From positions 1-60,573 of IMG/VR virus record IMGVR_UViG_3300017764_000003: a DNA stretch of 60,573 nucleotides. One strand, given 5' to 3'. Positions 1 to 60,573 of the stretch are shown piece after piece (within the stretch, counting starts at the first letter, position 1; the number at the start of each line of letters is the position of its first letter). The notes under the pieces were generated by a model. That model did no database searches, was not told the DNA's origin, and saw nothing but the letters and a program-made list of their open reading frames with translations. The DNA comes from a virus. The translations under genes and the position numbers were made by a program.

Positions 1-9
1 GAATGGAGC

Positions 10-96
10 ATGAAATTATCTTTAGTTGAGGACTTAATAGATGAGGGAAATCCTCTGAGTCCATTTAAAATTTTAAAACAAAGGAGGTACAAATGA
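10..96 (+). CDS. possible 28-aa microprotein
   Basis: A short open frame starts at ATG 10 behind the weak purine stretch GGAGC and stops at the TGA that overlaps the next gene's ATG (ATGA). The predicted peptide is mixed charged and hydrophobic (ends KILKQRRYK) with no recognisable domain. Tight coupling to the next gene and the position inside a dense operon support translation; the small size argues for caution. If the genome is circular, the end of the preceding gene lies at the right end of the window. Confidence 0.35.
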   Translation: MKLSLVEDLIDEGNPLSPFKILKQRRYK

Positions 97-392
97 TTAA
101 TAACTCAGAAACTTTAAACGCATATGCAGTACGTAACTTTATGTACTACCTATGGAACTTTGACAGTAAGCATTTTATTATTGATGGTCAAGGTGAATAT
201 CTACCTTCGTTCTTCTCTGTATGGGAAGACAAGGGGGCTATGATGAATCACATGGTCAGTAAGTATTTAAATATACTTAAGACTAGAGATTGTAATAGTA
301 GCCAAGCTATAATATACTTCTACTTTGAGGTAGATAATCATAATCAAGCAATGATGTCTGATTACGTATACAAAAACTATCAAGGAGCATGA
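93..392 (+). CDS. hypothetical early protein, 99 aa
   Basis: The start at ATG 93 is fixed by an excellent Shine-Dalgarno sequence (AAAGGAGGTACAA) directly upstream. The protein is rich in aromatic residues and Asn (MYYLWNF, IIYFYFEVDN) and shows no signal peptide or membrane segment. I do not recognise the family. It overlaps the following gene by 4 bases (ATGA), so the two are probably translationally coupled. It belongs to the series of small SD-led genes that I take to be the early operon, which typically encodes host-takeover factors. Confidence 0.75.
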   Translation: MINNSETLNAYAVRNFMYYLWNFDSKHFIIDGQGEYLPSFFSVWEDKGAMMNHMVSKYLNILKTRDCNSSQAIIYFYFEVDNHNQAMMSDYVYKNYQGA

Positions 393-613
393 AGTATAAG
401 GTAAACAGAAATCAATTCTTGAATTGGTACTTCTCAACTAGGAGTATTGAATCTAAATTAAGAAGAAGGTTGCAACGTAACAAGGATGGCGTTGCAACCA
501 TATCTGTAGAAGAATTATTTATGGAGTGTCATATTGTTCCTTCAGGAATAACAGATCACCCTGTAGTTAATAAGTTCTATGATGTAAAAGATTGTGAATT
601 AATTTATAAATAA
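389..613 (+). CDS. hypothetical early protein, 74 aa
   Basis: Starts in the ATGA overlap with the upstream gene; AAGGAGC is the ribosome site. The N-terminal half is basic (residues about 20-32 contain SKLRRRLQRNK) and the C-terminal half acidic. The order of charged segments could suit a nucleic-acid or protein binder, but no family is recognised. It is followed after 10 bases by another SD-led gene. Confidence 0.7.
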   Translation: MKYKVNRNQFLNWYFSTRSIESKLRRRLQRNKDGVATISVEELFMECHIVPSGITDHPVVNKFYDVKDCELIYK

Positions 614-623
614 GGAGGTAAAG

Positions 624-887
624 ATGTCTAAGAAAACAGTAACGGTATTATATGAAATGATATACCAAGAAAACGGTGGGTTGTATAGAACACTTAAAAC
701 TAATCTATATACAACCTATAAAAAAGCAAGTGCAGTAATGTGGGAAGACTTTGAAAGTAGAAAAGGATATGATCTATCAAAGATAAACCCAAATAAAGTA
801 TACGCATCTATTGATTATACTTGCAGGAATAATTTAGGACAAGAATGTTTTTATAGAGTAGTAGTAGAAAAAAAGGAGGTGTACTAA
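624..887 (+). CDS. hypothetical early protein, 87 aa
   Basis: ATG 624 is preceded by AAGGAGGTAAAG, which decides the start. The sequence looks like a small mixed alpha/beta protein (KTVTVLYEMIY near the start, CFYRVVVEKKE near the end). No catalytic motif is apparent. The stop TAA shares a base with the next ATG (TAATG), and the end of this gene (AAAAAGGAGGTG) supplies the ribosome site of the next one. Confidence 0.7.
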   Translation: MSKKTVTVLYEMIYQENGGLYRTLKTNLYTTYKKASAVMWEDFESRKGYDLSKINPNKVYASIDYTCRNNLGQECFYRVVVEKKEVY

Positions 888-1327
888 TGGATGATTCATT
901 ATGGAATTACGAGAAAGGATTCAAGATATATAGGAATCTACATAAAGATTGTTGGAGTGTTCAGGCTTACAACAAAGACAAGAAAGGTTGGAGGTTATAT
1001 GCCCATGAGTATTGCTTGAAGGGTATCAACGCTAAGTTCTTGGTAAATGAGAAAGCAAGACAGAAAGTTATTAAAGAAAAGCGTAAGAATGTACACGCAT
1101 TTATTTGGGTTGATGAATATCATACAATAGATGTTAGATACACAGAGAATGCTGATACATTAAAAGAGATGGGATATCTTAGAGGAAAGTACAATCCTTA
1201 CAAGCATGATTCATTCATAGAAGAAAGAGCTTCTCTTCCATTGTTTGACTGCCCTGAAGTGTATCTTCAATGGAGTCATTTATACTTTCAACCTAACTTA
1301 CTTGATAGATATATACTGCAAGTGTAA
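887..1327 (+). CDS. hypothetical phage protein, 146 aa
   Basis: Starts at ATG 887 behind an in-gene SD (AAGGAGGTGTACTA). The N-terminal half has the pattern GFKIYRNLHKDCWSVQA followed by a basic stretch (residues about 57-70, ARQKVIKEKRKN) and the segment HAFIWVDEY. I have a faint memory of similar phage proteins of unknown function but cannot name a family. It is the last gene of the SD-led series at the left end. Its final codons run into the TGCA-box element that precedes the replication operon. Confidence 0.65.
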   Translation: MDDSLWNYEKGFKIYRNLHKDCWSVQAYNKDKKGWRLYAHEYCLKGINAKFLVNEKARQKVIKEKRKNVHAFIWVDEYHTIDVRYTENADTLKEMGYLRGKYNPYKHDSFIEERASLPLFDCPEVYLQWSHLYFQPNLLDRYILQV

Positions 1328-1402
1328 TGCAAATGCATTCCATGTGTATTGCAATTCAATGCAAGGTGCAATGCAAAGAAAAAGAAAGAAAGAAAGAAAT
1401 AA
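1326..1402 (+). promoter_or_regulatory. TGCA-box/GAAA-tract element, copy 1
   Basis: Between the stop of the upstream gene and the DnaA-like gene lie repeated TGCA-centred boxes (TGCAAATGCA at 1328-1337, then ATTGCAAT, AATGCAAGG and TGCAATGCAAAG), followed by a purine tract of GAAA repeats to about 1399. The near -7 sequence TAACTTTA follows at about 1400. The same arrangement, in the same order relative to the downstream gene, recurs on the minus strand at 22893-22977 and 54930-55002. I infer an activator-dependent promoter for the replication operon. The repeat is seen in the sequence; the function is inference. Confidence 0.6.
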
Positions 1403-1423
1403 CTTTATTAACCAAAAAATATT

Positions 1424-1453
1424 TTGGTATTACTAAATAAAAATTTATATTTG
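1424..1453 (+). promoter_or_regulatory. Bacteroidota-type promoter before the replication operon
   Basis: TTG at 1424-1426, a 19-base spacer and TATATTTG at 1446-1453 match the Bacteroidota vegetative promoter pattern (TTG, about 19-20 bases, TAnnTTTG). The predicted start of transcription falls almost on the ATG at 1457 or 1463, so the mRNA may be leaderless or nearly so. This fits the lack of any Shine-Dalgarno sequence for the downstream gene. Confidence 0.6.
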
Positions 1454-1456
1454 TGT

Positions 1457-1804
1457 ATGGATATGATACCCCCAATGACTTATGTAGGTCTAGAAGATAC
1501 TGTACTAGGTGCTACTGAGATGTACCCTAGAATAGTTAATACGGTTGCCGATGAATTTAATATAACAACTAAGCAAATGTTCCTTAAGTCTAGGAAGAGA
1601 GAGTTGGTTGATGCTAGACGTTGTGTTATGTTTATACTCAGAGAGCATTATGAACTTACCTATAGCACAATAGCAAAAAAGTTTAAGTGCGATCACTCAA
1701 CTATTATTCATGGCGTTAGGAAAACACATGAGTTAATGAGATTCGATTCTGAATTTCAAAGAAAATTTATTTCAATTACAAACAAACTTAATATTCAATT
1801 TTAA
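1457..1804 (+). CDS. stand-alone DnaA domain IV-like DNA-binding protein
   Basis: The 115-aa product matches the C-terminal double-stranded DNA-binding domain of DnaA. SRKREL (residues 45-50) corresponds to the conserved basic loop, RRCVMFILRE (54-63) to the recognition-domain helix, and DHSTIIHG (79-86) to the DnaA signature usually written DHTTV. The AAA+ ATPase domain is absent, so it can bind DNA but not form an ATP-driven initiator filament. The likely role is origin binding or transcriptional control. The start was set at ATG 1457 rather than the upstream TTG, because a good promoter runs up to this ATG. ATG 1463 is an alternative. Confidence 0.8.
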   Translation: MDMIPPMTYVGLEDTVLGATEMYPRIVNTVADEFNITTKQMFLKSRKRELVDARRCVMFILREHYELTYSTIAKKFKCDHSTIIHGVRKTHELMRFDSEFQRKFISITNKLNIQF

Positions 1805-1815
1805 ATTTAATTATC

Positions 1816-2736
1816 ATGAACAGTTTAAAGATCGCTCAAGAGAGCATGGACAAAGGAGAGAGAATTGTACAAATGTTAGAACAATTCGGATTATTTTGGA
1901 ACGTAAACAAGGTGCAGTTATTAACACCTGATGAAGAACCTACTGTATTCTATGGCACACAAAGGGAAGACAATCGTAATGTTTTTGCTTGTGTCAAGGA
2001 TGGATATAAAGTTCTACAGAATTGGGAGTTAGCTGAGATGGTTACAGAAGTTGCAGGTAACTTCGATATGAAGGTTGCTAAAGGCGGAATGTTTAACGGA
2101 GGTGGAAAGGTATACCTTCAGGTGCACACAGGAGATATCCAAGGGCTTGGAGAGAACAATGATACTATCAATAAGTACATTACAGCCCTGAACTCACACG
2201 ATGGTAGCAGATCAGTAGGGTTTGGTAAGACTAACGTAACTATAAGTTGCCAAAATACTTTTCATCAGGCTTACCAAGACATGGAAAATAAGATCAGGCA
2301 TAGTGCTTCTATGAGAGAACGTATTGATGCCATGATGAGAGACTTCGAAAAGCTACAGGTAGAAGAGAAAAATCTTTACGATACTTTCTTCAAGCTAGCT
2401 AGCGAGCAAGCTACTCCTGAACATATCAAGGATGTAGTTAAGATGTCTACAGGTATTGACTTAATGCTTACACATGAGCAAGCATCAAACAATCATAGCA
2501 CTTACCAAATCAATCAGGCTAAACAGCTAACAGCTAGGATTACTGAAGAGATGTCATACAAAGGTCAAACTTTATGGGGCTTATTCTCAGGTGTAACTAA
2601 GTATACTAACAGAGATATCAGAGTTGCCAATAGAGAGAATGCAACTCTTGAATCTAAGTTCTTAGGATCTGCAGGTAAGATTGATAATAACGCAATGAAT
2701 TATGTTGCTAAGAAAGTCTTATTAGAAACAGTTTAA
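1816..2736 (+). CDS. DUF932 (phage/plasmid-like) protein
   Basis: The 306-aa product has features of the DUF932 family common on phages and plasmids: an N-terminal part with FYGTQREDNRNVF and VKDGYKVLQNWEL, a central GGGKVYLQV with NDTINKYITALNSHDGS, and TISCQNTFHQA. These resemble the family core in which a protein of unknown biochemical role sits beside recombination genes. The C-terminal third is helical. It starts 11 bases after the DnaA-like gene with no SD (AAATTTAATTATC before ATG), typical of this operon. Confidence 0.8.
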   Translation: MNSLKIAQESMDKGERIVQMLEQFGLFWNVNKVQLLTPDEEPTVFYGTQREDNRNVFACVKDGYKVLQNWELAEMVTEVAGNFDMKVAKGGMFNGGGKVYLQVHTGDIQGLGENNDTINKYITALNSHDGSRSVGFGKTNVTISCQNTFHQAYQDMENKIRHSASMRERIDAMMRDFEKLQVEEKNLYDTFFKLASEQATPEHIKDVVKMSTGIDLMLTHEQASNNHSTYQINQAKQLTARITEEMSYKGQTLWGLFSGVTKYTNRDIRVANRENATLESKFLGSAGKIDNNAMNYVAKKVLLETV

Positions 2737-2748
2737 TTCTTTAGAGTC

Positions 2749-3189
2749 ATGGATAAACCTATCAAGAAGTATCACAAGTGGTCTAAAGAAGACACAGCAT
2801 GGCTATCCTGCAATATTAGTGGCGAGTATTCTAATAAAGAACTCGCTACTATTTTAGGCAGGTCTATTGATTCTGTTAAAACTAGAAGAAAATACTTGAA
2901 GTCAGGTATAATTAAACCTGATCATAGTATGGTGACAGCAATAAATGTTCATGGAGTTAGTAGCTATAAAGCATGGGATGAGCATTCATCTTATTGGATT
3001 AACACTACAATAACAAAAGGAATTGTATATAATAAAGTTCCTATTGTGGATGAGAACGACTGCAAGAATGTTAGTTGTAAAACTCCATATCAATATAGTG
3101 CTTCAATAATTAGAACTCAACTTTTAATTCTATGCTTGGTTGTATTCGTATGGACATTAATTTTTATTTTACTAAATGTTTTTTTATAA
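2749..3189 (+). CDS. Myb/SANT-like HTH protein with C-terminal membrane helix
   Basis: Residues 9-50 form a Myb/SANT-like helix-turn-helix: Trp11 and Trp18 in the first helix, then YSNKELATILGRSIDSVKTR, a pattern of DNA-binding domains. Residues 124-146 are a strongly hydrophobic helix (LLILCLVVFVWTLIFILL) with only four residues after it. The visible layout is a cytoplasmic DNA-binding head tethered to the inner membrane by its tail, a rare design. It might anchor replicating DNA or act as a membrane-bound regulator; both are inference. The stop overlaps the next ATG (TAATG). Confidence 0.7.
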   Translation: MDKPIKKYHKWSKEDTAWLSCNISGEYSNKELATILGRSIDSVKTRRKYLKSGIIKPDHSMVTAINVHGVSSYKAWDEHSSYWINTTITKGIVYNKVPIVDENDCKNVSCKTPYQYSASIIRTQLLILCLVVFVWTLIFILLNVFL

Positions 3190-3446
3190 TGGAAGATGTA
3201 ATTTTCAATGACGTTGGAGAGAGTAAACCAAAATACTCCAACTTAAAAGAACTTCTTAAAGAAGAAGGGAGAACTCAGACATGGCTTATCAAGAAGCTAG
3301 AAGAGTATGGTATTAAAAGAGACAAAGCACAAGTCTCTCAGTATTGCAGAAATATATTCAGACCAAGAGATGAGTATGTTATTAGAGCAATAGCTGAAAT
3401 TATAAATGTGGATTTTCAAATAGTTAACAATTGTTTTAGTAAGTAA
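3189..3446 (+). CDS. XRE/Cro-like HTH regulator, 85 aa
   Basis: ATG 3189 is chosen over the earlier in-frame ATG (3132) because it sits in a TAATG stop-start overlap and the extra upstream residues would lie inside the membrane-helix coding region of the previous gene. The body contains a helix-turn-helix: TQTWLIKKLEEYGIKRDKAQVSQYCRN, with a following helix EYVIRAIAEIINV, like Cro/C1-type repressors. It may autoregulate the replication operon. With no integrase in the window, I do not read it as a lysogeny repressor. Confidence 0.7.
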   Translation: MEDVIFNDVGESKPKYSNLKELLKEEGRTQTWLIKKLEEYGIKRDKAQVSQYCRNIFRPRDEYVIRAIAEIINVDFQIVNNCFSK

Positions 3447-3447
3447 T

Positions 3448-4374
3448 ATGGAAAACTTAAATTTAATTAGATCCATTGATACAGTTATTGATGGACAAGG
3501 GATAGTACACCCTAAAGGATCAGGATTTGGTGGCAAATATAACAGACTGCCTGCTATTTATAGAGAGAAGTTATCGAAGGCTATACCTTCAAACATGATA
3601 TCTAAACACCCAACTAAAACATTCCTTTCTGTTATCAAAGCTATTGCTATAGTAGAAAGAATGAATGATGTGTTTGGAACTAATGGTTGGAACTTAGAGC
3701 ACAACGTAGTTGAGATGACAACTCTTAAAGTTAAGGAAGGTGAAGTGCCTTACGTAGTTATGAAGGGTAGAATTTATGTACGTGAATTTGATTTGTATAC
3801 ACCTTATCAATATGGTGGTCATCAACTAGGCGGTAAAGGTACTGAGCCTGCAGATGGATACAAGTCAGCAGTAACAGACATTCAATCTAAGTGCTCTTCA
3901 TATTTAGAGATTGGTATTCAAGTGTTTAAAGGTCAACCTAATTCTCAGGAGTATAATAAGTCTAAACGAAAAGACGAGCATGATGTTGAAGAAGCTACGC
4001 AGAATATGGTTGCAAAGGTTGTAGATGAAATGCTTGAACCTGTTAAGAAGAAAGCACCTGTAAAGAAAAAGAAAACTGCCAAGAAGAAAGAGGTGGTTGC
4101 TGAAGTTGCTGAAGCAGAGGCTGCTGTTGCTGAAGTATGTGATGATAAGTCAACCTTACAGCAAGAGAGTGATGATTTAATCACTAAATTAATTGAACCT
4201 GTTAATGCAATAGAGGTAGCGGAAGAAAAGATTCTTAAATATAATACAGCAGAGGGGTTAAAAGATAATGCTACTGTAATTATATTTGATGCTCAAATGG
4301 ATGGAGCAACTGATCAAGAGTTATCTGATCTGAAGTCTGCTATAAATACTCGTTATAAAGAACTTTTAAAATAA
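3448..4374 (+). CDS. Rad52/22-like single-strand annealing protein
   Basis: The N-terminal half (residues about 30-165) shows the Rad52/Rad22-type single-strand annealing fold seen in many phages: TFLSVIKAIAIVERMNDVFG followed by GWNLEH, the strand-like YVVMKGRIYV, and GGHQLGGKGTEPADGYKSA with the helix VTDIQSKCSSYLEIG. It would anneal complementary strands during recombination-dependent replication. A linker rich in Lys, Ala and Glu (residues about 200-235) leads to a short C-terminal helical domain. It lies next to a phage-specific unknown gene, SSB and nucleases, as expected for a recombination cassette. Confidence 0.8.
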   Translation: MENLNLIRSIDTVIDGQGIVHPKGSGFGGKYNRLPAIYREKLSKAIPSNMISKHPTKTFLSVIKAIAIVERMNDVFGTNGWNLEHNVVEMTTLKVKEGEVPYVVMKGRIYVREFDLYTPYQYGGHQLGGKGTEPADGYKSAVTDIQSKCSSYLEIGIQVFKGQPNSQEYNKSKRKDEHDVEEATQNMVAKVVDEMLEPVKKKAPVKKKKTAKKKEVVAEVAEAEAAVAEVCDDKSTLQQESDDLITKLIEPVNAIEVAEEKILKYNTAEGLKDNATVIIFDAQMDGATDQELSDLKSAINTRYKELLK

Positions 4375-4895
4375 TGTATATGAATGATGTAAATGATTTA
4401 CCGTTCCCTGAAAAGGAAGGAGGATACAACATAGGTTTGTTTGTTGAGAAACAAGAAACTTATAGCAAGGAATCGCTTAAGCTACAAGCAAAGAAAGAAA
4501 TGAATGCAGTTATCGAAGGTATTGTCGAGCCTGCTGAAGTCTATGCAAAGTTAAAAGCTATCAGCCATTTTATTGATGAGTGTATTAATGAAATAAAAGA
4601 AGATGTTATTACAGAGGTTGATAAGTATGGAAAGGAAGGAGTTAATGTTTGTGGTATTCCATTGATAGTAAAGAATCAAGGTAAGAAGTATTCCTTTGAA
4701 GACAACGATGATTGGATTGAGTTAGATGATAAGATCAAAGACCTTACTGATAAGAGAAAGGACATTGAATCTAAGATGAAGGCTCTAGTTGGTACTGCAG
4801 GATATGTAGACAGCGATTCAGGAGAGATGTTAGCACCTGCTAGGATAGTAAGTGAAGGAAAGACAATAGTTCAAGCAACAATACCTAAAAAATAA
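4374..4895 (+). CDS. hypothetical recombination-module protein with N-terminal DLPFPE motif
   Basis: Starts in a TAATG overlap with the annealing-protein gene. The 173-aa product begins with the acidic motif NDLPFPEKEGG, which resembles the tip of SSB C-terminal tails but is placed at the N-terminus. A largely helical, charged body follows; residues about 110-145 (DDWIELDDKIKDLTDKRK) look like a coiled coil. Similar proteins accompany phage annealing proteins, but I cannot name a family. Coupled translation suggests a partner of the annealing protein or SSB. Confidence 0.7.
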   Translation: MYMNDVNDLPFPEKEGGYNIGLFVEKQETYSKESLKLQAKKEMNAVIEGIVEPAEVYAKLKAISHFIDECINEIKEDVITEVDKYGKEGVNVCGIPLIVKNQGKKYSFEDNDDWIELDDKIKDLTDKRKDIESKMKALVGTAGYVDSDSGEMLAPARIVSEGKTIVQATIPKK

Positions 4896-4904
4896 TATAA
4901 GATT

Positions 4905-5573
4905 ATGAGTAGTAAGAACACATTTTATTTTTCTCACGATGCAAATGCTCACGAGGATGATAAGATTATCTGTCTTATGTCTCATTATGGTAGCCAAGGT
5001 TATGGATGGTGGTGGATTATGGTAGAAGTTTTATTCCAACAAGAAGGATGTAAGCTAGACCTATCTAATAAGACTACCATCCCATACCTTTATAGAATGC
5101 TATGGGATATGCCTATGAAAGATATAGAATCTTTTATTGATCAGCTAGTAGACTTTGGTTTATTAGTTAGAGAAGGAGATGTTGTATACTCTGAGTCATT
5201 ACTTAAAAGAAATGATAAGATAGATGATCTTAGAGAGAAGAGAAGAGCTGCTGCTAATGCTAGATGGAATAAAAAGAAAGAGACTAAGGAAGAGATTCCT
5301 AAAAACTCTAAGCCTTTAGATCCAAGCAAGACTATAGCGGTATTAAAAGACGACAACTTATTTTCTATTTTTGCAATTGAACTTAGTAAACACGAAATCT
5401 ATTCTGCTTTACCCAAAAGACAAGTCTATTCAGAGAGAGAGTCATGTCTTAATTGGTTAGCCTCTAAAGGCACAATCAAAAAAGACTACAAAGCTTTCTT
5501 TAAGAATTGGATTAAGAAAAGAATAGAAGATAGTGGATTAAATACTAATAATAATCAAACAATGGTCTACTAA
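4905..5573 (+). CDS. DUF4373-like (Lin1244/Lin1753-type) replication protein
   Basis: The N-terminal region (residues about 5-100) starts FYFSHDANAHEDDKI, followed by HYGSQGYGWWWIMVEVLFQ and a wHTH-like section ending SLLKRND. This is the signature I associate with the DUF4373 or Lin1244/Lin1753-like N-terminal domain of phage replication initiators. A basic segment (REKRRAAANARWNKKK, residues about 110-125) follows, typical of this family. It lies directly before the primase-helicase gene, so an origin-binding or helicase-loading role is likely. Confidence 0.75.
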   Translation: MSSKNTFYFSHDANAHEDDKIICLMSHYGSQGYGWWWIMVEVLFQQEGCKLDLSNKTTIPYLYRMLWDMPMKDIESFIDQLVDFGLLVREGDVVYSESLLKRNDKIDDLREKRRAAANARWNKKKETKEEIPKNSKPLDPSKTIAVLKDDNLFSIFAIELSKHEIYSALPKRQVYSERESCLNWLASKGTIKKDYKAFFKNWIKKRIEDSGLNTNNNQTMVY

Positions 5574-5574
5574 T

Positions 5575-7407
5575 ATGAACGCAGATAAACTATCATCACT
5601 TGGTATTAAGTTACCGAGAAAAAATGGGCAGGTAAAAGTTACCTGTCCACAATGCAGTCACACAAGAAAACCACAGAATAGAAAAGAACCCTGCTTGTCT
5701 GTTAATATAGACGAGGGAATATATAATTGTCACAACTGTGGTTGGCAAGGATCTGTAGCTGATAACAAATACGAAGTACCTGATTGGAATTATACTCATG
5801 ACGTTGTACCTGAATCTAAGTGTATGGATTACATGATAGAAGAAAGAAAGCTATCAAGGCTTACACTATCTGCATTCAACATACGTCAAGAGAAACAATA
5901 CATTCCTAAAGAAGGTAAGGAAGTTGACTGTATACAATTCCCTTACTTTAAAAATGGTATTGTAGTTAACATAAAGTATAGATCACTTGGTAAAGGATTT
6001 AGAATGGTTAGTAATGCAGAACTAACAATGTTTAATCTTGATTGTATTGATACTGAATCAATAACAGAGTCAGCTATAGTTACAGAAGGAGAGATTGATG
6101 CGATGTCTTTTTATGAGGCAGGATTTGATACCGTTATATCTGTACCTAACGGTGCAAGTAAAGGTAATAACAACCTGCAGTATATAGATAACTCTGCCTT
6201 ACACTTAGAGAAAGTGGAGAAGTTCTACTTAGCATTAGATAAAGACGAAGCAGGTAAACAACTAGAGAATGAGATAGCAAGAAGACTAGGTAAAGATAAG
6301 TGTTGGATTGTTGATTTTCCTAATGGTTGCAAAGATGCTAATCAAGTTTTATTAGAACATGGATACAATGCTTTACAGCAGGCTATAACTAATGCAAGAC
6401 CTATGCCTATTGAAGGTGTAATAAAAGCTAACGACTGTAGAGATTCTGTTTATGAACTGTATAGAAACGGTGTTGATAGAGGTGATCTATTAGATGTAAA
6501 AGGCTTTGATGATTTGTTATCTTTTAAGACATCTATGCTGTACATAATTACAGGTATACCTACTCATGGTAAAAGTTCTGTATGTAATTGGATGGAGTGC
6601 TTGTTAGCTGCTCGTAGCGGTTGGAAGTTTGCGATCTTTTCTCCTGAACATTATCCATTAGATTATTTAATATATAGATACGCTGAGATTCTAGTTGGTA
6701 AAGGGTTCTTTCATAACTCAGAAACAAGAATGGGTGAACATGAATTAGGTCTAGCACTAGATTTTATTAATGAACATTTCTTTTTCATAAGACCTACTGA
6801 AGGTATGTATACTATGGCTGAGTTGTTAGACATAGCTAAGTCTTTAGTTCTTAGACATGGAGTTAAAGGATTTACTATTGATCCATGGAATACTATAAAG
6901 CATGACTATAACTCAGGTCTTACAGAGACACAGTACATAGAGGTTGCCTTAAATGAACTGACTATATTTAAACAAGTTCATGATGTTGGTGTGTTTTTAG
7001 TTGCACACCCTCGTAAGATGGCTAAGATTAAAGACATGAATCATCCTATGCATGGGCTTCATGAAGTTCCTACCTTGTATGATATATCAGGTAGTAAATC
7101 ATTCTATGATAAGGCTGATGTAGGCATAACAGTATATAGAAACTTTACAACTAAACAAACAACTATATACGTACAGAAGGTTAAGTTCAAACATCTTGGT
7201 GAGGTTGGTATGCAGAACTTTAATTACGAAGGATGTAGTAGATACTCGCCTACTAATGAGGTTCAAGATTATCTAGACTACAGAGATAAAACACCTGAAG
7301 CTTATATAAGAACCCCACTTCCACAGACAGCTATCAATAGGAATTGGTTTGATGATAATGAGGATAGAGTTGATCAACATGAACAAGAAATAGATACACC
7401 TTTTTAA
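5575..7407 (+). CDS. T7 gp4-like primase-helicase
   Basis: A 610-aa bifunctional replication enzyme. Residues 24-55 hold a primase zinc ribbon (Cys24, Cys27, Cys52, Cys55). A TOPRIM catalytic core follows, with TEGEIDAMS at 170-178 and LDKDEAG at 221-227. The C-terminal half is a RecA-type hexameric helicase with Walker A GIPTHGKSS (327-335), Walker B-like GFTIDPW (432-438) and VFLVAHPRK (473-481). It makes primers and unwinds DNA. The extreme C-terminus is acidic and ends EIDTPF, like the SSB tail and like the acidic polymerase-binding tail of T7 gp4. The gene starts 2 bases after the DUF4373-like gene. Confidence 0.92.
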   Translation: MNADKLSSLGIKLPRKNGQVKVTCPQCSHTRKPQNRKEPCLSVNIDEGIYNCHNCGWQGSVADNKYEVPDWNYTHDVVPESKCMDYMIEERKLSRLTLSAFNIRQEKQYIPKEGKEVDCIQFPYFKNGIVVNIKYRSLGKGFRMVSNAELTMFNLDCIDTESITESAIVTEGEIDAMSFYEAGFDTVISVPNGASKGNNNLQYIDNSALHLEKVEKFYLALDKDEAGKQLENEIARRLGKDKCWIVDFPNGCKDANQVLLEHGYNALQQAITNARPMPIEGVIKANDCRDSVYELYRNGVDRGDLLDVKGFDDLLSFKTSMLYIITGIPTHGKSSVCNWMECLLAARSGWKFAIFSPEHYPLDYLIYRYAEILVGKGFFHNSETRMGEHELGLALDFINEHFFFIRPTEGMYTMAELLDIAKSLVLRHGVKGFTIDPWNTIKHDYNSGLTETQYIEVALNELTIFKQVHDVGVFLVAHPRKMAKIKDMNHPMHGLHEVPTLYDISGSKSFYDKADVGITVYRNFTTKQTTIYVQKVKFKHLGEVGMQNFNYEGCSRYSPTNEVQDYLDYRDKTPEAYIRTPLPQTAINRNWFDDNEDRVDQHEQEIDTPF

Positions 7408-7416
7408 AATAAAATT

Positions 7417-7491
7417 ATGAGTAAAGATGATTTAATATTAGCAGGCATATGTTTGTGGACAGCAATTGTTATAATATCATTGTTTATATAA
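7417..7491 (+). CDS. 24-aa membrane microprotein
   Basis: ATG 7417 opens a frame of 24 codons: a charged start (MSKDD) followed by one continuous hydrophobic helix (LAGICLWTAIVIISLFI). It fills the gap between the primase-helicase and the next gene with correct spacing. A second microprotein of the same design occurs at 10802-10891 in the same operon. The function is unknown; small membrane peptides can modulate host membrane complexes or exclude other phages. Supported only by frame, position and hydrophobic pattern. Confidence 0.45.
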   Translation: MSKDDLILAGICLWTAIVIISLFI

Positions 7492-7502
7492 AAGAAAGAA
7501 AT

Positions 7503-7661
7503 ATGAATAGAATCATAGACATTAAGACAGGTAAGATATATAAGTCTGCTAAAGAAGTTTCTGATGAGTTTAATATACCACATTCAACTATAAGATGTTG
7601 GACAAATGGTTCTAGAAAAAACTATTCTACATTTAAAATTTACAAAGAAAAAAAGATATGA
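7503..7661 (+). CDS. 52-aa NUMOD1-like DNA-binding module
   Basis: ATG 7503 follows AAAAGAAAGAAAT. The protein reads as one complete NUMOD1-type module, the helix-turn-helix DNA-binding unit usually found fused to homing endonucleases. The start IIDIKTGKIYKSAKEVS and the downstream FNIPHSTIRCWTNG match the family rhythm: a tyrosine, Ser/Ala-Glu helix, then a second helix before an Asn-Gly turn. No nuclease domain is attached or adjacent. A longer in-frame start at 7449 would overlap the microprotein at 7417 and is less likely. Its stop overlaps the SSB start (ATGA). Confidence 0.6.
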   Translation: MNRIIDIKTGKIYKSAKEVSDEFNIPHSTIRCWTNGSRKNYSTFKIYKEKKI

Positions 7662-8068
7662 TTAATAAAGTAATTTTAGTAGGAAACTTAGGATCAGATC
7701 CTAAGACCTACACGTTTGATGATGGTAACATGGTTACTAATTTTAATTTAGCTACTTCAGAGAAGTATACTAATAAAAAAGGTGATAAGGTAGACAATAC
7801 CGAGTGGCATAACGTCACTACATACGGTAAGACTGCTGAACTTGCAACGCAATACCTATCTAAAGGTAGTAAGATATACTTAGAAGGTAAGATTAAGACT
7901 AGCAAGTACGAGAAAGATGGCGAGGAAAGATACAAAACAGAAATAGTTGCTAACAACATTACGTTTTTGTCTACTCAAAGAGACACTAATCAAGATGCTA
8001 CTGCTACTGCTACTGTTACACCTACGGCTTCTGTAGTATTAAATGAGTCTGATGACTTGCCTTTTTAA
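7658..8068 (+). CDS. ssb: single-stranded DNA-binding protein
   Basis: A 136-aa bacterial-type SSB. The OB fold begins MINKVILVGNLGSDP and includes FNLATSEKYTNKKG, TEWHNVTTYGKTAELA and YLSKGSKIYLEGKIKTSKY, the classic strand order. A Thr/Ala-rich linker leads to the acidic tip SDDLPF, the docking site for SSB-interacting enzymes. It coats single-stranded DNA at phage forks and recombination intermediates. It is coupled to the upstream NUMOD1-like gene by ATGA. Confidence 0.95.
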   Translation: MINKVILVGNLGSDPKTYTFDDGNMVTNFNLATSEKYTNKKGDKVDNTEWHNVTTYGKTAELATQYLSKGSKIYLEGKIKTSKYEKDGEERYKTEIVANNITFLSTQRDTNQDATATATVTPTASVVLNESDDLPF

Positions 8069-8083
8069 AATTTAGTTTTTTCA

Positions 8084-8145
8084 AGGGGAGGGGTTTTTAT
8101 TTTTAATTATTTAAAAAAGTGCGTGTTTGTTTGAAACCTCTCCCT
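8084..8145 (+). promoter_or_regulatory. long-range hairpin between ssb and next gene
   Basis: The left arm at 8084-8096 (AGGGGAGGGGTTT) is complementary to the right arm at 8134-8145 (AAACCTCTCCCT), with one bulged G and one G-U pair. This gives a stem of about 12 pairs around an AT-rich loop of about 37 bases. The G-rich run is striking in so AT-rich a genome. It may mark a processing site, partial terminator or control element between ssb and the MazG region. The loop is too long for a standard intrinsic terminator. Confidence 0.45.
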
Positions 8146-8159
8146 GATAAAAATATATT

Positions 8160-8324
8160 ATGTCAGATAAAGAAATACAATTGACTGCTATCTTTGCAGA
8201 GATTGCATCAGCAGTTATAACTCTAGAAAAAAATAATCCTAACAATTATGAATTAGGTAAGTCTGTTAGAAAATTAATTAACAATAAATTAAAACTTAAA
8301 GAAGATGAAGTGGGAAGATTATAA
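8160..8324 (+). CDS. hypothetical 54-aa protein
   Basis: ATG 8160 opens a frame of 54 codons that overlaps the next gene by 20 bases, in line with the close packing here. The peptide is helical: an N-terminal hydrophobic helix (LTAIFAEIASAVITLEK) and a basic C-terminal helix (SVRKLINNKLKLKED). I do not recognise it. Confidence 0.55.
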   Translation: MSDKEIQLTAIFAEIASAVITLEKNNPNNYELGKSVRKLINNKLKLKEDEVGRL

Positions 8325-8874
8325 AGCAAATGCAATGAGAACTTTTGCTCATAACAATTCTATCAATATAGATGATGAGTTGTTTAATAAGAAGATGAAT
8401 GAACTACATTGCGTTATAGGAATAAGCACAGAAATTGCTGAGTTTATTCAAGCCATTGCAAACAATGATAAAGTAAATGCCTCTGAAGAAATAGGAGACA
8501 TCTTATGGTATACAGCAAATTTAGAAAGACTGTCTGTTCCAACAGGTCTTAGTTTTCCTTACGATGAGAAAGGTATTACTGTATTTGCAGATGAGTTTCT
8601 AGTGTCTGTTCAAAATTTACTTGACACTTATAAGAAAGGAGTATACTATGGTTCTGATATAGACTATGAAGCAGTATTGTTTTACATTGAAGAGATTAAA
8701 AAGACTTGTGTTGGTATGCTTGTTATGAATGAGATTAATCCTGAAGATGTAATGGAGACTAACATTAATAAGCTAGCTATAAGATATCCTGATAAGTTTA
8801 CAAGAGAGGATGCAGAACAAAGAGATCTATTTGCAGAACGTAAAGTATTGGAAGATGGCAACTCCAATATTTGA
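8305..8874 (+). CDS. MazG-like nucleotide pyrophosphohydrolase
   Basis: The 189-aa product carries the all-alpha NTP pyrophosphatase (MazG-like) motif: STEIAEF (Glu43, Glu46) and SEEIGDILWY (Glu62, Asp65), the ExxE...ExxD magnesium-binding pattern. These enzymes hydrolyse (d)NTPs or related nucleotides to monophosphate and pyrophosphate. In phages they are thought to tune nucleotide pools or alarmone levels. The C-terminal half (SVQNLLDTYKKGVYYG onwards) is helical and longer than a minimal MazG domain. Confidence 0.75.
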   Translation: MKWEDYKANAMRTFAHNNSINIDDELFNKKMNELHCVIGISTEIAEFIQAIANNDKVNASEEIGDILWYTANLERLSVPTGLSFPYDEKGITVFADEFLVSVQNLLDTYKKGVYYGSDIDYEAVLFYIEEIKKTCVGMLVMNEINPEDVMETNINKLAIRYPDKFTREDAEQRDLFAERKVLEDGNSNI

Positions 8875-9277
8875 ATCTAAGAATGACTTAAATAATGAGA
8901 AAGATGTAGCACTAAGACTAGCTAGCAGGAGAAATCTTCAGCTAGTTAAGCTACGTTTAGATGGACTAGATTATATGTTAACAGATGTTAATGGTAAAGG
9001 TGTTTGCTTTCTTGAAATCAAATGCTTTAACTCTAATCATAATTCATTTAATACATTGCCCCTGAACTTATTGAAGTACGAAAAACTTAAGATTCATGAG
9101 AGACTTTTGCCTACGTTCTTCGTAATAAAGTTTGCAGATGATGTAATAACTTACATAGACTCTAAAGAAATAGATGGATATTTAAAAGAGATGAAAAGAA
9201 AAGTAGTAAGACCAAATGCAGCTTATGATGTTGAAGTATGCATATTTATAAATAAAAATAAATTCACTAAACTATGA
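8855..9277 (+). CDS. putative PD-(D/E)xK nuclease
   Basis: ATG 8855 (MATPIFESKND) is preferred over the upstream in-frame ATG at 8810 because it reduces the overlap with the MazG-like gene to 20 bases. The protein shows LDYMLTD (Asp39) followed 14 residues later by FLEIKCF (Glu54, Lys56). This Asp-x(n)-Glu-x-Lys arrangement is the active-site pattern of PD-(D/E)xK nucleases, with an upstream helix suited to the fold. It may cut recombination intermediates or host DNA. Weak motif, so the call is tentative. Confidence 0.55.
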   Translation: MATPIFESKNDLNNEKDVALRLASRRNLQLVKLRLDGLDYMLTDVNGKGVCFLEIKCFNSNHNSFNTLPLNLLKYEKLKIHERLLPTFFVIKFADDVITYIDSKEIDGYLKEMKRKVVRPNAAYDVEVCIFINKNKFTKL

Positions 9278-9780
9278 AAGTAGTAGCTTTAAAAAACATG
9301 GATGATGCCATACTTGGTATAGATGCAATATCCGACAGATTAATTTATTCAGTAGAAACACTTCAAGATCTTTTAGTAAGAGACTTTAATATGACAGTTG
9401 GCGATGCTGTTGATCATATTTCCAATACACTTATAGTCCCTCCTGATGAGATGGAAGAAGACGAACTAGACTTGTACCCTATATTTTCTTTTCCTTTCAA
9501 TACAACGGATGAAAAGCAGCCCCTTAAAGAAAGAAATATTGAATTAAGAAACTATTCTATTTCAGATATAAAAGAAGCTTTCTTTAAAGTCTTCTGTGAA
9601 TACGAAACAAGCAAAGAGAATCAAATTTTATACAGCTCTGTAGCGTTAGATGCTTACAAAATTATACACAGGAACTATGTAAACTCTATAAAAAGTAAAG
9701 TAACTGAGATTCTTAAAGACAATCCTAATCATACGGATCTCTCTCTTGATTTAATTAATCTTATTAATAAATTAGACTAA
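9274..9780 (+). CDS. hypothetical protein, 168 aa
   Basis: Coupled to the upstream gene through ATGA. The product is acidic in the middle (DEMEEDELDLYP, residues about 60-72) and otherwise helical. I see no motif that assigns a function. It stays in the replication operon, one base before the next gene. Confidence 0.65.
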   Translation: MKVVALKNMDDAILGIDAISDRLIYSVETLQDLLVRDFNMTVGDAVDHISNTLIVPPDEMEEDELDLYPIFSFPFNTTDEKQPLKERNIELRNYSISDIKEAFFKVFCEYETSKENQILYSSVALDAYKIIHRNYVNSIKSKVTEILKDNPNHTDLSLDLINLINKLD

Positions 9781-9781
9781 C

Positions 9782-10120
9782 ATGGTATCTAGTTCACAGC
9801 TACCTTTTCCTGAAGAAGAAGTAAGAGGTAGGCGTAGTATATCTTTATCTACATGGAAAGTTAGGGAGGATGTAACTCGTAAAGGTTCACGTAGAAAATC
9901 ATATAACAAAAAAGTTATTACTAACGTAGTAGTAATTGGTAACGACAAAAGAAAGATTTCAAAAAATAGTATATTTGTTTCTAAGGTTTATCAAAGGTTC
10001 TTTGGTAAAGACAAATGGAAATCTAAATTCGAAAAAAATTGTTTAGAAATTATTGATATTACATTTGACTCTTATCATGGAGAGTCTGTAGCACCTGAAG
10101 GAGATACTGTATTATTGTGA
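9782..10120 (+). CDS. hypothetical basic protein with N-terminal LPFPEEE motif
   Basis: A 112-aa basic protein. It begins SSSQLPFPEEEV, an acidic LPF motif like that of the 173-aa protein at 4374, followed by RGRRSIS and a Lys/Arg-rich region (TRKGSRRKSYNKK). This suggests nucleic-acid binding together with docking to the SSB-tail partner. No family is recognised. Its stop TGA overlaps the GTG start of the next gene. Confidence 0.65.
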   Translation: MVSSSQLPFPEEEVRGRRSISLSTWKVREDVTRKGSRRKSYNKKVITNVVVIGNDKRKISKNSIFVSKVYQRFFGKDKWKSKFEKNCLEIIDITFDSYHGESVAPEGDTVLL

Positions 10121-10539
10121 GTTGGGCAAAAAAAAATAACAAACCTGTTAAGCATAAGTATAATGCACAAAAGACTGTAGTAGATGGGATTACATTTGAT
10201 TCTAAACTAGAGTCTTTTATGTATGGAAGGCTTAAGCAATTGAGTATTCCTTTTGACTTCCAATTTGAAGTAGAACTACAGCCTGCGTTTAGAGAGCCTA
10301 AAGGTACAGCCGTAAGAAGAATGTACATGAAAATAGATTTTGTTATCAGAGTAAATGGTGTAGCTTATTTTGTTGACACTAAAGGATTTGCTACCCCTGA
10401 TGCTAAGCTTAAGTATAAGATGCTTAAGTATATTATATTTAAGTCAGGAAGAAATGATGTAGTCCTATTCTGTAAAAATCAAAAAGAAGTAAATAGTTTT
10501 TGTAACAACATACTAAATGAATATGAAAAAGACACATGA
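10117..10539 (+). CDS. DUF1064-family PD-(D/E)xK endonuclease
   Basis: Uses a GTG start at 10117 inside a GTGA overlap. The product has the hallmarks of DUF1064 phage nucleases: a start KHKYNAQKTVVDGITFDSKLE (Glu32 in the first helix), then DFVIRV (Asp74) and VAYFVDTKGF (Asp87, Lys89), followed by KLKYKMLKY. The E...D...DxK set is a complete PD-(D/E)xK site. These enzymes are thought to resolve branched DNA or degrade host DNA. It sits in the recombination operon. Confidence 0.85.
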   Translation: MSWAKKNNKPVKHKYNAQKTVVDGITFDSKLESFMYGRLKQLSIPFDFQFEVELQPAFREPKGTAVRRMYMKIDFVIRVNGVAYFVDTKGFATPDAKLKYKMLKYIIFKSGRNDVVLFCKNQKEVNSFCNNILNEYEKDT

Positions 10540-10792
10540 AAAAGACAAGCCAAATGAATTCATATTGTTTCCAAACAATAACTATAAAGAAGGTGGATCA
10601 CTTCCTAAATGGATAGGTAAGATAATGCTTGAAGATGGAATTGTATTGAGAATGGCTGCTTGGGAAAACAAGCTAGCAGATGGAAGAATGTATTTAGGAG
10701 GAAAGGTTAATAAGTTTATGACTAAAGATCAGGTTAAGCAACAAGAATCTGAAAGTAAACAAGAAGAACCTGATATTGATTTACCTTTTTAA
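10517..10792 (+). CDS. hypothetical 91-aa protein with SSB-like C-terminal tip
   Basis: Overlaps the nuclease gene by 23 bases. The start is ATG 10517, with ATG 10523 two codons later as an alternative. The body (NEFILFPNNN, WIGKIMLEDGIVLRMAAWEN, MYLGGKVNKFM) looks like a short all-beta fold compatible with an OB-type domain. The C-terminus is acidic and ends DIDLPF, almost the same tip as SSB. It could be a second, shorter ssDNA-binding or SSB-mimicking protein. The tail is seen; the role is inferred. Confidence 0.65.
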   Translation: MNMKKTHEKDKPNEFILFPNNNYKEGGSLPKWIGKIMLEDGIVLRMAAWENKLADGRMYLGGKVNKFMTKDQVKQQESESKQEEPDIDLPF

Positions 10793-10801
10793 AACTATAA
10801 A

Positions 10802-10891
10802 ATGAAAGATTTTTTAATTGGTGCTGTATATGGATTTGGATTAACTCTATATATAGCTTTAGTAACTATATTTTTAATTATAATTAAATAA
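10802..10891 (+). CDS. 29-aa membrane microprotein
   Basis: A 29-codon frame from ATG 10802 encodes MKDFLIGAVYGFG followed by a hydrophobic helix (LTLYIALVTIFLIII) and a terminal Lys. It fits between neighbours without gaps, two bases before the next ATG. It matches the design of the 24-aa membrane peptide at 7417. Function unknown. Confidence 0.45.
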   Translation: MKDFLIGAVYGFGLTLYIALVTIFLIIIK

Positions 10892-10893
10892 CA

Positions 10894-11070
10894 ATGACTG
10901 AGAGATTCCCTTGTGATGATGAACACAAACCAAAAAAAACATTAGTTGAAAAGATGAATGAAAAGTATGAGAAACTTTTTGGTAAGCTTTGTGACTGCGA
11001 AGTTTACGAAGCTTTTTGTAGATGTGATAATCAAAATAAATTTAAATATGAAGACAGAGAGAGAAATTAG
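10894..11070 (+). CDS. 58-aa cysteine-containing small protein
   Basis: ATG 10894 follows the membrane microprotein by two bases. The peptide is charged and contains the cluster LCDCEVYEAFCRC (four Cys within about 13 residues, from about residue 32), with one more Cys near the N-terminus (FPCDDEHK). The spacing suggests a small metal-binding knuckle. The end overlaps the next gene by 23 bases. Not recognised. Confidence 0.5.
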   Translation: MTERFPCDDEHKPKKTLVEKMNEKYEKLFGKLCDCEVYEAFCRCDNQNKFKYEDRERN

Positions 11071-11233
11071 AGATCATTACGAAGATCAAATGGCTAAAGC
11101 AGATAACATGATGGAAGCTGCTATGATTAAAGGAGAGATGAACCTTAAAATTAAAAAACTAAAAGAAGGTCAAGAAGTTGTTTCTGAAAAACCAAGCGAC
11201 TCTGACTATGAGTGCTTTGGATGTGGGGCTTAA
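11048..11233 (+). CDS. 61-aa helical protein ending in CFGCGA
   Basis: Start set at ATG 11048 (MKTEREIRDHYEDQM). The longer frame from 10958 would cover most of the preceding gene in another frame. The protein is a charged amphipathic helix (MAKADNMMEAAMIKGEM) and ends with a CxxC pair, CFGCGA. It may be a metal-dependent dimeric adaptor; nothing firmer can be said. Confidence 0.55.
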   Translation: MKTEREIRDHYEDQMAKADNMMEAAMIKGEMNLKIKKLKEGQEVVSEKPSDSDYECFGCGA

Positions 11234-11343
11234 AAGATTTAAAGAGGTTTATTAAATACAAAAGATGTATTCACTCTTGGAAATTTTTTGACTCAGGGTT
11301 TAAGCAATGCAAACTCTGTGGTAAGATAGAAAAAAGCAGGTAG
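11221..11343 (+). CDS. 40-aa zinc-knuckle-like microprotein
   Basis: ATG 11221 overlaps the previous gene by 13 bases. The product is basic (LKDLKRFIKYKR) and contains RCIHSW followed by QCKLCGK, a Cys-x-His...Cys-x2-Cys set typical of small zinc knuckles. Its last codons and stop form the left arm of the operon terminator, so it would be the final gene of the rightward replication transcript. Confidence 0.5.
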   Translation: MWGLKDLKRFIKYKRCIHSWKFFDSGFKQCKLCGKIEKSR

Positions 11344-11359
11344 ATACACCTGCTTTTTT
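11330..11359. terminator. bidirectional intrinsic terminator between convergent operons
   Basis: The arms 11330-11341 (AAAAAAGCAGGT) and 11348-11359 (ACCTGCTTTTTT) are perfectly complementary over 12 pairs around the 6-base loop AGATAC. A-run and T-run flank the GC core, so the hairpin works on both strands. It sits exactly where the rightward replication operon and the leftward late operon converge. Confidence 0.92.
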
Positions 11360-11368
11360 AATTTCGTA

Positions 11369-11393
11369 TACGCCTTGTTATGGCTTTTATTTT
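11369..11393 (-). repeat. 25-base element shared with the GC-rich intergenic region
   Basis: Read on the minus strand, 11369-11393 matches plus-strand 55943-55967 at 24 of 25 positions; the core is CATAACAAGGCGTA. Here it overlaps the last codon and stop of the terminal late gene and continues into its 3' untranslated region, just before the terminator. The other copy lies inside the proposed structured RNA. The purpose is unknown. Confidence 0.6.
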
Positions 11394-11740
11394 AATTTCA
11401 TATATGCTAGTATAGATACAATTGAAGAAGCACAAGCGTGTCCAAATAAAATACCTATATCTGCAAAAGAAGATACTGTATTACCTAATATAAAATACAT
11501 AACAGCACCCATCCAAAAACCTAAACATAGAGGACAATGGAAAAGTTCTTTAAAGAATAGCGTTATATTTTCTTTAGTCGTACCCTTTTCACTTCCTTCA
11601 CTAATACTATTCTCTCTTTGTTCTGAACTTAAAAGAAATAATTTTCTAAATGGCTCAAACAATGTAGAACCTGTAACAATTATTGTAGCACCTGCTGATG
11701 CAATAAGATGAATTAATAACATTTCCATTTCCATTTCCAT
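11387..11740 (-). CDS. DUF1360-like membrane protein
   Basis: A 117-aa membrane protein, last gene of the late block. The N-terminal hydrophobic stretch is LLIHLIASAGATIIVTG. The motif HCPLCLGFWMGAVMYF (from about residue 68) resembles the CPxCxGxW signature I associate with DUF1360 membrane proteins. A final helix is SSIVSILAYM. It may belong to the lysis cassette, since holin-like genes lie just upstream. The start region is a run of in-frame ATGs (MEMEMEM) encoded by tandem GAAATG-type hexamers, so the true start is uncertain by up to six codons. Confidence 0.65.
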   Translation of the reverse strand: MEMEMEMLLIHLIASAGATIIVTGSTLFEPFRKLFLLSSEQRENSISEGSEKGTTKENITLFFKELFHCPLCLGFWMGAVMYFILGNTVSSFADIGILFGHACASSIVSILAYMKLK

Positions 11741-11747
11741 TTTAGAT

Positions 11748-11930
11748 TTACTTTTTAGATTTTACAGACCACACCAAAGCTGCTATAGCCATCCCTAAAC
11801 CAATGATCTCTTCAGTAAAGCTTTCATCTATTACACCTTTTGTAACTAAAGCTCCTGCTGCTACAGTTAGACCATGCCTAACCATTCCAAATATTCTTTC
11901 CTTTTTCTTGTAATTTTTTTCTCTTAACAT
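11748..11930 (-). CDS. small holin-like membrane protein
   Basis: The 60-aa product has a basic N-terminus (REKNYKKKERIFG), a hydrophobic stretch RHGLTVAAGALVTKGVI and a second one (IIGLGMAIAALVWSVKSKK). The order G-A-L-V-x-K-G-x-I-D, then I-I-G, then WSV-x-K, is the pattern of small putative phage holins such as the Pam3-gp28 type. It would help form membrane lesions for lysis. Family assignment rests on memory of the pattern. Confidence 0.65.
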   Translation of the reverse strand: MLREKNYKKKERIFGMVRHGLTVAAGALVTKGVIDESFTEEIIGLGMAIAALVWSVKSKK

Positions 11931-11939
11931 AACACAAAT

Positions 11940-12182
11940 TTAATCTTCATAATCATTACCTTTCTTAGGGTAGTCTTCTAACATCATTTCCATCCCCTTC
12001 ATAGATGCTTCATAAAGCTCATCTAAGATACTAATAGCTTCAGAACTATCCTCAACTACTATCTTATGTTCTCCAATATATCTTGTGCCTTCGTAGTCAC
12101 CATCACCTTTCTTGCACTTATCCATTGATATAATATACCCACCTTCAGCAGGCATCATCTTAATATTCTTTATTATATTCAT
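11940..12182 (-). CDS. hypothetical 80-aa protein
   Basis: An acidic protein with a compact start (GGYIISMDKCKKGDGDYEG, then GEHKIVVEDSSEAISILDEL). It looks like a short beta-sheet domain with a helix after it. I do not recognise a family. It lies three bases after the upstream FlbD-like gene, in the set of small genes at the end of the late block. Confidence 0.6.
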   Translation of the reverse strand: MNIIKNIKMMPAEGGYIISMDKCKKGDGDYEGTRYIGEHKIVVEDSSEAISILDELYEASMKGMEMMLEDYPKKGNDYED

Positions 12183-12184
12183 AA

Positions 12185-12391
12185 TTAATTATTTAAAGTT
12201 AACATTTTTTTTAATTGAGAGACAGATTCTATTACAGTTATTGATTCACCTGTACTAAAATGTATTACAGATCCATCATCATCTCCATTTTTATTTAAGA
12301 AAGGTCTGTATTTAAGAATATAAGATGCATTAATCGTTAAATGATTATTCCTATTTCTTTTTTTATCTAGTATTGATACTCCTATAAACAT
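12185..12391 (-). CDS. FlbD-like small protein
   Basis: The 68-aa product has the rhythm of FlbD-like small beta proteins found in phages: a strand NHLTINASYILKYRPF, a turn, the strand SVIHFSTGESITVIES, and a short helix VSQLKKML. The biochemical role in phages is unknown. The start lies 11 bases downstream of a terminator-type hairpin, so expression may depend on read-through. Confidence 0.5.
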   Translation of the reverse strand: MFIGVSILDKKRNRNNHLTINASYILKYRPFLNKNGDDDGSVIHFSTGESITVIESVSQLKKMLTLNN

Positions 12392-12401
12392 AACTTAAAA
12401 C

Positions 12402-12426
12402 AAAGGAGAGAACCCAACTCTCCTTT
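12402..12426. terminator. intrinsic terminator-like hairpin
   Basis: AAAGGAGAG (12402-12410) and CTCTCCTTT (12418-12426) form a perfect 9-pair stem with a 7-base loop. On the minus strand the stem is followed by TTTGTTTTAAG. It would end or attenuate transcription of the lysis genes before the four distal small genes. Confidence 0.7.
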
Positions 12427-12453
12427 ATTTAAACAAACAATAAACAATAATCA

Positions 12454-12522
12454 CTAACTATCTTGATTATCTTTTTCAGTCTTAGGTTTGACTGTTTTCT
12501 TTTTTTTCCCACACATACACAT
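12454..12522 (-). CDS. possible 22-aa basic microprotein
   Basis: Directly after the DUF6321-like gene (two bases apart) an ATG opens a frame beginning MCMCGKKKK and rich in Lys and Thr. The size and simple composition make it doubtful, but the spacing is right and Cys-x-Cys-Gly-Lys starts occur in small phage proteins. Confidence 0.3.
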   Translation of the reverse strand: MCMCGKKKKTVKPKTEKDNQDS

Positions 12523-12524
12523 AT

Positions 12525-12809
12525 CTACCACTTTACTTTATCTGCCCAATAAGCTGCTGACAACCTACCTTTCTTAATGTTCTTTGCGTGCCTTGCTTTA
12601 AAAGATTTTCTACGAGCTTTTTCTTTTGGTGTCTTAGGGCTTTTCCCTGCACCACTAACACCTTGCTGTCCAAATCTAATTGTTTTAATCTTGTCTCCAA
12701 CTTTAGCCACAACTACATGAGACTTAGTAGGATGACTAGGAGTTCTCTTTGGTTTATTAAAACCACTTAACTTTAACTTCTTTAATATTGATCTCCCTCT
12801 TTCTGACAT
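12525..12809 (-). CDS. DUF6321-like basic phage protein
   Basis: A 94-aa very basic protein with a characteristic core: KSHVVVAKVGDKIKTIRFGQ, then QGVSGAGKSPKTPKEKARR and KSFKARHAKNIKKG, ending SAAYWADKVKW. I know this sequence type well as a conserved small protein in many phages (DUF6321, recalled from memory). The strong positive charge suggests DNA or RNA contact. It lies among structural and lysis genes here; its function is unknown. Confidence 0.8.
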   Translation of the reverse strand: MSERGRSILKKLKLSGFNKPKRTPSHPTKSHVVVAKVGDKIKTIRFGQQGVSGAGKSPKTPKEKARRKSFKARHAKNIKKGRLSAAYWADKVKW

Positions 12810-12814
12810 ACCTG

Positions 12815-13327
12815 TTATTTTATTTTTAAACCTTTGGAGCTTCCAAAGAAAAAATTAACTATGGTATTTCTTTCATTAATTAAAGCTCCTGTTATAGTAC
12901 CAATTACTCCTGTAATAACAGCAGCTACTTGACCTTCTACGTATACGACAACTGCAACCTGAATGGCTACCATTAATAACAAAATCCATAAATTTTCTTT
13001 TATTATTTTCATAGCAATAATATCTGCAGTTTCATTATCTGTATTTGCATACATACTTCTAGCTGATTCTATATCTTTATAATAAGAATCTAACTCTTTT
13101 AAATACGTATGTCTTTCTTCTATAAGTTCGTCAGCAACTTTAAACTCTCCTTTATCATTAGCAATACCAATAGCCCTGTCCACTAAATTATTTATTGGTG
13201 AAAAAGCAGGGACAGCAGTTGCAATAATATCGGTAGCACCATCAATTACTTCAGGTGCTACCGATGAAATTAAACTAAATAACTTTGAGTCTTTAAATAA
13301 TTTCTTATTTCTTTTTCCCTTTATCAT
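12815..13327 (-). CDS. 3TM-type phage holin
   Basis: The 170-aa product resembles three-transmembrane phage holins. The N-terminal region has the amphipathic segment APEVIDGATDIIATAVPAFS, a helical charged middle follows (LIEERHTYLKELDSYYKD), and two adjacent membrane helices lie at about residues 112-150 (LWILLLMVAIQVAVVVYV and AVITGVIGTITGALI). The ending FFFGSSKGLKIK is close to the FGSSxGS tail of this family. It would permeabilise the inner membrane at lysis. It overlaps the end of the peptidase gene by 23 bases. Confidence 0.8.
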   Translation of the reverse strand: MIKGKRNKKLFKDSKLFSLISSVAPEVIDGATDIIATAVPAFSPINNLVDRAIGIANDKGEFKVADELIEERHTYLKELDSYYKDIESARSMYANTDNETADIIAMKIIKENLWILLLMVAIQVAVVVYVEGQVAAVITGVIGTITGALINERNTIVNFFFGSSKGLKIK

Positions 13328-13880
13328 CTTTCACCTTCTTAGGTCTGCCTCTTTTAACAGGAGCGTTTACTTTAGCTATCTTTTTAAGTTTAGCTTTTTC
13401 AACTTTAGGCTTTTCAGCTTTAGGTCTTACAAGCATACCCTCAAAGAAAAGAAGATACTTATTATTTCTATATATAAGTGCTTGTTTTCTATTTGTTCCT
13501 TTTCTAAGTATAGAAACATGAACCCAATCAGGCTGCTCTTTATCTCCCTTCTCCCAAATCAATTGATCAAATTCCAAGTTGTCAAAGATGTGAAAAAATA
13601 TTTCTGCATTTGTTGACTTAATTCCATCTAAATCAATTGCAGCTCCATGGCGATGCTGTGATCTTGATGATCCACCTATGGCTCTATTAACTTCTATAGA
13701 CCTAAAGAAACTATTAACCTTAATAGGTTTGTCTCCCAACGCTTTTCTCAAAGGTTCAAATAATTCTTCAGCAAGATATTGCATATTACCAAACTGATTA
13801 TCATTAGGTGTATTGTCAATATCTACAGAAGTTCTAACTCCTTCAGCATATGATATATGTTTTGATATTCTTTTAGCCAT
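13305..13880 (-). CDS. M15-family peptidase endolysin with AT-hook-like tail
   Basis: Start set at ATG 13880 (MAKRISKHIS), because the longer frame overlaps the upstream gene. Residues 55-121 carry the M15A zinc peptidase site: VNSFFRS, then SQHRHGAAIDLD (ligands His76 and Asp83) and DWVHVS (His121). Such enzymes cut the peptide stems of peptidoglycan and act as endolysins; the adjacent holin supports this. The C-terminal 40 residues are Lys-rich and include KRGRPKK (176-182), an AT-hook-like DNA-binding motif unusual for an endolysin. Confidence 0.85.
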   Translation of the reverse strand: MAKRISKHISYAEGVRTSVDIDNTPNDNQFGNMQYLAEELFEPLRKALGDKPIKVNSFFRSIEVNRAIGGSSRSQHRHGAAIDLDGIKSTNAEIFFHIFDNLEFDQLIWEKGDKEQPDWVHVSILRKGTNRKQALIYRNNKYLLFFEGMLVRPKAEKPKVEKAKLKKIAKVNAPVKRGRPKKVKDDKGKKK

Positions 13881-13881
13881 A

Positions 13882-14325
13882 CTATTTATTTTTGCTAGAC
13901 TTAGCAGGCACTCTATTATCATCTTCAACTAGATGTTCAAATACCAAATAGATATTATCAACACCTTTCATTTTAGATGTTCCCTTCTCTAAGTCTTTTA
14001 ATAAAATCTTAGTTAAATCTACGTCAATGTCCATAGATAAAATATCACCATACTCTTTTATGAATACAGCCATTTTAGTTTCTTCTACAGTCTTGACTCC
14101 ATCTTTATCACTCCCATGTTTTTCAACTAACTTAAGCCTAGCTTCTTCAATAAGCTTGTCTTTCTCTGTTAATTCTTTTTTATTAGCTGCTAGAGTAAAC
14201 CATACTCTAGGAGTAAAATTAGAATCTGCTTTACTTAATTCAGTTAAAGCACTTAATAAACCTTTTACATTGTCATTCGTCATTTTCATATTCGTCATTG
14301 TTTTATTTACGTTTTGATTTTTCAT
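13882..14325 (-). CDS. hypothetical protein, 147 aa
   Basis: Starts with several in-frame Met codons (M1, M10, M13, M15), so the exact start is open. The body is helical and charged (TLAANKKELTEKDKLIEEAR; SMDIDVDLTKILLKDLEKG). No membrane segment is visible. It overlaps the upstream membrane-protein gene by 23 bases and lies directly before the endolysin. Not recognised. Confidence 0.6.
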   Translation of the reverse strand: MKNQNVNKTMTNMKMTNDNVKGLLSALTELSKADSNFTPRVWFTLAANKKELTEKDKLIEEARLKLVEKHGSDKDGVKTVEETKMAVFIKEYGDILSMDIDVDLTKILLKDLEKGTSKMKGVDNIYLVFEHLVEDDNRVPAKSSKNK

Positions 14326-14545
14326 ATAATTCTACTGCATCTTTCCACTTACAATATATAGTTAATCCTCCAATAACAACAGCCATAGTAAGACCTGTTA
14401 CTCTTAGTCCAATCTCTAATACTTCTAACATGGATAAGCTTGTTCCTAATAATGTAGGGAATAATCCTTTAACAATAGGCTGATCGCTTAGTTGTTGCAA
14501 AGAGTCTTTAATTAAATTTGCCATAGCTTTTTGTAGTTTACCCAT
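14303..14545 (-). CDS. small membrane protein of the lysis cassette
   Basis: The 80-aa product has a polar N-terminus, then hydrophobic segments GLFPTLLGTSLSMLEVLEIG and GLTMAVVIGGLTIYC, and a basic C-terminus (KWKDAVELYEKSKRK). Length and pattern fit a holin or antiholin. It is the first gene behind a good TTG/TAnnTTTG promoter, so it heads a separate lysis transcript with the 147-aa gene, endolysin and 3TM holin. Confidence 0.6.
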   Translation of the reverse strand: MGKLQKAMANLIKDSLQQLSDQPIVKGLFPTLLGTSLSMLEVLEIGLRVTGLTMAVVIGGLTIYCKWKDAVELYEKSKRK

Positions 14546-14561
14546 AATGATACGGATTTAA

Positions 14562-14592
14562 CAAAGGTAATATTTATGTTTATGTTACGCAA
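14562..14592 (-). promoter_or_regulatory. Bacteroidota-type promoter for the lysis cassette
   Basis: On the minus strand TTG (plus 14590-14592), a 20-base spacer and TACCTTTG (plus 14562-14569) match the Bacteroidota promoter. The predicted transcript starts a few bases later and reaches the ATG at 14545 after a short leader without SD. Confidence 0.6.
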
Positions 14593-14623
14593 CAATTTAT
14601 TATTTGTTTTTATTACGCACAAA

Positions 14624-14866
14624 TTACTTGTTTCTTTTTTTATCAATAGCCTTTTCTAGCTTGTTTATATGTATACGGTTATAATTTACATCGGTTTTTA
14701 TAACTTCAATATTATACTTTTTATGTATCTCTTGTAGAGCTTTAACTTTTTCGTTTAATGACTCTACCTCGTATTTGTTATGATACCATACCCCAAGTAA
14801 AGATCCTAGAAATACACATATCTTAACCACAATAGCTAAACTTATCTTTTGATCTGCAATACTCAT
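14624..14866 (-). CDS. membrane-anchored coiled-coil protein, possible i-spanin
   Basis: An 80-aa protein with one N-terminal membrane helix (LAIVVKICVFLGSLLGVWY) and a long charged coiled coil to the end (NEKVKALQEIHKKY; HINKLEKAIDKK). This layout is that of Rz-type inner-membrane spanins, which join inner and outer membranes at the last step of lysis in Gram-negative hosts. No partner lipoprotein gene is obvious, so the role remains tentative. Confidence 0.55.
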   Translation of the reverse strand: MSIADQKISLAIVVKICVFLGSLLGVWYHNKYEVESLNEKVKALQEIHKKYNIEVIKTDVNYNRIHINKLEKAIDKKRNK

Positions 14867-14868
14867 TA

Positions 14869-15096
14869 TTATTCAGTTATAGATCCTTTATAATAAACAC
14901 CTTCAAGAGTAGATCTTATCATAGAATTTTCTCCAAAATAAGATTTAATAATATTATCTAACGTCTCTTTAGATTCAGTTACATTATCATAAATAAAATC
15001 CATGTAGCTTATATCACCCTCTGTAGTTCCATACTTTGTATGAACTTCATCACCAACAATTTCTAAATCTGCTATAATTTTTTTAAAATCAATCAT
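14869..15096 (-). CDS. hypothetical protein, 75 aa
   Basis: A small acidic protein (DFKKIIADLEIVGDEVH; SKETLDNIIKSYFGENS) with no recognisable motif. It lies two bases before the membrane coiled-coil gene. It may be a fibre-associated or lysis accessory protein by position only. Confidence 0.6.
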   Translation of the reverse strand: MIDFKKIIADLEIVGDEVHTKYGTTEGDISYMDFIYDNVTESKETLDNIIKSYFGENSMIRSTLEGVYYKGSITE

Positions 15097-15108
15097 AATT
15101 ATTTTTGT

Positions 15109-15372
15109 TTATTCGGTAAGATCTACATCAACAATTAATTTTTTTTCTGACTCTGTTAAAACTTCCATAATAAGTGAATGTCTTGGCTCACGCTCATCAA
15201 TAGGTAAGCACGATTTACTTTCATGCAAAAAAGCAGTATCAAAATCTGCCCACTTATCTGCAGAATATTTAAAATCATTAATGCCATTTCTAGATACAAG
15301 ATGTAAATGAATTTTCTCCTGCAATAAATTAAATCCTCCGTTATTGTCTTCTGTAAATAATATTGCTTTCAT
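15109..15372 (-). CDS. hypothetical protein, 87 aa
   Basis: A mixed alpha/beta protein starting MKAILFTEDNNGGF, with an acidic end (SEKKLIVDVDLTE). It follows the 459-aa adhesin gene after one base. No motif is recognised; a chaperone or fibre-assembly role is possible by position only. Confidence 0.6.
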   Translation of the reverse strand: MKAILFTEDNNGGFNLLQEKIHLHLVSRNGINDFKYSADKWADFDTAFLHESKSCLPIDEREPRHSLIMEVLTESEKKLIVDVDLTE

Positions 15373-15373
15373 A

Positions 15374-16753
15374 TTAGTAAGTTTGATATTTAGTATTTAA
15401 CCAATCAGACATAGTTCCTACCTCTGTAGAGCTATGTGCAGAATAGTAAATCAATGCATTTCCATAGTGTACTATGTGTGTAGCATTTGCAAATATTCTA
15501 TCAAAATCAGTAAACTGTCTTCCAAAGTAAATGCTATATGTATCTTCTAATGAATTATTAATATACATTTTTACTTCCTGTGCAGTTCTATCAAAAGTAT
15601 ATGCAACAATTTCAACATCTGTTGTTGCTGTATAATCTAAAACAGCAGCAGTACCACCTGTTTTACTTCTAAATAAGTGTGAAGTTCCATTAAAATATAA
15701 TGCAGGGTAAGCAGATGAATTAGTACCTCTTAAAATATAAGATGTATTACTTGTATTAGTTCTTTTGTATACTAAGTAAATAGTGAAATCATCAGTAGTA
15801 CCTCTAGTTATATTTGTAGTAAAGTTTAAAGCATCATTTTGTGCTTGGAAGGAAGCATTACCATTACCAAGAATTGAAGTTTTATATAATGGCTGTAATG
15901 ATGCAGTAGTTTGATTTAATGTATTTTCATTACCACTTAGATCATCAACCTGCCTTACATTATCTCCATCAACTGCTACTGTACCACTTGCATCTGAATA
16001 AACACCTGAATCAGGATTAATATACAATTGTAAATTTGATGTAATTGGAGGCATTTCATAATCTAATATTCTTAGATGTGCTCTAAAGTTATTTATATCT
16101 CCTTTTGTAGATGATCCTGAAGAAGTAATTCCTGTTGGAACATTATTATCATTCTCATACCATACTCCTGTGCTAGATCCTGATCCATCATTAGTGTACC
16201 TAAACCTAGCGTAGTCAAAAGAATATCCACAACCTGATGAATATGCACTACAATTGCCTGAACCATTTTGTTTTTTAGATATAGATATAACTAGATTACT
16301 TGTTCCATCATAGCAAAAGTTAGTATCAAGCTCAATTGAATTCCAACCTGATGTATTTTCTAAAGATAAACTTCCATCATATACTGTTGCTTCGTCTGAT
16401 ATACCTGTTACACCTACAATCTCTTGATCAGGAAATGTTCCTACAAAATTTGCTGTACTATGAGAAGTACCTGTACAATGAGCGAACTTTATTACAACCT
16501 CACTATAAGTCCATGGAATAGAATCACTTAAAGCATTATAAAACTGTATTCCTGTTATCTGCCTTGTACCTCCCATCTCTGCAGAAGTATATATCTGTTG
16601 AGTATGACTATTTATATAGTAATTACTTAACGCAACATTACTGTCACTATTAGTCCCTGAAGATAAAATAGAAGTGGTAGAATTAGTGACATCAATACAG
16701 CCACTACCACCACCTGTGTCAACTTTTCTCATAAATCCAAATGGTATAATCAT
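15374..16753 (-). CDS. tail-fibre/adhesin protein with LamG-like lectin domain
   Basis: The 459-aa product has two parts. Residues about 30-225 form a beta-rich module with SHTQQIYTSAEMGGTRQITG, of a type common in secreted Bacteroidota proteins. Residues about 235-459 resemble a concanavalin/LamG lectin fold: LQLYINPDSG, the strand series ending YILRGTN, and the late motifs VEIVAYTFD and VKMYINNSLEDTY. It probably binds host surface glycans. The gene lies three bases after the long fibre gene and probably shares its role in receptor recognition. Confidence 0.7.
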   Translation of the reverse strand: MIIPFGFMRKVDTGGGSGCIDVTNSTTSILSSGTNSDSNVALSNYYINSHTQQIYTSAEMGGTRQITGIQFYNALSDSIPWTYSEVVIKFAHCTGTSHSTANFVGTFPDQEIVGVTGISDEATVYDGSLSLENTSGWNSIELDTNFCYDGTSNLVISISKKQNGSGNCSAYSSGCGYSFDYARFRYTNDGSGSSTGVWYENDNNVPTGITSSGSSTKGDINNFRAHLRILDYEMPPITSNLQLYINPDSGVYSDASGTVAVDGDNVRQVDDLSGNENTLNQTTASLQPLYKTSILGNGNASFQAQNDALNFTTNITRGTTDDFTIYLVYKRTNTSNTSYILRGTNSSAYPALYFNGTSHLFRSKTGGTAAVLDYTATTDVEIVAYTFDRTAQEVKMYINNSLEDTYSIYFGRQFTDFDRIFANATHIVHYGNALIYYSAHSSTEVGTMSDWLNTKYQTY

Positions 16754-16756
16754 ATC

Positions 16757-19700
16757 TTAGTGTATTACTCCTGAATAAATTGCATCAAAGATTGAGCCGT
16801 TTCTAATTAATGTAACATAGTGTTTTTTATTTGCTCCGCCTGTAGAGAAATCAGGAACACCTGCATCTCCCCAATTAAATTGGTTACCCCATGCATTTAC
16901 GTTTCTGCTACCTGTTCCATCTTGTACAAAACATATAGCATATACAGCACCATCTTTAGCGTTTGTAGGGTTTGCTACTCCTGTAGTTGCTGATGTCATA
17001 GTCCATTGCTGTACGTTACCATCATCCATATCAAACGAAGCAGATGAACCTGAACCTGCATTATGCATTCCACTATTGTTATATATTTGACCATCAAGCT
17101 TTATGTTTTTAGTAGTATAAATTTCTCCACTAAATTTGTTTTGATCTGTACTTGTCTGTAATATTCCGTATTGATCAGTAACAGTAGCTCCACTCCCAAT
17201 ATCTGTATCCCCTATAAAGATTTGTGCTGATCTAGTTACAGAAACTCCTGCTGCTAATTTTATTTGCCTTGCAGAGATATTATAAACATTCTCTGCATCA
17301 TAGTTTACTTTTACATAACCTCTATATGAATTAATAACTTCTTCACTTACTGAATAAAAGCCTCCAACATTAGATGATATTGCAGTTGTTGTAGTACCTG
17401 ATCCCATTGCTGCTGTTGGAACTACTGAAGTCTTTAAAGTTGCAAACTCATTACCTGATGTAGGAGTACCATATGTAGCATTTAAAAGAAAAGCTTGAGA
17501 AGTAATGGTTGCTGCACTATAAGTTTTACTTGCTTGCAGCCCCATTGATGTTTCTTCAAGTATACTCTCGTCTAGTGTATCGGTAGTTGAGTTCCATTTA
17601 GTTAAAGATCCATCAGTATAACTTCCTACTTTAGCATATCCTGAAATAGCAGACCACTCAGCATTACCTGCTGCATCTGTTGATTTTAAAAATTGACCTG
17701 CTGTTCCTGCTGTATGATTAAGCTGAATCTGACCACCAAAGTAGTTCTTATCGTCTGTACCTTCTTGATAGATACCGTATTGAGTATGACTGCCTGATGG
17801 AACAATTGCACTAGGATCTATTTGTATTGCCGCATAAGTCCCATTATTAGCTAGTCCTCCTGATCCTGAAAATATAGGTTGTGTAGTTTGTATCCCATAA
17901 ACCTTATCAGGTGTTCCTCCAATATTTTGTTTAAATACTCCACCACCAACTATTCCTCCACTTACATTACTACCTGAATATGGATGTGCCATAATACCAT
18001 AGGTATTACGAATAGTTGATCCTCCTGTAGATGGATCACTTTTAGCATGAAAATATCCACCTATTGGATTTATAACTTCATCTTCAATTACAGCAGTACC
18101 AACAACACCCATTGCAGATGATCCAACACCTTCACTAACCGTATCTCCTACAGAACCTCTAATTCCTATAGAACCTAGTTGAGCACCTGCATCAGCATTA
18201 GCATCTATACCATAGTCAAATAAGTGATTTGCAGTTGCATTATCATTTTTTACATAAAGTCCTTTCTCTGTAGTTCCATTTATATTAACTGTTGTATTTG
18301 CTACACGAGCACCATCTACAGCTACACCACCTGTAAAAAGATGTTGACCATTTTCATCAATTTTGTATCTTTCTGTAGGTGTCGTTTCTCCAATAGCATT
18401 AGTATCAATAGTATAATAACATCCTTGTGCAGTTGAACTAAATGTTTCTGCAGCTCTAACTTCTATCAACGCACAAGTAGATACACCACCTACAGAATCA
18501 ATAGAACCTATTATTCTATGTGCAGATATTAAATCCCCATTTATTAAAGCTGAATGTGAAGCTATTGTACCTCTATACTTTGTACTTACAATTTCAGAAC
18601 CAACAGCAGCAGTACCATAAGTGCTAAGAAGCAAGTTAGAATCATTTCCTTGTCTTACATTCTTAATATAATTATTGTGAATCTCAGTATAATCACTATC
18701 ACTACTTGATACAGTTATCTTTGTACCATCCCAAGTAAAGTTAGTGTCACCTGTAGTTATTTCATCAGCATCTAATACAATTTTTGATGGCTCTGCAGCT
18801 TGTTGTACATTTATATTAAATGTACTTACCGAAGTAAATCCTACATAACCTCTTCTTGTGCCATCAGAATTATTCCAATTCATGTAATTACTACCACTTG
18901 TGTCCTGTCCAACAGTATTTACAAGAGCAACTTTACCATCTGAAGAACTTTCTACATTAAGTGAACCTTCAATTACAGCACTACCACCTACAGTTAATTT
19001 TTTAGTGGCAACAGGTGCTGTTCCTATACCTACATTTGTTCCATCATCTTGTATTATACTTTTATCTAATGTATTAGTAGTAGCATTCCATCTTGAAACA
19101 TAACCACTTTGATAACTTCCTACTTTAGCATAAGTTCCTAAATCAGTTATTTGAGACTCTGTAATACTCAAAGCACCTTCGTGTTGAGTTACAGAAGATT
19201 CTGTTATGTTTGCATTAGGAACATTTGCCCAAGTTACTGCTGAAGTTAAATCATTAGTCTCTGTAAATGATGTTAAGTAACCTGCTAAACTATGATCTCC
19301 CCAAGAATAAGCTGTATCCCATTGACCAACTTTAGTATCGGTAATAGTATTAGAACCCATGTCTATAAAATTACCATTAGCATCTAAAGTGCCACCTAGC
19401 TGTGGAGTAGTATCCTCAACTATATTGTCTATACCTGTAGAAGGTAGTGTTTCCCATGTAGCATTACCATCTGCATCAGATGTAAGAACTTTGCCTACGC
19501 CTAATGGAGAAGCACTACTATTTGTATATGTATATTTTAATTGTTCAGCATATGTTAAAACACCTGATGCATCTATATCAGCAATAACACCTGATGCATT
19601 CTCTATTTTTAATACTGTATCACTTGCAGCAGATATATGTAGTTTTGCATCTATTGTTGCAGGACTTCCTATTCCTATTCTAGAACCTGTGTTTTGTAAG

Positions 19701-21817
19701 AATGAATCATTAACCCAAGAAGTTCCATTATATTTAAGAGTATCGTAATCAGAAGCAGAAGCTACACTAACGTCTACCATATTATCAAGCTCTGTTACAG
19801 AACCTGTAATAGTAATATCTATCTCTCCACTTCCTCCATCAGCAGCAGTAACACCATTACCAATGAATCTAAAAGATTTAAAATCACCTAATACAGTATT
19901 TTCATCTTTTATACTTACAGTTGGATCAGCAAATACTACACTACCAAGAGTATCATTTACCTTTAAAAACTTATTAGTATTATCAATACCATCATAAAGT
20001 CTTAAAGTATAATTGTTTGCACCTCCTGTAGCTACAAAGCTACCTGCTATATTATCTGCTGTGTTTGTTGCAGTTGCATCAGCTTTTATAACTTCTAAAT
20101 CTGATGTTCTAGTTCCTTGAACTCCTGCAGTAATAAACGAATCTACTCTTTCATCATCACTATAAAATATAAACGGAGCATTAGGTCTTTCTAAATAATT
20201 GTATCCAATTCCTGTACTACTTATTCTTAATGCGTATGCTGAAGAACCTATAGCAGGAGTTCCTGCTGTACCTGCTGTTCCATCATCTGAATAAGATAAT
20301 CCACTTGCAGTTGCTATAAAATATTCTGTATAAGTTCCTGATACTGTTCCTTTATAAACTCTATATGCTGTTGCATTAGGAATAGGTGTAATGCTAATAT
20401 CTGCAATATTACTTCCAATCCCATCAATAACAATAGATGTTTCATCAGAAACCATTGACTCTCCTCCATCATCTGCTATATAAGATACAGCATAATAGTA
20501 CGTATCTGCTGATAAAGTTGATGTTCCTAAAGAACCTGAAACTGAAGGAGCTGCAGGAGTTGGTGCTTCAATAGCAATTACCCCTGATGTGCCAATTTGT
20601 AATGCTTCATTAGTAATACCTTCTGATGCTATAGACAATGAACTTGCAAAGCTTTTAACAAAAGATGATACAACCCAAGAAGAACTACTATATCTTAATG
20701 TATCTCCTGAAGTACCTGAAGGTAATGCAGAAGATGAAAAGTCTTCATTAACCCATTCATCAGAAGCTAAGTCATATACTAGTACCTGATTATCTTGTAA
20801 TGAAGATATATTTACTTTATTGTTAAGAGAACTAACTCTACCTTTTACATCAACAGAAAAAGATCCAAGACCTAAGTCTAATGATCCTGCTGTAGTATGG
20901 TCTTCTAGTTTAGAACCTGTTACATTCCCATCAGTAATATGCCTTGTTAATATAATATCATCTATAAATCTAGTTCCATCTATATTATAAATGTTTCTAA
21001 TGTCTTGAGTGGCAGTAACATTAGATGCATCTGTTGTTAACTTATATAACTTTACACCTGATGCACTTGGCTCAACTGAACCTACTGCTACAGAAGTAAC
21101 TATGTATTGTCCTGAATCTACATTATAATAAACATAGTTATCACTACTTGCCTGTAAGGTTATAACCTCATCAGCCACTTTTTTATACTTACCACTAGAT
21201 ACATACTCACTATATCCGCTATTACTTTCTACTATACTTCCTGTTAACCCTGTAGTATAAGACCAATCTCCACCGTAGTAAACTAAATCTTTTATACCTT
21301 CTGTTCCCCAAGTTGTAGTACCAAGACCTGCTCCAAACCCAAAATCAATACCTTGTACTGAATCTATCTCTGTCGCATTAGAACAGATTTTAGCCATCAT
21401 ACCATCTATTAGATCCTTTAGTGTGCTAGACGTAGTATAAGTCCCTACACAGTTGCTATAAGCCCCTTGTGAGACAATATCTACTGTATTTAAATTACTA
21501 ATAGTTGTCTGAATAGACGTTATAGTTGTAGAATCAGCACAAATTTTATTAGTTACAGCTAAAAGAATATCATTTAAATCTCCTGAAGCAGTAATACAAG
21601 TCGCAAGCGTTCCGTTAAATTGAACATTTGAAGACAATGAATTAGAACTTGTTCCTATTACATTATCTATTTCTCTAACAACATCGTTTAAAGAACTTGT
21701 TCCAACTACAATGTTAGTTATATTTGTTAAAGTATCTCCATCGTAAAGTTTTATATCAGAACTTCTGAAATTTGATGAGGTACTTCCTGCTTGATTTATT
21801 GGGTTACAATTTTCCAT
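16757..21817 (-). CDS. long tail fibre, 1686 aa
   Basis: A large fibrous protein rich in Ser, Thr, Gly, Asn and Asp with repeating modules. The phrase YAKVGSY-x-W-NxTTxTLDxSI occurs at least twice (near residues 905 and 1395), each followed by a new shaft segment. Around residues 415-520 lies a fibronectin III-like module (DTYYYAVSYIADDGGES; ATAYRVYKGTVSGTY). The motif GIGTAPVATKKLTVGG and related VGIG segments are typical of Bacteroidota phage fibres. The C-terminal 100 residues likely form the receptor-binding tip. It has no obvious chaperone domain. Confidence 0.8.
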   Translation of the reverse strand: MENCNPINQAGSTSSNFRSSDIKLYDGDTLTNITNIVVGTSSLNDVVREIDNVIGTSSNSLSSNVQFNGTLATCITASGDLNDILLAVTNKICADSTTITSIQTTISNLNTVDIVSQGAYSNCVGTYTTSSTLKDLIDGMMAKICSNATEIDSVQGIDFGFGAGLGTTTWGTEGIKDLVYYGGDWSYTTGLTGSIVESNSGYSEYVSSGKYKKVADEVITLQASSDNYVYYNVDSGQYIVTSVAVGSVEPSASGVKLYKLTTDASNVTATQDIRNIYNIDGTRFIDDIILTRHITDGNVTGSKLEDHTTAGSLDLGLGSFSVDVKGRVSSLNNKVNISSLQDNQVLVYDLASDEWVNEDFSSSALPSGTSGDTLRYSSSSWVVSSFVKSFASSLSIASEGITNEALQIGTSGVIAIEAPTPAAPSVSGSLGTSTLSADTYYYAVSYIADDGGESMVSDETSIVIDGIGSNIADISITPIPNATAYRVYKGTVSGTYTEYFIATASGLSYSDDGTAGTAGTPAIGSSAYALRISSTGIGYNYLERPNAPFIFYSDDERVDSFITAGVQGTRTSDLEVIKADATATNTADNIAGSFVATGGANNYTLRLYDGIDNTNKFLKVNDTLGSVVFADPTVSIKDENTVLGDFKSFRFIGNGVTAADGGSGEIDITITGSVTELDNMVDVSVASASDYDTLKYNGTSWVNDSFLQNTGSRIGIGSPATIDAKLHISAASDTVLKIENASGVIADIDASGVLTYAEQLKYTYTNSSASPLGVGKVLTSDADGNATWETLPSTGIDNIVEDTTPQLGGTLDANGNFIDMGSNTITDTKVGQWDTAYSWGDHSLAGYLTSFTETNDLTSAVTWANVPNANITESSVTQHEGALSITESQITDLGTYAKVGSYQSGYVSRWNATTNTLDKSIIQDDGTNVGIGTAPVATKKLTVGGSAVIEGSLNVESSSDGKVALVNTVGQDTSGSNYMNWNNSDGTRRGYVGFTSVSTFNINVQQAAEPSKIVLDADEITTGDTNFTWDGTKITVSSSDSDYTEIHNNYIKNVRQGNDSNLLLSTYGTAAVGSEIVSTKYRGTIASHSALINGDLISAHRIIGSIDSVGGVSTCALIEVRAAETFSSTAQGCYYTIDTNAIGETTPTERYKIDENGQHLFTGGVAVDGARVANTTVNINGTTEKGLYVKNDNATANHLFDYGIDANADAGAQLGSIGIRGSVGDTVSEGVGSSAMGVVGTAVIEDEVINPIGGYFHAKSDPSTGGSTIRNTYGIMAHPYSGSNVSGGIVGGGVFKQNIGGTPDKVYGIQTTQPIFSGSGGLANNGTYAAIQIDPSAIVPSGSHTQYGIYQEGTDDKNYFGGQIQLNHTAGTAGQFLKSTDAAGNAEWSAISGYAKVGSYTDGSLTKWNSTTDTLDESILEETSMGLQASKTYSAATITSQAFLLNATYGTPTSGNEFATLKTSVVPTAAMGSGTTTTAISSNVGGFYSVSEEVINSYRGYVKVNYDAENVYNISARQIKLAAGVSVTRSAQIFIGDTDIGSGATVTDQYGILQTSTDQNKFSGEIYTTKNIKLDGQIYNNSGMHNAGSGSSASFDMDDGNVQQWTMTSATTGVANPTNAKDGAVYAICFVQDGTGSRNVNAWGNQFNWGDAGVPDFSTGGANKKHYVTLIRNGSIFDAIYSGVIH

Positions 21818-21828
21818 TATTTAGTTTT

Positions 21829-22131
21829 TTAGCTACTGTAAAGTTGATTGTTACAAGGTAAACTATTGTTTAATCCTTTAAATACTTTTTGTGTTAAACA
21901 AGATAATTGACTAGCATTCAAAGTAGTAGCATCTGTACTATTATACATATCTATAATAAGATATCTAGATAGAACATTATCCCAATCATTACATTTCCCA
22001 ATACCAAATACATCAGACAACACTACGTCTGTCAAATCTTCTGCAATTAATTTTTTTATTTTCCTTTCATCTACATCTGTCAATACAGATACATTATAAG
22101 GATCTAATACGTGATCTATTATTCTTGACAT
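21829..22131 (-). CDS. hypothetical structural protein, 100 aa
   Basis: Start set at ATG 22131 (MSRIIDHVLDP), which overlaps the upstream stop in a TAATG; the longer start adds three residues. The protein is helical (DERKIKKLIAEDLTDVVL) and contains three Cys. It lies between the 248-aa structural protein and the long fibre, which suggests a fibre connector. Not recognised. Confidence 0.6.
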   Translation of the reverse strand: MSRIIDHVLDPYNVSVLTDVDERKIKKLIAEDLTDVVLSDVFGIGKCNDWDNVLSRYLIIDMYNSTDATTLNASQLSCLTQKVFKGLNNSLPCNNQLYSS

Positions 22132-22877
22132 TAACAACAAATTTTATTGGCTGCGTTAGTTAGTATTTCTGCTTTGCTAAAATCTGAAGCTTGTGAAGCA
22201 TAAGAGATACCATCTAGTACCATTCTAAGCTTTGTAGCTTGTAAGAAATCTTTATTCTCACATAGATTGTTATCATTGCAAGCATCATCTACTATAACGC
22301 AATTCGCCTTATGAACTAATTCTTCGTAACACTTATGTAGCTTTCTACAGGTTAATGTAAATTTAGCTTCTGTTTTATATTTAGCACTAAGGTCTTCATC
22401 GGAAACTACTTCCCATTTTGTTGTGTCTGTTATTTGACCTGTTACAGTCTCTTTGTTTCTATATACTTTTCCTAAATAAAATACGTGCTTTTCATTACCT
22501 GAAGTATATACATACTCTACGGTATCATCATATGCAGGTATAGTAATTAATGTGGCAGTAAAAACTCCATCACCATCTTCTTCTGTTAATGTTTTAGTTA
22601 CCGTATGATTCCCACTATTAGCTGTACTCCATACTACATCACCATCATTATATAAAGAACTTCTGCCATCCCAAGAATAATCAGTTCCATTTGGACTTTT
22701 TAATATTATCTTTCTATATGAGTCGTTTTGAAAATGTCCTGCTAATATATGACCATCTTCTGTTGATGATGAATAATTAGATTTATCTTGAATAGTAACA
22801 ATTGAACATTCTGTATCTAATGTTACTGAAATACTATCAGTAGATGTGTTATATAGTGATGCTAAAAATATTGACAT
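22131..22877 (-). CDS. structural protein with carbohydrate-binding-like module, 248 aa
   Basis: The first gene behind copy 2 of the TGCA/GAAA element. The N-terminal half is beta-rich. Residues about 115-160 (VEYVYTSGNEKHVFYLGKVY, then WEVVS) follow the pattern of chitin-binding type CBM5/12 modules, in which a strand, a V-Y-R segment and a Trp line the sugar face. The C-terminal third is Cys-rich and helical (CRKLHKCYEELVHKANC). A role at the tail-fibre junction is inferred from position. Confidence 0.6.
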   Translation of the reverse strand: MSIFLASLYNTSTDSISVTLDTECSIVTIQDKSNYSSSTEDGHILAGHFQNDSYRKIILKSPNGTDYSWDGRSSLYNDGDVVWSTANSGNHTVTKTLTEEDGDGVFTATLITIPAYDDTVEYVYTSGNEKHVFYLGKVYRNKETVTGQITDTTKWEVVSDEDLSAKYKTEAKFTLTCRKLHKCYEELVHKANCVIVDDACNDNNLCENKDFLQATKLRMVLDGISYASQASDFSKAEILTNAANKICC

Positions 22878-22892
22878 AATAATTCTTTTTTA

Positions 22893-22977
22893 CAAATATA
22901 AATATTTCTTTCTTTTTTTCTTTATTTGTTTGTATTGCATATTGCAATGCACCTGATATGCAAGTGCATTGCAATTG
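22893..22977 (-). promoter_or_regulatory. TGCA-box/GAAA-tract element, copy 2, with -7 box
   Basis: Read on the minus strand: TGCA boxes (TTGCAATGCACTTGCATAT, then GGTGCATTGCAATATGCA), a GAAA-type purine tract, then the -7 box TATATTTG (plus 22893-22900), 15 bases before the ATG of the 248-aa gene. No TTG lies at the -33 distance; the purine tract occupies that place. The fibre genes would therefore start from an activator-dependent promoter. The element fills the gap after the stop of the 3554-aa gene. Confidence 0.65.
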
Positions 22978-22985
22978 ATATTTTA

Positions 22986-25900
22986 CTATTCTCCTAATAG
23001 CATTTTTCTTAATTCTTTAATTAACTCTTCCTCTTTGTTTTTATTATCTAAGTCAGTAGTAAATTTTTTATTATTTTTTATGCTATCAATATTTTGCTTT
23101 ACATTCTCTGTTAAATTCGGTATATATTCAGGAGCATATAATCCTTCTTTTATTTGAGAAACTGTTGGTTTACTTGCTCCTTTTCTTTTTCTAAGAATAT
23201 CTTTAAACAATTCTTCGTCTTCCTTTAATACGTCAAGTACCCCTTGTTGAGTTTCAGTTCCTACTAAAAATGCTTGAAATTGATTTTCCATAAGATTTTT
23301 ATAGGCAAGATATACTAATGGATTAGTTGAAGCTAAAGAGTTTTTATCTTTCTTTAAGTCTAATAGCTCTTTCTCTTTTTCTCTTATGTATTCTCTTTGT
23401 GCTCTTTTTATTACAGACTTAACAGGAATTGAATTTTCTCTAGCAACTCTTAAAAAGTCTGCAAACCTGTGTGGATCTTTATCTTCAAATGATTCTTTAA
23501 ATCCTTTTATTACTTCAAACTCATTAGTTCCATTTTTAATTGGAGCAAAGAATGTTATAGCTCTATTTGTCCATGTTTCAGTAGGAGTATACTTTGGTTG
23601 AAATGCAGACCTTATTTGATTTTGTAAAAAGAAAGGAGTTGTACTTAACCCAAGTTCAGATATAATTCTTATTGCCTGATTACCAACATTATCATCTTGT
23701 AAGTCATACAAATCATATCCTGAAGGAGACATACCAAATAAAACTCTACTTACTGCTTGAGGTAAAGGAGAACTTTTGCTAAGTAATCTTCCTAAAGGAT
23801 TAAATATTAGTTCAGGCAATTCTTTCATTTGCTTTCCTAAGTGAACATAATCTGCTTTACCATCTTCAGGATTAACTCCTATAAATATTCCTAAACTATT
23901 TCTTCCTGTTAATAAATCAGGATCGTTTTTCCACATAGGTCTACCTGTCATTAACTTACCATAGAAGCTTAGTTTTTCAAACTCTTTTTGTTCTTCTTCA
24001 TCTTTTTCTCCGAACCAAGCAGTAGTTGCCATGTTAATTAAGTTCATAAACATATATTGTTTTAAGGCAACACTAGCCCAAAATCTATATCCTGCTTTTC
24101 TTACAAACTTATTAGCAAATTCATTATTTGATCCTACATCAATTCCTAATCTTTTAACATAGTCTCTAGCATTTCCACTTGGATCTAATGTTTGGAATAT
24201 TTTTGCTTCAGAAAATCCTGCAAATGGAGCTAATGCTTGCTTAGCAGTAGAAACAGTCCAATCAGGAGATAGTAAAACTAAAGATGCTAGTCTTAAAGTC
24301 TTTGGATTAACTGAAAGTAATTGCCAATTCTGCCCACCAAAAGTATTATCAACGTGTTTAGCAATTGCCCTACCTACAGCTTCTAAATCTGTTTTGTATT
24401 GGTTTACTGTTATCTTATCACTATCTAGTTTTTTACTTAAGTTTAATTCTGCATCAGCATATAATGCTTGGAATGCAACTAACTTATAGTTGTTATGCAT
24501 ATAGTCCCATAAGAAATCATCCCATCTATTAGTAATTTTTCTAACTCCTTTATCTTTTCTAAATGGATTTAAATTTGTTTTAAACGAACTATCCCAAGTA
24601 TATTCTAGTTCATCAAGAAGAGTTTCGTGAAGTTCTAAATGCTGATCAGGAGCAGACTTAACTTGTAGTCCATGTTTAATTGCTAACTCAGTATTTACAG
24701 ATTCGCTTTCTTTAAATATTAAAAAGTCATCTGTTTTAAATCCTGTAAACAATTTAAGTAAGTTAGCTCCATATTTAATTCCTCTAGTAAAAGAGTCAGG
24801 TGTAGATAACAATGTTTCTGTTAGTGCTAAATGGTGAAAAGCAGACATTGTTAAGTTTATTTTTTTAGTAAAGTTATTCCATCTTTCTAAAGCTAAAAAT
24901 ACTTTTTGCTTATACTCTAACTTAATATCATTTAAAGGATTAAGTAGTTCTAAAGCAGAAATTTCGTTTACTGATCTACCTGTTTCTTCCAAATATTTTT
25001 GCTCCCAATTAAATGTTTTAACACCTACAATTCCTTGAATCTGTTGATATACTTTAGGATGAACATAAATATACTTAGATACCCATTGACCTTTTTCTTC
25101 TTCTTTAAATAGATCTTTTTGTTTTTTGGTTTTATACATATCAAAGATGTGTGCCCTAAATCTAGGGTTATCTATTTTTTTATATGAAGGTGGTATGTTT
25201 CTACTTCCTTCAGTATATGCTAATTTAGCACCACTTTGATTTCCATCTACAGTTAGTTCTAATAAAGAGTTTGTGAAGTTTTTATTTTCAATAAAGTTAT
25301 TCGTTCCTTCACTATAAAGCTTCATTAATTTAGAGGCATCTAATGTAACAGGATCAAATCCCATTCCAATAGCTTCTTCATAGTTACCCCATTTATTACC
25401 TTTTGCATTTTGTGATAATGTATTATTAACAAACTTTTTAAAACTTTCTTGATTCTTATATTGTTCATCAAATTTTATGATCTTATAAAAATGAGGAAAG
25501 TAGCTTGCTGCTAAATCTACATTAGTAGAAAGCTGTTTGTTATTTTGCATATACTTACCAATAGCTTCTATTTCTGCTTTTACTAAAGGTTTAAATTTAT
25601 TTATTGCATCAGTAGGGTTATCAATTAAATATTGAACTTCATTTCTAAATTTTTCGTTTTTATCTACTGTTCCTTTTTTAAAGTTAGTTTTTGATGGCAC
25701 ACTTTTAGATCCATCTAAAATAAATGTTAAAGCATTTCTTTCTGCTTCAGTCATTTCTTCTGACATTCCTCTAGCTAATTTTTCTAACCTACGTCTTCTA
25801 ACTTCAATGTTTCCATATCTGCTATACATTAGTTTAGTTACTTCGTCTTTAGCTATTCTAAGAAGTCTCTTTTCAAAAACAGTTTTAGCACCACTATTTA

Positions 25901-28900
25901 GATTAAAAAACTTTGACCTAGAACCACTTGGCTCTGCTTCTGCTTTTAACATTCCTCTAATACCATTATAATTCGACATATCTTTTATGTCATTTAGTAT
26001 TTCATTTAAAGCATAAGTTATGTGTTCATATTTTTGTAATTCTTCTTTAGAGTATTTACCTTCTTTTACTGCTTCTTGTATTTTTGCTTGTTGATTATAC
26101 AAAGCAGTTAATGTTTGACTTAATGATAATTGTATATCTGCAATTGTTCCAATACTCTTATTATTTAAAATATCATTAATAACTTTTTGATATTGAATTT
26201 TAGAATCAGCTATTACATCAATGTACCCTGCCTTGCTTATTCTTTGAGCAGCAGGAACAATAACTTTATTAGTCAAGAAAGACATTGGTTTTATAAGACC
26301 TTTATAGATCTTAATTACTTTTTGTCTATTTATTTTTCCTTTTGCAACTTTATAAGCAGAGTTTGCAAGTGAATCTATAAGTTTTCCTAAACCTGATCCT
26401 ACTTCTTCAAATAACAATCCTGTTTGATTTACTGCCTCAGAGTAAACATTAAATGGATTAGCAAAAAACTTAGTAAGACTTCCGTATTTTTTAATTATTG
26501 CATTTTTATAAAACGGAATATTTCTAGCAGCATTTATAGCATGACCATACACCCATTGAGAAGCACCTGTAAACCATTTAGCAGATCCTTTTAATCCTCC
26601 TATTTGTGTTGAAGATCTACCTTCACTTATACCTTCTTTCATGTTTTTAATACCTTTCTCAATATAAGAAGATCCTTGATCAGGGCTAATGTTTCCTAAT
26701 GCTTTTTCTATAACTTCAGTTTGTTTTTGTAATTGAGCATCAGCAGTTTTAAAAGTTTTATTAAGAACTTTAATTAAATCTAATTTAGCTTTTTGAACAG
26801 CTTTATCTTCTACTTTAGCTAAAATTCTAGCAGAGTTTCTATTTCCTTTTGCTGCATTCCAATTGTCTTTAAATTCTCTAGAGTAATCTTTTTCTAGTTT
26901 AGCATGACTATTGATTCTATTTAAAATTGTTTTAACTGCTTCAACAAAGTCTCCTTCTATACCTTCTGTCCATGGATGATTAGCTTCTTTTAAAATTTTA
27001 GCAGCATCTATAGCAATACCAATATCAGTAGCAGATATCTCAGGAGCTTCTTCTTTTAATTTTTGAATCTCTTTTTCTAAAGCATCATTAGTCTTTTGTT
27101 CTTGCTTTTTAGTTTCTTCAACTTGTGTTTCTAATGCTTCAATTTTTTCAACTTGTTCTTTTTTTGCTGAAGCATCTGCTTGTAAAGCTTTTTTAGCACT
27201 TTCTAAAAACTTTCTAGTAGACTCATTAGTTTCGAATATTCCTTTTTCTTCTAATGATTCTATAAACTGTTCTTTGTCTTCGATCTTTTCTTCTATACCT
27301 AAGTAGTCTAATATAATAGACATTTGATCTATGTCTAGTTTTTGTTTCAGCTTTCTTAGATTAGTTTTTCTTTTTGCTTTATTAACCTGAGTTTCTTCAC
27401 CGTTGTTTATAGTATTAGATTCAACACTAATTCCATTAACAATTTCATCTACATTTTCTATGTAATCAATTGCAGTATTAGAAGTAGGCTCAGTAGTTTG
27501 TTCAGGAATATTGTTAGATTCATTTTCCTGAACTTCTTCTAGCTGTTGAGTTTTCTTTTGTGTTTCTGTTTTTTTATTAGTTTCTACTTTAGTTGGTCTT
27601 TTACTAACAGAACCATCTTTATTTAAAAGTACAGTAACTGAATACTCATACTCATACTCTTGTCCTTTACCATCAGTATCAACACCTTTATATGTGTACT
27701 TAATAGAGGATTTACTTCTTTTTACAGAGGATGGTTCAGCATTTGGTGTAAACTTAAACTTCTTAAATCCTTCTGCCATTTTAGCTAAGAAATCTGTAGT
27801 CTGTTCTATATCTGTAGTCTCATCTGATGTTTCTTCAGTTGTTGTTTCTTCTGCAACAGTAGTTTCTTTAGGAGCAGTTGTTTCTTCTGCAACAGTTTCT
27901 TTAACTACTCCAAGTTTGCTTTTTGGAACTTTATAAGCTTTAGTCATTGCCCTTGCAGTAGGAATATTAACTACAACTCCATTATCTAAAGTTAGTCTTG
28001 TCCAATTTCTTTTATTAGTTTTTACTTCATTAACAGAAACTACAGTTCTAGTCTCGGCATTATTAAGTAAGTCGTCAGTAAGAGTAATTTCTTGCCCAAC
28101 TAAATCTTGAATACTTTCAGTTTTAGCAGTAGTTTCTTTAGGAGCAGTAGGCTCTACCTTAGTTTCTGCTTTAGGCTGTGCTTTAGGTTTAGGAGCTGTT
28201 GGTTTAACGGCAAACTCACCTGCAACAGTTTCTTGTATTTCAGTTAAAGGAATATTACCTTCAGCAAATATATACTCAAAGTAACCATCTCCTTTTCCTT
28301 TTTTAATTTTTCTTGTAACAGTATATTCTTGTCCTTTTTTACCCTTAACTCTTTTCCCTGTTACTTTACCATCAGCAACATCCTCATCTAAAGTAATTAC
28401 AGATCCAACATCAATATCTCCCATGTTTCTAGACTTAACTTGTTTTTCGCTAAGTCTAAAATCACCATTCTTAATTTTACTTTCTTTTCTTTTTGCTTGA
28501 CTTAAGCTTTTTGCTTCTGCTTTTTTAGCATTAATTGATTCTTGAGTTTCAGAAATAATTTCTCTATCTCCTTTTTTAGTTACTTCATAGTTAGGATTAG
28601 CTTTTAGTATTTTACTTTTAGCCCCCATTAAAGCTTCTGTAATTGCTTTTTGTTCTTCTTTAGTAATAGATTCATTAAGATTGCTTTGCATACCTTGATT
28701 TATAAATCCATTTACTTTATCAAGATAATTTTGAAGAACTTCCTGAGACATATTTCCTGCCCCTAATGAATTGTTAAGTAACTTAAATGCTTTTCTTATA
28801 TCAGAGAAAATAGTTTCTTTATTTCCTTTTCCTTTCTTAAGCTTCTTCTTTTCTTTTTTTAATCTAGATCTAACCTCTTTAACTTTATTTTCAAAAGACT

Positions 28901-31900
28901 CTGTAGCTTCAACATATGAATCAGTTTTTTCTTCTACAGTCTCTTCTATAGTTTCTTCTACTTCTTGTATCTCTTCTGCTGTTGGTTCTGTTTCTTCTGT
29001 TACTTCTACTTCAGCTTCTACAGTTGGTGCAGGAAGATTTGCTCTAGATATATCTATAGTCTTTTTAATCTTAGCAGCATCTTCTTCAAATAACTTATCT
29101 AATTCTCCTTCTATTTCATTTGTAAGATTTGATGCTTCTTCAAACTTTTCTTCTGCAATAAGATCATCTACAATTTTAGTTTTACCTTGAAGCTCTTCAA
29201 ATGCAGCTTTCTTAATAGGCAATTGTTCTTGGAATGTAGCTTGTTCTTCTGCAGCATTTTTAGCTTCTGCAGCTTTATCAGCTTTTTTACTTTGCTCTCT
29301 GCTTAATCCTATTTTTTTAGATGCCTCTACTAACTGATCAATTGTAAAATCTCCTTTAGCTAGTTGATTAAATATAACAGTACCACCTACTTTACCATTA
29401 GATTTCTTTTTAAAACTTTCTTTAAGACCTAACAGGTTTTCTAATTCTGTAGCTTGTTCAATAGTAATATCATCTTTTGATAAACCTGTAAGTAGTCTAA
29501 TTATATTTCTTTGAGCTTTTCTTTTTCTAATTGTAGCTTCTTTTCCTTTAGTTTTATTTTTTACATCTTCTAAAGCTAATTTAACAGAACTAAGATCTTT
29601 ATTTTGAGAAGCAGTTAACTCCTCAGAAACAACTTCCCCTGCCTCTTCACTTTTCAAAGCTTCTGTAGGGGAGGAAGTCGCTTCATCGGTTACTTCTTTT
29701 TCTGCATCAACTTGTTCATCAGACTTACTTGTTGTTTCAGGTATTACTTCAGGAGATGTTTGTTCTTCTACAGGTGAATCTTCTATATCCTCAAATAAAC
29801 TTAATTGAGTCTTTTCAGCTTTATCTATATCTACTTCTGTTTCCTGATAAGAATCAAACTTAGGTGCAGGTATTGATCCTTGTGATCCTAAATGACTCTT
29901 ATAGTCAATTAAATATGATAATGTTTGTTCTATTTCTTTTCTTTCTTTTAATACTTCTTCTGAAGTTAAACTTCTTTGTACTCTTTGTTTTCTACCATTT
30001 CTTCCAAGAATAAACATAGACTCCTTGTAAGAATTATATAAGTATTCTATAGCAGCATCTAATGATATAGGATCAACAGGCTTACCATCTTTAGATCTAC
30101 TTATTGCTCTAGTAATTGATGGCAACATATCTGCCATAATAGGAATCTTAGGTAAAGAAAACTTACTAACCCTGTTATTAATAGCCTTATCAACTTTTGC
30201 TATGTCTTCTTGAGTGTCTTCAATTACATCTTCTGCATTCTGTTTAGCATATCCTTCTTTTATTAACTCAGAACCTTTAATAGTAACTACAGCTACACCT
30301 TGTTTATTTGTAGCAATACTTACCGCATTGTCTCTTAGTATTTTTGGAATCAACTTTTCATCAGCGTAAGTAATTTTTACTTGATCTTCTGCATTAATGT
30401 ATAACTCTCTTCTATCTGACTTAGATGTTATTTCTACTATCCCTGCCTCATCTTGAGATTTTAATTCTTCTTGTCTTTTAGATCTTACAATTTTAGTTTT
30501 ACCTTCTTGACTTCCTTCTAAAAATTCAGCTAGTTCTGTTTCTTGTTCTTGACTTAAAGACTCTTTAGCTTGTTCAATTGCTTTATCTACATGAGCAGCT
30601 ATCGCAGGATCTGTAATTTGATTTCTCATCAATATTGCAGACTTTATATGAAATAAACCTTCAAATGTACCTGCAAACGTAGCACTTATAATTGCTGTTA
30701 CTGCTGCTTTCTTTTCTGCTTCAGTTGATGTTTGTCCAAATGTTTGATCAAATGCTCTATCTATATCGTCAAATCCATGTCTTTTAACTTGGTTTACAAA
30801 TTCACCTGCATACTCTTGTGTGAATTCAGCAACTGTTTGTACTCCTGCTCTAGTACCTGATTTCAATAATGTATTTACTAGCTTACCATACTTTCCTGAA
30901 AACTTATTAGCAACATCTAAGTATTGCCATCCACCTTCAACAAATCCTTCACCAAATCCATGAGCAGCACCAACTGTACCTGATGGAGTTAAAGACCATT
31001 GTATAGATGTATTAATACCACTCTTACCTGCGGCATATAAAAACTCACCTGTCTTACCCCACTTGTATTTCATCATGTGCCTTACTAATCTTAAGGCTTT
31101 AACACTTCTTACAGATGCTGATGTTGCACCTGCTATTGGACTTCCTGCAACAGAAGTAAGTATAATCTCTGCCATGATTGGAATAGATGCTCCAATACCA
31201 CCTGCAACCATTGTACTAATATCTTCTTCTGCAATTTCTTTTTGTTCAGGGGTTAAATTAACTCCTGCATTAGATAATTCAGTATATAGTGTTTTTGAGA
31301 AATCATCATCAGTTATTGTTTTATATCCAAGCTGTTCTACTAAAGAGTTAGTCATAGTATTTACAAATCCACCTACACCCTCTCTAACCTTATCATCGAA
31401 TAAACCAATAGTAATACCTGCAGGATCTTCATTAGTTAACAATGCTCTATTTAATATGTCAAATCTTTTTCTTGATGCTTTGTAAGCATCAATTCTTTCA
31501 TCAAATATTGCATTATCTTTAGATCCAACTCTAATACCAACCTCACGAAAAGCAAACTTATCCATGTCTGATGCTGATCTTGAAACAACCATGTTTTGTA
31601 AAACACCTACTTTTTGCTCCATATAATCTCCAAGAGTAATAGTTACATTTCTCTTTTCATTATATAGTCCTTCGTAGTATTTAACATTTGATAAAGCATC
31701 TAAGTATAGTGTAGATAAAACATCTGTATCCATCTTTCTATACTCTATTGCTTCTGCATTTATATCATCATTATACTTTTTAGTTTCATCAGATGCATCT
31801 TCAGCAAAAACAAACTTACCTGTCTTAACATCAAATAACTCTCTAGGATTATCCTTTAATTTTCTAGCTTCTGTTTGCTTCTTAGCTATTTGTATACTTA

Positions 31901-33650
31901 TCTTTTGTTGCTCATTTTGATCTTCTGTAGTAGCTTGTTTTTTTCTTAAGGAATTTATTTCATTTTGTAGTTGATAAACTTTTTGTTCATCCTCAGAAAG
32001 TCTTTCTACACCATATGCAATCTCTTCAGATATTACTGCTTTTTTAATATTCTTAACAGCTTTTGCATTATTTGGATCATATATATTAATACCATTTTGT
32101 TTTGCAACTTGCTCTACTCTATTACTAACGTGATACTTTCTTGAAGCATTTTTTTCTGTCCCACTTTTATAGTTAGCAATTGCAAGTCTAGCTGATTGTT
32201 CGTCTATGTCTTTTCCAAGATTGTCTTCTATTTGATCAATAACTTCATCTACATCTTCATGATTCATCATGTTTACAAAGTAATCGCTTTTACCTTTTAA
32301 GACTTCATCTACATAACCTTTGTATACTTGCTGTTCTTTCTGCTTTAACTCTAATGATTGAGCTGCATCTATATATATAGGAGTAATTGGTTTTTCTATA
32401 GATGTTGATTCTGATTCAGCAATTTCAGGAATAAAATATTTATTGTTGTCTTGAATAATTTTTTCTAAATCTGAAGTGTTTGCTTCAGGAACAATTACAG
32501 GCTGATAATCATCTTCAGAATAATAATCTGATATTGCTTTTAATGCCTGATCTTTAGATATATTATCATCTAATGGAGTTTTACCTCCTGATATATTCAT
32601 ATATTCTAAAACATAATCGCTCTGCTTTCCTTTTTCTTTTCTAAGCTGTAGCTTTAAGTTTTCGTATTCTTTAGTTTTTGTATACTCTAAAGGGGCATTA
32701 GCCATCATTCCTACTATGCCATCATAATTAACATTCTCTTCAGTAAACTTTTTAGCTTTTGCTTTATTCAAATGTTGTTTAAGAAACTCTTCAGTATATC
32801 CATCTTTGTTCATAAGAGAGTCAGGATTTTCTCCTACAAGCTGAGTAAACTCAGACTTCCAATATGTTTCATGATCAGTAGGTTTAAGTTCTTTTCCAAA
32901 CTTACCTAAACTTGCCCAATGATATATAGGATTTCCTTCTAGGTCTAAGTGTTCTTTATTTAACTCAGGCTTTACGCCTGCTTTCCACGCACCTCTGTAG
33001 TCGTAACCTTCTTGAGTTGGTTCTTCTCCATACTGTTTAACAAACTGTTCTTTCCATGCAGTTATTGCAGGATCAGAATTCCAAGACTGTTGAAACTGAG
33101 CTTCTTCTTCGTTATTTAATAAGGTAGTATTATCAGTTGATAAAAAATTATCATTGATTTCTTTTTCTATTCTTAAGGCATCTATACCTGCTTGTTTTTT
33201 CTTTGCAGTTAATTCCTCTTCATTTAATTTTCTTTCTCTATTAAACTGACCTCTTATAGGATTAGGATCATTTACATTTACTATTCCTGAATCACTAACT
33301 GTAGATGCTGTTTGAGTTGACATACTGTCTTCTATAGCGGTACTGTCTTGTATAGCAGTAGTATCTTGTATAGTAGAATCTACAGATCCACCTACAGGTT
33401 TCATCTCAGAAAGAGGAGATGCTGTTTGAAGATCGCTATAAAAATCTAAATATTTTTTAGAGCTATCTAATAAACTTTTTTCTTTATCTCTTTTTATTGC
33501 ATCAAAGACTCTTAAGCTATATCTTCTTGATTTTAATTTTTCTTTAAATTCAGGGAAATCAACAGTTAATTCAATATCTTCTCTTTCTCCAAATCTATCA
33601 AAAATTCTTCTAGCTAAATCCTCATTCTGTATATTACTACCTAAAGACAT
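22986..33650 (-). CDS. giant internal virion (ejection) protein, 3554 aa
   Basis: The largest gene of the window. Roughly: residues 1-800 are charged and helical; 810-1000 contain hydrophobic segments (VAGGIGASIPIMAEI, TAIISATFAGTFEG) suited to membrane insertion; 1290-2220 form a Glu/Thr/Lys-rich low-complexity region with coiled coils and SH3-like stretches (near 1750 and 1870); 2220-3554 form a helical domain. Near residue 3110, FGGQNWQLLSVNP and LLSPDWTVS match a motif I associate with large polyvalent phage proteins (LPD38-like). It follows 195- and 724-aa genes, the T7 gp14/gp15/gp16 order, and would be the gp16-like ejection protein. I see no polymerase motif. Confidence 0.7.
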   Translation of the reverse strand: MSLGSNIQNEDLARRIFDRFGEREDIELTVDFPEFKEKLKSRRYSLRVFDAIKRDKEKSLLDSSKKYLDFYSDLQTASPLSEMKPVGGSVDSTIQDTTAIQDSTAIEDSMSTQTASTVSDSGIVNVNDPNPIRGQFNRERKLNEEELTAKKKQAGIDALRIEKEINDNFLSTDNTTLLNNEEEAQFQQSWNSDPAITAWKEQFVKQYGEEPTQEGYDYRGAWKAGVKPELNKEHLDLEGNPIYHWASLGKFGKELKPTDHETYWKSEFTQLVGENPDSLMNKDGYTEEFLKQHLNKAKAKKFTEENVNYDGIVGMMANAPLEYTKTKEYENLKLQLRKEKGKQSDYVLEYMNISGGKTPLDDNISKDQALKAISDYYSEDDYQPVIVPEANTSDLEKIIQDNNKYFIPEIAESESTSIEKPITPIYIDAAQSLELKQKEQQVYKGYVDEVLKGKSDYFVNMMNHEDVDEVIDQIEDNLGKDIDEQSARLAIANYKSGTEKNASRKYHVSNRVEQVAKQNGINIYDPNNAKAVKNIKKAVISEEIAYGVERLSEDEQKVYQLQNEINSLRKKQATTEDQNEQQKISIQIAKKQTEARKLKDNPRELFDVKTGKFVFAEDASDETKKYNDDINAEAIEYRKMDTDVLSTLYLDALSNVKYYEGLYNEKRNVTITLGDYMEQKVGVLQNMVVSRSASDMDKFAFREVGIRVGSKDNAIFDERIDAYKASRKRFDILNRALLTNEDPAGITIGLFDDKVREGVGGFVNTMTNSLVEQLGYKTITDDDFSKTLYTELSNAGVNLTPEQKEIAEEDISTMVAGGIGASIPIMAEIILTSVAGSPIAGATSASVRSVKALRLVRHMMKYKWGKTGEFLYAAGKSGINTSIQWSLTPSGTVGAAHGFGEGFVEGGWQYLDVANKFSGKYGKLVNTLLKSGTRAGVQTVAEFTQEYAGEFVNQVKRHGFDDIDRAFDQTFGQTSTEAEKKAAVTAIISATFAGTFEGLFHIKSAILMRNQITDPAIAAHVDKAIEQAKESLSQEQETELAEFLEGSQEGKTKIVRSKRQEELKSQDEAGIVEITSKSDRRELYINAEDQVKITYADEKLIPKILRDNAVSIATNKQGVAVVTIKGSELIKEGYAKQNAEDVIEDTQEDIAKVDKAINNRVSKFSLPKIPIMADMLPSITRAISRSKDGKPVDPISLDAAIEYLYNSYKESMFILGRNGRKQRVQRSLTSEEVLKERKEIEQTLSYLIDYKSHLGSQGSIPAPKFDSYQETEVDIDKAEKTQLSLFEDIEDSPVEEQTSPEVIPETTSKSDEQVDAEKEVTDEATSSPTEALKSEEAGEVVSEELTASQNKDLSSVKLALEDVKNKTKGKEATIRKRKAQRNIIRLLTGLSKDDITIEQATELENLLGLKESFKKKSNGKVGGTVIFNQLAKGDFTIDQLVEASKKIGLSREQSKKADKAAEAKNAAEEQATFQEQLPIKKAAFEELQGKTKIVDDLIAEEKFEEASNLTNEIEGELDKLFEEDAAKIKKTIDISRANLPAPTVEAEVEVTEETEPTAEEIQEVEETIEETVEEKTDSYVEATESFENKVKEVRSRLKKEKKKLKKGKGNKETIFSDIRKAFKLLNNSLGAGNMSQEVLQNYLDKVNGFINQGMQSNLNESITKEEQKAITEALMGAKSKILKANPNYEVTKKGDREIISETQESINAKKAEAKSLSQAKRKESKIKNGDFRLSEKQVKSRNMGDIDVGSVITLDEDVADGKVTGKRVKGKKGQEYTVTRKIKKGKGDGYFEYIFAEGNIPLTEIQETVAGEFAVKPTAPKPKAQPKAETKVEPTAPKETTAKTESIQDLVGQEITLTDDLLNNAETRTVVSVNEVKTNKRNWTRLTLDNGVVVNIPTARAMTKAYKVPKSKLGVVKETVAEETTAPKETTVAEETTTEETSDETTDIEQTTDFLAKMAEGFKKFKFTPNAEPSSVKRSKSSIKYTYKGVDTDGKGQEYEYEYSVTVLLNKDGSVSKRPTKVETNKKTETQKKTQQLEEVQENESNNIPEQTTEPTSNTAIDYIENVDEIVNGISVESNTINNGEETQVNKAKRKTNLRKLKQKLDIDQMSIILDYLGIEEKIEDKEQFIESLEEKGIFETNESTRKFLESAKKALQADASAKKEQVEKIEALETQVEETKKQEQKTNDALEKEIQKLKEEAPEISATDIGIAIDAAKILKEANHPWTEGIEGDFVEAVKTILNRINSHAKLEKDYSREFKDNWNAAKGNRNSARILAKVEDKAVQKAKLDLIKVLNKTFKTADAQLQKQTEVIEKALGNISPDQGSSYIEKGIKNMKEGISEGRSSTQIGGLKGSAKWFTGASQWVYGHAINAARNIPFYKNAIIKKYGSLTKFFANPFNVYSEAVNQTGLLFEEVGSGLGKLIDSLANSAYKVAKGKINRQKVIKIYKGLIKPMSFLTNKVIVPAAQRISKAGYIDVIADSKIQYQKVINDILNNKSIGTIADIQLSLSQTLTALYNQQAKIQEAVKEGKYSKEELQKYEHITYALNEILNDIKDMSNYNGIRGMLKAEAEPSGSRSKFFNLNSGAKTVFEKRLLRIAKDEVTKLMYSRYGNIEVRRRRLEKLARGMSEEMTEAERNALTFILDGSKSVPSKTNFKKGTVDKNEKFRNEVQYLIDNPTDAINKFKPLVKAEIEAIGKYMQNNKQLSTNVDLAASYFPHFYKIIKFDEQYKNQESFKKFVNNTLSQNAKGNKWGNYEEAIGMGFDPVTLDASKLMKLYSEGTNNFIENKNFTNSLLELTVDGNQSGAKLAYTEGSRNIPPSYKKIDNPRFRAHIFDMYKTKKQKDLFKEEEKGQWVSKYIYVHPKVYQQIQGIVGVKTFNWEQKYLEETGRSVNEISALELLNPLNDIKLEYKQKVFLALERWNNFTKKINLTMSAFHHLALTETLLSTPDSFTRGIKYGANLLKLFTGFKTDDFLIFKESESVNTELAIKHGLQVKSAPDQHLELHETLLDELEYTWDSSFKTNLNPFRKDKGVRKITNRWDDFLWDYMHNNYKLVAFQALYADAELNLSKKLDSDKITVNQYKTDLEAVGRAIAKHVDNTFGGQNWQLLSVNPKTLRLASLVLLSPDWTVSTAKQALAPFAGFSEAKIFQTLDPSGNARDYVKRLGIDVGSNNEFANKFVRKAGYRFWASVALKQYMFMNLINMATTAWFGEKDEEEQKEFEKLSFYGKLMTGRPMWKNDPDLLTGRNSLGIFIGVNPEDGKADYVHLGKQMKELPELIFNPLGRLLSKSSPLPQAVSRVLFGMSPSGYDLYDLQDDNVGNQAIRIISELGLSTTPFFLQNQIRSAFQPKYTPTETWTNRAITFFAPIKNGTNEFEVIKGFKESFEDKDPHRFADFLRVARENSIPVKSVIKRAQREYIREKEKELLDLKKDKNSLASTNPLVYLAYKNLMENQFQAFLVGTETQQGVLDVLKEDEELFKDILRKRKGASKPTVSQIKEGLYAPEYIPNLTENVKQNIDSIKNNKKFTTDLDNKNKEEELIKELRKMLLGE

Positions 33651-33687
33651 ATATTTTTTTGTTTAATTTTTTAATGAAGTTAATTAT

Positions 33688-35862
33688 CTAAAATTTTTCA
33701 ACATCTGATTCTAGTTCAGGTTCACCTGTTTCACCTTCTACAATTGGTTCACTAGAAAGGTTAGTCTTTTTCTCTGTAGCATCCATAGCCTTTAGTTGTG
33801 TATTTTGTTTAGAAACTAAAGCATCTAAAAACGATAAGCTTGATCCACCTTCTAATGGGTATTGCCAAGATATTGGTGCGTATAAAGAATTAGTATATGC
33901 AGTTTGTTCTTTAGTATTTTGGTTCAAAAATAATTGAACAAACTGTTTTTCCATTTGATCCATTCTATCTTCAGAAGAACCTTCTTTAACAGTTTTAGGA
34001 AGTTCTTGCTTAATAGGCTCTTTAACTACTCCGTATAAAATTGCTGTAGGTTTATATTTTGAATATTCTTTAGCAATATAACTCTCTCTTGTACTCTCAT
34101 CTAGCTCCGTTGCTTTTTGAGATATTTCTACCATTATATCATCTGTTAATGTTTCTCCATTACTATTTACAAAAGCTATTGTTCGTTTATTTATTATAAC
34201 TTTTTTATTACCTGATAATGTACTTTGACCATCTACTGTAAAGAATTTTGGACTAGTAACATCTTCTTCTCCACCATTTAAAGTTTTAAGAGTCATTAGA
34301 TCTTTTTCATCCATAGAATTTGGATCTTTTTCATATTCTTCTTTTAACTTATTTGAATATTCTTGAGCAGTATATTTTTTACCATCGTACTCATATTTAA
34401 TAAAATTATCAGAAAGGTTTACAGCATCGGCATCTTGAATTATACCTTTAGATGCAATAGGTGCTTCCCATGTACCATCAGAATTAGGAACTAAATTATC
34501 CATTTCTTTAAATACATTCTTTTTAATTTCACTTGAATAAGCTTTTCCATCATCTTGATAAACAATACTTCCTATAGATTTTTTAGTAGACTGATCTATT
34601 TGATCATATCCTATTCTAGCATTATTATAAACAGTACTGTCATCTTTTGTAGTCGAACTAGTAGAAGTAGGAGTTTCATAAGCTTCGTATTGCTTTATTA
34701 TTGTGCTATTAGATGAAATAGATTCTCCTAATGCTGCAGCAACATATTCTATAGATTGTTCTAACATTGCTTTATCATCTTTACGATAAACATTGCTTGA
34801 TTCAAGATAATTAGTTACTACCTTAACTATATCCTCTTTAGGATAATACTTTCTTATAAAGGATGTTAAAGCAACCTTTCCTTGATTTCCATTTAATTTA
34901 GTTTGTGTAATTAAATCTTTAAACTCTAATTTTGCATTATCAGGCAAGTCATCAAGAACAGGGCTTATAGTAGGTTTTAGTACCTTAATTGCATTATCTA
35001 ATGCAACATTTCTACTTTCATATGCTTGAAGACCTGTTCTAATTTTGGTCATCATTTCTTTTGTATAACCATTTGCTGCTTCTTCTTGGAACTTTGTAGC
35101 TAAATTAAATACATCAGTAGGAATATCAGTATTCCCATCTTTTACTTGTTCTAATATTTCTTTTGCTTTTATTTCATACTTATTAAAAAATGCAAGTTCT
35201 TGTTTAATTTTTTCTACATCTGCAGCATATTGTTGTCCTACTGACGTACTCAAATCATTTACTTTATAGAAGTTCCATCCTGTTAATTCACCATACTTTT
35301 CAATTATATTTTTTCTTCTATTATCTATATGTGATTGAAATTGTTCAGGTGCTTTAAATTTTAATTTTTCAATTGCAGTTTTACTTGCTTTAGATCTTGC
35401 TTTAGCAGCTTTAGTCAACTGTGATGCTCTTTTCATTATTATGTTAGCAGGAGTTACTGCAGCAGGTGCAGCAAATATTGGCACATTACCAATAACTTTA
35501 CCTGAATATGTTCCAACTCTAACAGGTTGATTTGTAATTAAATTCTGTTGACTAGCAGGAAGGATGCTTGAATCTTCAAATTGTTTATCAAAATCAGAAG
35601 ATTCACTTCCTTTAATAGCAGCCATAATATTTCTTACTTGATCTATTTGATCATCACTTAAGTCTGCATTCATTAATTCATCCTCAGATGCATTAAGATT
35701 TCTAACTTCCTCTGCTGTTAATTCACTAGAAGCAGTATTGTTACCTGCTGCATTTGCTGCATCAGCGACTGCTTTAACTTGAAGTGAGTTTACTACTCCT
35801 TTATCTCCTAATGAAGAGTTTTCATCTTGATTAAACCCATCTAACTTACTTCCTATTGCCAT
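33688..35862 (-). CDS. internal virion protein, gp15-like, 724 aa
   Basis: A long helical protein without catalytic motifs. The N-terminal 100 residues are Asn/Ala/Asp-rich, and residues about 140-260 are coiled coil (MKRASQLTKAAKARSKASK; QQYAADVEKIKQELAFFNK). It stands between a 195-aa and a 3554-aa gene. T7 gp15 has about 747 residues and the same place in the ejection-protein series. It probably forms the periplasmic part of a DNA-ejection conduit. The assignment rests on order and size, not sequence similarity. Confidence 0.6.
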   Translation of the reverse strand: MAIGSKLDGFNQDENSSLGDKGVVNSLQVKAVADAANAAGNNTASSELTAEEVRNLNASEDELMNADLSDDQIDQVRNIMAAIKGSESSDFDKQFEDSSILPASQQNLITNQPVRVGTYSGKVIGNVPIFAAPAAVTPANIIMKRASQLTKAAKARSKASKTAIEKLKFKAPEQFQSHIDNRRKNIIEKYGELTGWNFYKVNDLSTSVGQQYAADVEKIKQELAFFNKYEIKAKEILEQVKDGNTDIPTDVFNLATKFQEEAANGYTKEMMTKIRTGLQAYESRNVALDNAIKVLKPTISPVLDDLPDNAKLEFKDLITQTKLNGNQGKVALTSFIRKYYPKEDIVKVVTNYLESSNVYRKDDKAMLEQSIEYVAAALGESISSNSTIIKQYEAYETPTSTSSTTKDDSTVYNNARIGYDQIDQSTKKSIGSIVYQDDGKAYSSEIKKNVFKEMDNLVPNSDGTWEAPIASKGIIQDADAVNLSDNFIKYEYDGKKYTAQEYSNKLKEEYEKDPNSMDEKDLMTLKTLNGGEEDVTSPKFFTVDGQSTLSGNKKVIINKRTIAFVNSNGETLTDDIMVEISQKATELDESTRESYIAKEYSKYKPTAILYGVVKEPIKQELPKTVKEGSSEDRMDQMEKQFVQLFLNQNTKEQTAYTNSLYAPISWQYPLEGGSSLSFLDALVSKQNTQLKAMDATEKKTNLSSEPIVEGETGEPELESDVEKF

Positions 35863-35876
35863 TGTTTTATATTTTA

Positions 35877-36464
35877 TTATACTCCTAAAAACTTAAGAGC
35901 AGTTTTTAACATTGCCATCTTATCTCCTGCACCATCTCCTCCTTTAGATTGCACTCCATATGAAAGAGCAGCTTGACTATTTTGGTTAAATCCTTTTTGT
36001 AACTGAGCAGCTTGAGCTTCTTCCTTAGTTTGTTTTAGAATTCCTAATTCTAATTTTCTATTACTTATTGTATCAGCTAATCCACTACTTAGCTTTCCTG
36101 CTTCAACACCTTTATCTCTTGTATTTGAACCTATTTTCCTTAGAACATCTCCTATAGCTGCAGTATTTTTAGCATTACCTCCAATAGCTACACCTACTTC
36201 ACCTCCTGACATTCTAGCAGAACTTTGACTTTGTTGTTTTAAAATAGAATTTAATCTTTCCTGATCTGTTTTAGCTACTGCTCCTGTTTCAAAAGCTTTT
36301 TGTTGTCTTCTTAATCTAGCTAATTCTAGTCTTTGTTGCGGATCTTCTACAGGACTTTCTAATGAATCTGCTTTTCTTCTTTTATATGCAGCCATACCCC
36401 CTTGGACTAGTTCTGTTGTTCCTGATATTGCTGCTGCAATTGCTGCTGCTGATGCTAATGGCAT
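35877..36464 (-). CDS. internal virion protein, gp14-like, 195 aa
   Basis: The N-terminus is small-residue and hydrophobic (ASAAAIAAAISGTTELVQGG), followed by Gln/Arg-rich helices (RLELARLRRQQKAFETG) and a Gly/Ala-rich middle. This is the layout of T7 gp14-type internal proteins, which form the outer-membrane part of the ejection conduit; T7 gp14 has 196 residues. The gene overlaps the sulfotransferase-like gene by 10 bases and precedes the gp15-like gene. Confidence 0.65.
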   Translation of the reverse strand: MPLASAAAIAAAISGTTELVQGGMAAYKRRKADSLESPVEDPQQRLELARLRRQQKAFETGAVAKTDQERLNSILKQQSQSSARMSGGEVGVAIGGNAKNTAAIGDVLRKIGSNTRDKGVEAGKLSSGLADTISNRKLELGILKQTKEEAQAAQLQKGFNQNSQAALSYGVQSKGGDGAGDKMAMLKTALKFLGV

Positions 36465-36979
36465 AACTCTATATTTTTAACTGCGTTATTAAATTTTTCT
36501 TCCCTATTGTTTATCTTTAAAAATTCGACAACTTTTTTTATTTCTTTTTCAGGATCAGATATCATGTCTTCAAAATTAATGAAAATTGTCGAAATTTCTT
36601 TACACATCATATTTATGATTTCATAATTAATATCATACGCAAAAGATGGATCAACGGATTCATTAAGAGCTTTATATACTTCAGTTGTACTTTTAACAGC
36701 ATCTTCTTTATTCCTAACCATTACAATCATTTTCGAAATTAAACTTATATCAAAAAGAGAAAGTGCAGCACCAAAAACTTTTAATGCCTTACCGTAATGT
36801 TCTTTTTTTATTTTTAATAAATCTTCTAGTTCTAATTCATAAAACCCTTTACGATTGTATTTTATTATATTAGAATGACCTTCTATAAAAGCAGGAGCAA
36901 CCATAGGGATTCCTAACTCTTTTAAGGTCTGCATCATCATTGATGTTCCTGTTCTTGAACTTCCTGAAACAACTATCAT
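36455..36979 (-). CDS. sulfotransferase-like P-loop protein
   Basis: The 174-aa product begins with the PAPS 5'-phosphosulfate loop VSGSSRTGTSMMMQTL (residues 4-19). It has the second binding element VMVRNKEDAVKSTTEVY (Arg89, Ser97; the usual Pro after RN is Lys here) and the late NFEDMISDPEKEI (from residue 135) seen in sulfotransferases. It would transfer sulfate from PAPS to a sugar, protein or small molecule. It lies inside the structural block and overlaps the gp14-like gene, so it is transcribed late. It is shorter than most family members, and Lys43-Gly45 may contribute to the substrate side. Confidence 0.75.
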   Translation of the reverse strand: MIVVSGSSRTGTSMMMQTLKELGIPMVAPAFIEGHSNIIKYNRKGFYELELEDLLKIKKEHYGKALKVFGAALSLFDISLISKMIVMVRNKEDAVKSTTEVYKALNESVDPSFAYDINYEIINMMCKEISTIFINFEDMISDPEKEIKKVVEFLKINNREEKFNNAVKNIELCH

Positions 36980-36983
36980 ATCA

Positions 36984-37523
36984 TTAACTTAAAAGTTTAT
37001 ATTGTACTTGTACGTCTACTAATGTGAATTCTGTTTCATCAGAATGTTTTATTTCGTATAACAATACTCTTGATTGAACTCTATTTCCATTGTCATTTCT
37101 TCTAGGAATGTATTGTTCATAACCAAGATAATTTTTTAATTGTGATTTTAATATAACTCCTTTTATATCTCCTGATTCATATTGATCAAAAGATGTATAG
37201 AAGTTTATTTCATCAGGTTTATAGTCTGAGTTAACTCTAATTCTTAAAAACTCTTTATCATTAATCTGTTTAGGTGCTATTGATGTTAATACTTTTGCAA
37301 CTACATCTTGTCCTGATATCTTAGTTCCTTCATTTAAAGTGTATGTATTACCGTTCTTCATGCCATATATACTGCTATCATCTTTAAGTATATACTTGTC
37401 GAAGTTATAACTAAAAGTTCCAACCCAAGACTGACTAAGTTCGCTATAAGCAAATGTGCAGCAGGTCTGTTCTCCTTCAACAGGAAAAGCACAATTAGAT
37501 AATTTAAATATTGTTTCAGCCAT
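36984..37523 (-). CDS. hypothetical tail protein, 179 aa
   Basis: A beta-rich protein (FSYNFDKYILKDDSSIYGMK; EFLRIRVNSDYKPDEINFY; SRVLLYEIKHSDETEFTLVD) with two nearby Cys at the N-terminus (GEQTCCTF). It lies between the nozzle-type 1530-aa protein and the ejection proteins. A minor tail or head-completion role follows from position only. Confidence 0.65.
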   Translation of the reverse strand: MAETIFKLSNCAFPVEGEQTCCTFAYSELSQSWVGTFSYNFDKYILKDDSSIYGMKNGNTYTLNEGTKISGQDVVAKVLTSIAPKQINDKEFLRIRVNSDYKPDEINFYTSFDQYESGDIKGVILKSQLKNYLGYEQYIPRRNDNGNRVQSRVLLYEIKHSDETEFTLVDVQVQYKLLS

Positions 37524-37536
37524 AATTATTTATTTA

Positions 37537-40500
37537 CTAAGCAGCACCACCGCCACCATCAACTTGTTCAACTACTAACGGCTCAATACATTTACAGCTT
37601 TTAGGAGTAATGGTTTCTTGATCTTGAGCATTATTATAACGAGCAGTTATACTTTCGCTTCCTTCAGCTACACAAATCTTAAAGTTTTTTGGCGTAAGGT
37701 TATTAAATGATTGTCCTCCAAATAATAAAGTTACTCCTGTATCATTTGTTGTTAAAATTAAAACATCACCTTCAGCTACTCCAATTGTGTCATTACTAAA
37801 ATATGTTTGCCCATTAGTAAAACTAGAGTCTATTAAATCTATTCCCTTTGGTTGAGCATATAATGTTTCAGAAATTTTAGCTTGTTCATATTCTGATGAA
37901 GGACACTTTATGTTTAGCCAATACTCTTTATGCTTAGAATTATAAGTACCTGTTAATTTAGTTTCAAATCCATCTTCTATATTTTTTAATTCAGGATTTA
38001 ATCTAGAATAATAATTTTGTCTACCTAAATCTAAAACAGTATCATTAAACAATTTATATACTGTGTCTTTGTTTGCCCAATAAATAGATGAGTCTGATTC
38101 TGCTGCAGTCCTCCACATTTCATCAGGCATTCCAATATTCTTTTTAATCCAAACTTGTTTTTGAACTCCTTGACTTTCTGTTCCAATAACAGCTAATTCA
38201 GATCCTGATACTTGAGACAATAATCTTTTATTTGTTACTAATAAACAGATTCCTGATTCTGTAAACGCATACAAGTTATTTCCTTTTTCCCCTTCAGTAT
38301 CATATGCATATTTAATTTCACCTGTTTCATCAGATAAATCAAAAATATTTAATGCTCCAAAAGTTCTTAAATTAGGAGAGTCGCTAACATTAATAGGCTT
38401 AATATCTGACCAAATAATTCTAGTACAGAAATCTGTTTTAGCTTCAAATGCTGATGGCGTTGATGAATATGAATGAAATGTATTTTCAGCAGCGTAGTCT
38501 TGATTTACTACAGATCTATATCTAAAACCTCCATAGTTCCAATAAGTATCTTCTTCTCCTAGTTCATTGTAATATTCTTCAAATACATTTCTTTGCTCTC
38601 CAATAGATTCATTTTGCCATTTATATGGTCTAGCTCTATGATGTACTAATGGATAAAATTGATCTAATGCATTAGGAGAATCAGGATTCATGTACTGACT
38701 ATGTAGCGGTGTTCTGCTTTGAGATATATACATAAGAAGCCATTGCCTTACTCTCATAGAGTTTATGTTTCCTATTGTAGCTACGTTTGAATTCTGAATT
38801 TCATTTGATCCCCCTGTGTTATTTACTATATAATTTCTAGGAGTTATTTCCCACTTATGTTGTGGCATACCAATACTTAACGCAAGATCTAAATCTTTTG
38901 GCTTACTATCATTTTTATATTCAATGTCTACCCATCCTACTGTAGCTTCACTACTAAAAGAATCTCCACCATATATTGATAAAGGGATTCTATCATCATA
39001 CTTAACATATATTATAGAACCTTTAGAAGGTATATAAATATTTGCATCATAGTTGCTAAGTGATATTCCTTTATCTGTAATTGTTGTAGAATCAAAGACT
39101 AAGCTAGGCTTTTGATTTTTATAGTTTTGACCATTCCATTTATGTGAGTAAACTCCATAAACTTTTACTGTAGTTAAAGAAGATGGATCAAGAGTAACTT
39201 CAGCATAACCATTAGATTTTATAGCATTTAGTATTGCTTCTGCAGGAGTTATTGTTTTAGTAGTAATATCTAGCCATCTTTTTTGTGTAGTTGTTCCTTG
39301 CTCTGTTACATAAACAAACTTATTATAATCATGATAGTTTTTAGTTTGACCACTAATTCTAGTTCCGTTAGCGTAATCACCATCGTTGTTCCAAACAATA
39401 TCTGTAATACAGTCTTCCCATCTTTCATCAACAAGTTGCTCTGTAAACCCTACTCCTTTAGATAAGTAGAAAGCAGAATTCATTTGTTGTGTGTGACCTG
39501 TGCTTATATATTGAGTTGACTCTCCTTGAGATGGCTCATTGTTTTCTTTTATAATAGAAGCTATATAATAAGGTTCATGGAAATTTTTTGTTCCACTATC
39601 ACTCATATGCTTAAGACCTGTTCCACCAAAAGAAGCGTTATATAAATTATTATCAAGCTCTACTGTCCAATAGTGACCGCCTCTATTTCCTGAAATTTCT
39701 GATGATCCTGATACATATTTAAAAGATTTAATATTAAAAGTTCTTTTATTATTATTCCAAACAGTAGATGCATTATTATCAGGGTTTCTCCATCTTCCAA
39801 ACGCAACGTATCTAAAAGAAGAATCAGATATTGGCATATCAGAATCATCATTAGGTAAATACCATTTAGTCCCTGAAGGCTTTTGGTCTTTTTGCATATA
39901 AGCAAAACTAATTAAATCAGCTCCTTCATCTTTACCGTTTGATTTATTAATCGTATATATTTCTGTATTAAATCCTACAGGAGATTGTAACACTAGCTTA
40001 TACTCTAATGAAGATGATTGCTCTACGTTAGTTGCTAGATTGCTAAACAATCCATTTGTTGTATCAAAATCTGCACTATAAAAAGTACATATATTTTTTT
40101 CTTTACTTGTATTCTCTCTTTGTTTATAAGCTGAGTCTATACTATACCAAACTAAACCTTCTGCTAAAACTCTCATTGCTGCTTTAGTTCTAACAATAGA
40201 AAAAGATGATGCCCAAGAAGGAGCGTTAATTTTATCTATAGCTAGCCCCATTGCATAAAAGTCATTAGCAAACATATAGTTTTCTTGCCATAGGTTATAG
40301 TCATTATTGCTATACCAAGTTTGTCTATGAGGATTATGATGATGTCCATTACCTGTATTAGCATCATTAATATCTCCAAGCTGTTGTGGCTTTAAAATAG
40401 CGTATGGAGGCTTGTATACTGTACAAGCTTTTGATGTAACATAGTTAAATCTAGAGTCAGGTAAGTCACTTGATTTAGTACATCCTCCACCTGTAGCCCA

Positions 40501-42129
40501 CTCAAGATCAGGTTGGTTAGTTCTTATTGTACCAAATACTTCTTTTTGACATTTAGATCCTTGATCAAGAAATCTAATAAAAGCACATCTGTTTTTTCTA
40601 GCTTTTCTAAGATACGATCCATAACAGTCGTGAGTATAATCTAAATTATTAGATGAGTTTGATCCATACAATGCTCCTGTAAATGATATGTTTTTTGAAT
40701 CATCAGACAATGATTGTCTTTTAGATGGAAACTCAAAATAGTCTTTTACCCCTGTTCCTTGATTAAATTTCAAAGGAGTAGTAAAAGTTTTACTACCATT
40801 AGCATCTCTAAACACAACACCAAATCCATATCTTTCTGAATTCATATATTGTTTTCTATATGCAAATTGCCATGGATCATTATGTCCTGCTAAAAACATA
40901 TGATTTAAAACAGGAAAACCATTAACTTGATTGTTAGATCCTGTACCTACACTAACATCAGTAACATCTTTACCATCTGTAGAGACATTCATAAAGTATA
41001 ACCTATTGTTAAAAAACCTTACAGCTTTTGCTCTAGATATAGATGTTGTAATTAATGTAGCCTCTTCATCAGATATTGCTTCTATTGTATCCATACTTCT
41101 GTCTAGGACATTGTATGATCGTATGCTGTCTTCTTCTAAATCAAATCTAGCTACAATAAAAGCTGTTGGCTTAGAGTCTAATAATACAGGATCTCCTGAA
41201 TTCCATGCAACCCTAATAACTTCACAAGACTTAAATCCTTTTGTTTCATTACCTCTTACAGAAATAGATAATCCATATTCTGTTTCAGAAGCTGTATCAA
41301 ATCCGTAAGTATATGCCCAAGGGTGTATATCTGTGTTTTTACTTATATTTTTGTAAATAGGTATTGTTGGAGTAAACTCTGATATTTCAGTTCTATTCCC
41401 TTCAGAGTCTATAAACCTTACAGCGTAAGCATAAGTACCAACAGTTAATCCATTACCTCCATTAGTAGCATCATAGTTACCTGAATTAGTTGTGTGATAC
41501 TCAAGAAATCTTGGTGAATTAACGGTGTTTGATATGCTAATAGTATATAAATCTGAATCAAACGATCCAAAATATTTGTCGCTTCCATTGTTAGAATTAT
41601 AAATACCTGCATTATCTTCCATGTCTTTTATATTAAAAAACATAGGAGGATTTACATTATCAGTTACATATACCTCTCCGCCAATACAAGATTCATTTTT
41701 GTCCATCTGCAATGGATTATCAAAAGTAAAAGGTATGCTAGATGACTGTGCAACAATTAATCCATCTATTTTTATAGTAGGGTATTTTAATTGGGCATCA
41801 ATATAATCTGTTGTAGAACTTGGTTCGTAAGCCCAAAACTCTATTAATTTGTTGTTTATTTCTATTGCACCAATACATATTTGGTTTGCAGAAATAGCAA
41901 CAGCTCCTACAGATTTAGTAAAACTATTAGTAGAATCTGAATTAGAGTATAATAAAGTTTCTCCTTTAATTTTTTTTAAAGCAGCATTGTCGCCACTCAT
42001 ATCATTTGGTCTGAAATTACAGGCATCAATATATGATCCTTTATCTCCACCTAAAAATTCTTTATTGATGTCATAGTTAGCTCCTTTGCTAAATAGATTT
42101 GACTCATATGGATGGTGCTGCTGCTTCAT
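37537..42129 (-). CDS. nozzle/stabilization-type tail protein, 1530 aa
   Basis: Starts MKQQHHPYESNLFSKGANYD, followed by GSYIDACNFRPNDMSG and ALKKIKGE. This opening matches the large tail protein annotated as stabilization protein in crAss-like and other Bacteroidota podoviruses. The body is beta-rich and Asn/Tyr-rich, as in beta-propeller nozzle proteins. By order it is the T7 gp12-like tube nozzle below the adaptors. The C-terminus ends in a Gly-rich tail (VDGGGGAA). The start ATG shares a base with the upstream gene's stop. Confidence 0.75.
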   Translation of the reverse strand: MKQQHHPYESNLFSKGANYDINKEFLGGDKGSYIDACNFRPNDMSGDNAALKKIKGETLLYSNSDSTNSFTKSVGAVAISANQICIGAIEINNKLIEFWAYEPSSTTDYIDAQLKYPTIKIDGLIVAQSSSIPFTFDNPLQMDKNESCIGGEVYVTDNVNPPMFFNIKDMEDNAGIYNSNNGSDKYFGSFDSDLYTISISNTVNSPRFLEYHTTNSGNYDATNGGNGLTVGTYAYAVRFIDSEGNRTEISEFTPTIPIYKNISKNTDIHPWAYTYGFDTASETEYGLSISVRGNETKGFKSCEVIRVAWNSGDPVLLDSKPTAFIVARFDLEEDSIRSYNVLDRSMDTIEAISDEEATLITTSISRAKAVRFFNNRLYFMNVSTDGKDVTDVSVGTGSNNQVNGFPVLNHMFLAGHNDPWQFAYRKQYMNSERYGFGVVFRDANGSKTFTTPLKFNQGTGVKDYFEFPSKRQSLSDDSKNISFTGALYGSNSSNNLDYTHDCYGSYLRKARKNRCAFIRFLDQGSKCQKEVFGTIRTNQPDLEWATGGGCTKSSDLPDSRFNYVTSKACTVYKPPYAILKPQQLGDINDANTGNGHHHNPHRQTWYSNNDYNLWQENYMFANDFYAMGLAIDKINAPSWASSFSIVRTKAAMRVLAEGLVWYSIDSAYKQRENTSKEKNICTFYSADFDTTNGLFSNLATNVEQSSSLEYKLVLQSPVGFNTEIYTINKSNGKDEGADLISFAYMQKDQKPSGTKWYLPNDDSDMPISDSSFRYVAFGRWRNPDNNASTVWNNNKRTFNIKSFKYVSGSSEISGNRGGHYWTVELDNNLYNASFGGTGLKHMSDSGTKNFHEPYYIASIIKENNEPSQGESTQYISTGHTQQMNSAFYLSKGVGFTEQLVDERWEDCITDIVWNNDGDYANGTRISGQTKNYHDYNKFVYVTEQGTTTQKRWLDITTKTITPAEAILNAIKSNGYAEVTLDPSSLTTVKVYGVYSHKWNGQNYKNQKPSLVFDSTTITDKGISLSNYDANIYIPSKGSIIYVKYDDRIPLSIYGGDSFSSEATVGWVDIEYKNDSKPKDLDLALSIGMPQHKWEITPRNYIVNNTGGSNEIQNSNVATIGNINSMRVRQWLLMYISQSRTPLHSQYMNPDSPNALDQFYPLVHHRARPYKWQNESIGEQRNVFEEYYNELGEEDTYWNYGGFRYRSVVNQDYAAENTFHSYSSTPSAFEAKTDFCTRIIWSDIKPINVSDSPNLRTFGALNIFDLSDETGEIKYAYDTEGEKGNNLYAFTESGICLLVTNKRLLSQVSGSELAVIGTESQGVQKQVWIKKNIGMPDEMWRTAAESDSSIYWANKDTVYKLFNDTVLDLGRQNYYSRLNPELKNIEDGFETKLTGTYNSKHKEYWLNIKCPSSEYEQAKISETLYAQPKGIDLIDSSFTNGQTYFSNDTIGVAEGDVLILTTNDTGVTLLFGGQSFNNLTPKNFKICVAEGSESITARYNNAQDQETITPKSCKCIEPLVVEQVDGGGGAA

Positions 42130-42869
42130 TACTTAGAGTATATGTTTGAAATATATTCTTCAATAGATTCTTTTTCAAAAGTATTCATAGATGATACTCT
42201 CATTTTTGCTTTTGCTAAACTTCTTTCAAGCTTTGTAAAAGAGTCAGTCCACAATGTTCTAAACTTTTTAGGCTCTCTAGCTTTCATAGCTGAGTAATAT
42301 CTTTCTTCAATATAATCATTAATAAACCTTTCAAAAAATCTAGGGATGATTGGTTCTTCTCCTATTTCTCCTCCCATACCATTATAAACTAATCTTATTT
42401 TTTTATACTTAGAACAACTAGAGCTAAACATTATTGTTCCGTTCTGAACATTAGCGTACAGTTTATTGTCTCCTTTTTGATGGTATGGTAAAAAAGGATC
42501 TGAATTAGTTTTTTGACTTGATCCTGTTATCCTAGAAGTGTATCCACCTGAATTGCCTGAATTATTATTATAAAGTCTTTTCCAATGAACTACAGCAGAA
42601 CCTGTTGAAGTACAACAAGATTCGTCAAATGCATATATCTCTCTAATGTTAAATGCATTCTTTGGTAGCGTTATTGCTAAGTTAGAAGGCAAAGTAAAAT
42701 CATTAGTGATCTTCTGATAAAATGTATCAAATGCCAACTCTTGTAAAGCATCTTGAATTCTAGATATAAACCAACCTTTTGTAAACCCATTTCTAAGGTC
42801 TACATCATTAACATTCATTAATGACTCGGCAAGTATATGCTCTATTGAAACGAAATCGTTACTGTTCAT
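42129..42869 (-). CDS. tail adaptor/ring protein, 246 aa
   Basis: One of two consecutive similar-sized genes between the capsid region and the nozzle gene. The N-terminal helix (GFTKGWFISRIQDALQELAF) is followed by beta strands (FTLPSNLAITLPKNAFNIRE) and a C-terminal helical region (RFFERFINDYIEERYYSAMK). This is the typical fold order of head-tail adaptors. It overlaps the upstream gene by 11 bases. Confidence 0.65.
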   Translation of the reverse strand: MNSNDFVSIEHILAESLMNVNDVDLRNGFTKGWFISRIQDALQELAFDTFYQKITNDFTLPSNLAITLPKNAFNIREIYAFDESCCTSTGSAVVHWKRLYNNNSGNSGGYTSRITGSSQKTNSDPFLPYHQKGDNKLYANVQNGTIMFSSSCSKYKKIRLVYNGMGGEIGEEPIIPRFFERFINDYIEERYYSAMKAREPKKFRTLWTDSFTKLERSLAKAKMRVSSMNTFEKESIEEYISNIYSK

Positions 42870-43653
42870 TATTAATTATATTTTGAATGTTTTGTCTTCT
42901 AAAATTTTGTTGACTTAATTTACTTGCTAATTGATCATCTGTAGCAGGTGGAGCTTGCGTAGTAGGAGTTGTTTGATTAAATCTTTTAGTAGAGTCAGAT
43001 CCATCATTAGTATTTTCCTGTGGTGCTAATAATAAGAATCTACCTAAGTTTAATACTCTTGTTATTAATTCTTCTACTAAATACTCAGGAAGATTTATCT
43101 CTGTATCTAAGTCACATACAGCAGAAGCATCTGTATTACATATTACTCCTATTTCAACATCTGCAATACTAATAGATTCTAATCCTAAAAAGTAAACTCT
43201 ATTTAAATTATCACATGAATCAACTCCTGATACTCTATAAAAATATGGATTCTTTGCAGAAGGTCTTTCGTATTCATCCATGCTTAATCTAAAAGCTTTA
43301 ATAGGATCTGTTGGTTGAAAAACTACTTGAGCAAAGTTAGAACCTGAACAGCATGAATTACTTTCATAGTTGTAGGTAATGTACCTTATTCCTTTATGAT
43401 GTTCCATATCTAGCACATCAGATGGTAAATCAATATATTTTCTATTATGTAGTGTTGTATCTGTTTTAACATCTACTTTAGAAAAGATTGTTAGAAACTT
43501 ACCTTCTTCAAAGTCCTTTTCATTTTCTTTTCTTAGTCTTGCTGTTACTACGTTAATCCAAAAAATTACTTGATTCAACGATAAGTTTGAATCGTCAAAT
43601 GTCTTTTTATAACTTTCTTTTATGTTATAAGCTACGTATCTATAAGTTGCCAT
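42859..43653 (-). CDS. tail adaptor/ring protein, 264 aa
   Basis: Like its neighbour, it has an N-terminal helical part (LSLNQVIFWINVVTARLRKE), a central beta region (KYIDLPSDVLDMEHHKGIRY) and a C-terminal helix (LPEYLVEELITRVLNLGRFL). The tail is Thr/Gln/Pro-rich. The pattern of helix, sheet ending in DLPSDVLD, and helix is common to podovirus gatekeeper or ring proteins. It probably joins the portal with the nozzle. Confidence 0.65.
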   Translation of the reverse strand: MATYRYVAYNIKESYKKTFDDSNLSLNQVIFWINVVTARLRKENEKDFEEGKFLTIFSKVDVKTDTTLHNRKYIDLPSDVLDMEHHKGIRYITYNYESNSCCSGSNFAQVVFQPTDPIKAFRLSMDEYERPSAKNPYFYRVSGVDSCDNLNRVYFLGLESISIADVEIGVICNTDASAVCDLDTEINLPEYLVEELITRVLNLGRFLLLAPQENTNDGSDSTKRFNQTTPTTQAPPATDDQLASKLSQQNFRRQNIQNIINNEQ

Positions 43654-43654
43654 G

Positions 43655-44425
43655 CTATAGTATTGTTCTAGTTAATAATGCTACGTCTTGTGATGTTACA
43701 GTATATACGTTTGTTTGATCTCCTTGTTTATAAGAAATATACTGTAAAGCTTTATTAAACAATATAGAGAACACGCTATCAGGAAATGGTATATAATCGT
43801 CTACGCCCTGAACGGCTTCAGGTTTTCTTACGTAAAAAATAGTTGTATTTTCTTCTGAAACGCTTGGTCTTATTTCTATTTCAGGAGATTCCTGCATTGA
43901 TGAATAAGCCCCTGTAGTTGTGTTGTGATATTTAAACGGATCTAAATATGCGTAAGTCGTTGACTCTGAACACTTTGTGTCGTACCCTGCAGCGAATGGA
44001 TTTCCTGTATTGGTTGCCCATTCTTCTATTGTTAATCTTTTAGCACTATCATTAGAGCTTACATGATATATATCGCTTCTTCTTACAGATTCTTGTATTG
44101 GACTTGAAGGAGCATTAATGCCATCATAGTCTCTAGATGTTATTTTTAAGTATACAGCTAATATAGTCCATGGCTCATACTTAAAGTTTTTTAAAGATAT
44201 CCGAGAGTCACGAGATGCTGTATGCACCTCGACAACTTTTAACTCTCTGAATATTTCTTCACCTAGTTTTTTATCACCTAAACTAGAATTGATTACGCTT
44301 ATCAACCAATTAACTGCTGAGTTTATACTTGGTATGTAATCTTTCTCTAATAAATAATGATCAGAACCTTCAGCATCTAATGCTGATTCTAACCTACTAA
44401 CTAAGTCTTGTACTAATATTGACAT
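43655..44425 (-). CDS. head-tail adaptor protein, 256 aa
   Basis: The N-terminus is helical (VQDLVSRLESALDAEGSDHY, then SINSAVNWLISVINSSLG), followed by an all-beta section (EPWTILAVYLKIT; SPEIEIRPSVSE; IFYVRKPE) and a final helix (FSILFNKALQYISYKQGDQ). This order is usual in podovirus adaptor proteins. It lies one base before the 264-aa gene. No enzymatic motif is visible. Confidence 0.65.
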   Translation of the reverse strand: MSILVQDLVSRLESALDAEGSDHYLLEKDYIPSINSAVNWLISVINSSLGDKKLGEEIFRELKVVEVHTASRDSRISLKNFKYEPWTILAVYLKITSRDYDGINAPSSPIQESVRRSDIYHVSSNDSAKRLTIEEWATNTGNPFAAGYDTKCSESTTYAYLDPFKYHNTTTGAYSSMQESPEIEIRPSVSEENTTIFYVRKPEAVQGVDDYIPFPDSVFSILFNKALQYISYKQGDQTNVYTVTSQDVALLTRTIL

Positions 44426-44436
44426 AATGTCTATTT

Positions 44437-45207
44437 TTAATAGACATCATTAACACTTCCTTGAGCGGCTCTTTCAGTAACTTTACCTTCTTTTACAACA
44501 CCAACTTGCTTGGCTAGATTTAACTTAGCTTTAGTTTCGTTAGATATTGAATCATCAGTAATTTTCTTAATAAGCTTTTGTTTAATGTTATTGATGTCAG
44601 GATCTTGTATATTAATTCCTTCTTTTTTTGCTCTGTCTATAACTCTCATATCACTCATAGCAGAAAGCATATTAGAAACTTGTACCATCTTTTCAGCTTT
44701 TAATACATCTGAATCAATTGCTGTACTAATGTTTTCAAAAAATCTAATACCAAATAGCGAATGCTCTCTTAGCCATTGAGCTTCTGCTTTACTATGTATA
44801 ATTGTTCTACATATAGAAACAGTAGTAAGACCTCTTTTAGGACTTTTTCTATTGTACCTGTAGTGTGGATTAAACTTAACACTCTTACCGTTATTAGGAT
44901 TCATTGATACTTTCCCTCTTCTAACGTCTCCTGATAAATTAAAGCTAACACTATAAGCGAAAAAAGTTGCAGGTATTTCTAAGTAATCATCAGCAAGTGT
45001 TTCTTCTTTCGGCAATGTAGTGTTTGACTTTTCTGCCTCTAATCTTTCAACTTTGGAAGATAGGTCTTTAATTAAAGTCAACATTTCTTTTTGCTGTTTA
45101 TCAGTTATTGATGTAGTAGTTTCTTCTTTAAAAACTAATTCATCTTCATTTGCTTTTACATTTGTATTTGCCTTTAATGAAGGCTTAACAGTTTTTTTCT
45201 TTTCCAT
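44437..45207 (-). CDS. hypothetical structural protein, 256 aa
   Basis: The first gene after the capsid terminator. A disordered Lys/Thr-rich N-terminus leads to a coiled coil (LIKDLSSKVERLEAEKS). Then comes a compact domain (EIPATFFAYSVSFNLSGD; HSLFGIRFFENISTAIDSD) and a charged helical end. It may be a head-completion or cement protein. I do not recognise it. Confidence 0.6.
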   Translation of the reverse strand: MEKKKTVKPSLKANTNVKANEDELVFKEETTTSITDKQQKEMLTLIKDLSSKVERLEAEKSNTTLPKEETLADDYLEIPATFFAYSVSFNLSGDVRRGKVSMNPNNGKSVKFNPHYRYNRKSPKRGLTTVSICRTIIHSKAEAQWLREHSLFGIRFFENISTAIDSDVLKAEKMVQVSNMLSAMSDMRVIDRAKKEGINIQDPDINNIKQKLIKKITDDSISNETKAKLNLAKQVGVVKEGKVTERAAQGSVNDVY

Positions 45208-45235
45208 TTTTTTAATTTTTATAAAGATAATAAAA

Positions 45236-45265
45236 ATGCCCTACCCATCACGACAGGCAGGGCAT
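45236..45265 (-). terminator. intrinsic terminator after the capsid gene
   Basis: On the minus strand ATGCCCTGCC pairs with GGTAGGGCAT (one G-U) around a 10-base loop, followed by TTTTTATT. On the plus strand the same pair is an A-C mismatch, so the hairpin is built for the leftward transcript. It lies 21 bases after the capsid stop codon. Confidence 0.85.
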
Positions 45266-45285
45266 CTTCTTATAATAAGTATTAT

Positions 45286-46560
45286 TTATGCAAATGTTAC
45301 ATCAATATATCCACAAGCTAATGGATTGTTGAACTGTACACCCATGTTTGCATCTACATACATTTCTTTGTACGTCTTAGCAATTCCACCTTCTCTATCA
45401 AGAGTTTCTCCTGATCTTTCAGCCCACATTTGTCTTAAGTTGATATTCTTCATATCAAGTAAGATAATCTTGTTAGCCCAATCAGCAGGGAAAGAAGCTG
45501 TATCTGTAAACCTTGAATAAGGAATAAACACAACTCTAGAAGAACCTAAATTAACTTCGTCTAAAGCTAAACTAGCAACAGCATCATTAGGTGCGTATCT
45601 AGTTTTTTCTTCTTTATATAACTTAGATATTGCTAAGTGTACTTTTGGAGACATGAAAGCAAATCTTACTTGTCCGTAATCTCCATACTCACTATCAATA
45701 ACTAAGTCCTCAAAAACAGATTGTAAAGTATCAGTTGCTGCAACACCTGAAGAAACAGCAGTTGCACTTGGAGAACCTGCAGCAACCATAGCAGGATATA
45801 ATCCTTGAGTTACTTTAGCTTTTGCTCCTTTAGCAGTTGTTACTTCTCCTTTATCTCCATTCCAAAAAGAATTAGAAATATCAGTTCTGAATTGCTTGAA
45901 CATTGCGTTCTTTTCCATTTCTAAGAAGTTAGAAGTAGCAGCAGCATTCTGTAATTTGAATAACTCTACTTCTCCATATCTAATTGCTTTAGAGAATAAC
46001 TGTACATAGTTATGTCTTTCTACTGTAGAAGCTCTAAAGTAGTTAGCAAAACCTTCAACACCATCTCCTTCTACAGAAGATAAAACAGAAATAACTTCAT
46101 TATCAGCAACTGCAGGTAACTGAGCACCATCAAGAGGAGCAACAGTAATAACTACTCCTACGATATCTTGTACAATACCTTTTTCTCCACCTGAGAAAAC
46201 AATAATCATATCTTCAGCAATCCCTTCAACAGAGTCTAGAGTAATATCTAGTGTTGCTCCTGCTGCAGGTTGTGCTAAACCTCCTGCTTCATTTACTGTT
46301 AATGCCTGTCTCTGATATCCCATTTCCTGATAGTAAAACTCATCAGAGTTTACAGGAATAAAAGATTTCATGTTTAATAATTTTAAATCCATGTACTGCT
46401 GTGGAGCAGCATCAAAGATTGCTTTGTTCGTTGCCTTCTCTATTAAGATAGACAAATCGTGTGAATGCGTTGCAGCATATGTTGAACCTGCAGCATTTAA
46501 ATCTACGTTTCTATAAGGTTGTGGACTCGCACCACCACTATCAATGTTATATTGTGCCAT
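45286..46560 (-). CDS. major capsid protein
   Basis: A 424-aa protein directly after the scaffold gene and followed by a strong terminator, as expected for the most abundant virion protein. It has an N-terminal arm (SGGASPQPYRNVDLNAAGST), a helical segment KATNKAIFDAAPQQYMDL, and IPVNSDEFYYQEMGYQRQAL, resembling the E-loop region of HK97-fold capsids. A beta-domain (about residues 90-160) is followed by DGVEGFANYFRASTVERHNY and the late strands RVVFIPYSRF. It lacks an SD (AAATTTAGAAAAA before ATG). The family call rests on context and general composition. Confidence 0.8.
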   Translation of the reverse strand: MAQYNIDSGGASPQPYRNVDLNAAGSTYAATHSHDLSILIEKATNKAIFDAAPQQYMDLKLLNMKSFIPVNSDEFYYQEMGYQRQALTVNEAGGLAQPAAGATLDITLDSVEGIAEDMIIVFSGGEKGIVQDIVGVVITVAPLDGAQLPAVADNEVISVLSSVEGDGVEGFANYFRASTVERHNYVQLFSKAIRYGEVELFKLQNAAATSNFLEMEKNAMFKQFRTDISNSFWNGDKGEVTTAKGAKAKVTQGLYPAMVAAGSPSATAVSSGVAATDTLQSVFEDLVIDSEYGDYGQVRFAFMSPKVHLAISKLYKEEKTRYAPNDAVASLALDEVNLGSSRVVFIPYSRFTDTASFPADWANKIILLDMKNINLRQMWAERSGETLDREGGIAKTYKEMYVDANMGVQFNNPLACGYIDVTFA

Positions 46561-46591
46561 TTTTTCTAAATTTTAATTTTAATTATTTTTT

Positions 46592-47845
46592 TTAACTATA
46601 TGGATCTTTATTAAATTGACCACTTAAATGATGTATAGCGTTATTGGCATCAGTCTTGTTTGCTCCACTTTTATATTTAGAGCCAACCATTTTCTTCTTA
46701 CCTCTAGCTACTATATTAGCGTTTGCTTTTGATTCACTTTTAGACTCAGCTTGTTTTATAAAGCTTTGAATAAGTTTGTCTCCATACAAAGCAAGAGCAA
46801 CTTTTTCTGCTGCATCTTCTTTAAACACACCATTCTTGTCGTAAAAAAGATTTTCTAACCCTCCATCAACCAAGCTAGTACGAATTTTTCTCAGTTCGTT
46901 ACTGCTGAAGTTGGGGTATTTGTTTTTTAAAGAGTCAACGGAATTGATGGCAGAATTCTTTAAAGCTTCATTGCTTTCTTCTTCCTGCCTTATATAATCA
47001 ACACGTTCTCTTTCCCAATCTTTTTTGTCAGACTTAAATAGTCTTTCTGCAGAGTCATACATATCTTCAATGTATTCATCATACTCTTCAGGGTATAACT
47101 CTCCATCGTCAACTTTCTTCTTTTGTTTTTCTACTTTTGCTTTGAAATAGTGAGAGACTACAGCCTCTTTGTCTAAATCATCTACATCCTTAGAAAAATC
47201 AATTGAAGGAGTTGATTGTTTAAATGCTTCACGATAATCTTGTGCATTAGCATAAGCATCAATCGCATCCTTAATTGGTTGTGGTAAAGAACCTAAACCT
47301 TCAACTAGCTCATCATAATTACTTTCATAGTCAGATGCTTTTTGGCTTTGATTCCTCCACTTATCAACCGATTCAAAGAACTTAGAAGGATCTTTTACAG
47401 AATACTTCTTCTTCATATACTCCAAAGCTTCATCAGAAGTTTCAAATGAAGGAACTTTTGATTTCTTTTTACCCTTAGAAGTTTTAATTCCAAAAGGGTT
47501 AGAATCCTCTTCCTCTTCTTCTTCTTCTTTACTTTCTTCTTCGTTTACTACTTGTTCCTCTTCCTCTTCTTGAGCCTCTTCTTGAGTCTCTTCTTCGCTC
47601 TCTTGTTCAGCTTTACCGCCCTGTCTTACTTCGTTATCAACAAACTCCATCATATTCTTATATTCAGGTAGTTCTTTGATTGCAGGATCAGATTCAGCTA
47701 ATCTCATAATATGCTCTATTTGACCTCCACCTTGATCTACAGCTTCTGTTGCTGTAGGTATGTTTGGTTGATTAGGAGCAACTTCATTGTTCACTTCTTC
47801 ATTGTTTTCTTGAGCGATCTCATTTTCATTTAACTCTTCAGACAT
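46592..47845 (-). CDS. capsid scaffold protein
   Basis: A 417-aa acidic, helical and low-complexity protein immediately before the capsid gene, the usual scaffold position. The N-terminal half has long Glu runs (residues about 80-115). The middle is coiled coil (VEKQKKKVDDGELYPEEYDE). The C-terminus is basic (VARGKKKMVGSKYKSGANKT), as in scaffolds that bind the capsid inner face with a basic C-terminal segment. Confidence 0.8.
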   Translation of the reverse strand: MSEELNENEIAQENNEEVNNEVAPNQPNIPTATEAVDQGGGQIEHIMRLAESDPAIKELPEYKNMMEFVDNEVRQGGKAEQESEEETQEEAQEEEEEQVVNEEESKEEEEEEEDSNPFGIKTSKGKKKSKVPSFETSDEALEYMKKKYSVKDPSKFFESVDKWRNQSQKASDYESNYDELVEGLGSLPQPIKDAIDAYANAQDYREAFKQSTPSIDFSKDVDDLDKEAVVSHYFKAKVEKQKKKVDDGELYPEEYDEYIEDMYDSAERLFKSDKKDWERERVDYIRQEEESNEALKNSAINSVDSLKNKYPNFSSNELRKIRTSLVDGGLENLFYDKNGVFKEDAAEKVALALYGDKLIQSFIKQAESKSESKANANIVARGKKKMVGSKYKSGANKTDANNAIHHLSGQFNKDPYS

Positions 47846-47867
47846 AACTTTATTTTTCCTCTATTAA

Positions 47868-47875
47868 CAAATATA
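47868..47875 (-). promoter_or_regulatory. -7 box before the scaffold-capsid pair
   Basis: The minus strand reads TATATTTG (plus CAAATATA), 22 bases before the scaffold ATG, matching the Bacteroidota -7 box. No clear TTG is present at the expected distance, so the promoter is weak or activator-dependent. Together with the terminator at 45236 it would define a separate scaffold-capsid transcript. Confidence 0.45.
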
Positions 47876-47908
47876 TAAAAATTTAGATAATAATTTATTC
47901 TGTATTAT

Positions 47909-48013
47909 CTAATATTTCTTTTTTTTCATAGCCTTACTAACTACTAGAGCTTTATCTCTATCTTTCTTTTTCTTTTTACTCTTTGAGTAACTTTTGCTTT
48001 TTCCGTATGACAT
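47909..48013 (-). CDS. 34-aa Lys/Ser-rich basic microprotein
   Basis: ATG 48013 lies two bases after the stop of the upstream basic protein. The peptide consists of Ser/Tyr/Lys repeats (SYGKSKSYSKSKKKKKDRDK) followed by ALVVSKAMKKKKY. It continues the run of very basic small genes between portal and scaffold, so it could be a DNA-condensing or head-internal peptide. The composition is so simple that the call stays tentative. Confidence 0.45.
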   Translation of the reverse strand: MSYGKSKSYSKSKKKKKDRDKALVVSKAMKKKKY

Positions 48014-48015
48014 GA

Positions 48016-48258
48016 CTATCTTTTTTTACCTTTATGTAATCCATGAGATGCGTGCTGCTTTCCTTTCTTAGTCGCTTCTCTTTTCTTTTTATTAGCAGCT
48101 TGTAATTTTTTCTTGCCTTCTGAAGTCTTTAGCAAGTTAGCAATAACTTTTGCAGGAGCATATACTTCTCCTGTTTCAGATGATTTTTTTCCTGAAGCTG
48201 TTCTCCACTTCTGTTTAGTCCATCTGTCTAAATCTTTTTGTGGTTTCTTTTTACTCAT
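48016..48258 (-). CDS. basic DUF5872-like phage protein, 80 aa
   Basis: A strongly basic small protein with the core DLDRWTKQKWRTASGKKSSE, then TGEVYAPAKVIANL and the tail KKKREATKKGKQHASHG. I recognise this sequence type as a conserved small protein of many phages, possibly the DUF5872 family (name from memory). It is coupled to the upstream gene by ATGA. The start is preceded by AGGAGGAGG, which at the same time encodes the end of the previous protein, so it may not be a true SD. Confidence 0.75.
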   Translation of the reverse strand: MSKKKPQKDLDRWTKQKWRTASGKKSSETGEVYAPAKVIANLLKTSEGKKKLQAANKKKREATKKGKQHASHGLHKGKKR

Positions 48259-48443
48259 CTGTAACCTCCTCCTTTTGCTTTATATTTTTTTGCTAGCATT
48301 TGAGCTTTACGTGCTGACCATTGACCTGCGTTTCCTCCTTTAGTTCCACGCTTAATAGCTTCAAACAAAGCTTTTCTTAATGCAGGTTTAGTATAGTTTC
48401 CTGCTTCATTTACTTTGCTTTTATATTTTTTCTTAGCTGACAT
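48255..48443 (-). CDS. conserved small basic phage protein, 62 aa
   Basis: The product has the pattern NYTKPALRKALFEAIKRG, then GTKGGNAGQWSARKAQMLAK and a Gly-rich end (KGGGYR). I know this kind of protein from many phages, where it accompanies the 80-aa basic protein downstream. Function unknown; the charge suggests binding to packaged or host DNA. Confidence 0.75.
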   Translation of the reverse strand: MSAKKKYKSKVNEAGNYTKPALRKALFEAIKRGTKGGNAGQWSARKAQMLAKKYKAKGGGYR

Positions 48444-48444
48444 A

Positions 48445-50694
48445 CTAAATGTTTCTTTTAATTTGTTCAGTTAATTTTTCTACGTTCTTGTTGTCTTCTC
48501 GGTTATTGTCTTTAGCCATTTGCATTTCACCTCTAGCAACAATTTGATCTATTTCATGTTGCCTTCCTTTTTCAGCTTCCTCTTCTTGTCTAACTTCTTG
48601 TCTAACTCCTTCTACTTTGCTAGCTTGAGCATCTTCTAATTGTGCTTGTACTAATTCTTGTTGAGCCATTACTTGTTGTTGAGCTTGATTATTCTGTGCC
48701 ATTTCTTTCATCTTCATGTCTTGTCTCATTCTTCTAGCAATATCTTCAGGAGTTGATCTGTTAAATAAGTCAGCAGCAGATTCAGCACTAAGCATTTGCA
48801 TTTGAACTAATGAGAATATTAATTCGTTTGCAATTTGTGCAGTTTGTGATTCACTAGCAGATCTTTCAATATAAACTCTAAAGTCCTCCATAGCCATTTC
48901 TTTAGTGATTTTTATTCGTTGTGCTCCTTCATCACCAAGTATCATAGCTAATCTTCTAGGATTGTCTACATGAATCTTTTTACCAACAGTTGCCATATGA
49001 TTATAAGCCTGACCAAGTATATTGGTTAAGGCATAATAGAACGGCTCTTGTATTAATGTACCTCTTTGTATCTGAGATTGTATAACACCAACTAACGCAT
49101 CAGATGAACCTTGTGATCCAACCATAGCTTCATTAACTCCTGTTACATCTTGAATACCAATTTGCATTTGTTGCATGATATTAAATAGTCCCATGGTATC
49201 TGAACCAATGTTAGATCCATAAGTACCTACAGAGTTTTGAACTGAACCTGTTCTAGTTGTATCAACAAATACAGGTTTACTTTTATTAATTGCTCTAATG
49301 ATTCCTTCTTCACCATCTCTAGGATCAACAGCATTTTTTGCAATAACTGAACCACTACCTCTTGAGTTATTAATATGAGACTCAGCTACAGATAATAATC
49401 TGTTTATAAATCTTTGCGGATCAATAGCATCATCAAGCGGTGTAAGTATTTCTCCTTTATCGTAAGACCAAGCGTAGCACTTAAATGGAAAGTTTACACT
49501 AGATGGATCAAATCTGTATGCTTCTTGATACGGAACTTCTCCCCACTCTAAAACGATATCTTCAGATCCACCTGATCTACTTCCTACTTCTTCTTTAGGA
49601 ATAAATATAGCGTACCTTAAAACGTCAACAAATATTTTTATTTTCTTTTTCCCATTAGACAAGCTCTTGTGAGACTCTGTTGGAGGCTCAATAAGATCTT
49701 TATCTGTGTAGTCGGTATCTTTACCTATCATAGTAAACAAAGGATAGCCATACGGATCTTCTACCCATCCATAGTAAACTTCTTCTACGTCTTTCCAATA
49801 AGATTCATATACAGGAATTCTACTACCGTTCTGCTGATAGTATTTGTCAATCATTCTTCCAACATCATTAGCTCCATTTTGACTGTGAGCTTCTATTGAC
49901 TGCCTTTCTTCTTTAGTTAGCTTTTGATATTTTTCAAAGATTGATGGAGTATCCATGTAGTACCATCTACCCATAAACTCAGAATCAGATAAGTCTGACT
50001 TAACTGCAGCCCTATCAAACCACCAATACATAGGATCTTGAGCTTCAGCTTTATAAAATCCATTTTGTTCGTATCCGTAAAAAACTCCTACTCCGTTTAA
50101 AGCTAAATACTTTGATAAATGAATTTTAATATCATCAATACCTATGTTAGCTTCTTGCCATCTAAGTAAATTATTTACATCCTTTTCATATTTGTCTGCA
50201 AAAACATTTTCAAATATAGCTTTAGATTCTTCTCTACTTGTTGTAATACCAAACTCGTCTTCTATGATACGTGCTGTTTCAGGTTCATTTTCTTTCATGT
50301 CGTGCAAGAAGTCTATCCTCTTTAGACCTTGCTCTCTTTTGTTAATAATGAATTCTGATATTGCTCTTGCTCTCGCTTTGTATGATAACCTAACTGCATT
50401 ACCAATGTACTGTTGCACCATTGGTTTAATTAAGTTCTTTGTGATCTTTAATCTGTTTCTGATATCTCCTGACTCATCAAGGAAAAAGTTTTCTGTGTCT
50501 TCTTCAAATATCCATTGACCATCTCCACCTTTGTAGAACGACCAATTAATTAAACACTTACTAATAAATTTTCTGTGATCTTCAGACTGCATTCCTGCTA
50601 AAGTCCATCTTGCAAAATCACAATGATATTTTTTATCTTTTTTATCTTCTAGCCTATTTGGTCTAGTAGAATTGTAATTAACATATAGAGGCAT
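48445..50694 (-). CDS. portal protein
   Basis: The 749-aa product lies after TerL and before the scaffold and capsid, the canonical place. It shows portal-like features: KNLIKPMVQQYIGNAVRLSY near residue 85, a wing region with PMYWWFDRAAVKSDLSDSE, and QDVTGVNEAMVGSQGSSDA near residue 535, a turn motif I associate with phage portals (G-V-N-x-x-x-x-G). A long Gln/Glu-rich coiled-coil C-terminus follows (QQQVMAQQELVQAQLEDAQA), probably reaching into the capsid. It would form the dodecameric DNA entry ring. Confidence 0.85.
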   Translation of the reverse strand: MPLYVNYNSTRPNRLEDKKDKKYHCDFARWTLAGMQSEDHRKFISKCLINWSFYKGGDGQWIFEEDTENFFLDESGDIRNRLKITKNLIKPMVQQYIGNAVRLSYKARARAISEFIINKREQGLKRIDFLHDMKENEPETARIIEDEFGITTSREESKAIFENVFADKYEKDVNNLLRWQEANIGIDDIKIHLSKYLALNGVGVFYGYEQNGFYKAEAQDPMYWWFDRAAVKSDLSDSEFMGRWYYMDTPSIFEKYQKLTKEERQSIEAHSQNGANDVGRMIDKYYQQNGSRIPVYESYWKDVEEVYYGWVEDPYGYPLFTMIGKDTDYTDKDLIEPPTESHKSLSNGKKKIKIFVDVLRYAIFIPKEEVGSRSGGSEDIVLEWGEVPYQEAYRFDPSSVNFPFKCYAWSYDKGEILTPLDDAIDPQRFINRLLSVAESHINNSRGSGSVIAKNAVDPRDGEEGIIRAINKSKPVFVDTTRTGSVQNSVGTYGSNIGSDTMGLFNIMQQMQIGIQDVTGVNEAMVGSQGSSDALVGVIQSQIQRGTLIQEPFYYALTNILGQAYNHMATVGKKIHVDNPRRLAMILGDEGAQRIKITKEMAMEDFRVYIERSASESQTAQIANELIFSLVQMQMLSAESAADLFNRSTPEDIARRMRQDMKMKEMAQNNQAQQQVMAQQELVQAQLEDAQASKVEGVRQEVRQEEEAEKGRQHEIDQIVARGEMQMAKDNNREDNKNVEKLTEQIKRNI

Positions 50695-50698
50695 ACTA

Positions 50699-51265
50699 TT
50701 AATTTATTTTATCTATTATATCTGAAATACTTCTCTTAACTTCAGACTTCTTATTAGACTTCTCTTTAACTTTAATTCCATATCCTGATTCCATTCTATC
50801 TACAACATTGTTTAGTTCTGTAGAAATCTTTAAAGCCAAGTCTGCATACTTTTTCTTTTCGTCTGCATCCATTTCATCCATATCTTGATCGCTAACTATT
50901 ATTATAGTTTGCATTTTATCAAAGATATATTCCTGCATTAACTTAGCCTTTAGTCTTACGGAAGGAATAAAAGATGCCATTTTAGTTATTGCAGCTTTAA
51001 TCTCATCAGGTACATTACCCTTTGCGTATTCAATAGCCTCTTCTTTTTTGGTATGATATGTACCCCAAGACATTGATGCTGCGGCTTTAAGCCTTTTCTT
51101 TTTTTCCAATCCTGCTATAGGAGAAGTTCTATTAGCAAGATACCAAACAAACTTTAGTTGTCTTGCTGAAAGTATACTAAATTCTTCAATCTCAGCTAAC
51201 TCAGGATAGTCTATTTTCATATCCCTGTTGCTAGGTTCATACATTAAAGCTTCTCCATAGTTCAT
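50699..51265 (-). CDS. hypothetical packaging-region protein, 188 aa
   Basis: A helical protein between TerL and portal. It has SARQLKFVWYLANRTSPIAG, a basic segment (LEKKKRLKAAASMSWG) and a Lys/Ser-rich C-terminus (KSNKKSEVKRSISD). The arrangement would suit a small terminase or a portal-binding factor, but it lies after TerL in transcription order, and no HTH is evident. Not assigned. Confidence 0.6.
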   Translation of the reverse strand: MNYGEALMYEPSNRDMKIDYPELAEIEEFSILSARQLKFVWYLANRTSPIAGLEKKKRLKAAASMSWGTYHTKKEEAIEYAKGNVPDEIKAAITKMASFIPSVRLKAKLMQEYIFDKMQTIIIVSDQDMDEMDADEKKKYADLALKISTELNNVVDRMESGYGIKVKEKSNKKSEVKRSISDIIDKIN

Positions 51266-51339
51266 ATACCTTATACAATTAATACAAAAAGAAGGTTACT
51301 TCTTCAAATTTATTTTTAATAATTACAAATATAGTTTTT

Positions 51340-53376
51340 TTAACTCAAACTTCTTCCGATGTACTTTAACACCTTTCCGTTGTCATCTACTTCTGCTAAT
51401 CTTAATTTCCAATTAGTCTGTTTGTTTTGAACATATCTTGTGTGTTTTCTTTTAGCAGAGTCTTTTCTTATTTCTTTTGGCTCATATCTATTGAATGCTT
51501 CAGAGCATATATAGGAAAAGTTTATAGAAAATATAACATCATCAAAGTCATACTTAAGGTCAGCAGCTTGATATCTAGACTGCCTTAATGTATTTGTACT
51601 CTTTAAAGATTTTTCTACAAAGGTTTTACATTGTAACCAAAACCAAAGTATATATATGTTCTCAGCATAAAGATCAATTAACTCAATAAGCTTGTTTGTA
51701 ATCTTACCTGCTGTATTAGTTCTGTTTGATATACCCCACCACTTTGATGTTGGTGTTTGCATATAAGCAGGTAGATCGCCATTCCCTGCTATCCTTCTAC
51801 CAAATCCCCATCTCTCTAAAAAGTCAATATACATATCACCAATATTAGATTCTACTAATTCTTTTAGTGTACTTGTTTGTTGATCGTAAAACATTCCCAT
51901 CAATGCACATTGCAAGTATACTAGTTTGAATTCTCTTATTCTCCAATTAATCACACACACAGGTGCATTAGCCCAAGAATCCCAAATAGCAGAACTCATT
52001 TTAGACTTACCTGTTTCTGAGTTAATCGGATCTGTTCCTTGATAGTATCTATACTCCCAACCCTTTTCAGGTTTCTTAAACATAACACAAGTTGTTCGCT
52101 CATCATCCATACCTTTGGTTGGAATAAACTCACAGCCTACAATTTTAAATGGTACGTATTCATCGTCAGTTGGTTGTGTTGAATCATAAGTTGGAAGAAA
52201 ATATCCATACTGTGGTTGATCATCAGAATTAAGTTGATGTATCTTAAGTATTTGTTTGTTAATAAAACTAATAGGCACTATTGAAGTAGACTTTCTAAGG
52301 AACATATCATCAATAGTCATAGGGTAATGTTGATGGAATTGTACCTTTGATGCTTCAGCTTCTGCTCCTGTTACGGAGTAGTAGTATTTTTTCTCTTTCT
52401 CGTAGATGTCCCTTGTCATCCCCTCACGAGCAAAACAATCGAAGAATAAGGGTATAACCCCATAATCGTAATTGCGTTCAAACCAAGCGTTGTAAGCAGC
52501 CTTAAACTCGGCTTCAAAGACTGCTCCTCCCTTGTCCATTTCTCCACCTGTCCCCCAAGCGATCAATTGACGTTTCATTTCCATCTTACCATTTGATGGA
52601 TTATAGAAGAACAAAGCAGGTCTTCCTTCCTTCATCATACGTGTGAATATGTTAATCAATCCTATCTCATCAATTAGAACTAAGTTAGGTTGTCCTCCGT
52701 TGATTGCATCTACAGCAGGAGTTACTACTTCCACCATAGAGTTAGCCCCTGATGTTTCTCCTTTAGTCTTTCCTTTCTTTCTAAGTGAAAGCATATTGTG
52801 TGAGAAGTTGTATACATCGTTTCTAAGATAGTCAGGTATTCTACCGAACGACCATTGTATCTTGTCTCTAAAGATCTCTTCACCTTTCTCTTTGGTATGC
52901 GTTACGAACTTAACGTAGTAGGACTTGTTGAAGTTTATTCTTTTGTTTGCTAGTAGTCCAAGCGTTGATGTAAATCCAATTTGTCTTGCCTTACCTAAAA
53001 GCATATTGTATCCGCAGTCAGCTAAAAAGTATATTACTTCTTGAGCCTTCCATGCTTTATAGGATATGCCTCCACCATCAACATCTCCTTCTTTCAGCCA
53101 TCCATACTTGTTGGCATAGTACAATGTATTGTCCCTGCACCTAAAGTATTCACGAATAATATAGTCTTCTTGTTCATCCTCATCGCTATAGTCAACAATC
53201 TCATCAGTATCCTTTATCCATGAATTAGATTGTTTCTTGTATATCTCAAAGGGTTCATACTTAATTTGATTCTCCCATCCTTTATTAATAGAGTCAATCC
53301 AAGCTACTAGTTCTTTAGGATACTCTAAAGGTTTGTGTGATGGATACCATTCAGACGTTTCTATTTCGTAAGCCAT
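51340..53376 (-). CDS. terL: terminase large subunit
   Basis: The 678-aa packaging motor. Residues 128-137 (GKARQIGFTS) are the deviant Walker A motif of terminases, and NLVLIDEIG (231-239) is Walker B with the catalytic Glu. The nuclease half starts with YQGTDPINS (Asp449) and has late acidic residues (YDFDDVIF, near 610). The enzyme cuts concatemers and pumps DNA into the head. The sequence type resembles TerL of crAss-like and other Bacteroidota podoviruses. It starts three bases after the zinc-ribbon gene, with no SD. Confidence 0.93.
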   Translation of the reverse strand: MAYEIETSEWYPSHKPLEYPKELVAWIDSINKGWENQIKYEPFEIYKKQSNSWIKDTDEIVDYSDEDEQEDYIIREYFRCRDNTLYYANKYGWLKEGDVDGGGISYKAWKAQEVIYFLADCGYNMLLGKARQIGFTSTLGLLANKRINFNKSYYVKFVTHTKEKGEEIFRDKIQWSFGRIPDYLRNDVYNFSHNMLSLRKKGKTKGETSGANSMVEVVTPAVDAINGGQPNLVLIDEIGLINIFTRMMKEGRPALFFYNPSNGKMEMKRQLIAWGTGGEMDKGGAVFEAEFKAAYNAWFERNYDYGVIPLFFDCFAREGMTRDIYEKEKKYYYSVTGAEAEASKVQFHQHYPMTIDDMFLRKSTSIVPISFINKQILKIHQLNSDDQPQYGYFLPTYDSTQPTDDEYVPFKIVGCEFIPTKGMDDERTTCVMFKKPEKGWEYRYYQGTDPINSETGKSKMSSAIWDSWANAPVCVINWRIREFKLVYLQCALMGMFYDQQTSTLKELVESNIGDMYIDFLERWGFGRRIAGNGDLPAYMQTPTSKWWGISNRTNTAGKITNKLIELIDLYAENIYILWFWLQCKTFVEKSLKSTNTLRQSRYQAADLKYDFDDVIFSINFSYICSEAFNRYEPKEIRKDSAKRKHTRYVQNKQTNWKLRLAEVDDNGKVLKYIGRSLS

Positions 53377-53379
53377 ACA

Positions 53380-53535
53380 TTAAAATTTGGTATACACTAA
53401 AACTGTTTCAACATTACATTCATCACTTGGGCAGCTATAGTTGGAAACCATCCCATCACCATCGCCATCAATTCCATAATCCTCATATGTGTGATCACCA
53501 CCCCATATCAATTCCGTTCCACAATTACATATCAT
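53380..53535 (-). CDS. 51-aa zinc-ribbon protein
   Basis: A short complete frame: MICNCGTELIWGG at the start and YSCPSDECNVETVLVYTKF at the end. The pairs CNC and CPSDEC are placed as in a small zinc ribbon, with an acidic middle (TYEDYGIDGDGDG). I recall similar stand-alone ribbons in other phages. It fits exactly between the winged-helix gene and TerL. A regulatory or packaging role is possible; not shown. Confidence 0.7.
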   Translation of the reverse strand: MICNCGTELIWGGDHTYEDYGIDGDGDGMVSNYSCPSDECNVETVLVYTKF

Positions 53536-53547
53536 AATCTCACCAAT

Positions 53548-54102
53548 TTATTCTTTATCTCTACTAAAAGCCGAAGGCTTTTTGCGTAAATCATTTTCTA
53601 CAAATAACCCTGTCTTCTTCCTGATATTAAGCCTACTACCCTTCCAAGCTATTGCAGGATTAACATAATAAACTTTCTTCTGTTTAGATCCATGCTTAAT
53701 TATCAGTCGGTATCCTATCAATGCATTAATACTTGTTGTTACCGAACTCAAGGACATAGACAGTTCCTTTGATAGCTTCCTGTAAGTAATACCGAATACA
53801 GCATTCTCATATCCCATCTTGGATATAAAATAAAGTATAACCTTAATCTGATTAGGCGATAACGTACTCATCAAATCCTGAAGCGACTTCTGATATAGAG
53901 TCGAATATGATACCTTATCGTTAACACCTTTCTTAATCCTGTTAAGTACATTGATAGAATCAGCCCCATAGTATTCAGCTATCTTTGTCATCTCTCCTGT
54001 CTTCTCATTCATATGATATAAAGACTCGGAGGTTAATAGTTCAGGATCAATAGAGTTAAGATTACTATGAAGGATGTTTAATGTCTTTCTTAGTTTCTTC
54101 AT
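53548..54102 (-). CDS. winged-helix DNA-binding protein (RepL-like), possible TerS or late regulator
   Basis: The 184-aa product has a helical N-terminus and a clear winged helix at about residues 80-155: LSPNQIKVILYFISKM, then ITYRKLSKELSMSLSSVTTS and a wing ending KVYYVNPAIAWKGS. The wing resembles RepL-type plasmid and phage replication proteins. Being two genes before TerL, it could be the DNA-recognising small terminase. As an early gene of the late operon, it could also regulate it. The C-terminus is basic (RKKPSAFSRDKE) and its codons form a strong hairpin. Confidence 0.65.
   Translation of the reverse strand: MKKLRKTLNILHSNLNSIDPELLTSESLYHMNEKTGEMTKIAEYYGADSINVLNRIKKGVNDKVSYSTLYQKSLQDLMSTLSPNQIKVILYFISKMGYENAVFGITYRKLSKELSMSLSSVTTSINALIGYRLIIKHGSKQKKVYYVNPAIAWKGSRLNIRKKTGLFVENDLRKKPSAFSRDKE
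53566..53582 (-). terminator. hairpin inside the 3' end of the winged-helix gene
   Basis: On the minus strand AAAAGCC and GGCTTTT pair perfectly around a 3-base loop (TTC), followed by AGTAG. The position within codons for KKPSAFS and the short U-run could give partial termination before the zinc-ribbon and TerL genes. Weak evidence. Confidence 0.35.
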
Positions 54103-54433
54103 CTTTCTTTGCTTCTCTTATCATCTTACTTGTTTTAGAAATAACCCTAGTATAGTAAGATACTTTTTCTTCATGTGTGGCAGTTAGTTCTTTGTAGATA
54201 AACTTTACCATCCCTAAGAATGTATCAGGATCATGATCTCCCTTTAGTTGATTACACCTTCTACATGAATATACTTTATTGTCATTGGATAAGATTCCGC
54301 CTTTAGATTTAGGGACTATGTGATCAGTAGTTCTATTCCAATCATTTAATCTCTCTCCACAATAGAAGCACTCATACTTATTTGTCTCTTCTTTATTTCC
54401 GAAACTTTTCCAATTTTTTTTTGAATTGCTCAT
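54065..54433 (-). CDS. HNH endonuclease
   Basis: A 122-aa HNH nuclease of the McrA/phage type. Cys22/Cys25 (ECFYCGERL) and Cys57/Cys60 (SCRRCNQLKGD) hold a structural zinc, and TTDHIVPKSKGG (residues 35-46) provides the catalytic His38. It overlaps both neighbours by about 40 bases. In several phages such nucleases sit by the terminase and are needed for genome packaging; that is the likely role here, though a homing nuclease cannot be excluded. Confidence 0.85.
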   Translation of the reverse strand: MSNSKKNWKSFGNKEETNKYECFYCGERLNDWNRTTDHIVPKSKGGILSNDNKVYSCRRCNQLKGDHDPDTFLGMVKFIYKELTATHEEKVSYYTRVISKTSKMIREAKKDEETKKDIKHPS

Positions 54434-54722
54434 ATCTATAATTCTGTTTTATATAATCTATAATTTGAATATAGCATTTCTTGTTTTCCCAATCATCATG
54501 AATCCTATCTAGGAAGAAGTCTATAGTCTCCCATTCCCATTCATACTTATCAAGAGAATCTGTTTCAGGTATTGTGTGGATTACTATAGTAGATAAACGA
54601 TTTAATATGCCTGTGGTTTTTAACACCCTAGCAAACACGCCTACCTCCAATTCAACAACATCTCCTTTTGCTATGTCATCTAGATCTATCCGTTTCTTAT
54701 ACTTGTGAAACTTAATTGCCAT
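54393..54722 (-). CDS. hypothetical protein, first gene of the late block, 109 aa
   Basis: A beta-rich start (AKGDVVELEVGVFARVLKTT) like a small barrel is followed by a helical acidic/aromatic part (DKYEWEWETIDFFLDRIHDDW) and a basic end. It has no recognised family. Its ATG lies about 215 bases after the putative late promoter element, without SD. Confidence 0.55.
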   Translation of the reverse strand: MAIKFHKYKKRIDLDDIAKGDVVELEVGVFARVLKTTGILNRLSTIVIHTIPETDSLDKYEWEWETIDFFLDRIHDDWENKKCYIQIIDYIKQNYRYEQFKKKLEKFRK

Positions 54723-54929
54723 ATACTAATATACTAATAATATTATGCTTGTACGCATGAGAGCATCACTTTGTTACTCTGAGTAATACATCTTTTTTTG
54801 ATAATCGCCTGATAATCAACTACTTCTTGATTATCCCCCTATATATATTGTTATTGGTATATAATATATACTATAGACTATAAACTATTCTTTACTGTTA
54901 ATCATTTACTTATAGGCATTAACTTCCCC

Positions 54930-55002
54930 TTAAAGTATCTTTCTTTATTTCTTTCTTTCTTTGCATACCACCTTGCATTACATATGCTATGCACTTGCAT
55001 TA
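54930..55002 (-). promoter_or_regulatory. TGCA-box/GAAA-tract element, copy 3 (late promoter)
   Basis: On the minus strand: AATGCAAGTGCATAGCATAT, then TAATGCAAGG and GGTATGCAAAG, then GAAA repeats, then TACTTTAA (plus 54930-54937), a near match to the -7 box. It has the same order as copies 1 and 2. It faces the late block (HNH, TerL and structural genes), so it probably is the main late promoter. The leader to the first ATG is about 200 bases long and contains GATAATC and GATTATC repeats. Confidence 0.6.
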
Positions 55003-55251
55003 CTTATGTATAAAGTTATTTATGTTATACTATTAATTGTTTATGCTTTGTTTATAATTGTTTACTGTAGAACTTAAACGCATTGGTATCTGTTAGGGTA
55101 GTATTAATATAGAATAGCCCCTCGACTTTTACAGGAAAATCAATAGTTTCAGAAGATCAACAGCCTAACGAAATAAAAGGATTCTTTTTATAACCGACTG
55201 ATTATCAATTAGTTATATGTACGGTTTTTACTCATATATATTTCCTTTAAT

Positions 55252-55502
55252 TTATAACTTGTTGAGTTTCAACGGCTTGAAGTCAGGGTAAATGTATGTC
55301 TGTGGGTAAAACAACAATACCCAAACCTATCAACCTATTGATTATCAACGACTTATGTTTTGACGAAAATCTCAATTGGGCTTGTTTGTTACAAATTTGT
55401 TGACAATGGGCATTTTGACGAAATCAGGACTCATATATATATATAGGAAAACTTAGTCAGATCCATCTATAGGGTTATAACTTGTTGATTATCAACGACT
55501 TA
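55252..55502. repeat. iteron-like direct repeats
   Basis: TTGATTATCAACGACTTA occurs identically at 55338-55355 and 55485-55502. TTATAACTTGTTGA occurs at 55252-55265 and 55475-55488. A third, diverged unit, GTTGAGTTTCAACGGCTT, begins at 55261. Each unit contains the inverted repeat GTTGA/TCAAC or a close variant. A dimeric HTH protein is the likely reader. Confidence 0.7.
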
Positions 55503-55540
55503 CGACTTTTATTTGGATAATTCAAAACTTTTATTGATAG

Positions 55541-56075
55541 TTAGGACATCAGCAAAACAGCACACCACGCTACTAGCTGATACAAGCAAGTTACTTGAAA
55601 CGCACACAATGTAACCTCTGTTTACGACAATATGCGTTTGTTACAAAGGCTACCACCGTATGCATTGTAACGAGAGGAACGGTGGGAGTGGGTTCTACCT
55701 TACTGACTTACCAAGGGGTTCTACCTCGTCAGGACAACACTCGATGGCTATAGGATAACAGCCGATAATTTGCCGAGCAAAGCAGAAACTTTGTTGGGAG
55801 TCTGAGCAACAGAATTAAGCAAAAGCGTGTGAGGTATGTAGAACAGGACAGCTACGTACTGCAGAAATGCCACACAAGTCTATGTTCCATTAGGGGCTCA
55901 AAGGATAGGTTTTAGTAGGGTTGAATACCTTGCATTTCCGTAAAAATAAAAGTCATAACAAGGCGTAGGTAGTTCGTACTAGGTGCAATGTATGTTGTAC
56001 GGTATGAATAAGATGCATTTGTCAGGTGAGTAAGGCAAAGTAAGACATTAGATCGAATCTGACCTACGCCTCAAT
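55541..56075 (+). ncRNA. candidate large structured noncoding RNA
   Basis: About 530 bases without a gene, clearly richer in G+C than the surroundings (32 of 60 in 55681-55740) and dense in complementary pairs. 55548-55553 pairs with 55576-55581, 55653-55659 with 55679-55685, and 55640-55646 with 55665-55671. 55740-55743 pairs with 55774-55777 around 55746-55749/55760-55763. 55778-55782 pairs with 55789-55793, and 55975-55979 with 55997-56001. The 10-pair closing stem 55961-55970/56062-56071 is perfect. I infer an RNA on the plus strand, upstream of the first early gene. The strand and exact ends are uncertain. Confidence 0.5.
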
Positions 56076-56106
56076 TATTAATCAAACACACACTAAATTC
56101 AAAGTT

Positions 56107-56454
56107 ATGGCTAAGTCAAACAATTATCAAGAGAATGTATTAAATGTTAATGCAAGTTACAAGAAGGTTTCTAAATCATTAGGTGCAATACGTTCATCGT
56201 TACTAGCAATGGATGGTACAACCATCAAAGATTCAGAAGGCAAAGATATTGTATTCAAGTTACCTTCTTTCACTAAGAAGGTGCTAACCTTTATGAAGAA
56301 GAACCAAAATGCTTACAAGTTTGTAAAGCAAGAGGTTAGAAAGACAAAGGATGGAGAAAATACAACTGTATTCTATGTATTACAGAAGCTAGGTAATCAA
56401 AAGTTCGAAAACGCTTTCAAAGCAAAGTTCTTAATAGCTACACCTAAAAAGTAA
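56107..56454 (+). CDS. hypothetical first early protein, 115 aa
   Basis: The first gene right of the control region. It is basic and helical/strand mixed (SYKKVSKSLGAIRSSLLAMD; FTKKVLTFMKKNQNAYKFVK). Unlike most genes after it, it has no clear SD (TAAATTCAAAGTT before ATG). No family is recognised. The charge and early position suggest a nucleic-acid or host-protein binding role. Confidence 0.65.
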   Translation: MAKSNNYQENVLNVNASYKKVSKSLGAIRSSLLAMDGTTIKDSEGKDIVFKLPSFTKKVLTFMKKNQNAYKFVKQEVRKTKDGENTTVFYVLQKLGNQKFENAFKAKFLIATPKK

Positions 56455-56459
56455 GGAGC

Positions 56460-56744
56460 ATGAAATCATTAAATTTACAAGTCACAGGCACAATAGTGTT
56501 TGTGGCTATGTTGCTATGTGCATGGTTTATGGACTATGAAACTAGAACAGAAAAGTATCATACGAGTCAGGTTACAGCAGTACACTTATATCATGCCTTT
56601 GTTGATGGGACAATCATGCAAGGGGACAATCTACATGAGTTATGGTATTGTCAAGATGCTAACTATGATCATTATTATTTCAATGTAGAAGTAGGGACTA
56701 ATGTATTTGGTCACGAAACTAGAACCTATAAAGGAGGATATTAG
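56460..56744 (+). CDS. hypothetical early protein with N-terminal membrane/signal helix, 94 aa
   Basis: SD AAGGAGC precedes ATG 56460. Residues about 8-24 (VTGTIVFVAMLLCAWFM) are a hydrophobic helix, either a signal anchor or an uncleaved signal. The rest is polar and His/Tyr-rich (CQDANYDHYYFNVEVG). It may act at the inner membrane or in the periplasm early in infection, for example in exclusion of other phages. Not recognised. Confidence 0.65.
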   Translation: MKSLNLQVTGTIVFVAMLLCAWFMDYETRTEKYHTSQVTAVHLYHAFVDGTIMQGDNLHELWYCQDANYDHYYFNVEVGTNVFGHETRTYKGGY

Positions 56745-56745
56745 A

Positions 56746-56922
56746 ATGAGTAAGAAAGAATATGTGTCTACCATATTGCAATTCGTTAATAAGGTAGATA
56801 GTGCTTCAAATAAGTTGCACATAGAGAATGTGAATATGCTAGTAGATGTAATGATTGAGCAATCACGTACAGATGTGCTAAATGCATGGATTTGTGAGTT
56901 AAAAAGCAAAAAGGAGGCTTAA
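56746..56922 (+). CDS. hypothetical early protein, 58 aa
   Basis: ATG 56746 is set by AAAGGAGGATATTAG; it lies 1 base after the preceding stop. The peptide is helical (YVSTILQFVNKVDSASNKLH; NMLVDVMIEQSRTDVLNAW). No motif is recognised. Confidence 0.65.
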   Translation: MSKKEYVSTILQFVNKVDSASNKLHIENVNMLVDVMIEQSRTDVLNAWICELKSKKEA

Positions 56923-56926
56923 GATT

Positions 56927-57073
56927 ATGTATAAATGTATGTTTAGAGCAAGTGGAGGATCGTATTCTATGAATTATTACGATCTACCAACAGAAGAAGA
57001 AGAAGAAATCATAGAGATAATAAAATCAGATGGATGGGAAGTATTAGAAGTATACGACATCAAACAACAATAA
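56927..57073 (+). CDS. hypothetical early protein, 48 aa
   Basis: AAAAGGAGGCTTAAGATT before ATG 56927 is a strong SD with long spacing. The peptide has a Cys/Ser/Tyr-rich start (MYKCMFRASGGSYSMNYYD), an acidic run of five Glu, and a beta-like end (DGWEVLEVYDI). Too short to classify. Confidence 0.6.
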   Translation: MYKCMFRASGGSYSMNYYDLPTEEEEEIIEIIKSDGWEVLEVYDIKQQ

Positions 57074-57091
57074 AATAAAAGGAGGCTTAAG

Positions 57092-57331
57092 ATGAGTAAG
57101 ATAAGCAAGTATTACCCTATGGATGAAGCATTCTGTGGGGTTATTGAGGATTTACACGTAGATGTTGATCATCAAATAGCATTGTGCCAAGAGATGATAG
57201 ATTGGTATGAGTATAGAGAGTTTATGGGATATGAGTGCAAATTGGGTAGACAAAGAGCCAAAAAGCATCATGCAATAGCCTCTAATATATCAAAGAAGAT
57301 AGATTTATTCCTTAACGTATGTAAAAACTAG
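57092..57331 (+). CDS. hypothetical early protein, 79 aa
   Basis: AAAAGGAGGCTTAAG precedes ATG 57092. The protein is helical with His, Cys and aromatic residues (DVDHQIALCQEMIDWYEYRE; RQRAKKHHAIASNISKKID). The N-terminal half is acidic and the C-terminal half basic. Not recognised. Confidence 0.65.
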   Translation: MSKISKYYPMDEAFCGVIEDLHVDVDHQIALCQEMIDWYEYREFMGYECKLGRQRAKKHHAIASNISKKIDLFLNVCKN

Positions 57332-57335
57332 AAAA

Positions 57336-58070
57336 GTGAAAAGAGCAGTATTCAAGCGTGGCGACACCTTACAAGTAGTAAGACTCGGCACATCAACTAA
57401 CAAGAAAATTATAGACAATCCAAAAGAGTTGTTTATTCAGACGTATACGTTTAGTAAGAAGCAATTCGAACATATTGCCAACGGTAGACCTGAAGGCAAA
57501 GGTATGAAAGTGTTCTTCGGTATGGCTGACACCAATTGCTTGGACTGTCCTTTCAATAGTTTTGGTAAGTGTTATACACATCAGTACGACCAATACATAG
57601 GCTTCATAAGTATGCTGAAGTCTATTGTAAAAGTATATAGTACATGGGATGATCTACCCAAATACACACCAATCATAGGTAAGACCGTTATTAGTTGGTC
57701 AAAAGATAGGTATGTTAGATTTGGATCTTATGGTGAGCCTAGTTTACATCCTGAAGGTATGATAGAATCAATGTCATTCGTCAGCTATAGATGGACAGGG
57801 TATACTCATCAATGGAAAAAGAATCCAACGCTCGGCAAATACTTCATGGCTAGTACACATAGTCTGTATGAAGAAGCTATTGCAAGAGCAAAAAATTATA
57901 GAAGTTTTATGGTAGTTGAAAAAGACCAATCTAGTTCAAGTGAATTAACATCTTGTCCTGCCTCTAAAGAAGGTGGGTACAAGACTACTTGTAATCTATG
58001 TGGTCTGTGTTCAGGTACTTCAGGTACTAAAGCAGTACGATCAGTTGAAATTATTAATCACGCTAAATAA
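57336..58070 (+). CDS. Cys-rich phage protein of the DUF7227-like type, 244 aa
   Basis: GTG start at 57336, 4 bases after the previous stop; no nearby ATG. Two Cys clusters are visible: TNCLDCPFNSFGKCYTHQ (Cys68, Cys71, Cys79) and SCPASKEGGYKTTC with NLCGLCSGT (Cys207, 219, 222, 225). Between them are RFGSYGEPSLHPEGM and YRWTGYTHQWKK. I recognise this combination from a protein conserved in many phages of diverse hosts, to my knowledge uncharacterised (DUF7227-like). The Cys sets probably bind metal; an iron-sulfur or zinc enzyme is possible. Confidence 0.75.
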   Translation: MKRAVFKRGDTLQVVRLGTSTNKKIIDNPKELFIQTYTFSKKQFEHIANGRPEGKGMKVFFGMADTNCLDCPFNSFGKCYTHQYDQYIGFISMLKSIVKVYSTWDDLPKYTPIIGKTVISWSKDRYVRFGSYGEPSLHPEGMIESMSFVSYRWTGYTHQWKKNPTLGKYFMASTHSLYEEAIARAKNYRSFMVVEKDQSSSSELTSCPASKEGGYKTTCNLCGLCSGTSGTKAVRSVEIINHAK

Positions 58071-58077
58071 AGCAACA

Positions 58078-58374
58078 ATGGCAAAGGAAAGACTAAGTAA
58101 GAGAGAGTATTTTACTCAAAGATTAAATCAAGCGATTGAAAACAATAAACTTGATAAGGTTAAGTATTATTCATCTAGACTAGCACAGCTAGACGAAAAA
58201 GAAAAGAATGAACACGATCTTATAGAGATTCCATTAGTAGAGATGTTTGGATCTAGAGATACTATTAGGGAGGCTATAAAGTATGCTGAATCATTTAAGG
58301 ATATCGGCACTACAACATCAGCCTTCGTATTACTTAACACAATTGCTGATAAGTATTATCTAGTAGAAAAGTAA
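58078..58374 (+). CDS. hypothetical protein, 98 aa
   Basis: Start set at ATG 58078 (MAKERLSKREYF) after the upstream stop; a longer frame would overlap the previous gene. The N-terminal half is a charged coiled coil (RLNQAIENNKLDKVKYYSSR; AQLDEKEKNEHDLIE). The C-terminal half is helical. No SD beyond a weak purine stretch. Not recognised. Confidence 0.6.
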   Translation: MAKERLSKREYFTQRLNQAIENNKLDKVKYYSSRLAQLDEKEKNEHDLIEIPLVEMFGSRDTIREAIKYAESFKDIGTTTSAFVLLNTIADKYYLVEK

Positions 58375-58379
58375 GACAT

Positions 58380-58676
58380 ATGGCAGAAATAATCTTAAGA
58401 ACGCCTCTGAATAGATTTCAGGGGCTTTCTAGTACAAAGAAGTCTTTAGTATTCCTGACTAGTAATCACAATGGTAAATACTATTCAATTCCTATGTGGT
58501 CAGTCATATCTAAAAGAGAGTACGAGAAGACTGTGAACTCATACGTGATGAAGTTCATAGAAGTTAAATTTGACAGCAAAGCTATTGAAGGTGTGTATGC
58601 AGGTGCTGTTTCTTTAAAATACACCTTAGAATTTCTTGAAGAATTAAATAAAAATGGAACTAAAATTTTAAGATAA
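58380..58676 (+). CDS. hypothetical protein, 98 aa
   Basis: A beta-rich protein (KSLVFLTSNHNGKYYSIPMW; NSYVMKFIEVKFDSKAIEG) with a helical end (LEFLEELNKNGTKIL). It begins 5 bases after the previous gene and ends in a TAATG overlap with the next. Not recognised. Confidence 0.6.
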   Translation: MAEIILRTPLNRFQGLSSTKKSLVFLTSNHNGKYYSIPMWSVISKREYEKTVNSYVMKFIEVKFDSKAIEGVYAGAVSLKYTLEFLEELNKNGTKILR

Positions 58677-59044
58677 TGAATATTAGACGTAACAAAGCTA
58701 TCAACTTAATCAAAAAGATTAAGAGCAAAGGACATTCATTTGGTGTGACTTACATCAAAAAGAACGGTGAAGAAAGAACAATGTTAGCTAGGCTAGGTGT
58801 TCAACCTAACTACGAAAAGAAAAGAGAACAAGCCTATACTCCAAGTGATTATGGTTTGCTTACGGTTCTTGATGTTAACAAGACTAGAGTAGCTAGGAAG
58901 ATTAAAAAGGATAAAGACCTGAAGGTATACAGACAAGTTAATGTCAACACCTTGTGCAGAATTAAGTACGGAGGTATAACTTACTTTGTTATCGGTAACG
59001 AGTTAGATAAGAACGCTTACAAATCAAATAAAAAGGAGGTATAA
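58676..59044 (+). CDS. basic small beta-barrel-like phage protein, 122 aa
   Basis: The product has HSFGVTYIKKNGEERTMLAR, then YTPSDYGLLTVLDVNKTR and RQVNVNTLCRIKYGGITYFV. This rhythm (F-x-V-x-F-x-K-x-G-x-x-R, then L-x-V-x-D, then R-x-V-N-x-x-T-L) belongs to a small SH3-like family common in phages, which I cannot name with certainty. The charge suggests nucleic-acid binding. The start overlaps the upstream stop (TAATG). Confidence 0.6.
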   Translation: MNIRRNKAINLIKKIKSKGHSFGVTYIKKNGEERTMLARLGVQPNYEKKREQAYTPSDYGLLTVLDVNKTRVARKIKKDKDLKVYRQVNVNTLCRIKYGGITYFVIGNELDKNAYKSNKKEV

Positions 59045-59045
59045 G

Positions 59046-59333
59046 ATGAAATTTGATAGAAATATTTACAATATAATATTGGTTCACGTTGCTAGAACTT
59101 GGGAAAGATTAAGACTTAATCAACCACACCAAGAAATGCCTTTAGACAACATAGAGAGTGCAGAAGAGTTACAATTCATAGCTGATTTTGTTATCGAAAC
59201 AGATTTAGTTCAAGAATTTTTAACTAATAAAGATGGTGGTATTTGGGATAAGTTTGGAGATGGTTGTAGCGATGTTTACATAGAAAAGATTGCTGCAGAA
59301 TATATTACTGAAAATTATTTAACAATAAAATAA
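59046..59333 (+). CDS. hypothetical early protein, 95 aa
   Basis: AAAAAGGAGGTATAAG before ATG 59046 sets the start and overlaps the end of the previous gene. It has a helical N-terminus (NIYNIILVHVARTWERLRL) and an acidic body (DNIESAEELQFIADFVIETD). No recognised motif. Confidence 0.65.
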   Translation: MKFDRNIYNIILVHVARTWERLRLNQPHQEMPLDNIESAEELQFIADFVIETDLVQEFLTNKDGGIWDKFGDGCSDVYIEKIAAEYITENYLTIK

Positions 59334-59345
59334 AAGGAGGAAAAG

Positions 59346-59645
59346 ATGAATTACGTAGGAAAAAGATTAGAAGTTTTTAGGAATCAGGGTGACAGAGATG
59401 CAAGGATTGTATCAATGGCACATGGTCTTGATGTTGGATTACTTAATGATGAGATTGATGTACTAATAGAGTACGAGATGCCAAACGGTACAACAGCATT
59501 GAACATTGTTAAACCTGATGGAAGTTATAAGACTCTGCCATACGGAAAGCTACAGTCTAGCAAGAAATGGAGAGAGCATTTAGATGAAAGTTTATTGATC
59601 AATAACCCACAATCGGGTAAGAAGTTTAAATTAGAGGAGGTATAA
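59346..59645 (+). CDS. hypothetical early protein, 99 aa
   Basis: SD AAAAGGAGGAAAAG before ATG 59346. The product is beta-rich (DEIDVLIEYEMPNGTTALNI) and has the same length as the next gene's product. Both contain the phrase NG(T/A)TA(L/I)N followed by a strand. They may be distant paralogues produced by duplication. Function unknown. Confidence 0.65.
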   Translation: MNYVGKRLEVFRNQGDRDARIVSMAHGLDVGLLNDEIDVLIEYEMPNGTTALNIVKPDGSYKTLPYGKLQSSKKWREHLDESLLINNPQSGKKFKLEEV

Positions 59646-59646
59646 G

Positions 59647-59946
59647 ATGAAAGTCATTAAAGTAAACAATCAAAAGTGCGAAGTTATATTTGAAAAATAT
59701 ATGATGAACGGAGCAACAGCTATTAATTTAATTTGTTTAGATGAAGGAGAGCCATATGCTACAGCCACCATCAATATGCCTGAAGTTTATCTAGAAAAAG
59801 ATGAACTTATTATTAAAAACTATGGCGAAAACGAAGGCATATTAGATGCACTCGTTAAAGAAAATATAGTTGAAGACACAGGGGTAAAGGTTAACGTAGG
59901 TTATGCTTACGCTAACATTTGTAAATTAAAAACAAAGGAGGTATAA
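59647..59946 (+). CDS. hypothetical early protein, 99 aa, possible paralogue of its neighbour
   Basis: ATG 59647 follows GAGGAGGTATAAG. It contains MMNGATAINLICLDEG, resembling the neighbour's segment with NGTTALNIV, in a beta-rich, acidic protein (EVYLEKDELIIKNYGENEG). The similarity is short and would need alignment to confirm. Function unknown. Confidence 0.65.
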   Translation: MKVIKVNNQKCEVIFEKYMMNGATAINLICLDEGEPYATATINMPEVYLEKDELIIKNYGENEGILDALVKENIVEDTGVKVNVGYAYANICKLKTKEV

Positions 59947-59947
59947 G

Positions 59948-60118
59948 ATGAGTGATCAAAGATTTAGTATCAACTTAACAATGTCAGACATTGAAGAGTT
60001 ACACGAAAGAATACTTAACGCTGACGATGGTGAGCAAGAGATAGTATTTGAATGGGGAATTATGAATTTAGATGGCGATCAAGCCGAATTAACTATCTCA
60101 GTAGGAGATGATGAATAA
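59948..60118 (+). CDS. hypothetical early protein, 56 aa
   Basis: ACAAAGGAGGTATAAG before ATG 59948 is a near-perfect SD. The product is acidic (MSDIEELHERILNADDGEQE; ISVGDDE at the end) and contains a short strand region (EIVFEWGIMNLDGD). Small acidic early proteins are often inhibitors of host DNA-binding proteins, but nothing in the sequence proves this. Confidence 0.65.
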   Translation: MSDQRFSINLTMSDIEELHERILNADDGEQEIVFEWGIMNLDGDQAELTISVGDDE

Positions 60119-60135
60119 AACAAAGGAGGTATAAG

Positions 60136-60309
60136 ATGACTAGAGATATATCACTACCAAACGGAGAATATCTACAAATTAAATTTGAATATGCAGGTTT
60201 AGTTTATGATAGATATGATAAGAATGATAATCTAATTGAGGAATTAGGATACGATTTATATATTGAAACGTGTCCACATTTATTTAAAGAAGGTGAACAA
60301 CCATTTTAA
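60136..60309 (+). CDS. hypothetical early protein, 57 aa, ending in EGEQPF
   Basis: SD CAAAGGAGGTATAAG precedes ATG 60136. The product is beta-rich at the start (GEYLQIKFEYAGLVYDRYDK) and ends CPHLFKEGEQPF. The acidic-Pro-Phe terminus recalls the SSB tail of this phage. Not recognised otherwise. Confidence 0.65.
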   Translation: MTRDISLPNGEYLQIKFEYAGLVYDRYDKNDNLIEELGYDLYIETCPHLFKEGEQPF

Positions 60310-60322
60310 AAGGAGGTATAAT

Positions 60323-60568
60323 ATGGAATTAAAATTAGCAGAATTATTAGAGAGTCGCAATTATGCAATAGAAATTAGAGAAGATTATTCAGGTCGTGGG
60401 ATGTACGGTAAAAGCACAGCAGGAATTGTATGTGATGAGTCCGATATGTTTGAAGCACTTGCAGAAATAATGGAAAGTGGTGACAAAGAAGAAAGAGAAT
60501 ACGTAGCCAAAGAAATCAGATATGGATTCAGAACAGATTCAATGGGGTATTCAACAATTTATTATTAA
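60323..60568 (+). CDS. hypothetical early protein, 81 aa
   Basis: ATG 60323 is selected by AAAAGGAGGTATAAT; a longer frame from 60263 would overlap the preceding gene. It is an acidic, helical protein (LAELLESRNYAIEIRED; MFEALAEIMESGDKEEREYV) with an aromatic end (GYSTIYY). It is the last complete gene before the window end; the next start would be the left-end genes if the DNA is circular. Confidence 0.65.
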   Translation: MELKLAELLESRNYAIEIREDYSGRGMYGKSTAGIVCDESDMFEALAEIMESGDKEEREYVAKEIRYGFRTDSMGYSTIYY

Positions 60569-60573
60569 AACAA

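Follow-up and report, generated by a model that had tools for sequence, protein, structure and literature searches.

Candidate origin-type modules of TGCA iterons and a GAAA-rich purine tract at three operon heads of a gut-type phage genome

A module made up of TGCA boxes in an array and a GAAA-rich purine tract downstream of them stands at the heads of three gene blocks in the window, i.e. the whole stretch of DNA that was analysed (a single virus record of 60,573 bases from a gut-type bacterial virus, with a GC content of mostly 30-36%). The same module is present in phages otherwise unrelated to the window at the protein level, and arrays of this kind are enriched inside replication-initiator genes. 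On the basis of sequence comparison, the three copies are read as origin-type iteron modules to which an initiator encoded by the phage, most likely its Lin1244_N protein, would bind, with an estimated probability of about 0.58. The module is read as origin-type because its parts stand in the same order as those of the lambda origin and because in relatives they also occupy the same position. Since the relatives keep this stretch inside the gene that starts replication, the copies of the window look like an origin copied to operon heads and not like a simple new promoter.

Three copies of the module and the gene blocks behind them

The module was read directly at 1326-1402 (plus strand), 22977-22893 (minus strand) and 55001-54930 (minus strand), in the intergenic gaps 1328-1456, 22878-22985 and 54723-56106, respectively. 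Each copy points into the gene block that it heads, copy 1 into the replication block, copy 2 into the fibre block and copy 3 into the late block (Table 1). A gapless 29-bp core (AATGCANNTGCATNNCANNTGNAWTGCAA) matched exactly at 1326-1354 (plus strand), 22942-22970 (minus strand) and 54973-55001 (minus strand), with no fourth match in the window. A perfect match of the core to the three copies was bound to result, since they had been used to build it, and the shuffled controls, a separate cluster scan and the recurrence in other phages were used as the independent evidence for the module. In the shuffled controls, the core was matched 0 times exactly and 0.01 times with 3 mismatches, and the sole additional match in the window at 3 mismatches overlaps copy 2 on the opposite strand. 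The cluster scan (at least 3 TGCA in 60 bp, then a 20-mer with 19 of 20 purines) returned exactly the three clusters in the window vs 0.0 in 20 shuffles, and it returned no array-plus-tract cluster in the early block from 56107. Both scans agree with the earlier note, which described three copies with one common order of parts, each pointing into the replication, fibre or late genes behind it, and none in the early operon.

The TGCA boxes lie mostly in a register of about 11 bp, with successive spacings also of 5, 6, 7, 10, 12 and 16 bp, and the GAAA-rich tract (A/G runs of 15-25 bases or more) follows each array on its 3' side on the same strand. An inverted repeat or hairpin after the tract, though seen in several in-gene modules, was not significant in the window copies and was dropped as a defining part. 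GAAA runs and AATGCAA are also found singly within genes of the window, as might be the case if the module had come about by chance from the composition of AT-rich DNA with GAAA runs; such an origin was refuted by the zero core or composite matches in the shuffles and by the fact that unrelated phages have the composite too, and its probability is taken as negligible.

Table 1. Positions of the module parts, promoter-like boxes, candidate genes and gene blocks in the window
Feature	Position	Strand	Remarks
Copy 1 TGCA iteron array	1315..1374	+	Core 1326-1354 exact, 0 in shuffles; 11-bp dyad register 1312, 1323, 1334, 1356
Copy 1 pure A/G tract AAAGAAAAAGAAAGAAAGAAAGAAA	1375..1399	+	25-base purine run, second longest in the window
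Copy 1 -7-like box TAACTTTA	1400..1407	+	Read directly; weak match
Canonical Bacteroidetes-type promoter TTG-N19-TATATTTG	1424..1453	+	Just downstream of copy 1
Copy 2 TGCA iteron array	22926..22977	-	Core 22942-22970
Copy 2 A/G tract AAAGAAAAAAAGAAAGAAA	22905..22923	-	
Copy 2 -7 box TATATTTG	22893..22900	-	Exact TAnnTTTG; 16 bases before ATG 22877
Copy 3 TGCA iteron array	54961..55001	-	Core 54973-55001
Copy 3 A/G tract AAAGAAAGAAAGAAATAAAGAAAGA	54938..54962	-	One T
Copy 3 -7-like box TACTTTAA	54930..54937	-	Misfits TAnnTTT and TAnnTTTG
DnaA domain IV (Bac_DnaA_C) protein	ORF 1424..1804, ATG 1457	+	Pfam E 2e-19; without AAA+ domain; first gene after copy 1
Lin1244_N (PF14297) replication-initiator-like protein	4905..5573	+	Pfam E 5e-13; PHROG 2562 'replication initiation protein' 2e-15; relatives in array-bearing phages
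DNA primase/helicase	5575..7407	+	PHROG 239, 2e-82; gene right after 4905-5573
Early block	Starts at 56107	+	
Replication block	1424-11233	+	
Late block	From 54722 down to 11387	-	

If the genome were circular, the early block could extend into 93-1327; no terminal repeat was found in the 60,573-base window. With the portal, capsid and terminase proteins, the collections searched yielded no close relative of the phage, apart from a 23% match for the portal in the Bacteroides phages BS-TP4 and BKO1-TP3. Three very long genes on the minus strand (22986-33650, 16757-21817 and 37537-42129, encoding 3554, 1686 and 1530 aa, respectively) gave no Pfam match. The N-terminus of the protein encoded at 2749-3189 (plus strand) matched the PHROG for D5-like transcription regulators, and this protein is a possible late regulator. 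Six GATTATC repeats, two of which are GATTATCAACGACTTA, were observed at 54806-55493 in the 1.38-kb gap 54723-56106.

The promoter consensus of the Bacteroidetes primary sigma factor is TTTG at about -33 and TAnnTTTG at -7 (PMC7366714). The window is like it in the TATATTTG of copy 2 and in the full promoter just downstream of copy 1, and differs from it in the purine tract, which lies in the -33 region of copies 2 and 3 with no TTTG there, and in the deviating boxes of copies 1 and 3. Of the three -7-like boxes named in the earlier note, only that of copy 2 is a true TAnnTTTG; the box of copy 1 is a weak match and that of copy 3 is a misfit. The absence of the -33 TTG, also stated there, holds for copies 2 and 3 with their purine tract, whereas copy 1 has a complete TTG-N19-TATATTTG close by. 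Another canonical promoter-like site (TTG-N20-TACCTTTG, 14592-14562, minus strand) was observed in an intergenic gap inside the minus-strand block.

An activator-dependent promoter, at which a phage activator on the TGCA boxes recruits host RNA polymerase to the -7 box, would have no role in replication, and recruitment across the purine tract would replace the missing -33 contact. It would account for the fact that all three copies head an operon and point into it, for the true box of copy 2 so close to an ATG and for the copies of temperate phages that precede genes, e.g. an operon of a small protein and an integrase or, in L157, a likely terminase operon. It fits poorly with the -7 boxes of copies 1 and 3, with the canonical promoter that copy 1 has of its own and with the relatives, in which the same iterons and tract are found in replication-initiator genes, where no operon starts. 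This reading is considered unlikely; the earlier interpretation is supported in part, but not in its view that the element is primarily a promoter, given the in-gene copies of the relatives.

The module in other phages and in initiator genes

Scans were run on IMG/VR with the core, on IMG/VR with the core plus the tract and on one genome per species with the core. By the core and composite scans, the module was found to recur in several phages otherwise unrelated to the window at the protein level, and in the motif scan of IMG/VR the composite element was seen to precede genes in these phages too, in line with its earlier description. L094, L096, L098 and L100 have a non-coding module directly behind a gene that ends like the S24-type repressor gene of L096, and the module precedes a small gene, a lipoprotein-like gene and an integrase gene (where the locus extends that far). 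One common copy is shared by L159, L160 and L162, and that of L160 precedes a small protein and an integrase; L154 and L158 also have the module upstream of a gene, and L157 has an array with a weak tract upstream of apparent terminase genes. The non-coding copies in other phages retain both halves, array and tract, and protein coding therefore does not explain those copies.

Three loci were obtained by the first exact composite scan, and the matches in L002 and L003 fall in one coding gene; the TGCA cluster of L058 also sits inside a gene. No conserved element was found in phages with 36-46% identical primase-helicases. In L163 (10399-10447, minus strand), an array and a purine tract were observed in the 3'-terminal part of a DnaA_C-type gene, which is directly followed by a MazG-like gene. 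Within the host order, the composite was matched in 2 of the 393 genomes, one match being in a Lin1244_N-type gene (L165) and the other looking like chance. A host-wide motif was ruled out by these figures, and the motif is phage-specific.

Arrays were also found between an S24-type repressor gene and the operon after it (G003, G005 and G006). Such a location would suit a repressor operator or an autoregulation site comparable to the iterons of plasmid rep genes, where the binder of the arrays would switch the operons off or keep them silent until dilution; in the window, the operon with the genes of both candidate binders lies behind copy 1, and the array of copy 2 lies directly upstream of the promoter box. 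This explanation, which leaves the array plus tract inside initiator genes unexplained, is regarded as improbable, even more so than the other regulatory or DnaA-based readings considered here.

One array inside a Lin1244_N protein gene was found in each of L097, G003, G005 and the Alistipes MAG G007, an array inside a DUF1376-type or similar gene in L093 and L156, and an array inside a Lin1244_N or DUF1376 gene in the G274 genome. The scans that led to these in-gene loci were blind, with the core and the composite of the window as queries. Together with its purine tract, the in-gene module of G003 (AATGCAATGCAC...CCAAAGAAAAGGAAAGAAAAGAAAATATATC, abridged) reads like that of the window, and so does the in-gene module of L133 (ATGATGCAAATAAAAGAAAAGAAAAAGAAATAAAAG).

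For a survey of Lin1244_N genes, 63 distinct genes were fetched by protein similarity, not by motif, together with 3-kb flanks. The array density was 1.70 hits/kb in the genes vs 0.016/kb in the flanks, and 74 array matches were seen vs 0.7 expected from codon-shuffled genes. An array was present in 30 of the 63 genes, and in 15 it was followed by a purine tract. Under synonymous codon shuffling, the in-gene excess was only moderate (32 seen vs 10.8 expected in the N-terminal half, 23 seen vs 14.8 expected in the linker); the protein sequence, with its conserved IAFALH motif, accounts for part of this excess, and the case for a function at the DNA level rests mainly on the non-coding copies for that reason. 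TGCA arrays were absent from most Lin1244_N genes in a sample of genomes taken across the order.

The initiator of Porphyromonas phage 005 is 51% identical to the L166 protein and is annotated as 'replication initiation protein', with a DnaC-like helicase loader after it. No TGCA array was found in this initiator gene; at the same gene position (L246, 9980-10070), it contains repeats of TACAA at distances of 11 and 10 bp, a purine-rich tract (AAAGATAAAGAT) and an inverted repeat (TCTACTTCTAACGAAGTAGA). The element is likely the origin of this phage, in which the layout of the module is kept and the letters of the iterons are changed. No direct account of Lin1244/DUF4373 initiators and their origins was found in the papers searched.

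Candidate binding proteins

The Lin1244_N protein encoded at 4905-5573 is most likely the best candidate binder of the arrays, ahead of the DnaA domain IV protein encoded at 1424-1804. Four HTH genes had been proposed as binders in the earlier note; none of them is the first candidate, and the one for the DnaA domain IV protein (ATG 1457) ranks second. The Lin1244_N protein reached 50 bits with PF14297 (curated cut-off 25), and only this protein, SSB and the DnaA_C protein of the window have relatives in the array phages examined. In the tree, it is on a long branch within a supported set of 15 array-bearing and 3 array-less genes. The structure model of the protein had a mean pLDDT of 77 (mostly 90 or more in the N-terminal part) and a winged-helix-like pattern of helices and strands, and its PDB matches were weak, with none below E 0.001. 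No array was found within the gene 4905-5573 itself.

If the arrays were instead the sites of the DnaA domain IV protein, the initiator would act only by contact. A Bac_DnaA_C protein is present in G000, G003, G004 and G005, and around Lin1244_N genes a DnaA domain IV gene was found at 24 of the 28 loci with arrays vs 14 of the 52 loci without arrays, many of the loci being related (p 4e-7 for the association with kinship of the loci ignored); the array plus tract of L163 lies in the 3' end of such a gene. The TGCA repeats are unlike TTATNCACA, however, and the Porphyromonas phage has a DnaA_C protein but TACAA and not TGCAA. Closer to DnaA-type boxes in appearance are the GATTATC(AAC) repeats of the gap between 54.7 and 56.1 kb, which could be sites of the DnaA domain IV protein. 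The assignment of the arrays to this protein is considered quite unlikely, and the Lin1244_N protein is preferred. In G003 and G004, DnaA domain IV was observed to be joined to a longer N-terminal part.

Proposed function and comparison with known systems

In the mechanism proposed for the origin-type modules, the initiator would be made from the operon behind copy 1 and would then fill the arrays, its binding sites being the TGCA repeats in their mostly 11-bp register, and the adjacent AT-rich, purine-asymmetric tract could be unwound or could shape the DNA. At least one copy would be opened by the initiator as an origin at which the primase-helicase, whose gene follows that of the initiator, would act. 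Copy 3 is probably the main origin, with its 1.4-kb gap, the further GATTATC repeats and the GC-skew minimum (near 55 kb, confounded by gene direction). The initiator on the arrays would also change the transcription of the operon headed by each copy, and through this effect middle and late expression would follow replication. A replication initiator that doubles as the switch of middle and late transcription, with the replication, fibre and virion genes depending directly on its binding, is proposed tentatively and is doubtful at present. Among the points against the origin reading are that a phage with one real origin would not need three copies at operon starts, an arrangement that looks more like regulation, and that the window's own initiator gene is without an array.

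The TGCA iterons plus the GAAA tract may provide a recognisable DNA signature for the origins of several gut Bacteroidales-type phage groups, with the Lin1244_N protein as the candidate initiator for those groups. Reuse of a replication origin module for regulation at several operons could also be tested with this phage and, if true, would explain how a phage with no recognised RNA polymerase gene could time its late genes.

The ParR/parC system has 11-bp direct repeats beside a promoter. The window is like it in the 11-bp repeats adjoining a promoter and differs from it in that no ParM/ParR-like gene was noticed in the phage. Initiators of the plasmid iteron class often regulate their own promoter as well. 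Plasmid iteron origins share with the window the direct repeats and the AT-rich region for unwinding, and the difference is that the window belongs to a phage genome with several copies across 60 kb.

The earlier note knew of no described element with such a layout; one has been published for the lambda origin, where gene O contains four iterons of 18 bp, to which the O protein binds, and an AT-rich stretch of 38 bp, which is unwound (PMC3349717, PMC7466680). The window is like lambda in its array of short iterons (an exact core in three copies) followed by an AT-rich tract, and the relatives are like lambda in that their module lies inside the initiator gene, beside a gene for a helicase loader or a primase-helicase. 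The window differs from lambda in the TGCA boxes, which are in a mostly 11-bp register and not in one of 18 bp, in the initiator, which is of the Lin1244_N/DUF1376 type, and in the three copies at operon heads with none inside the initiator gene.
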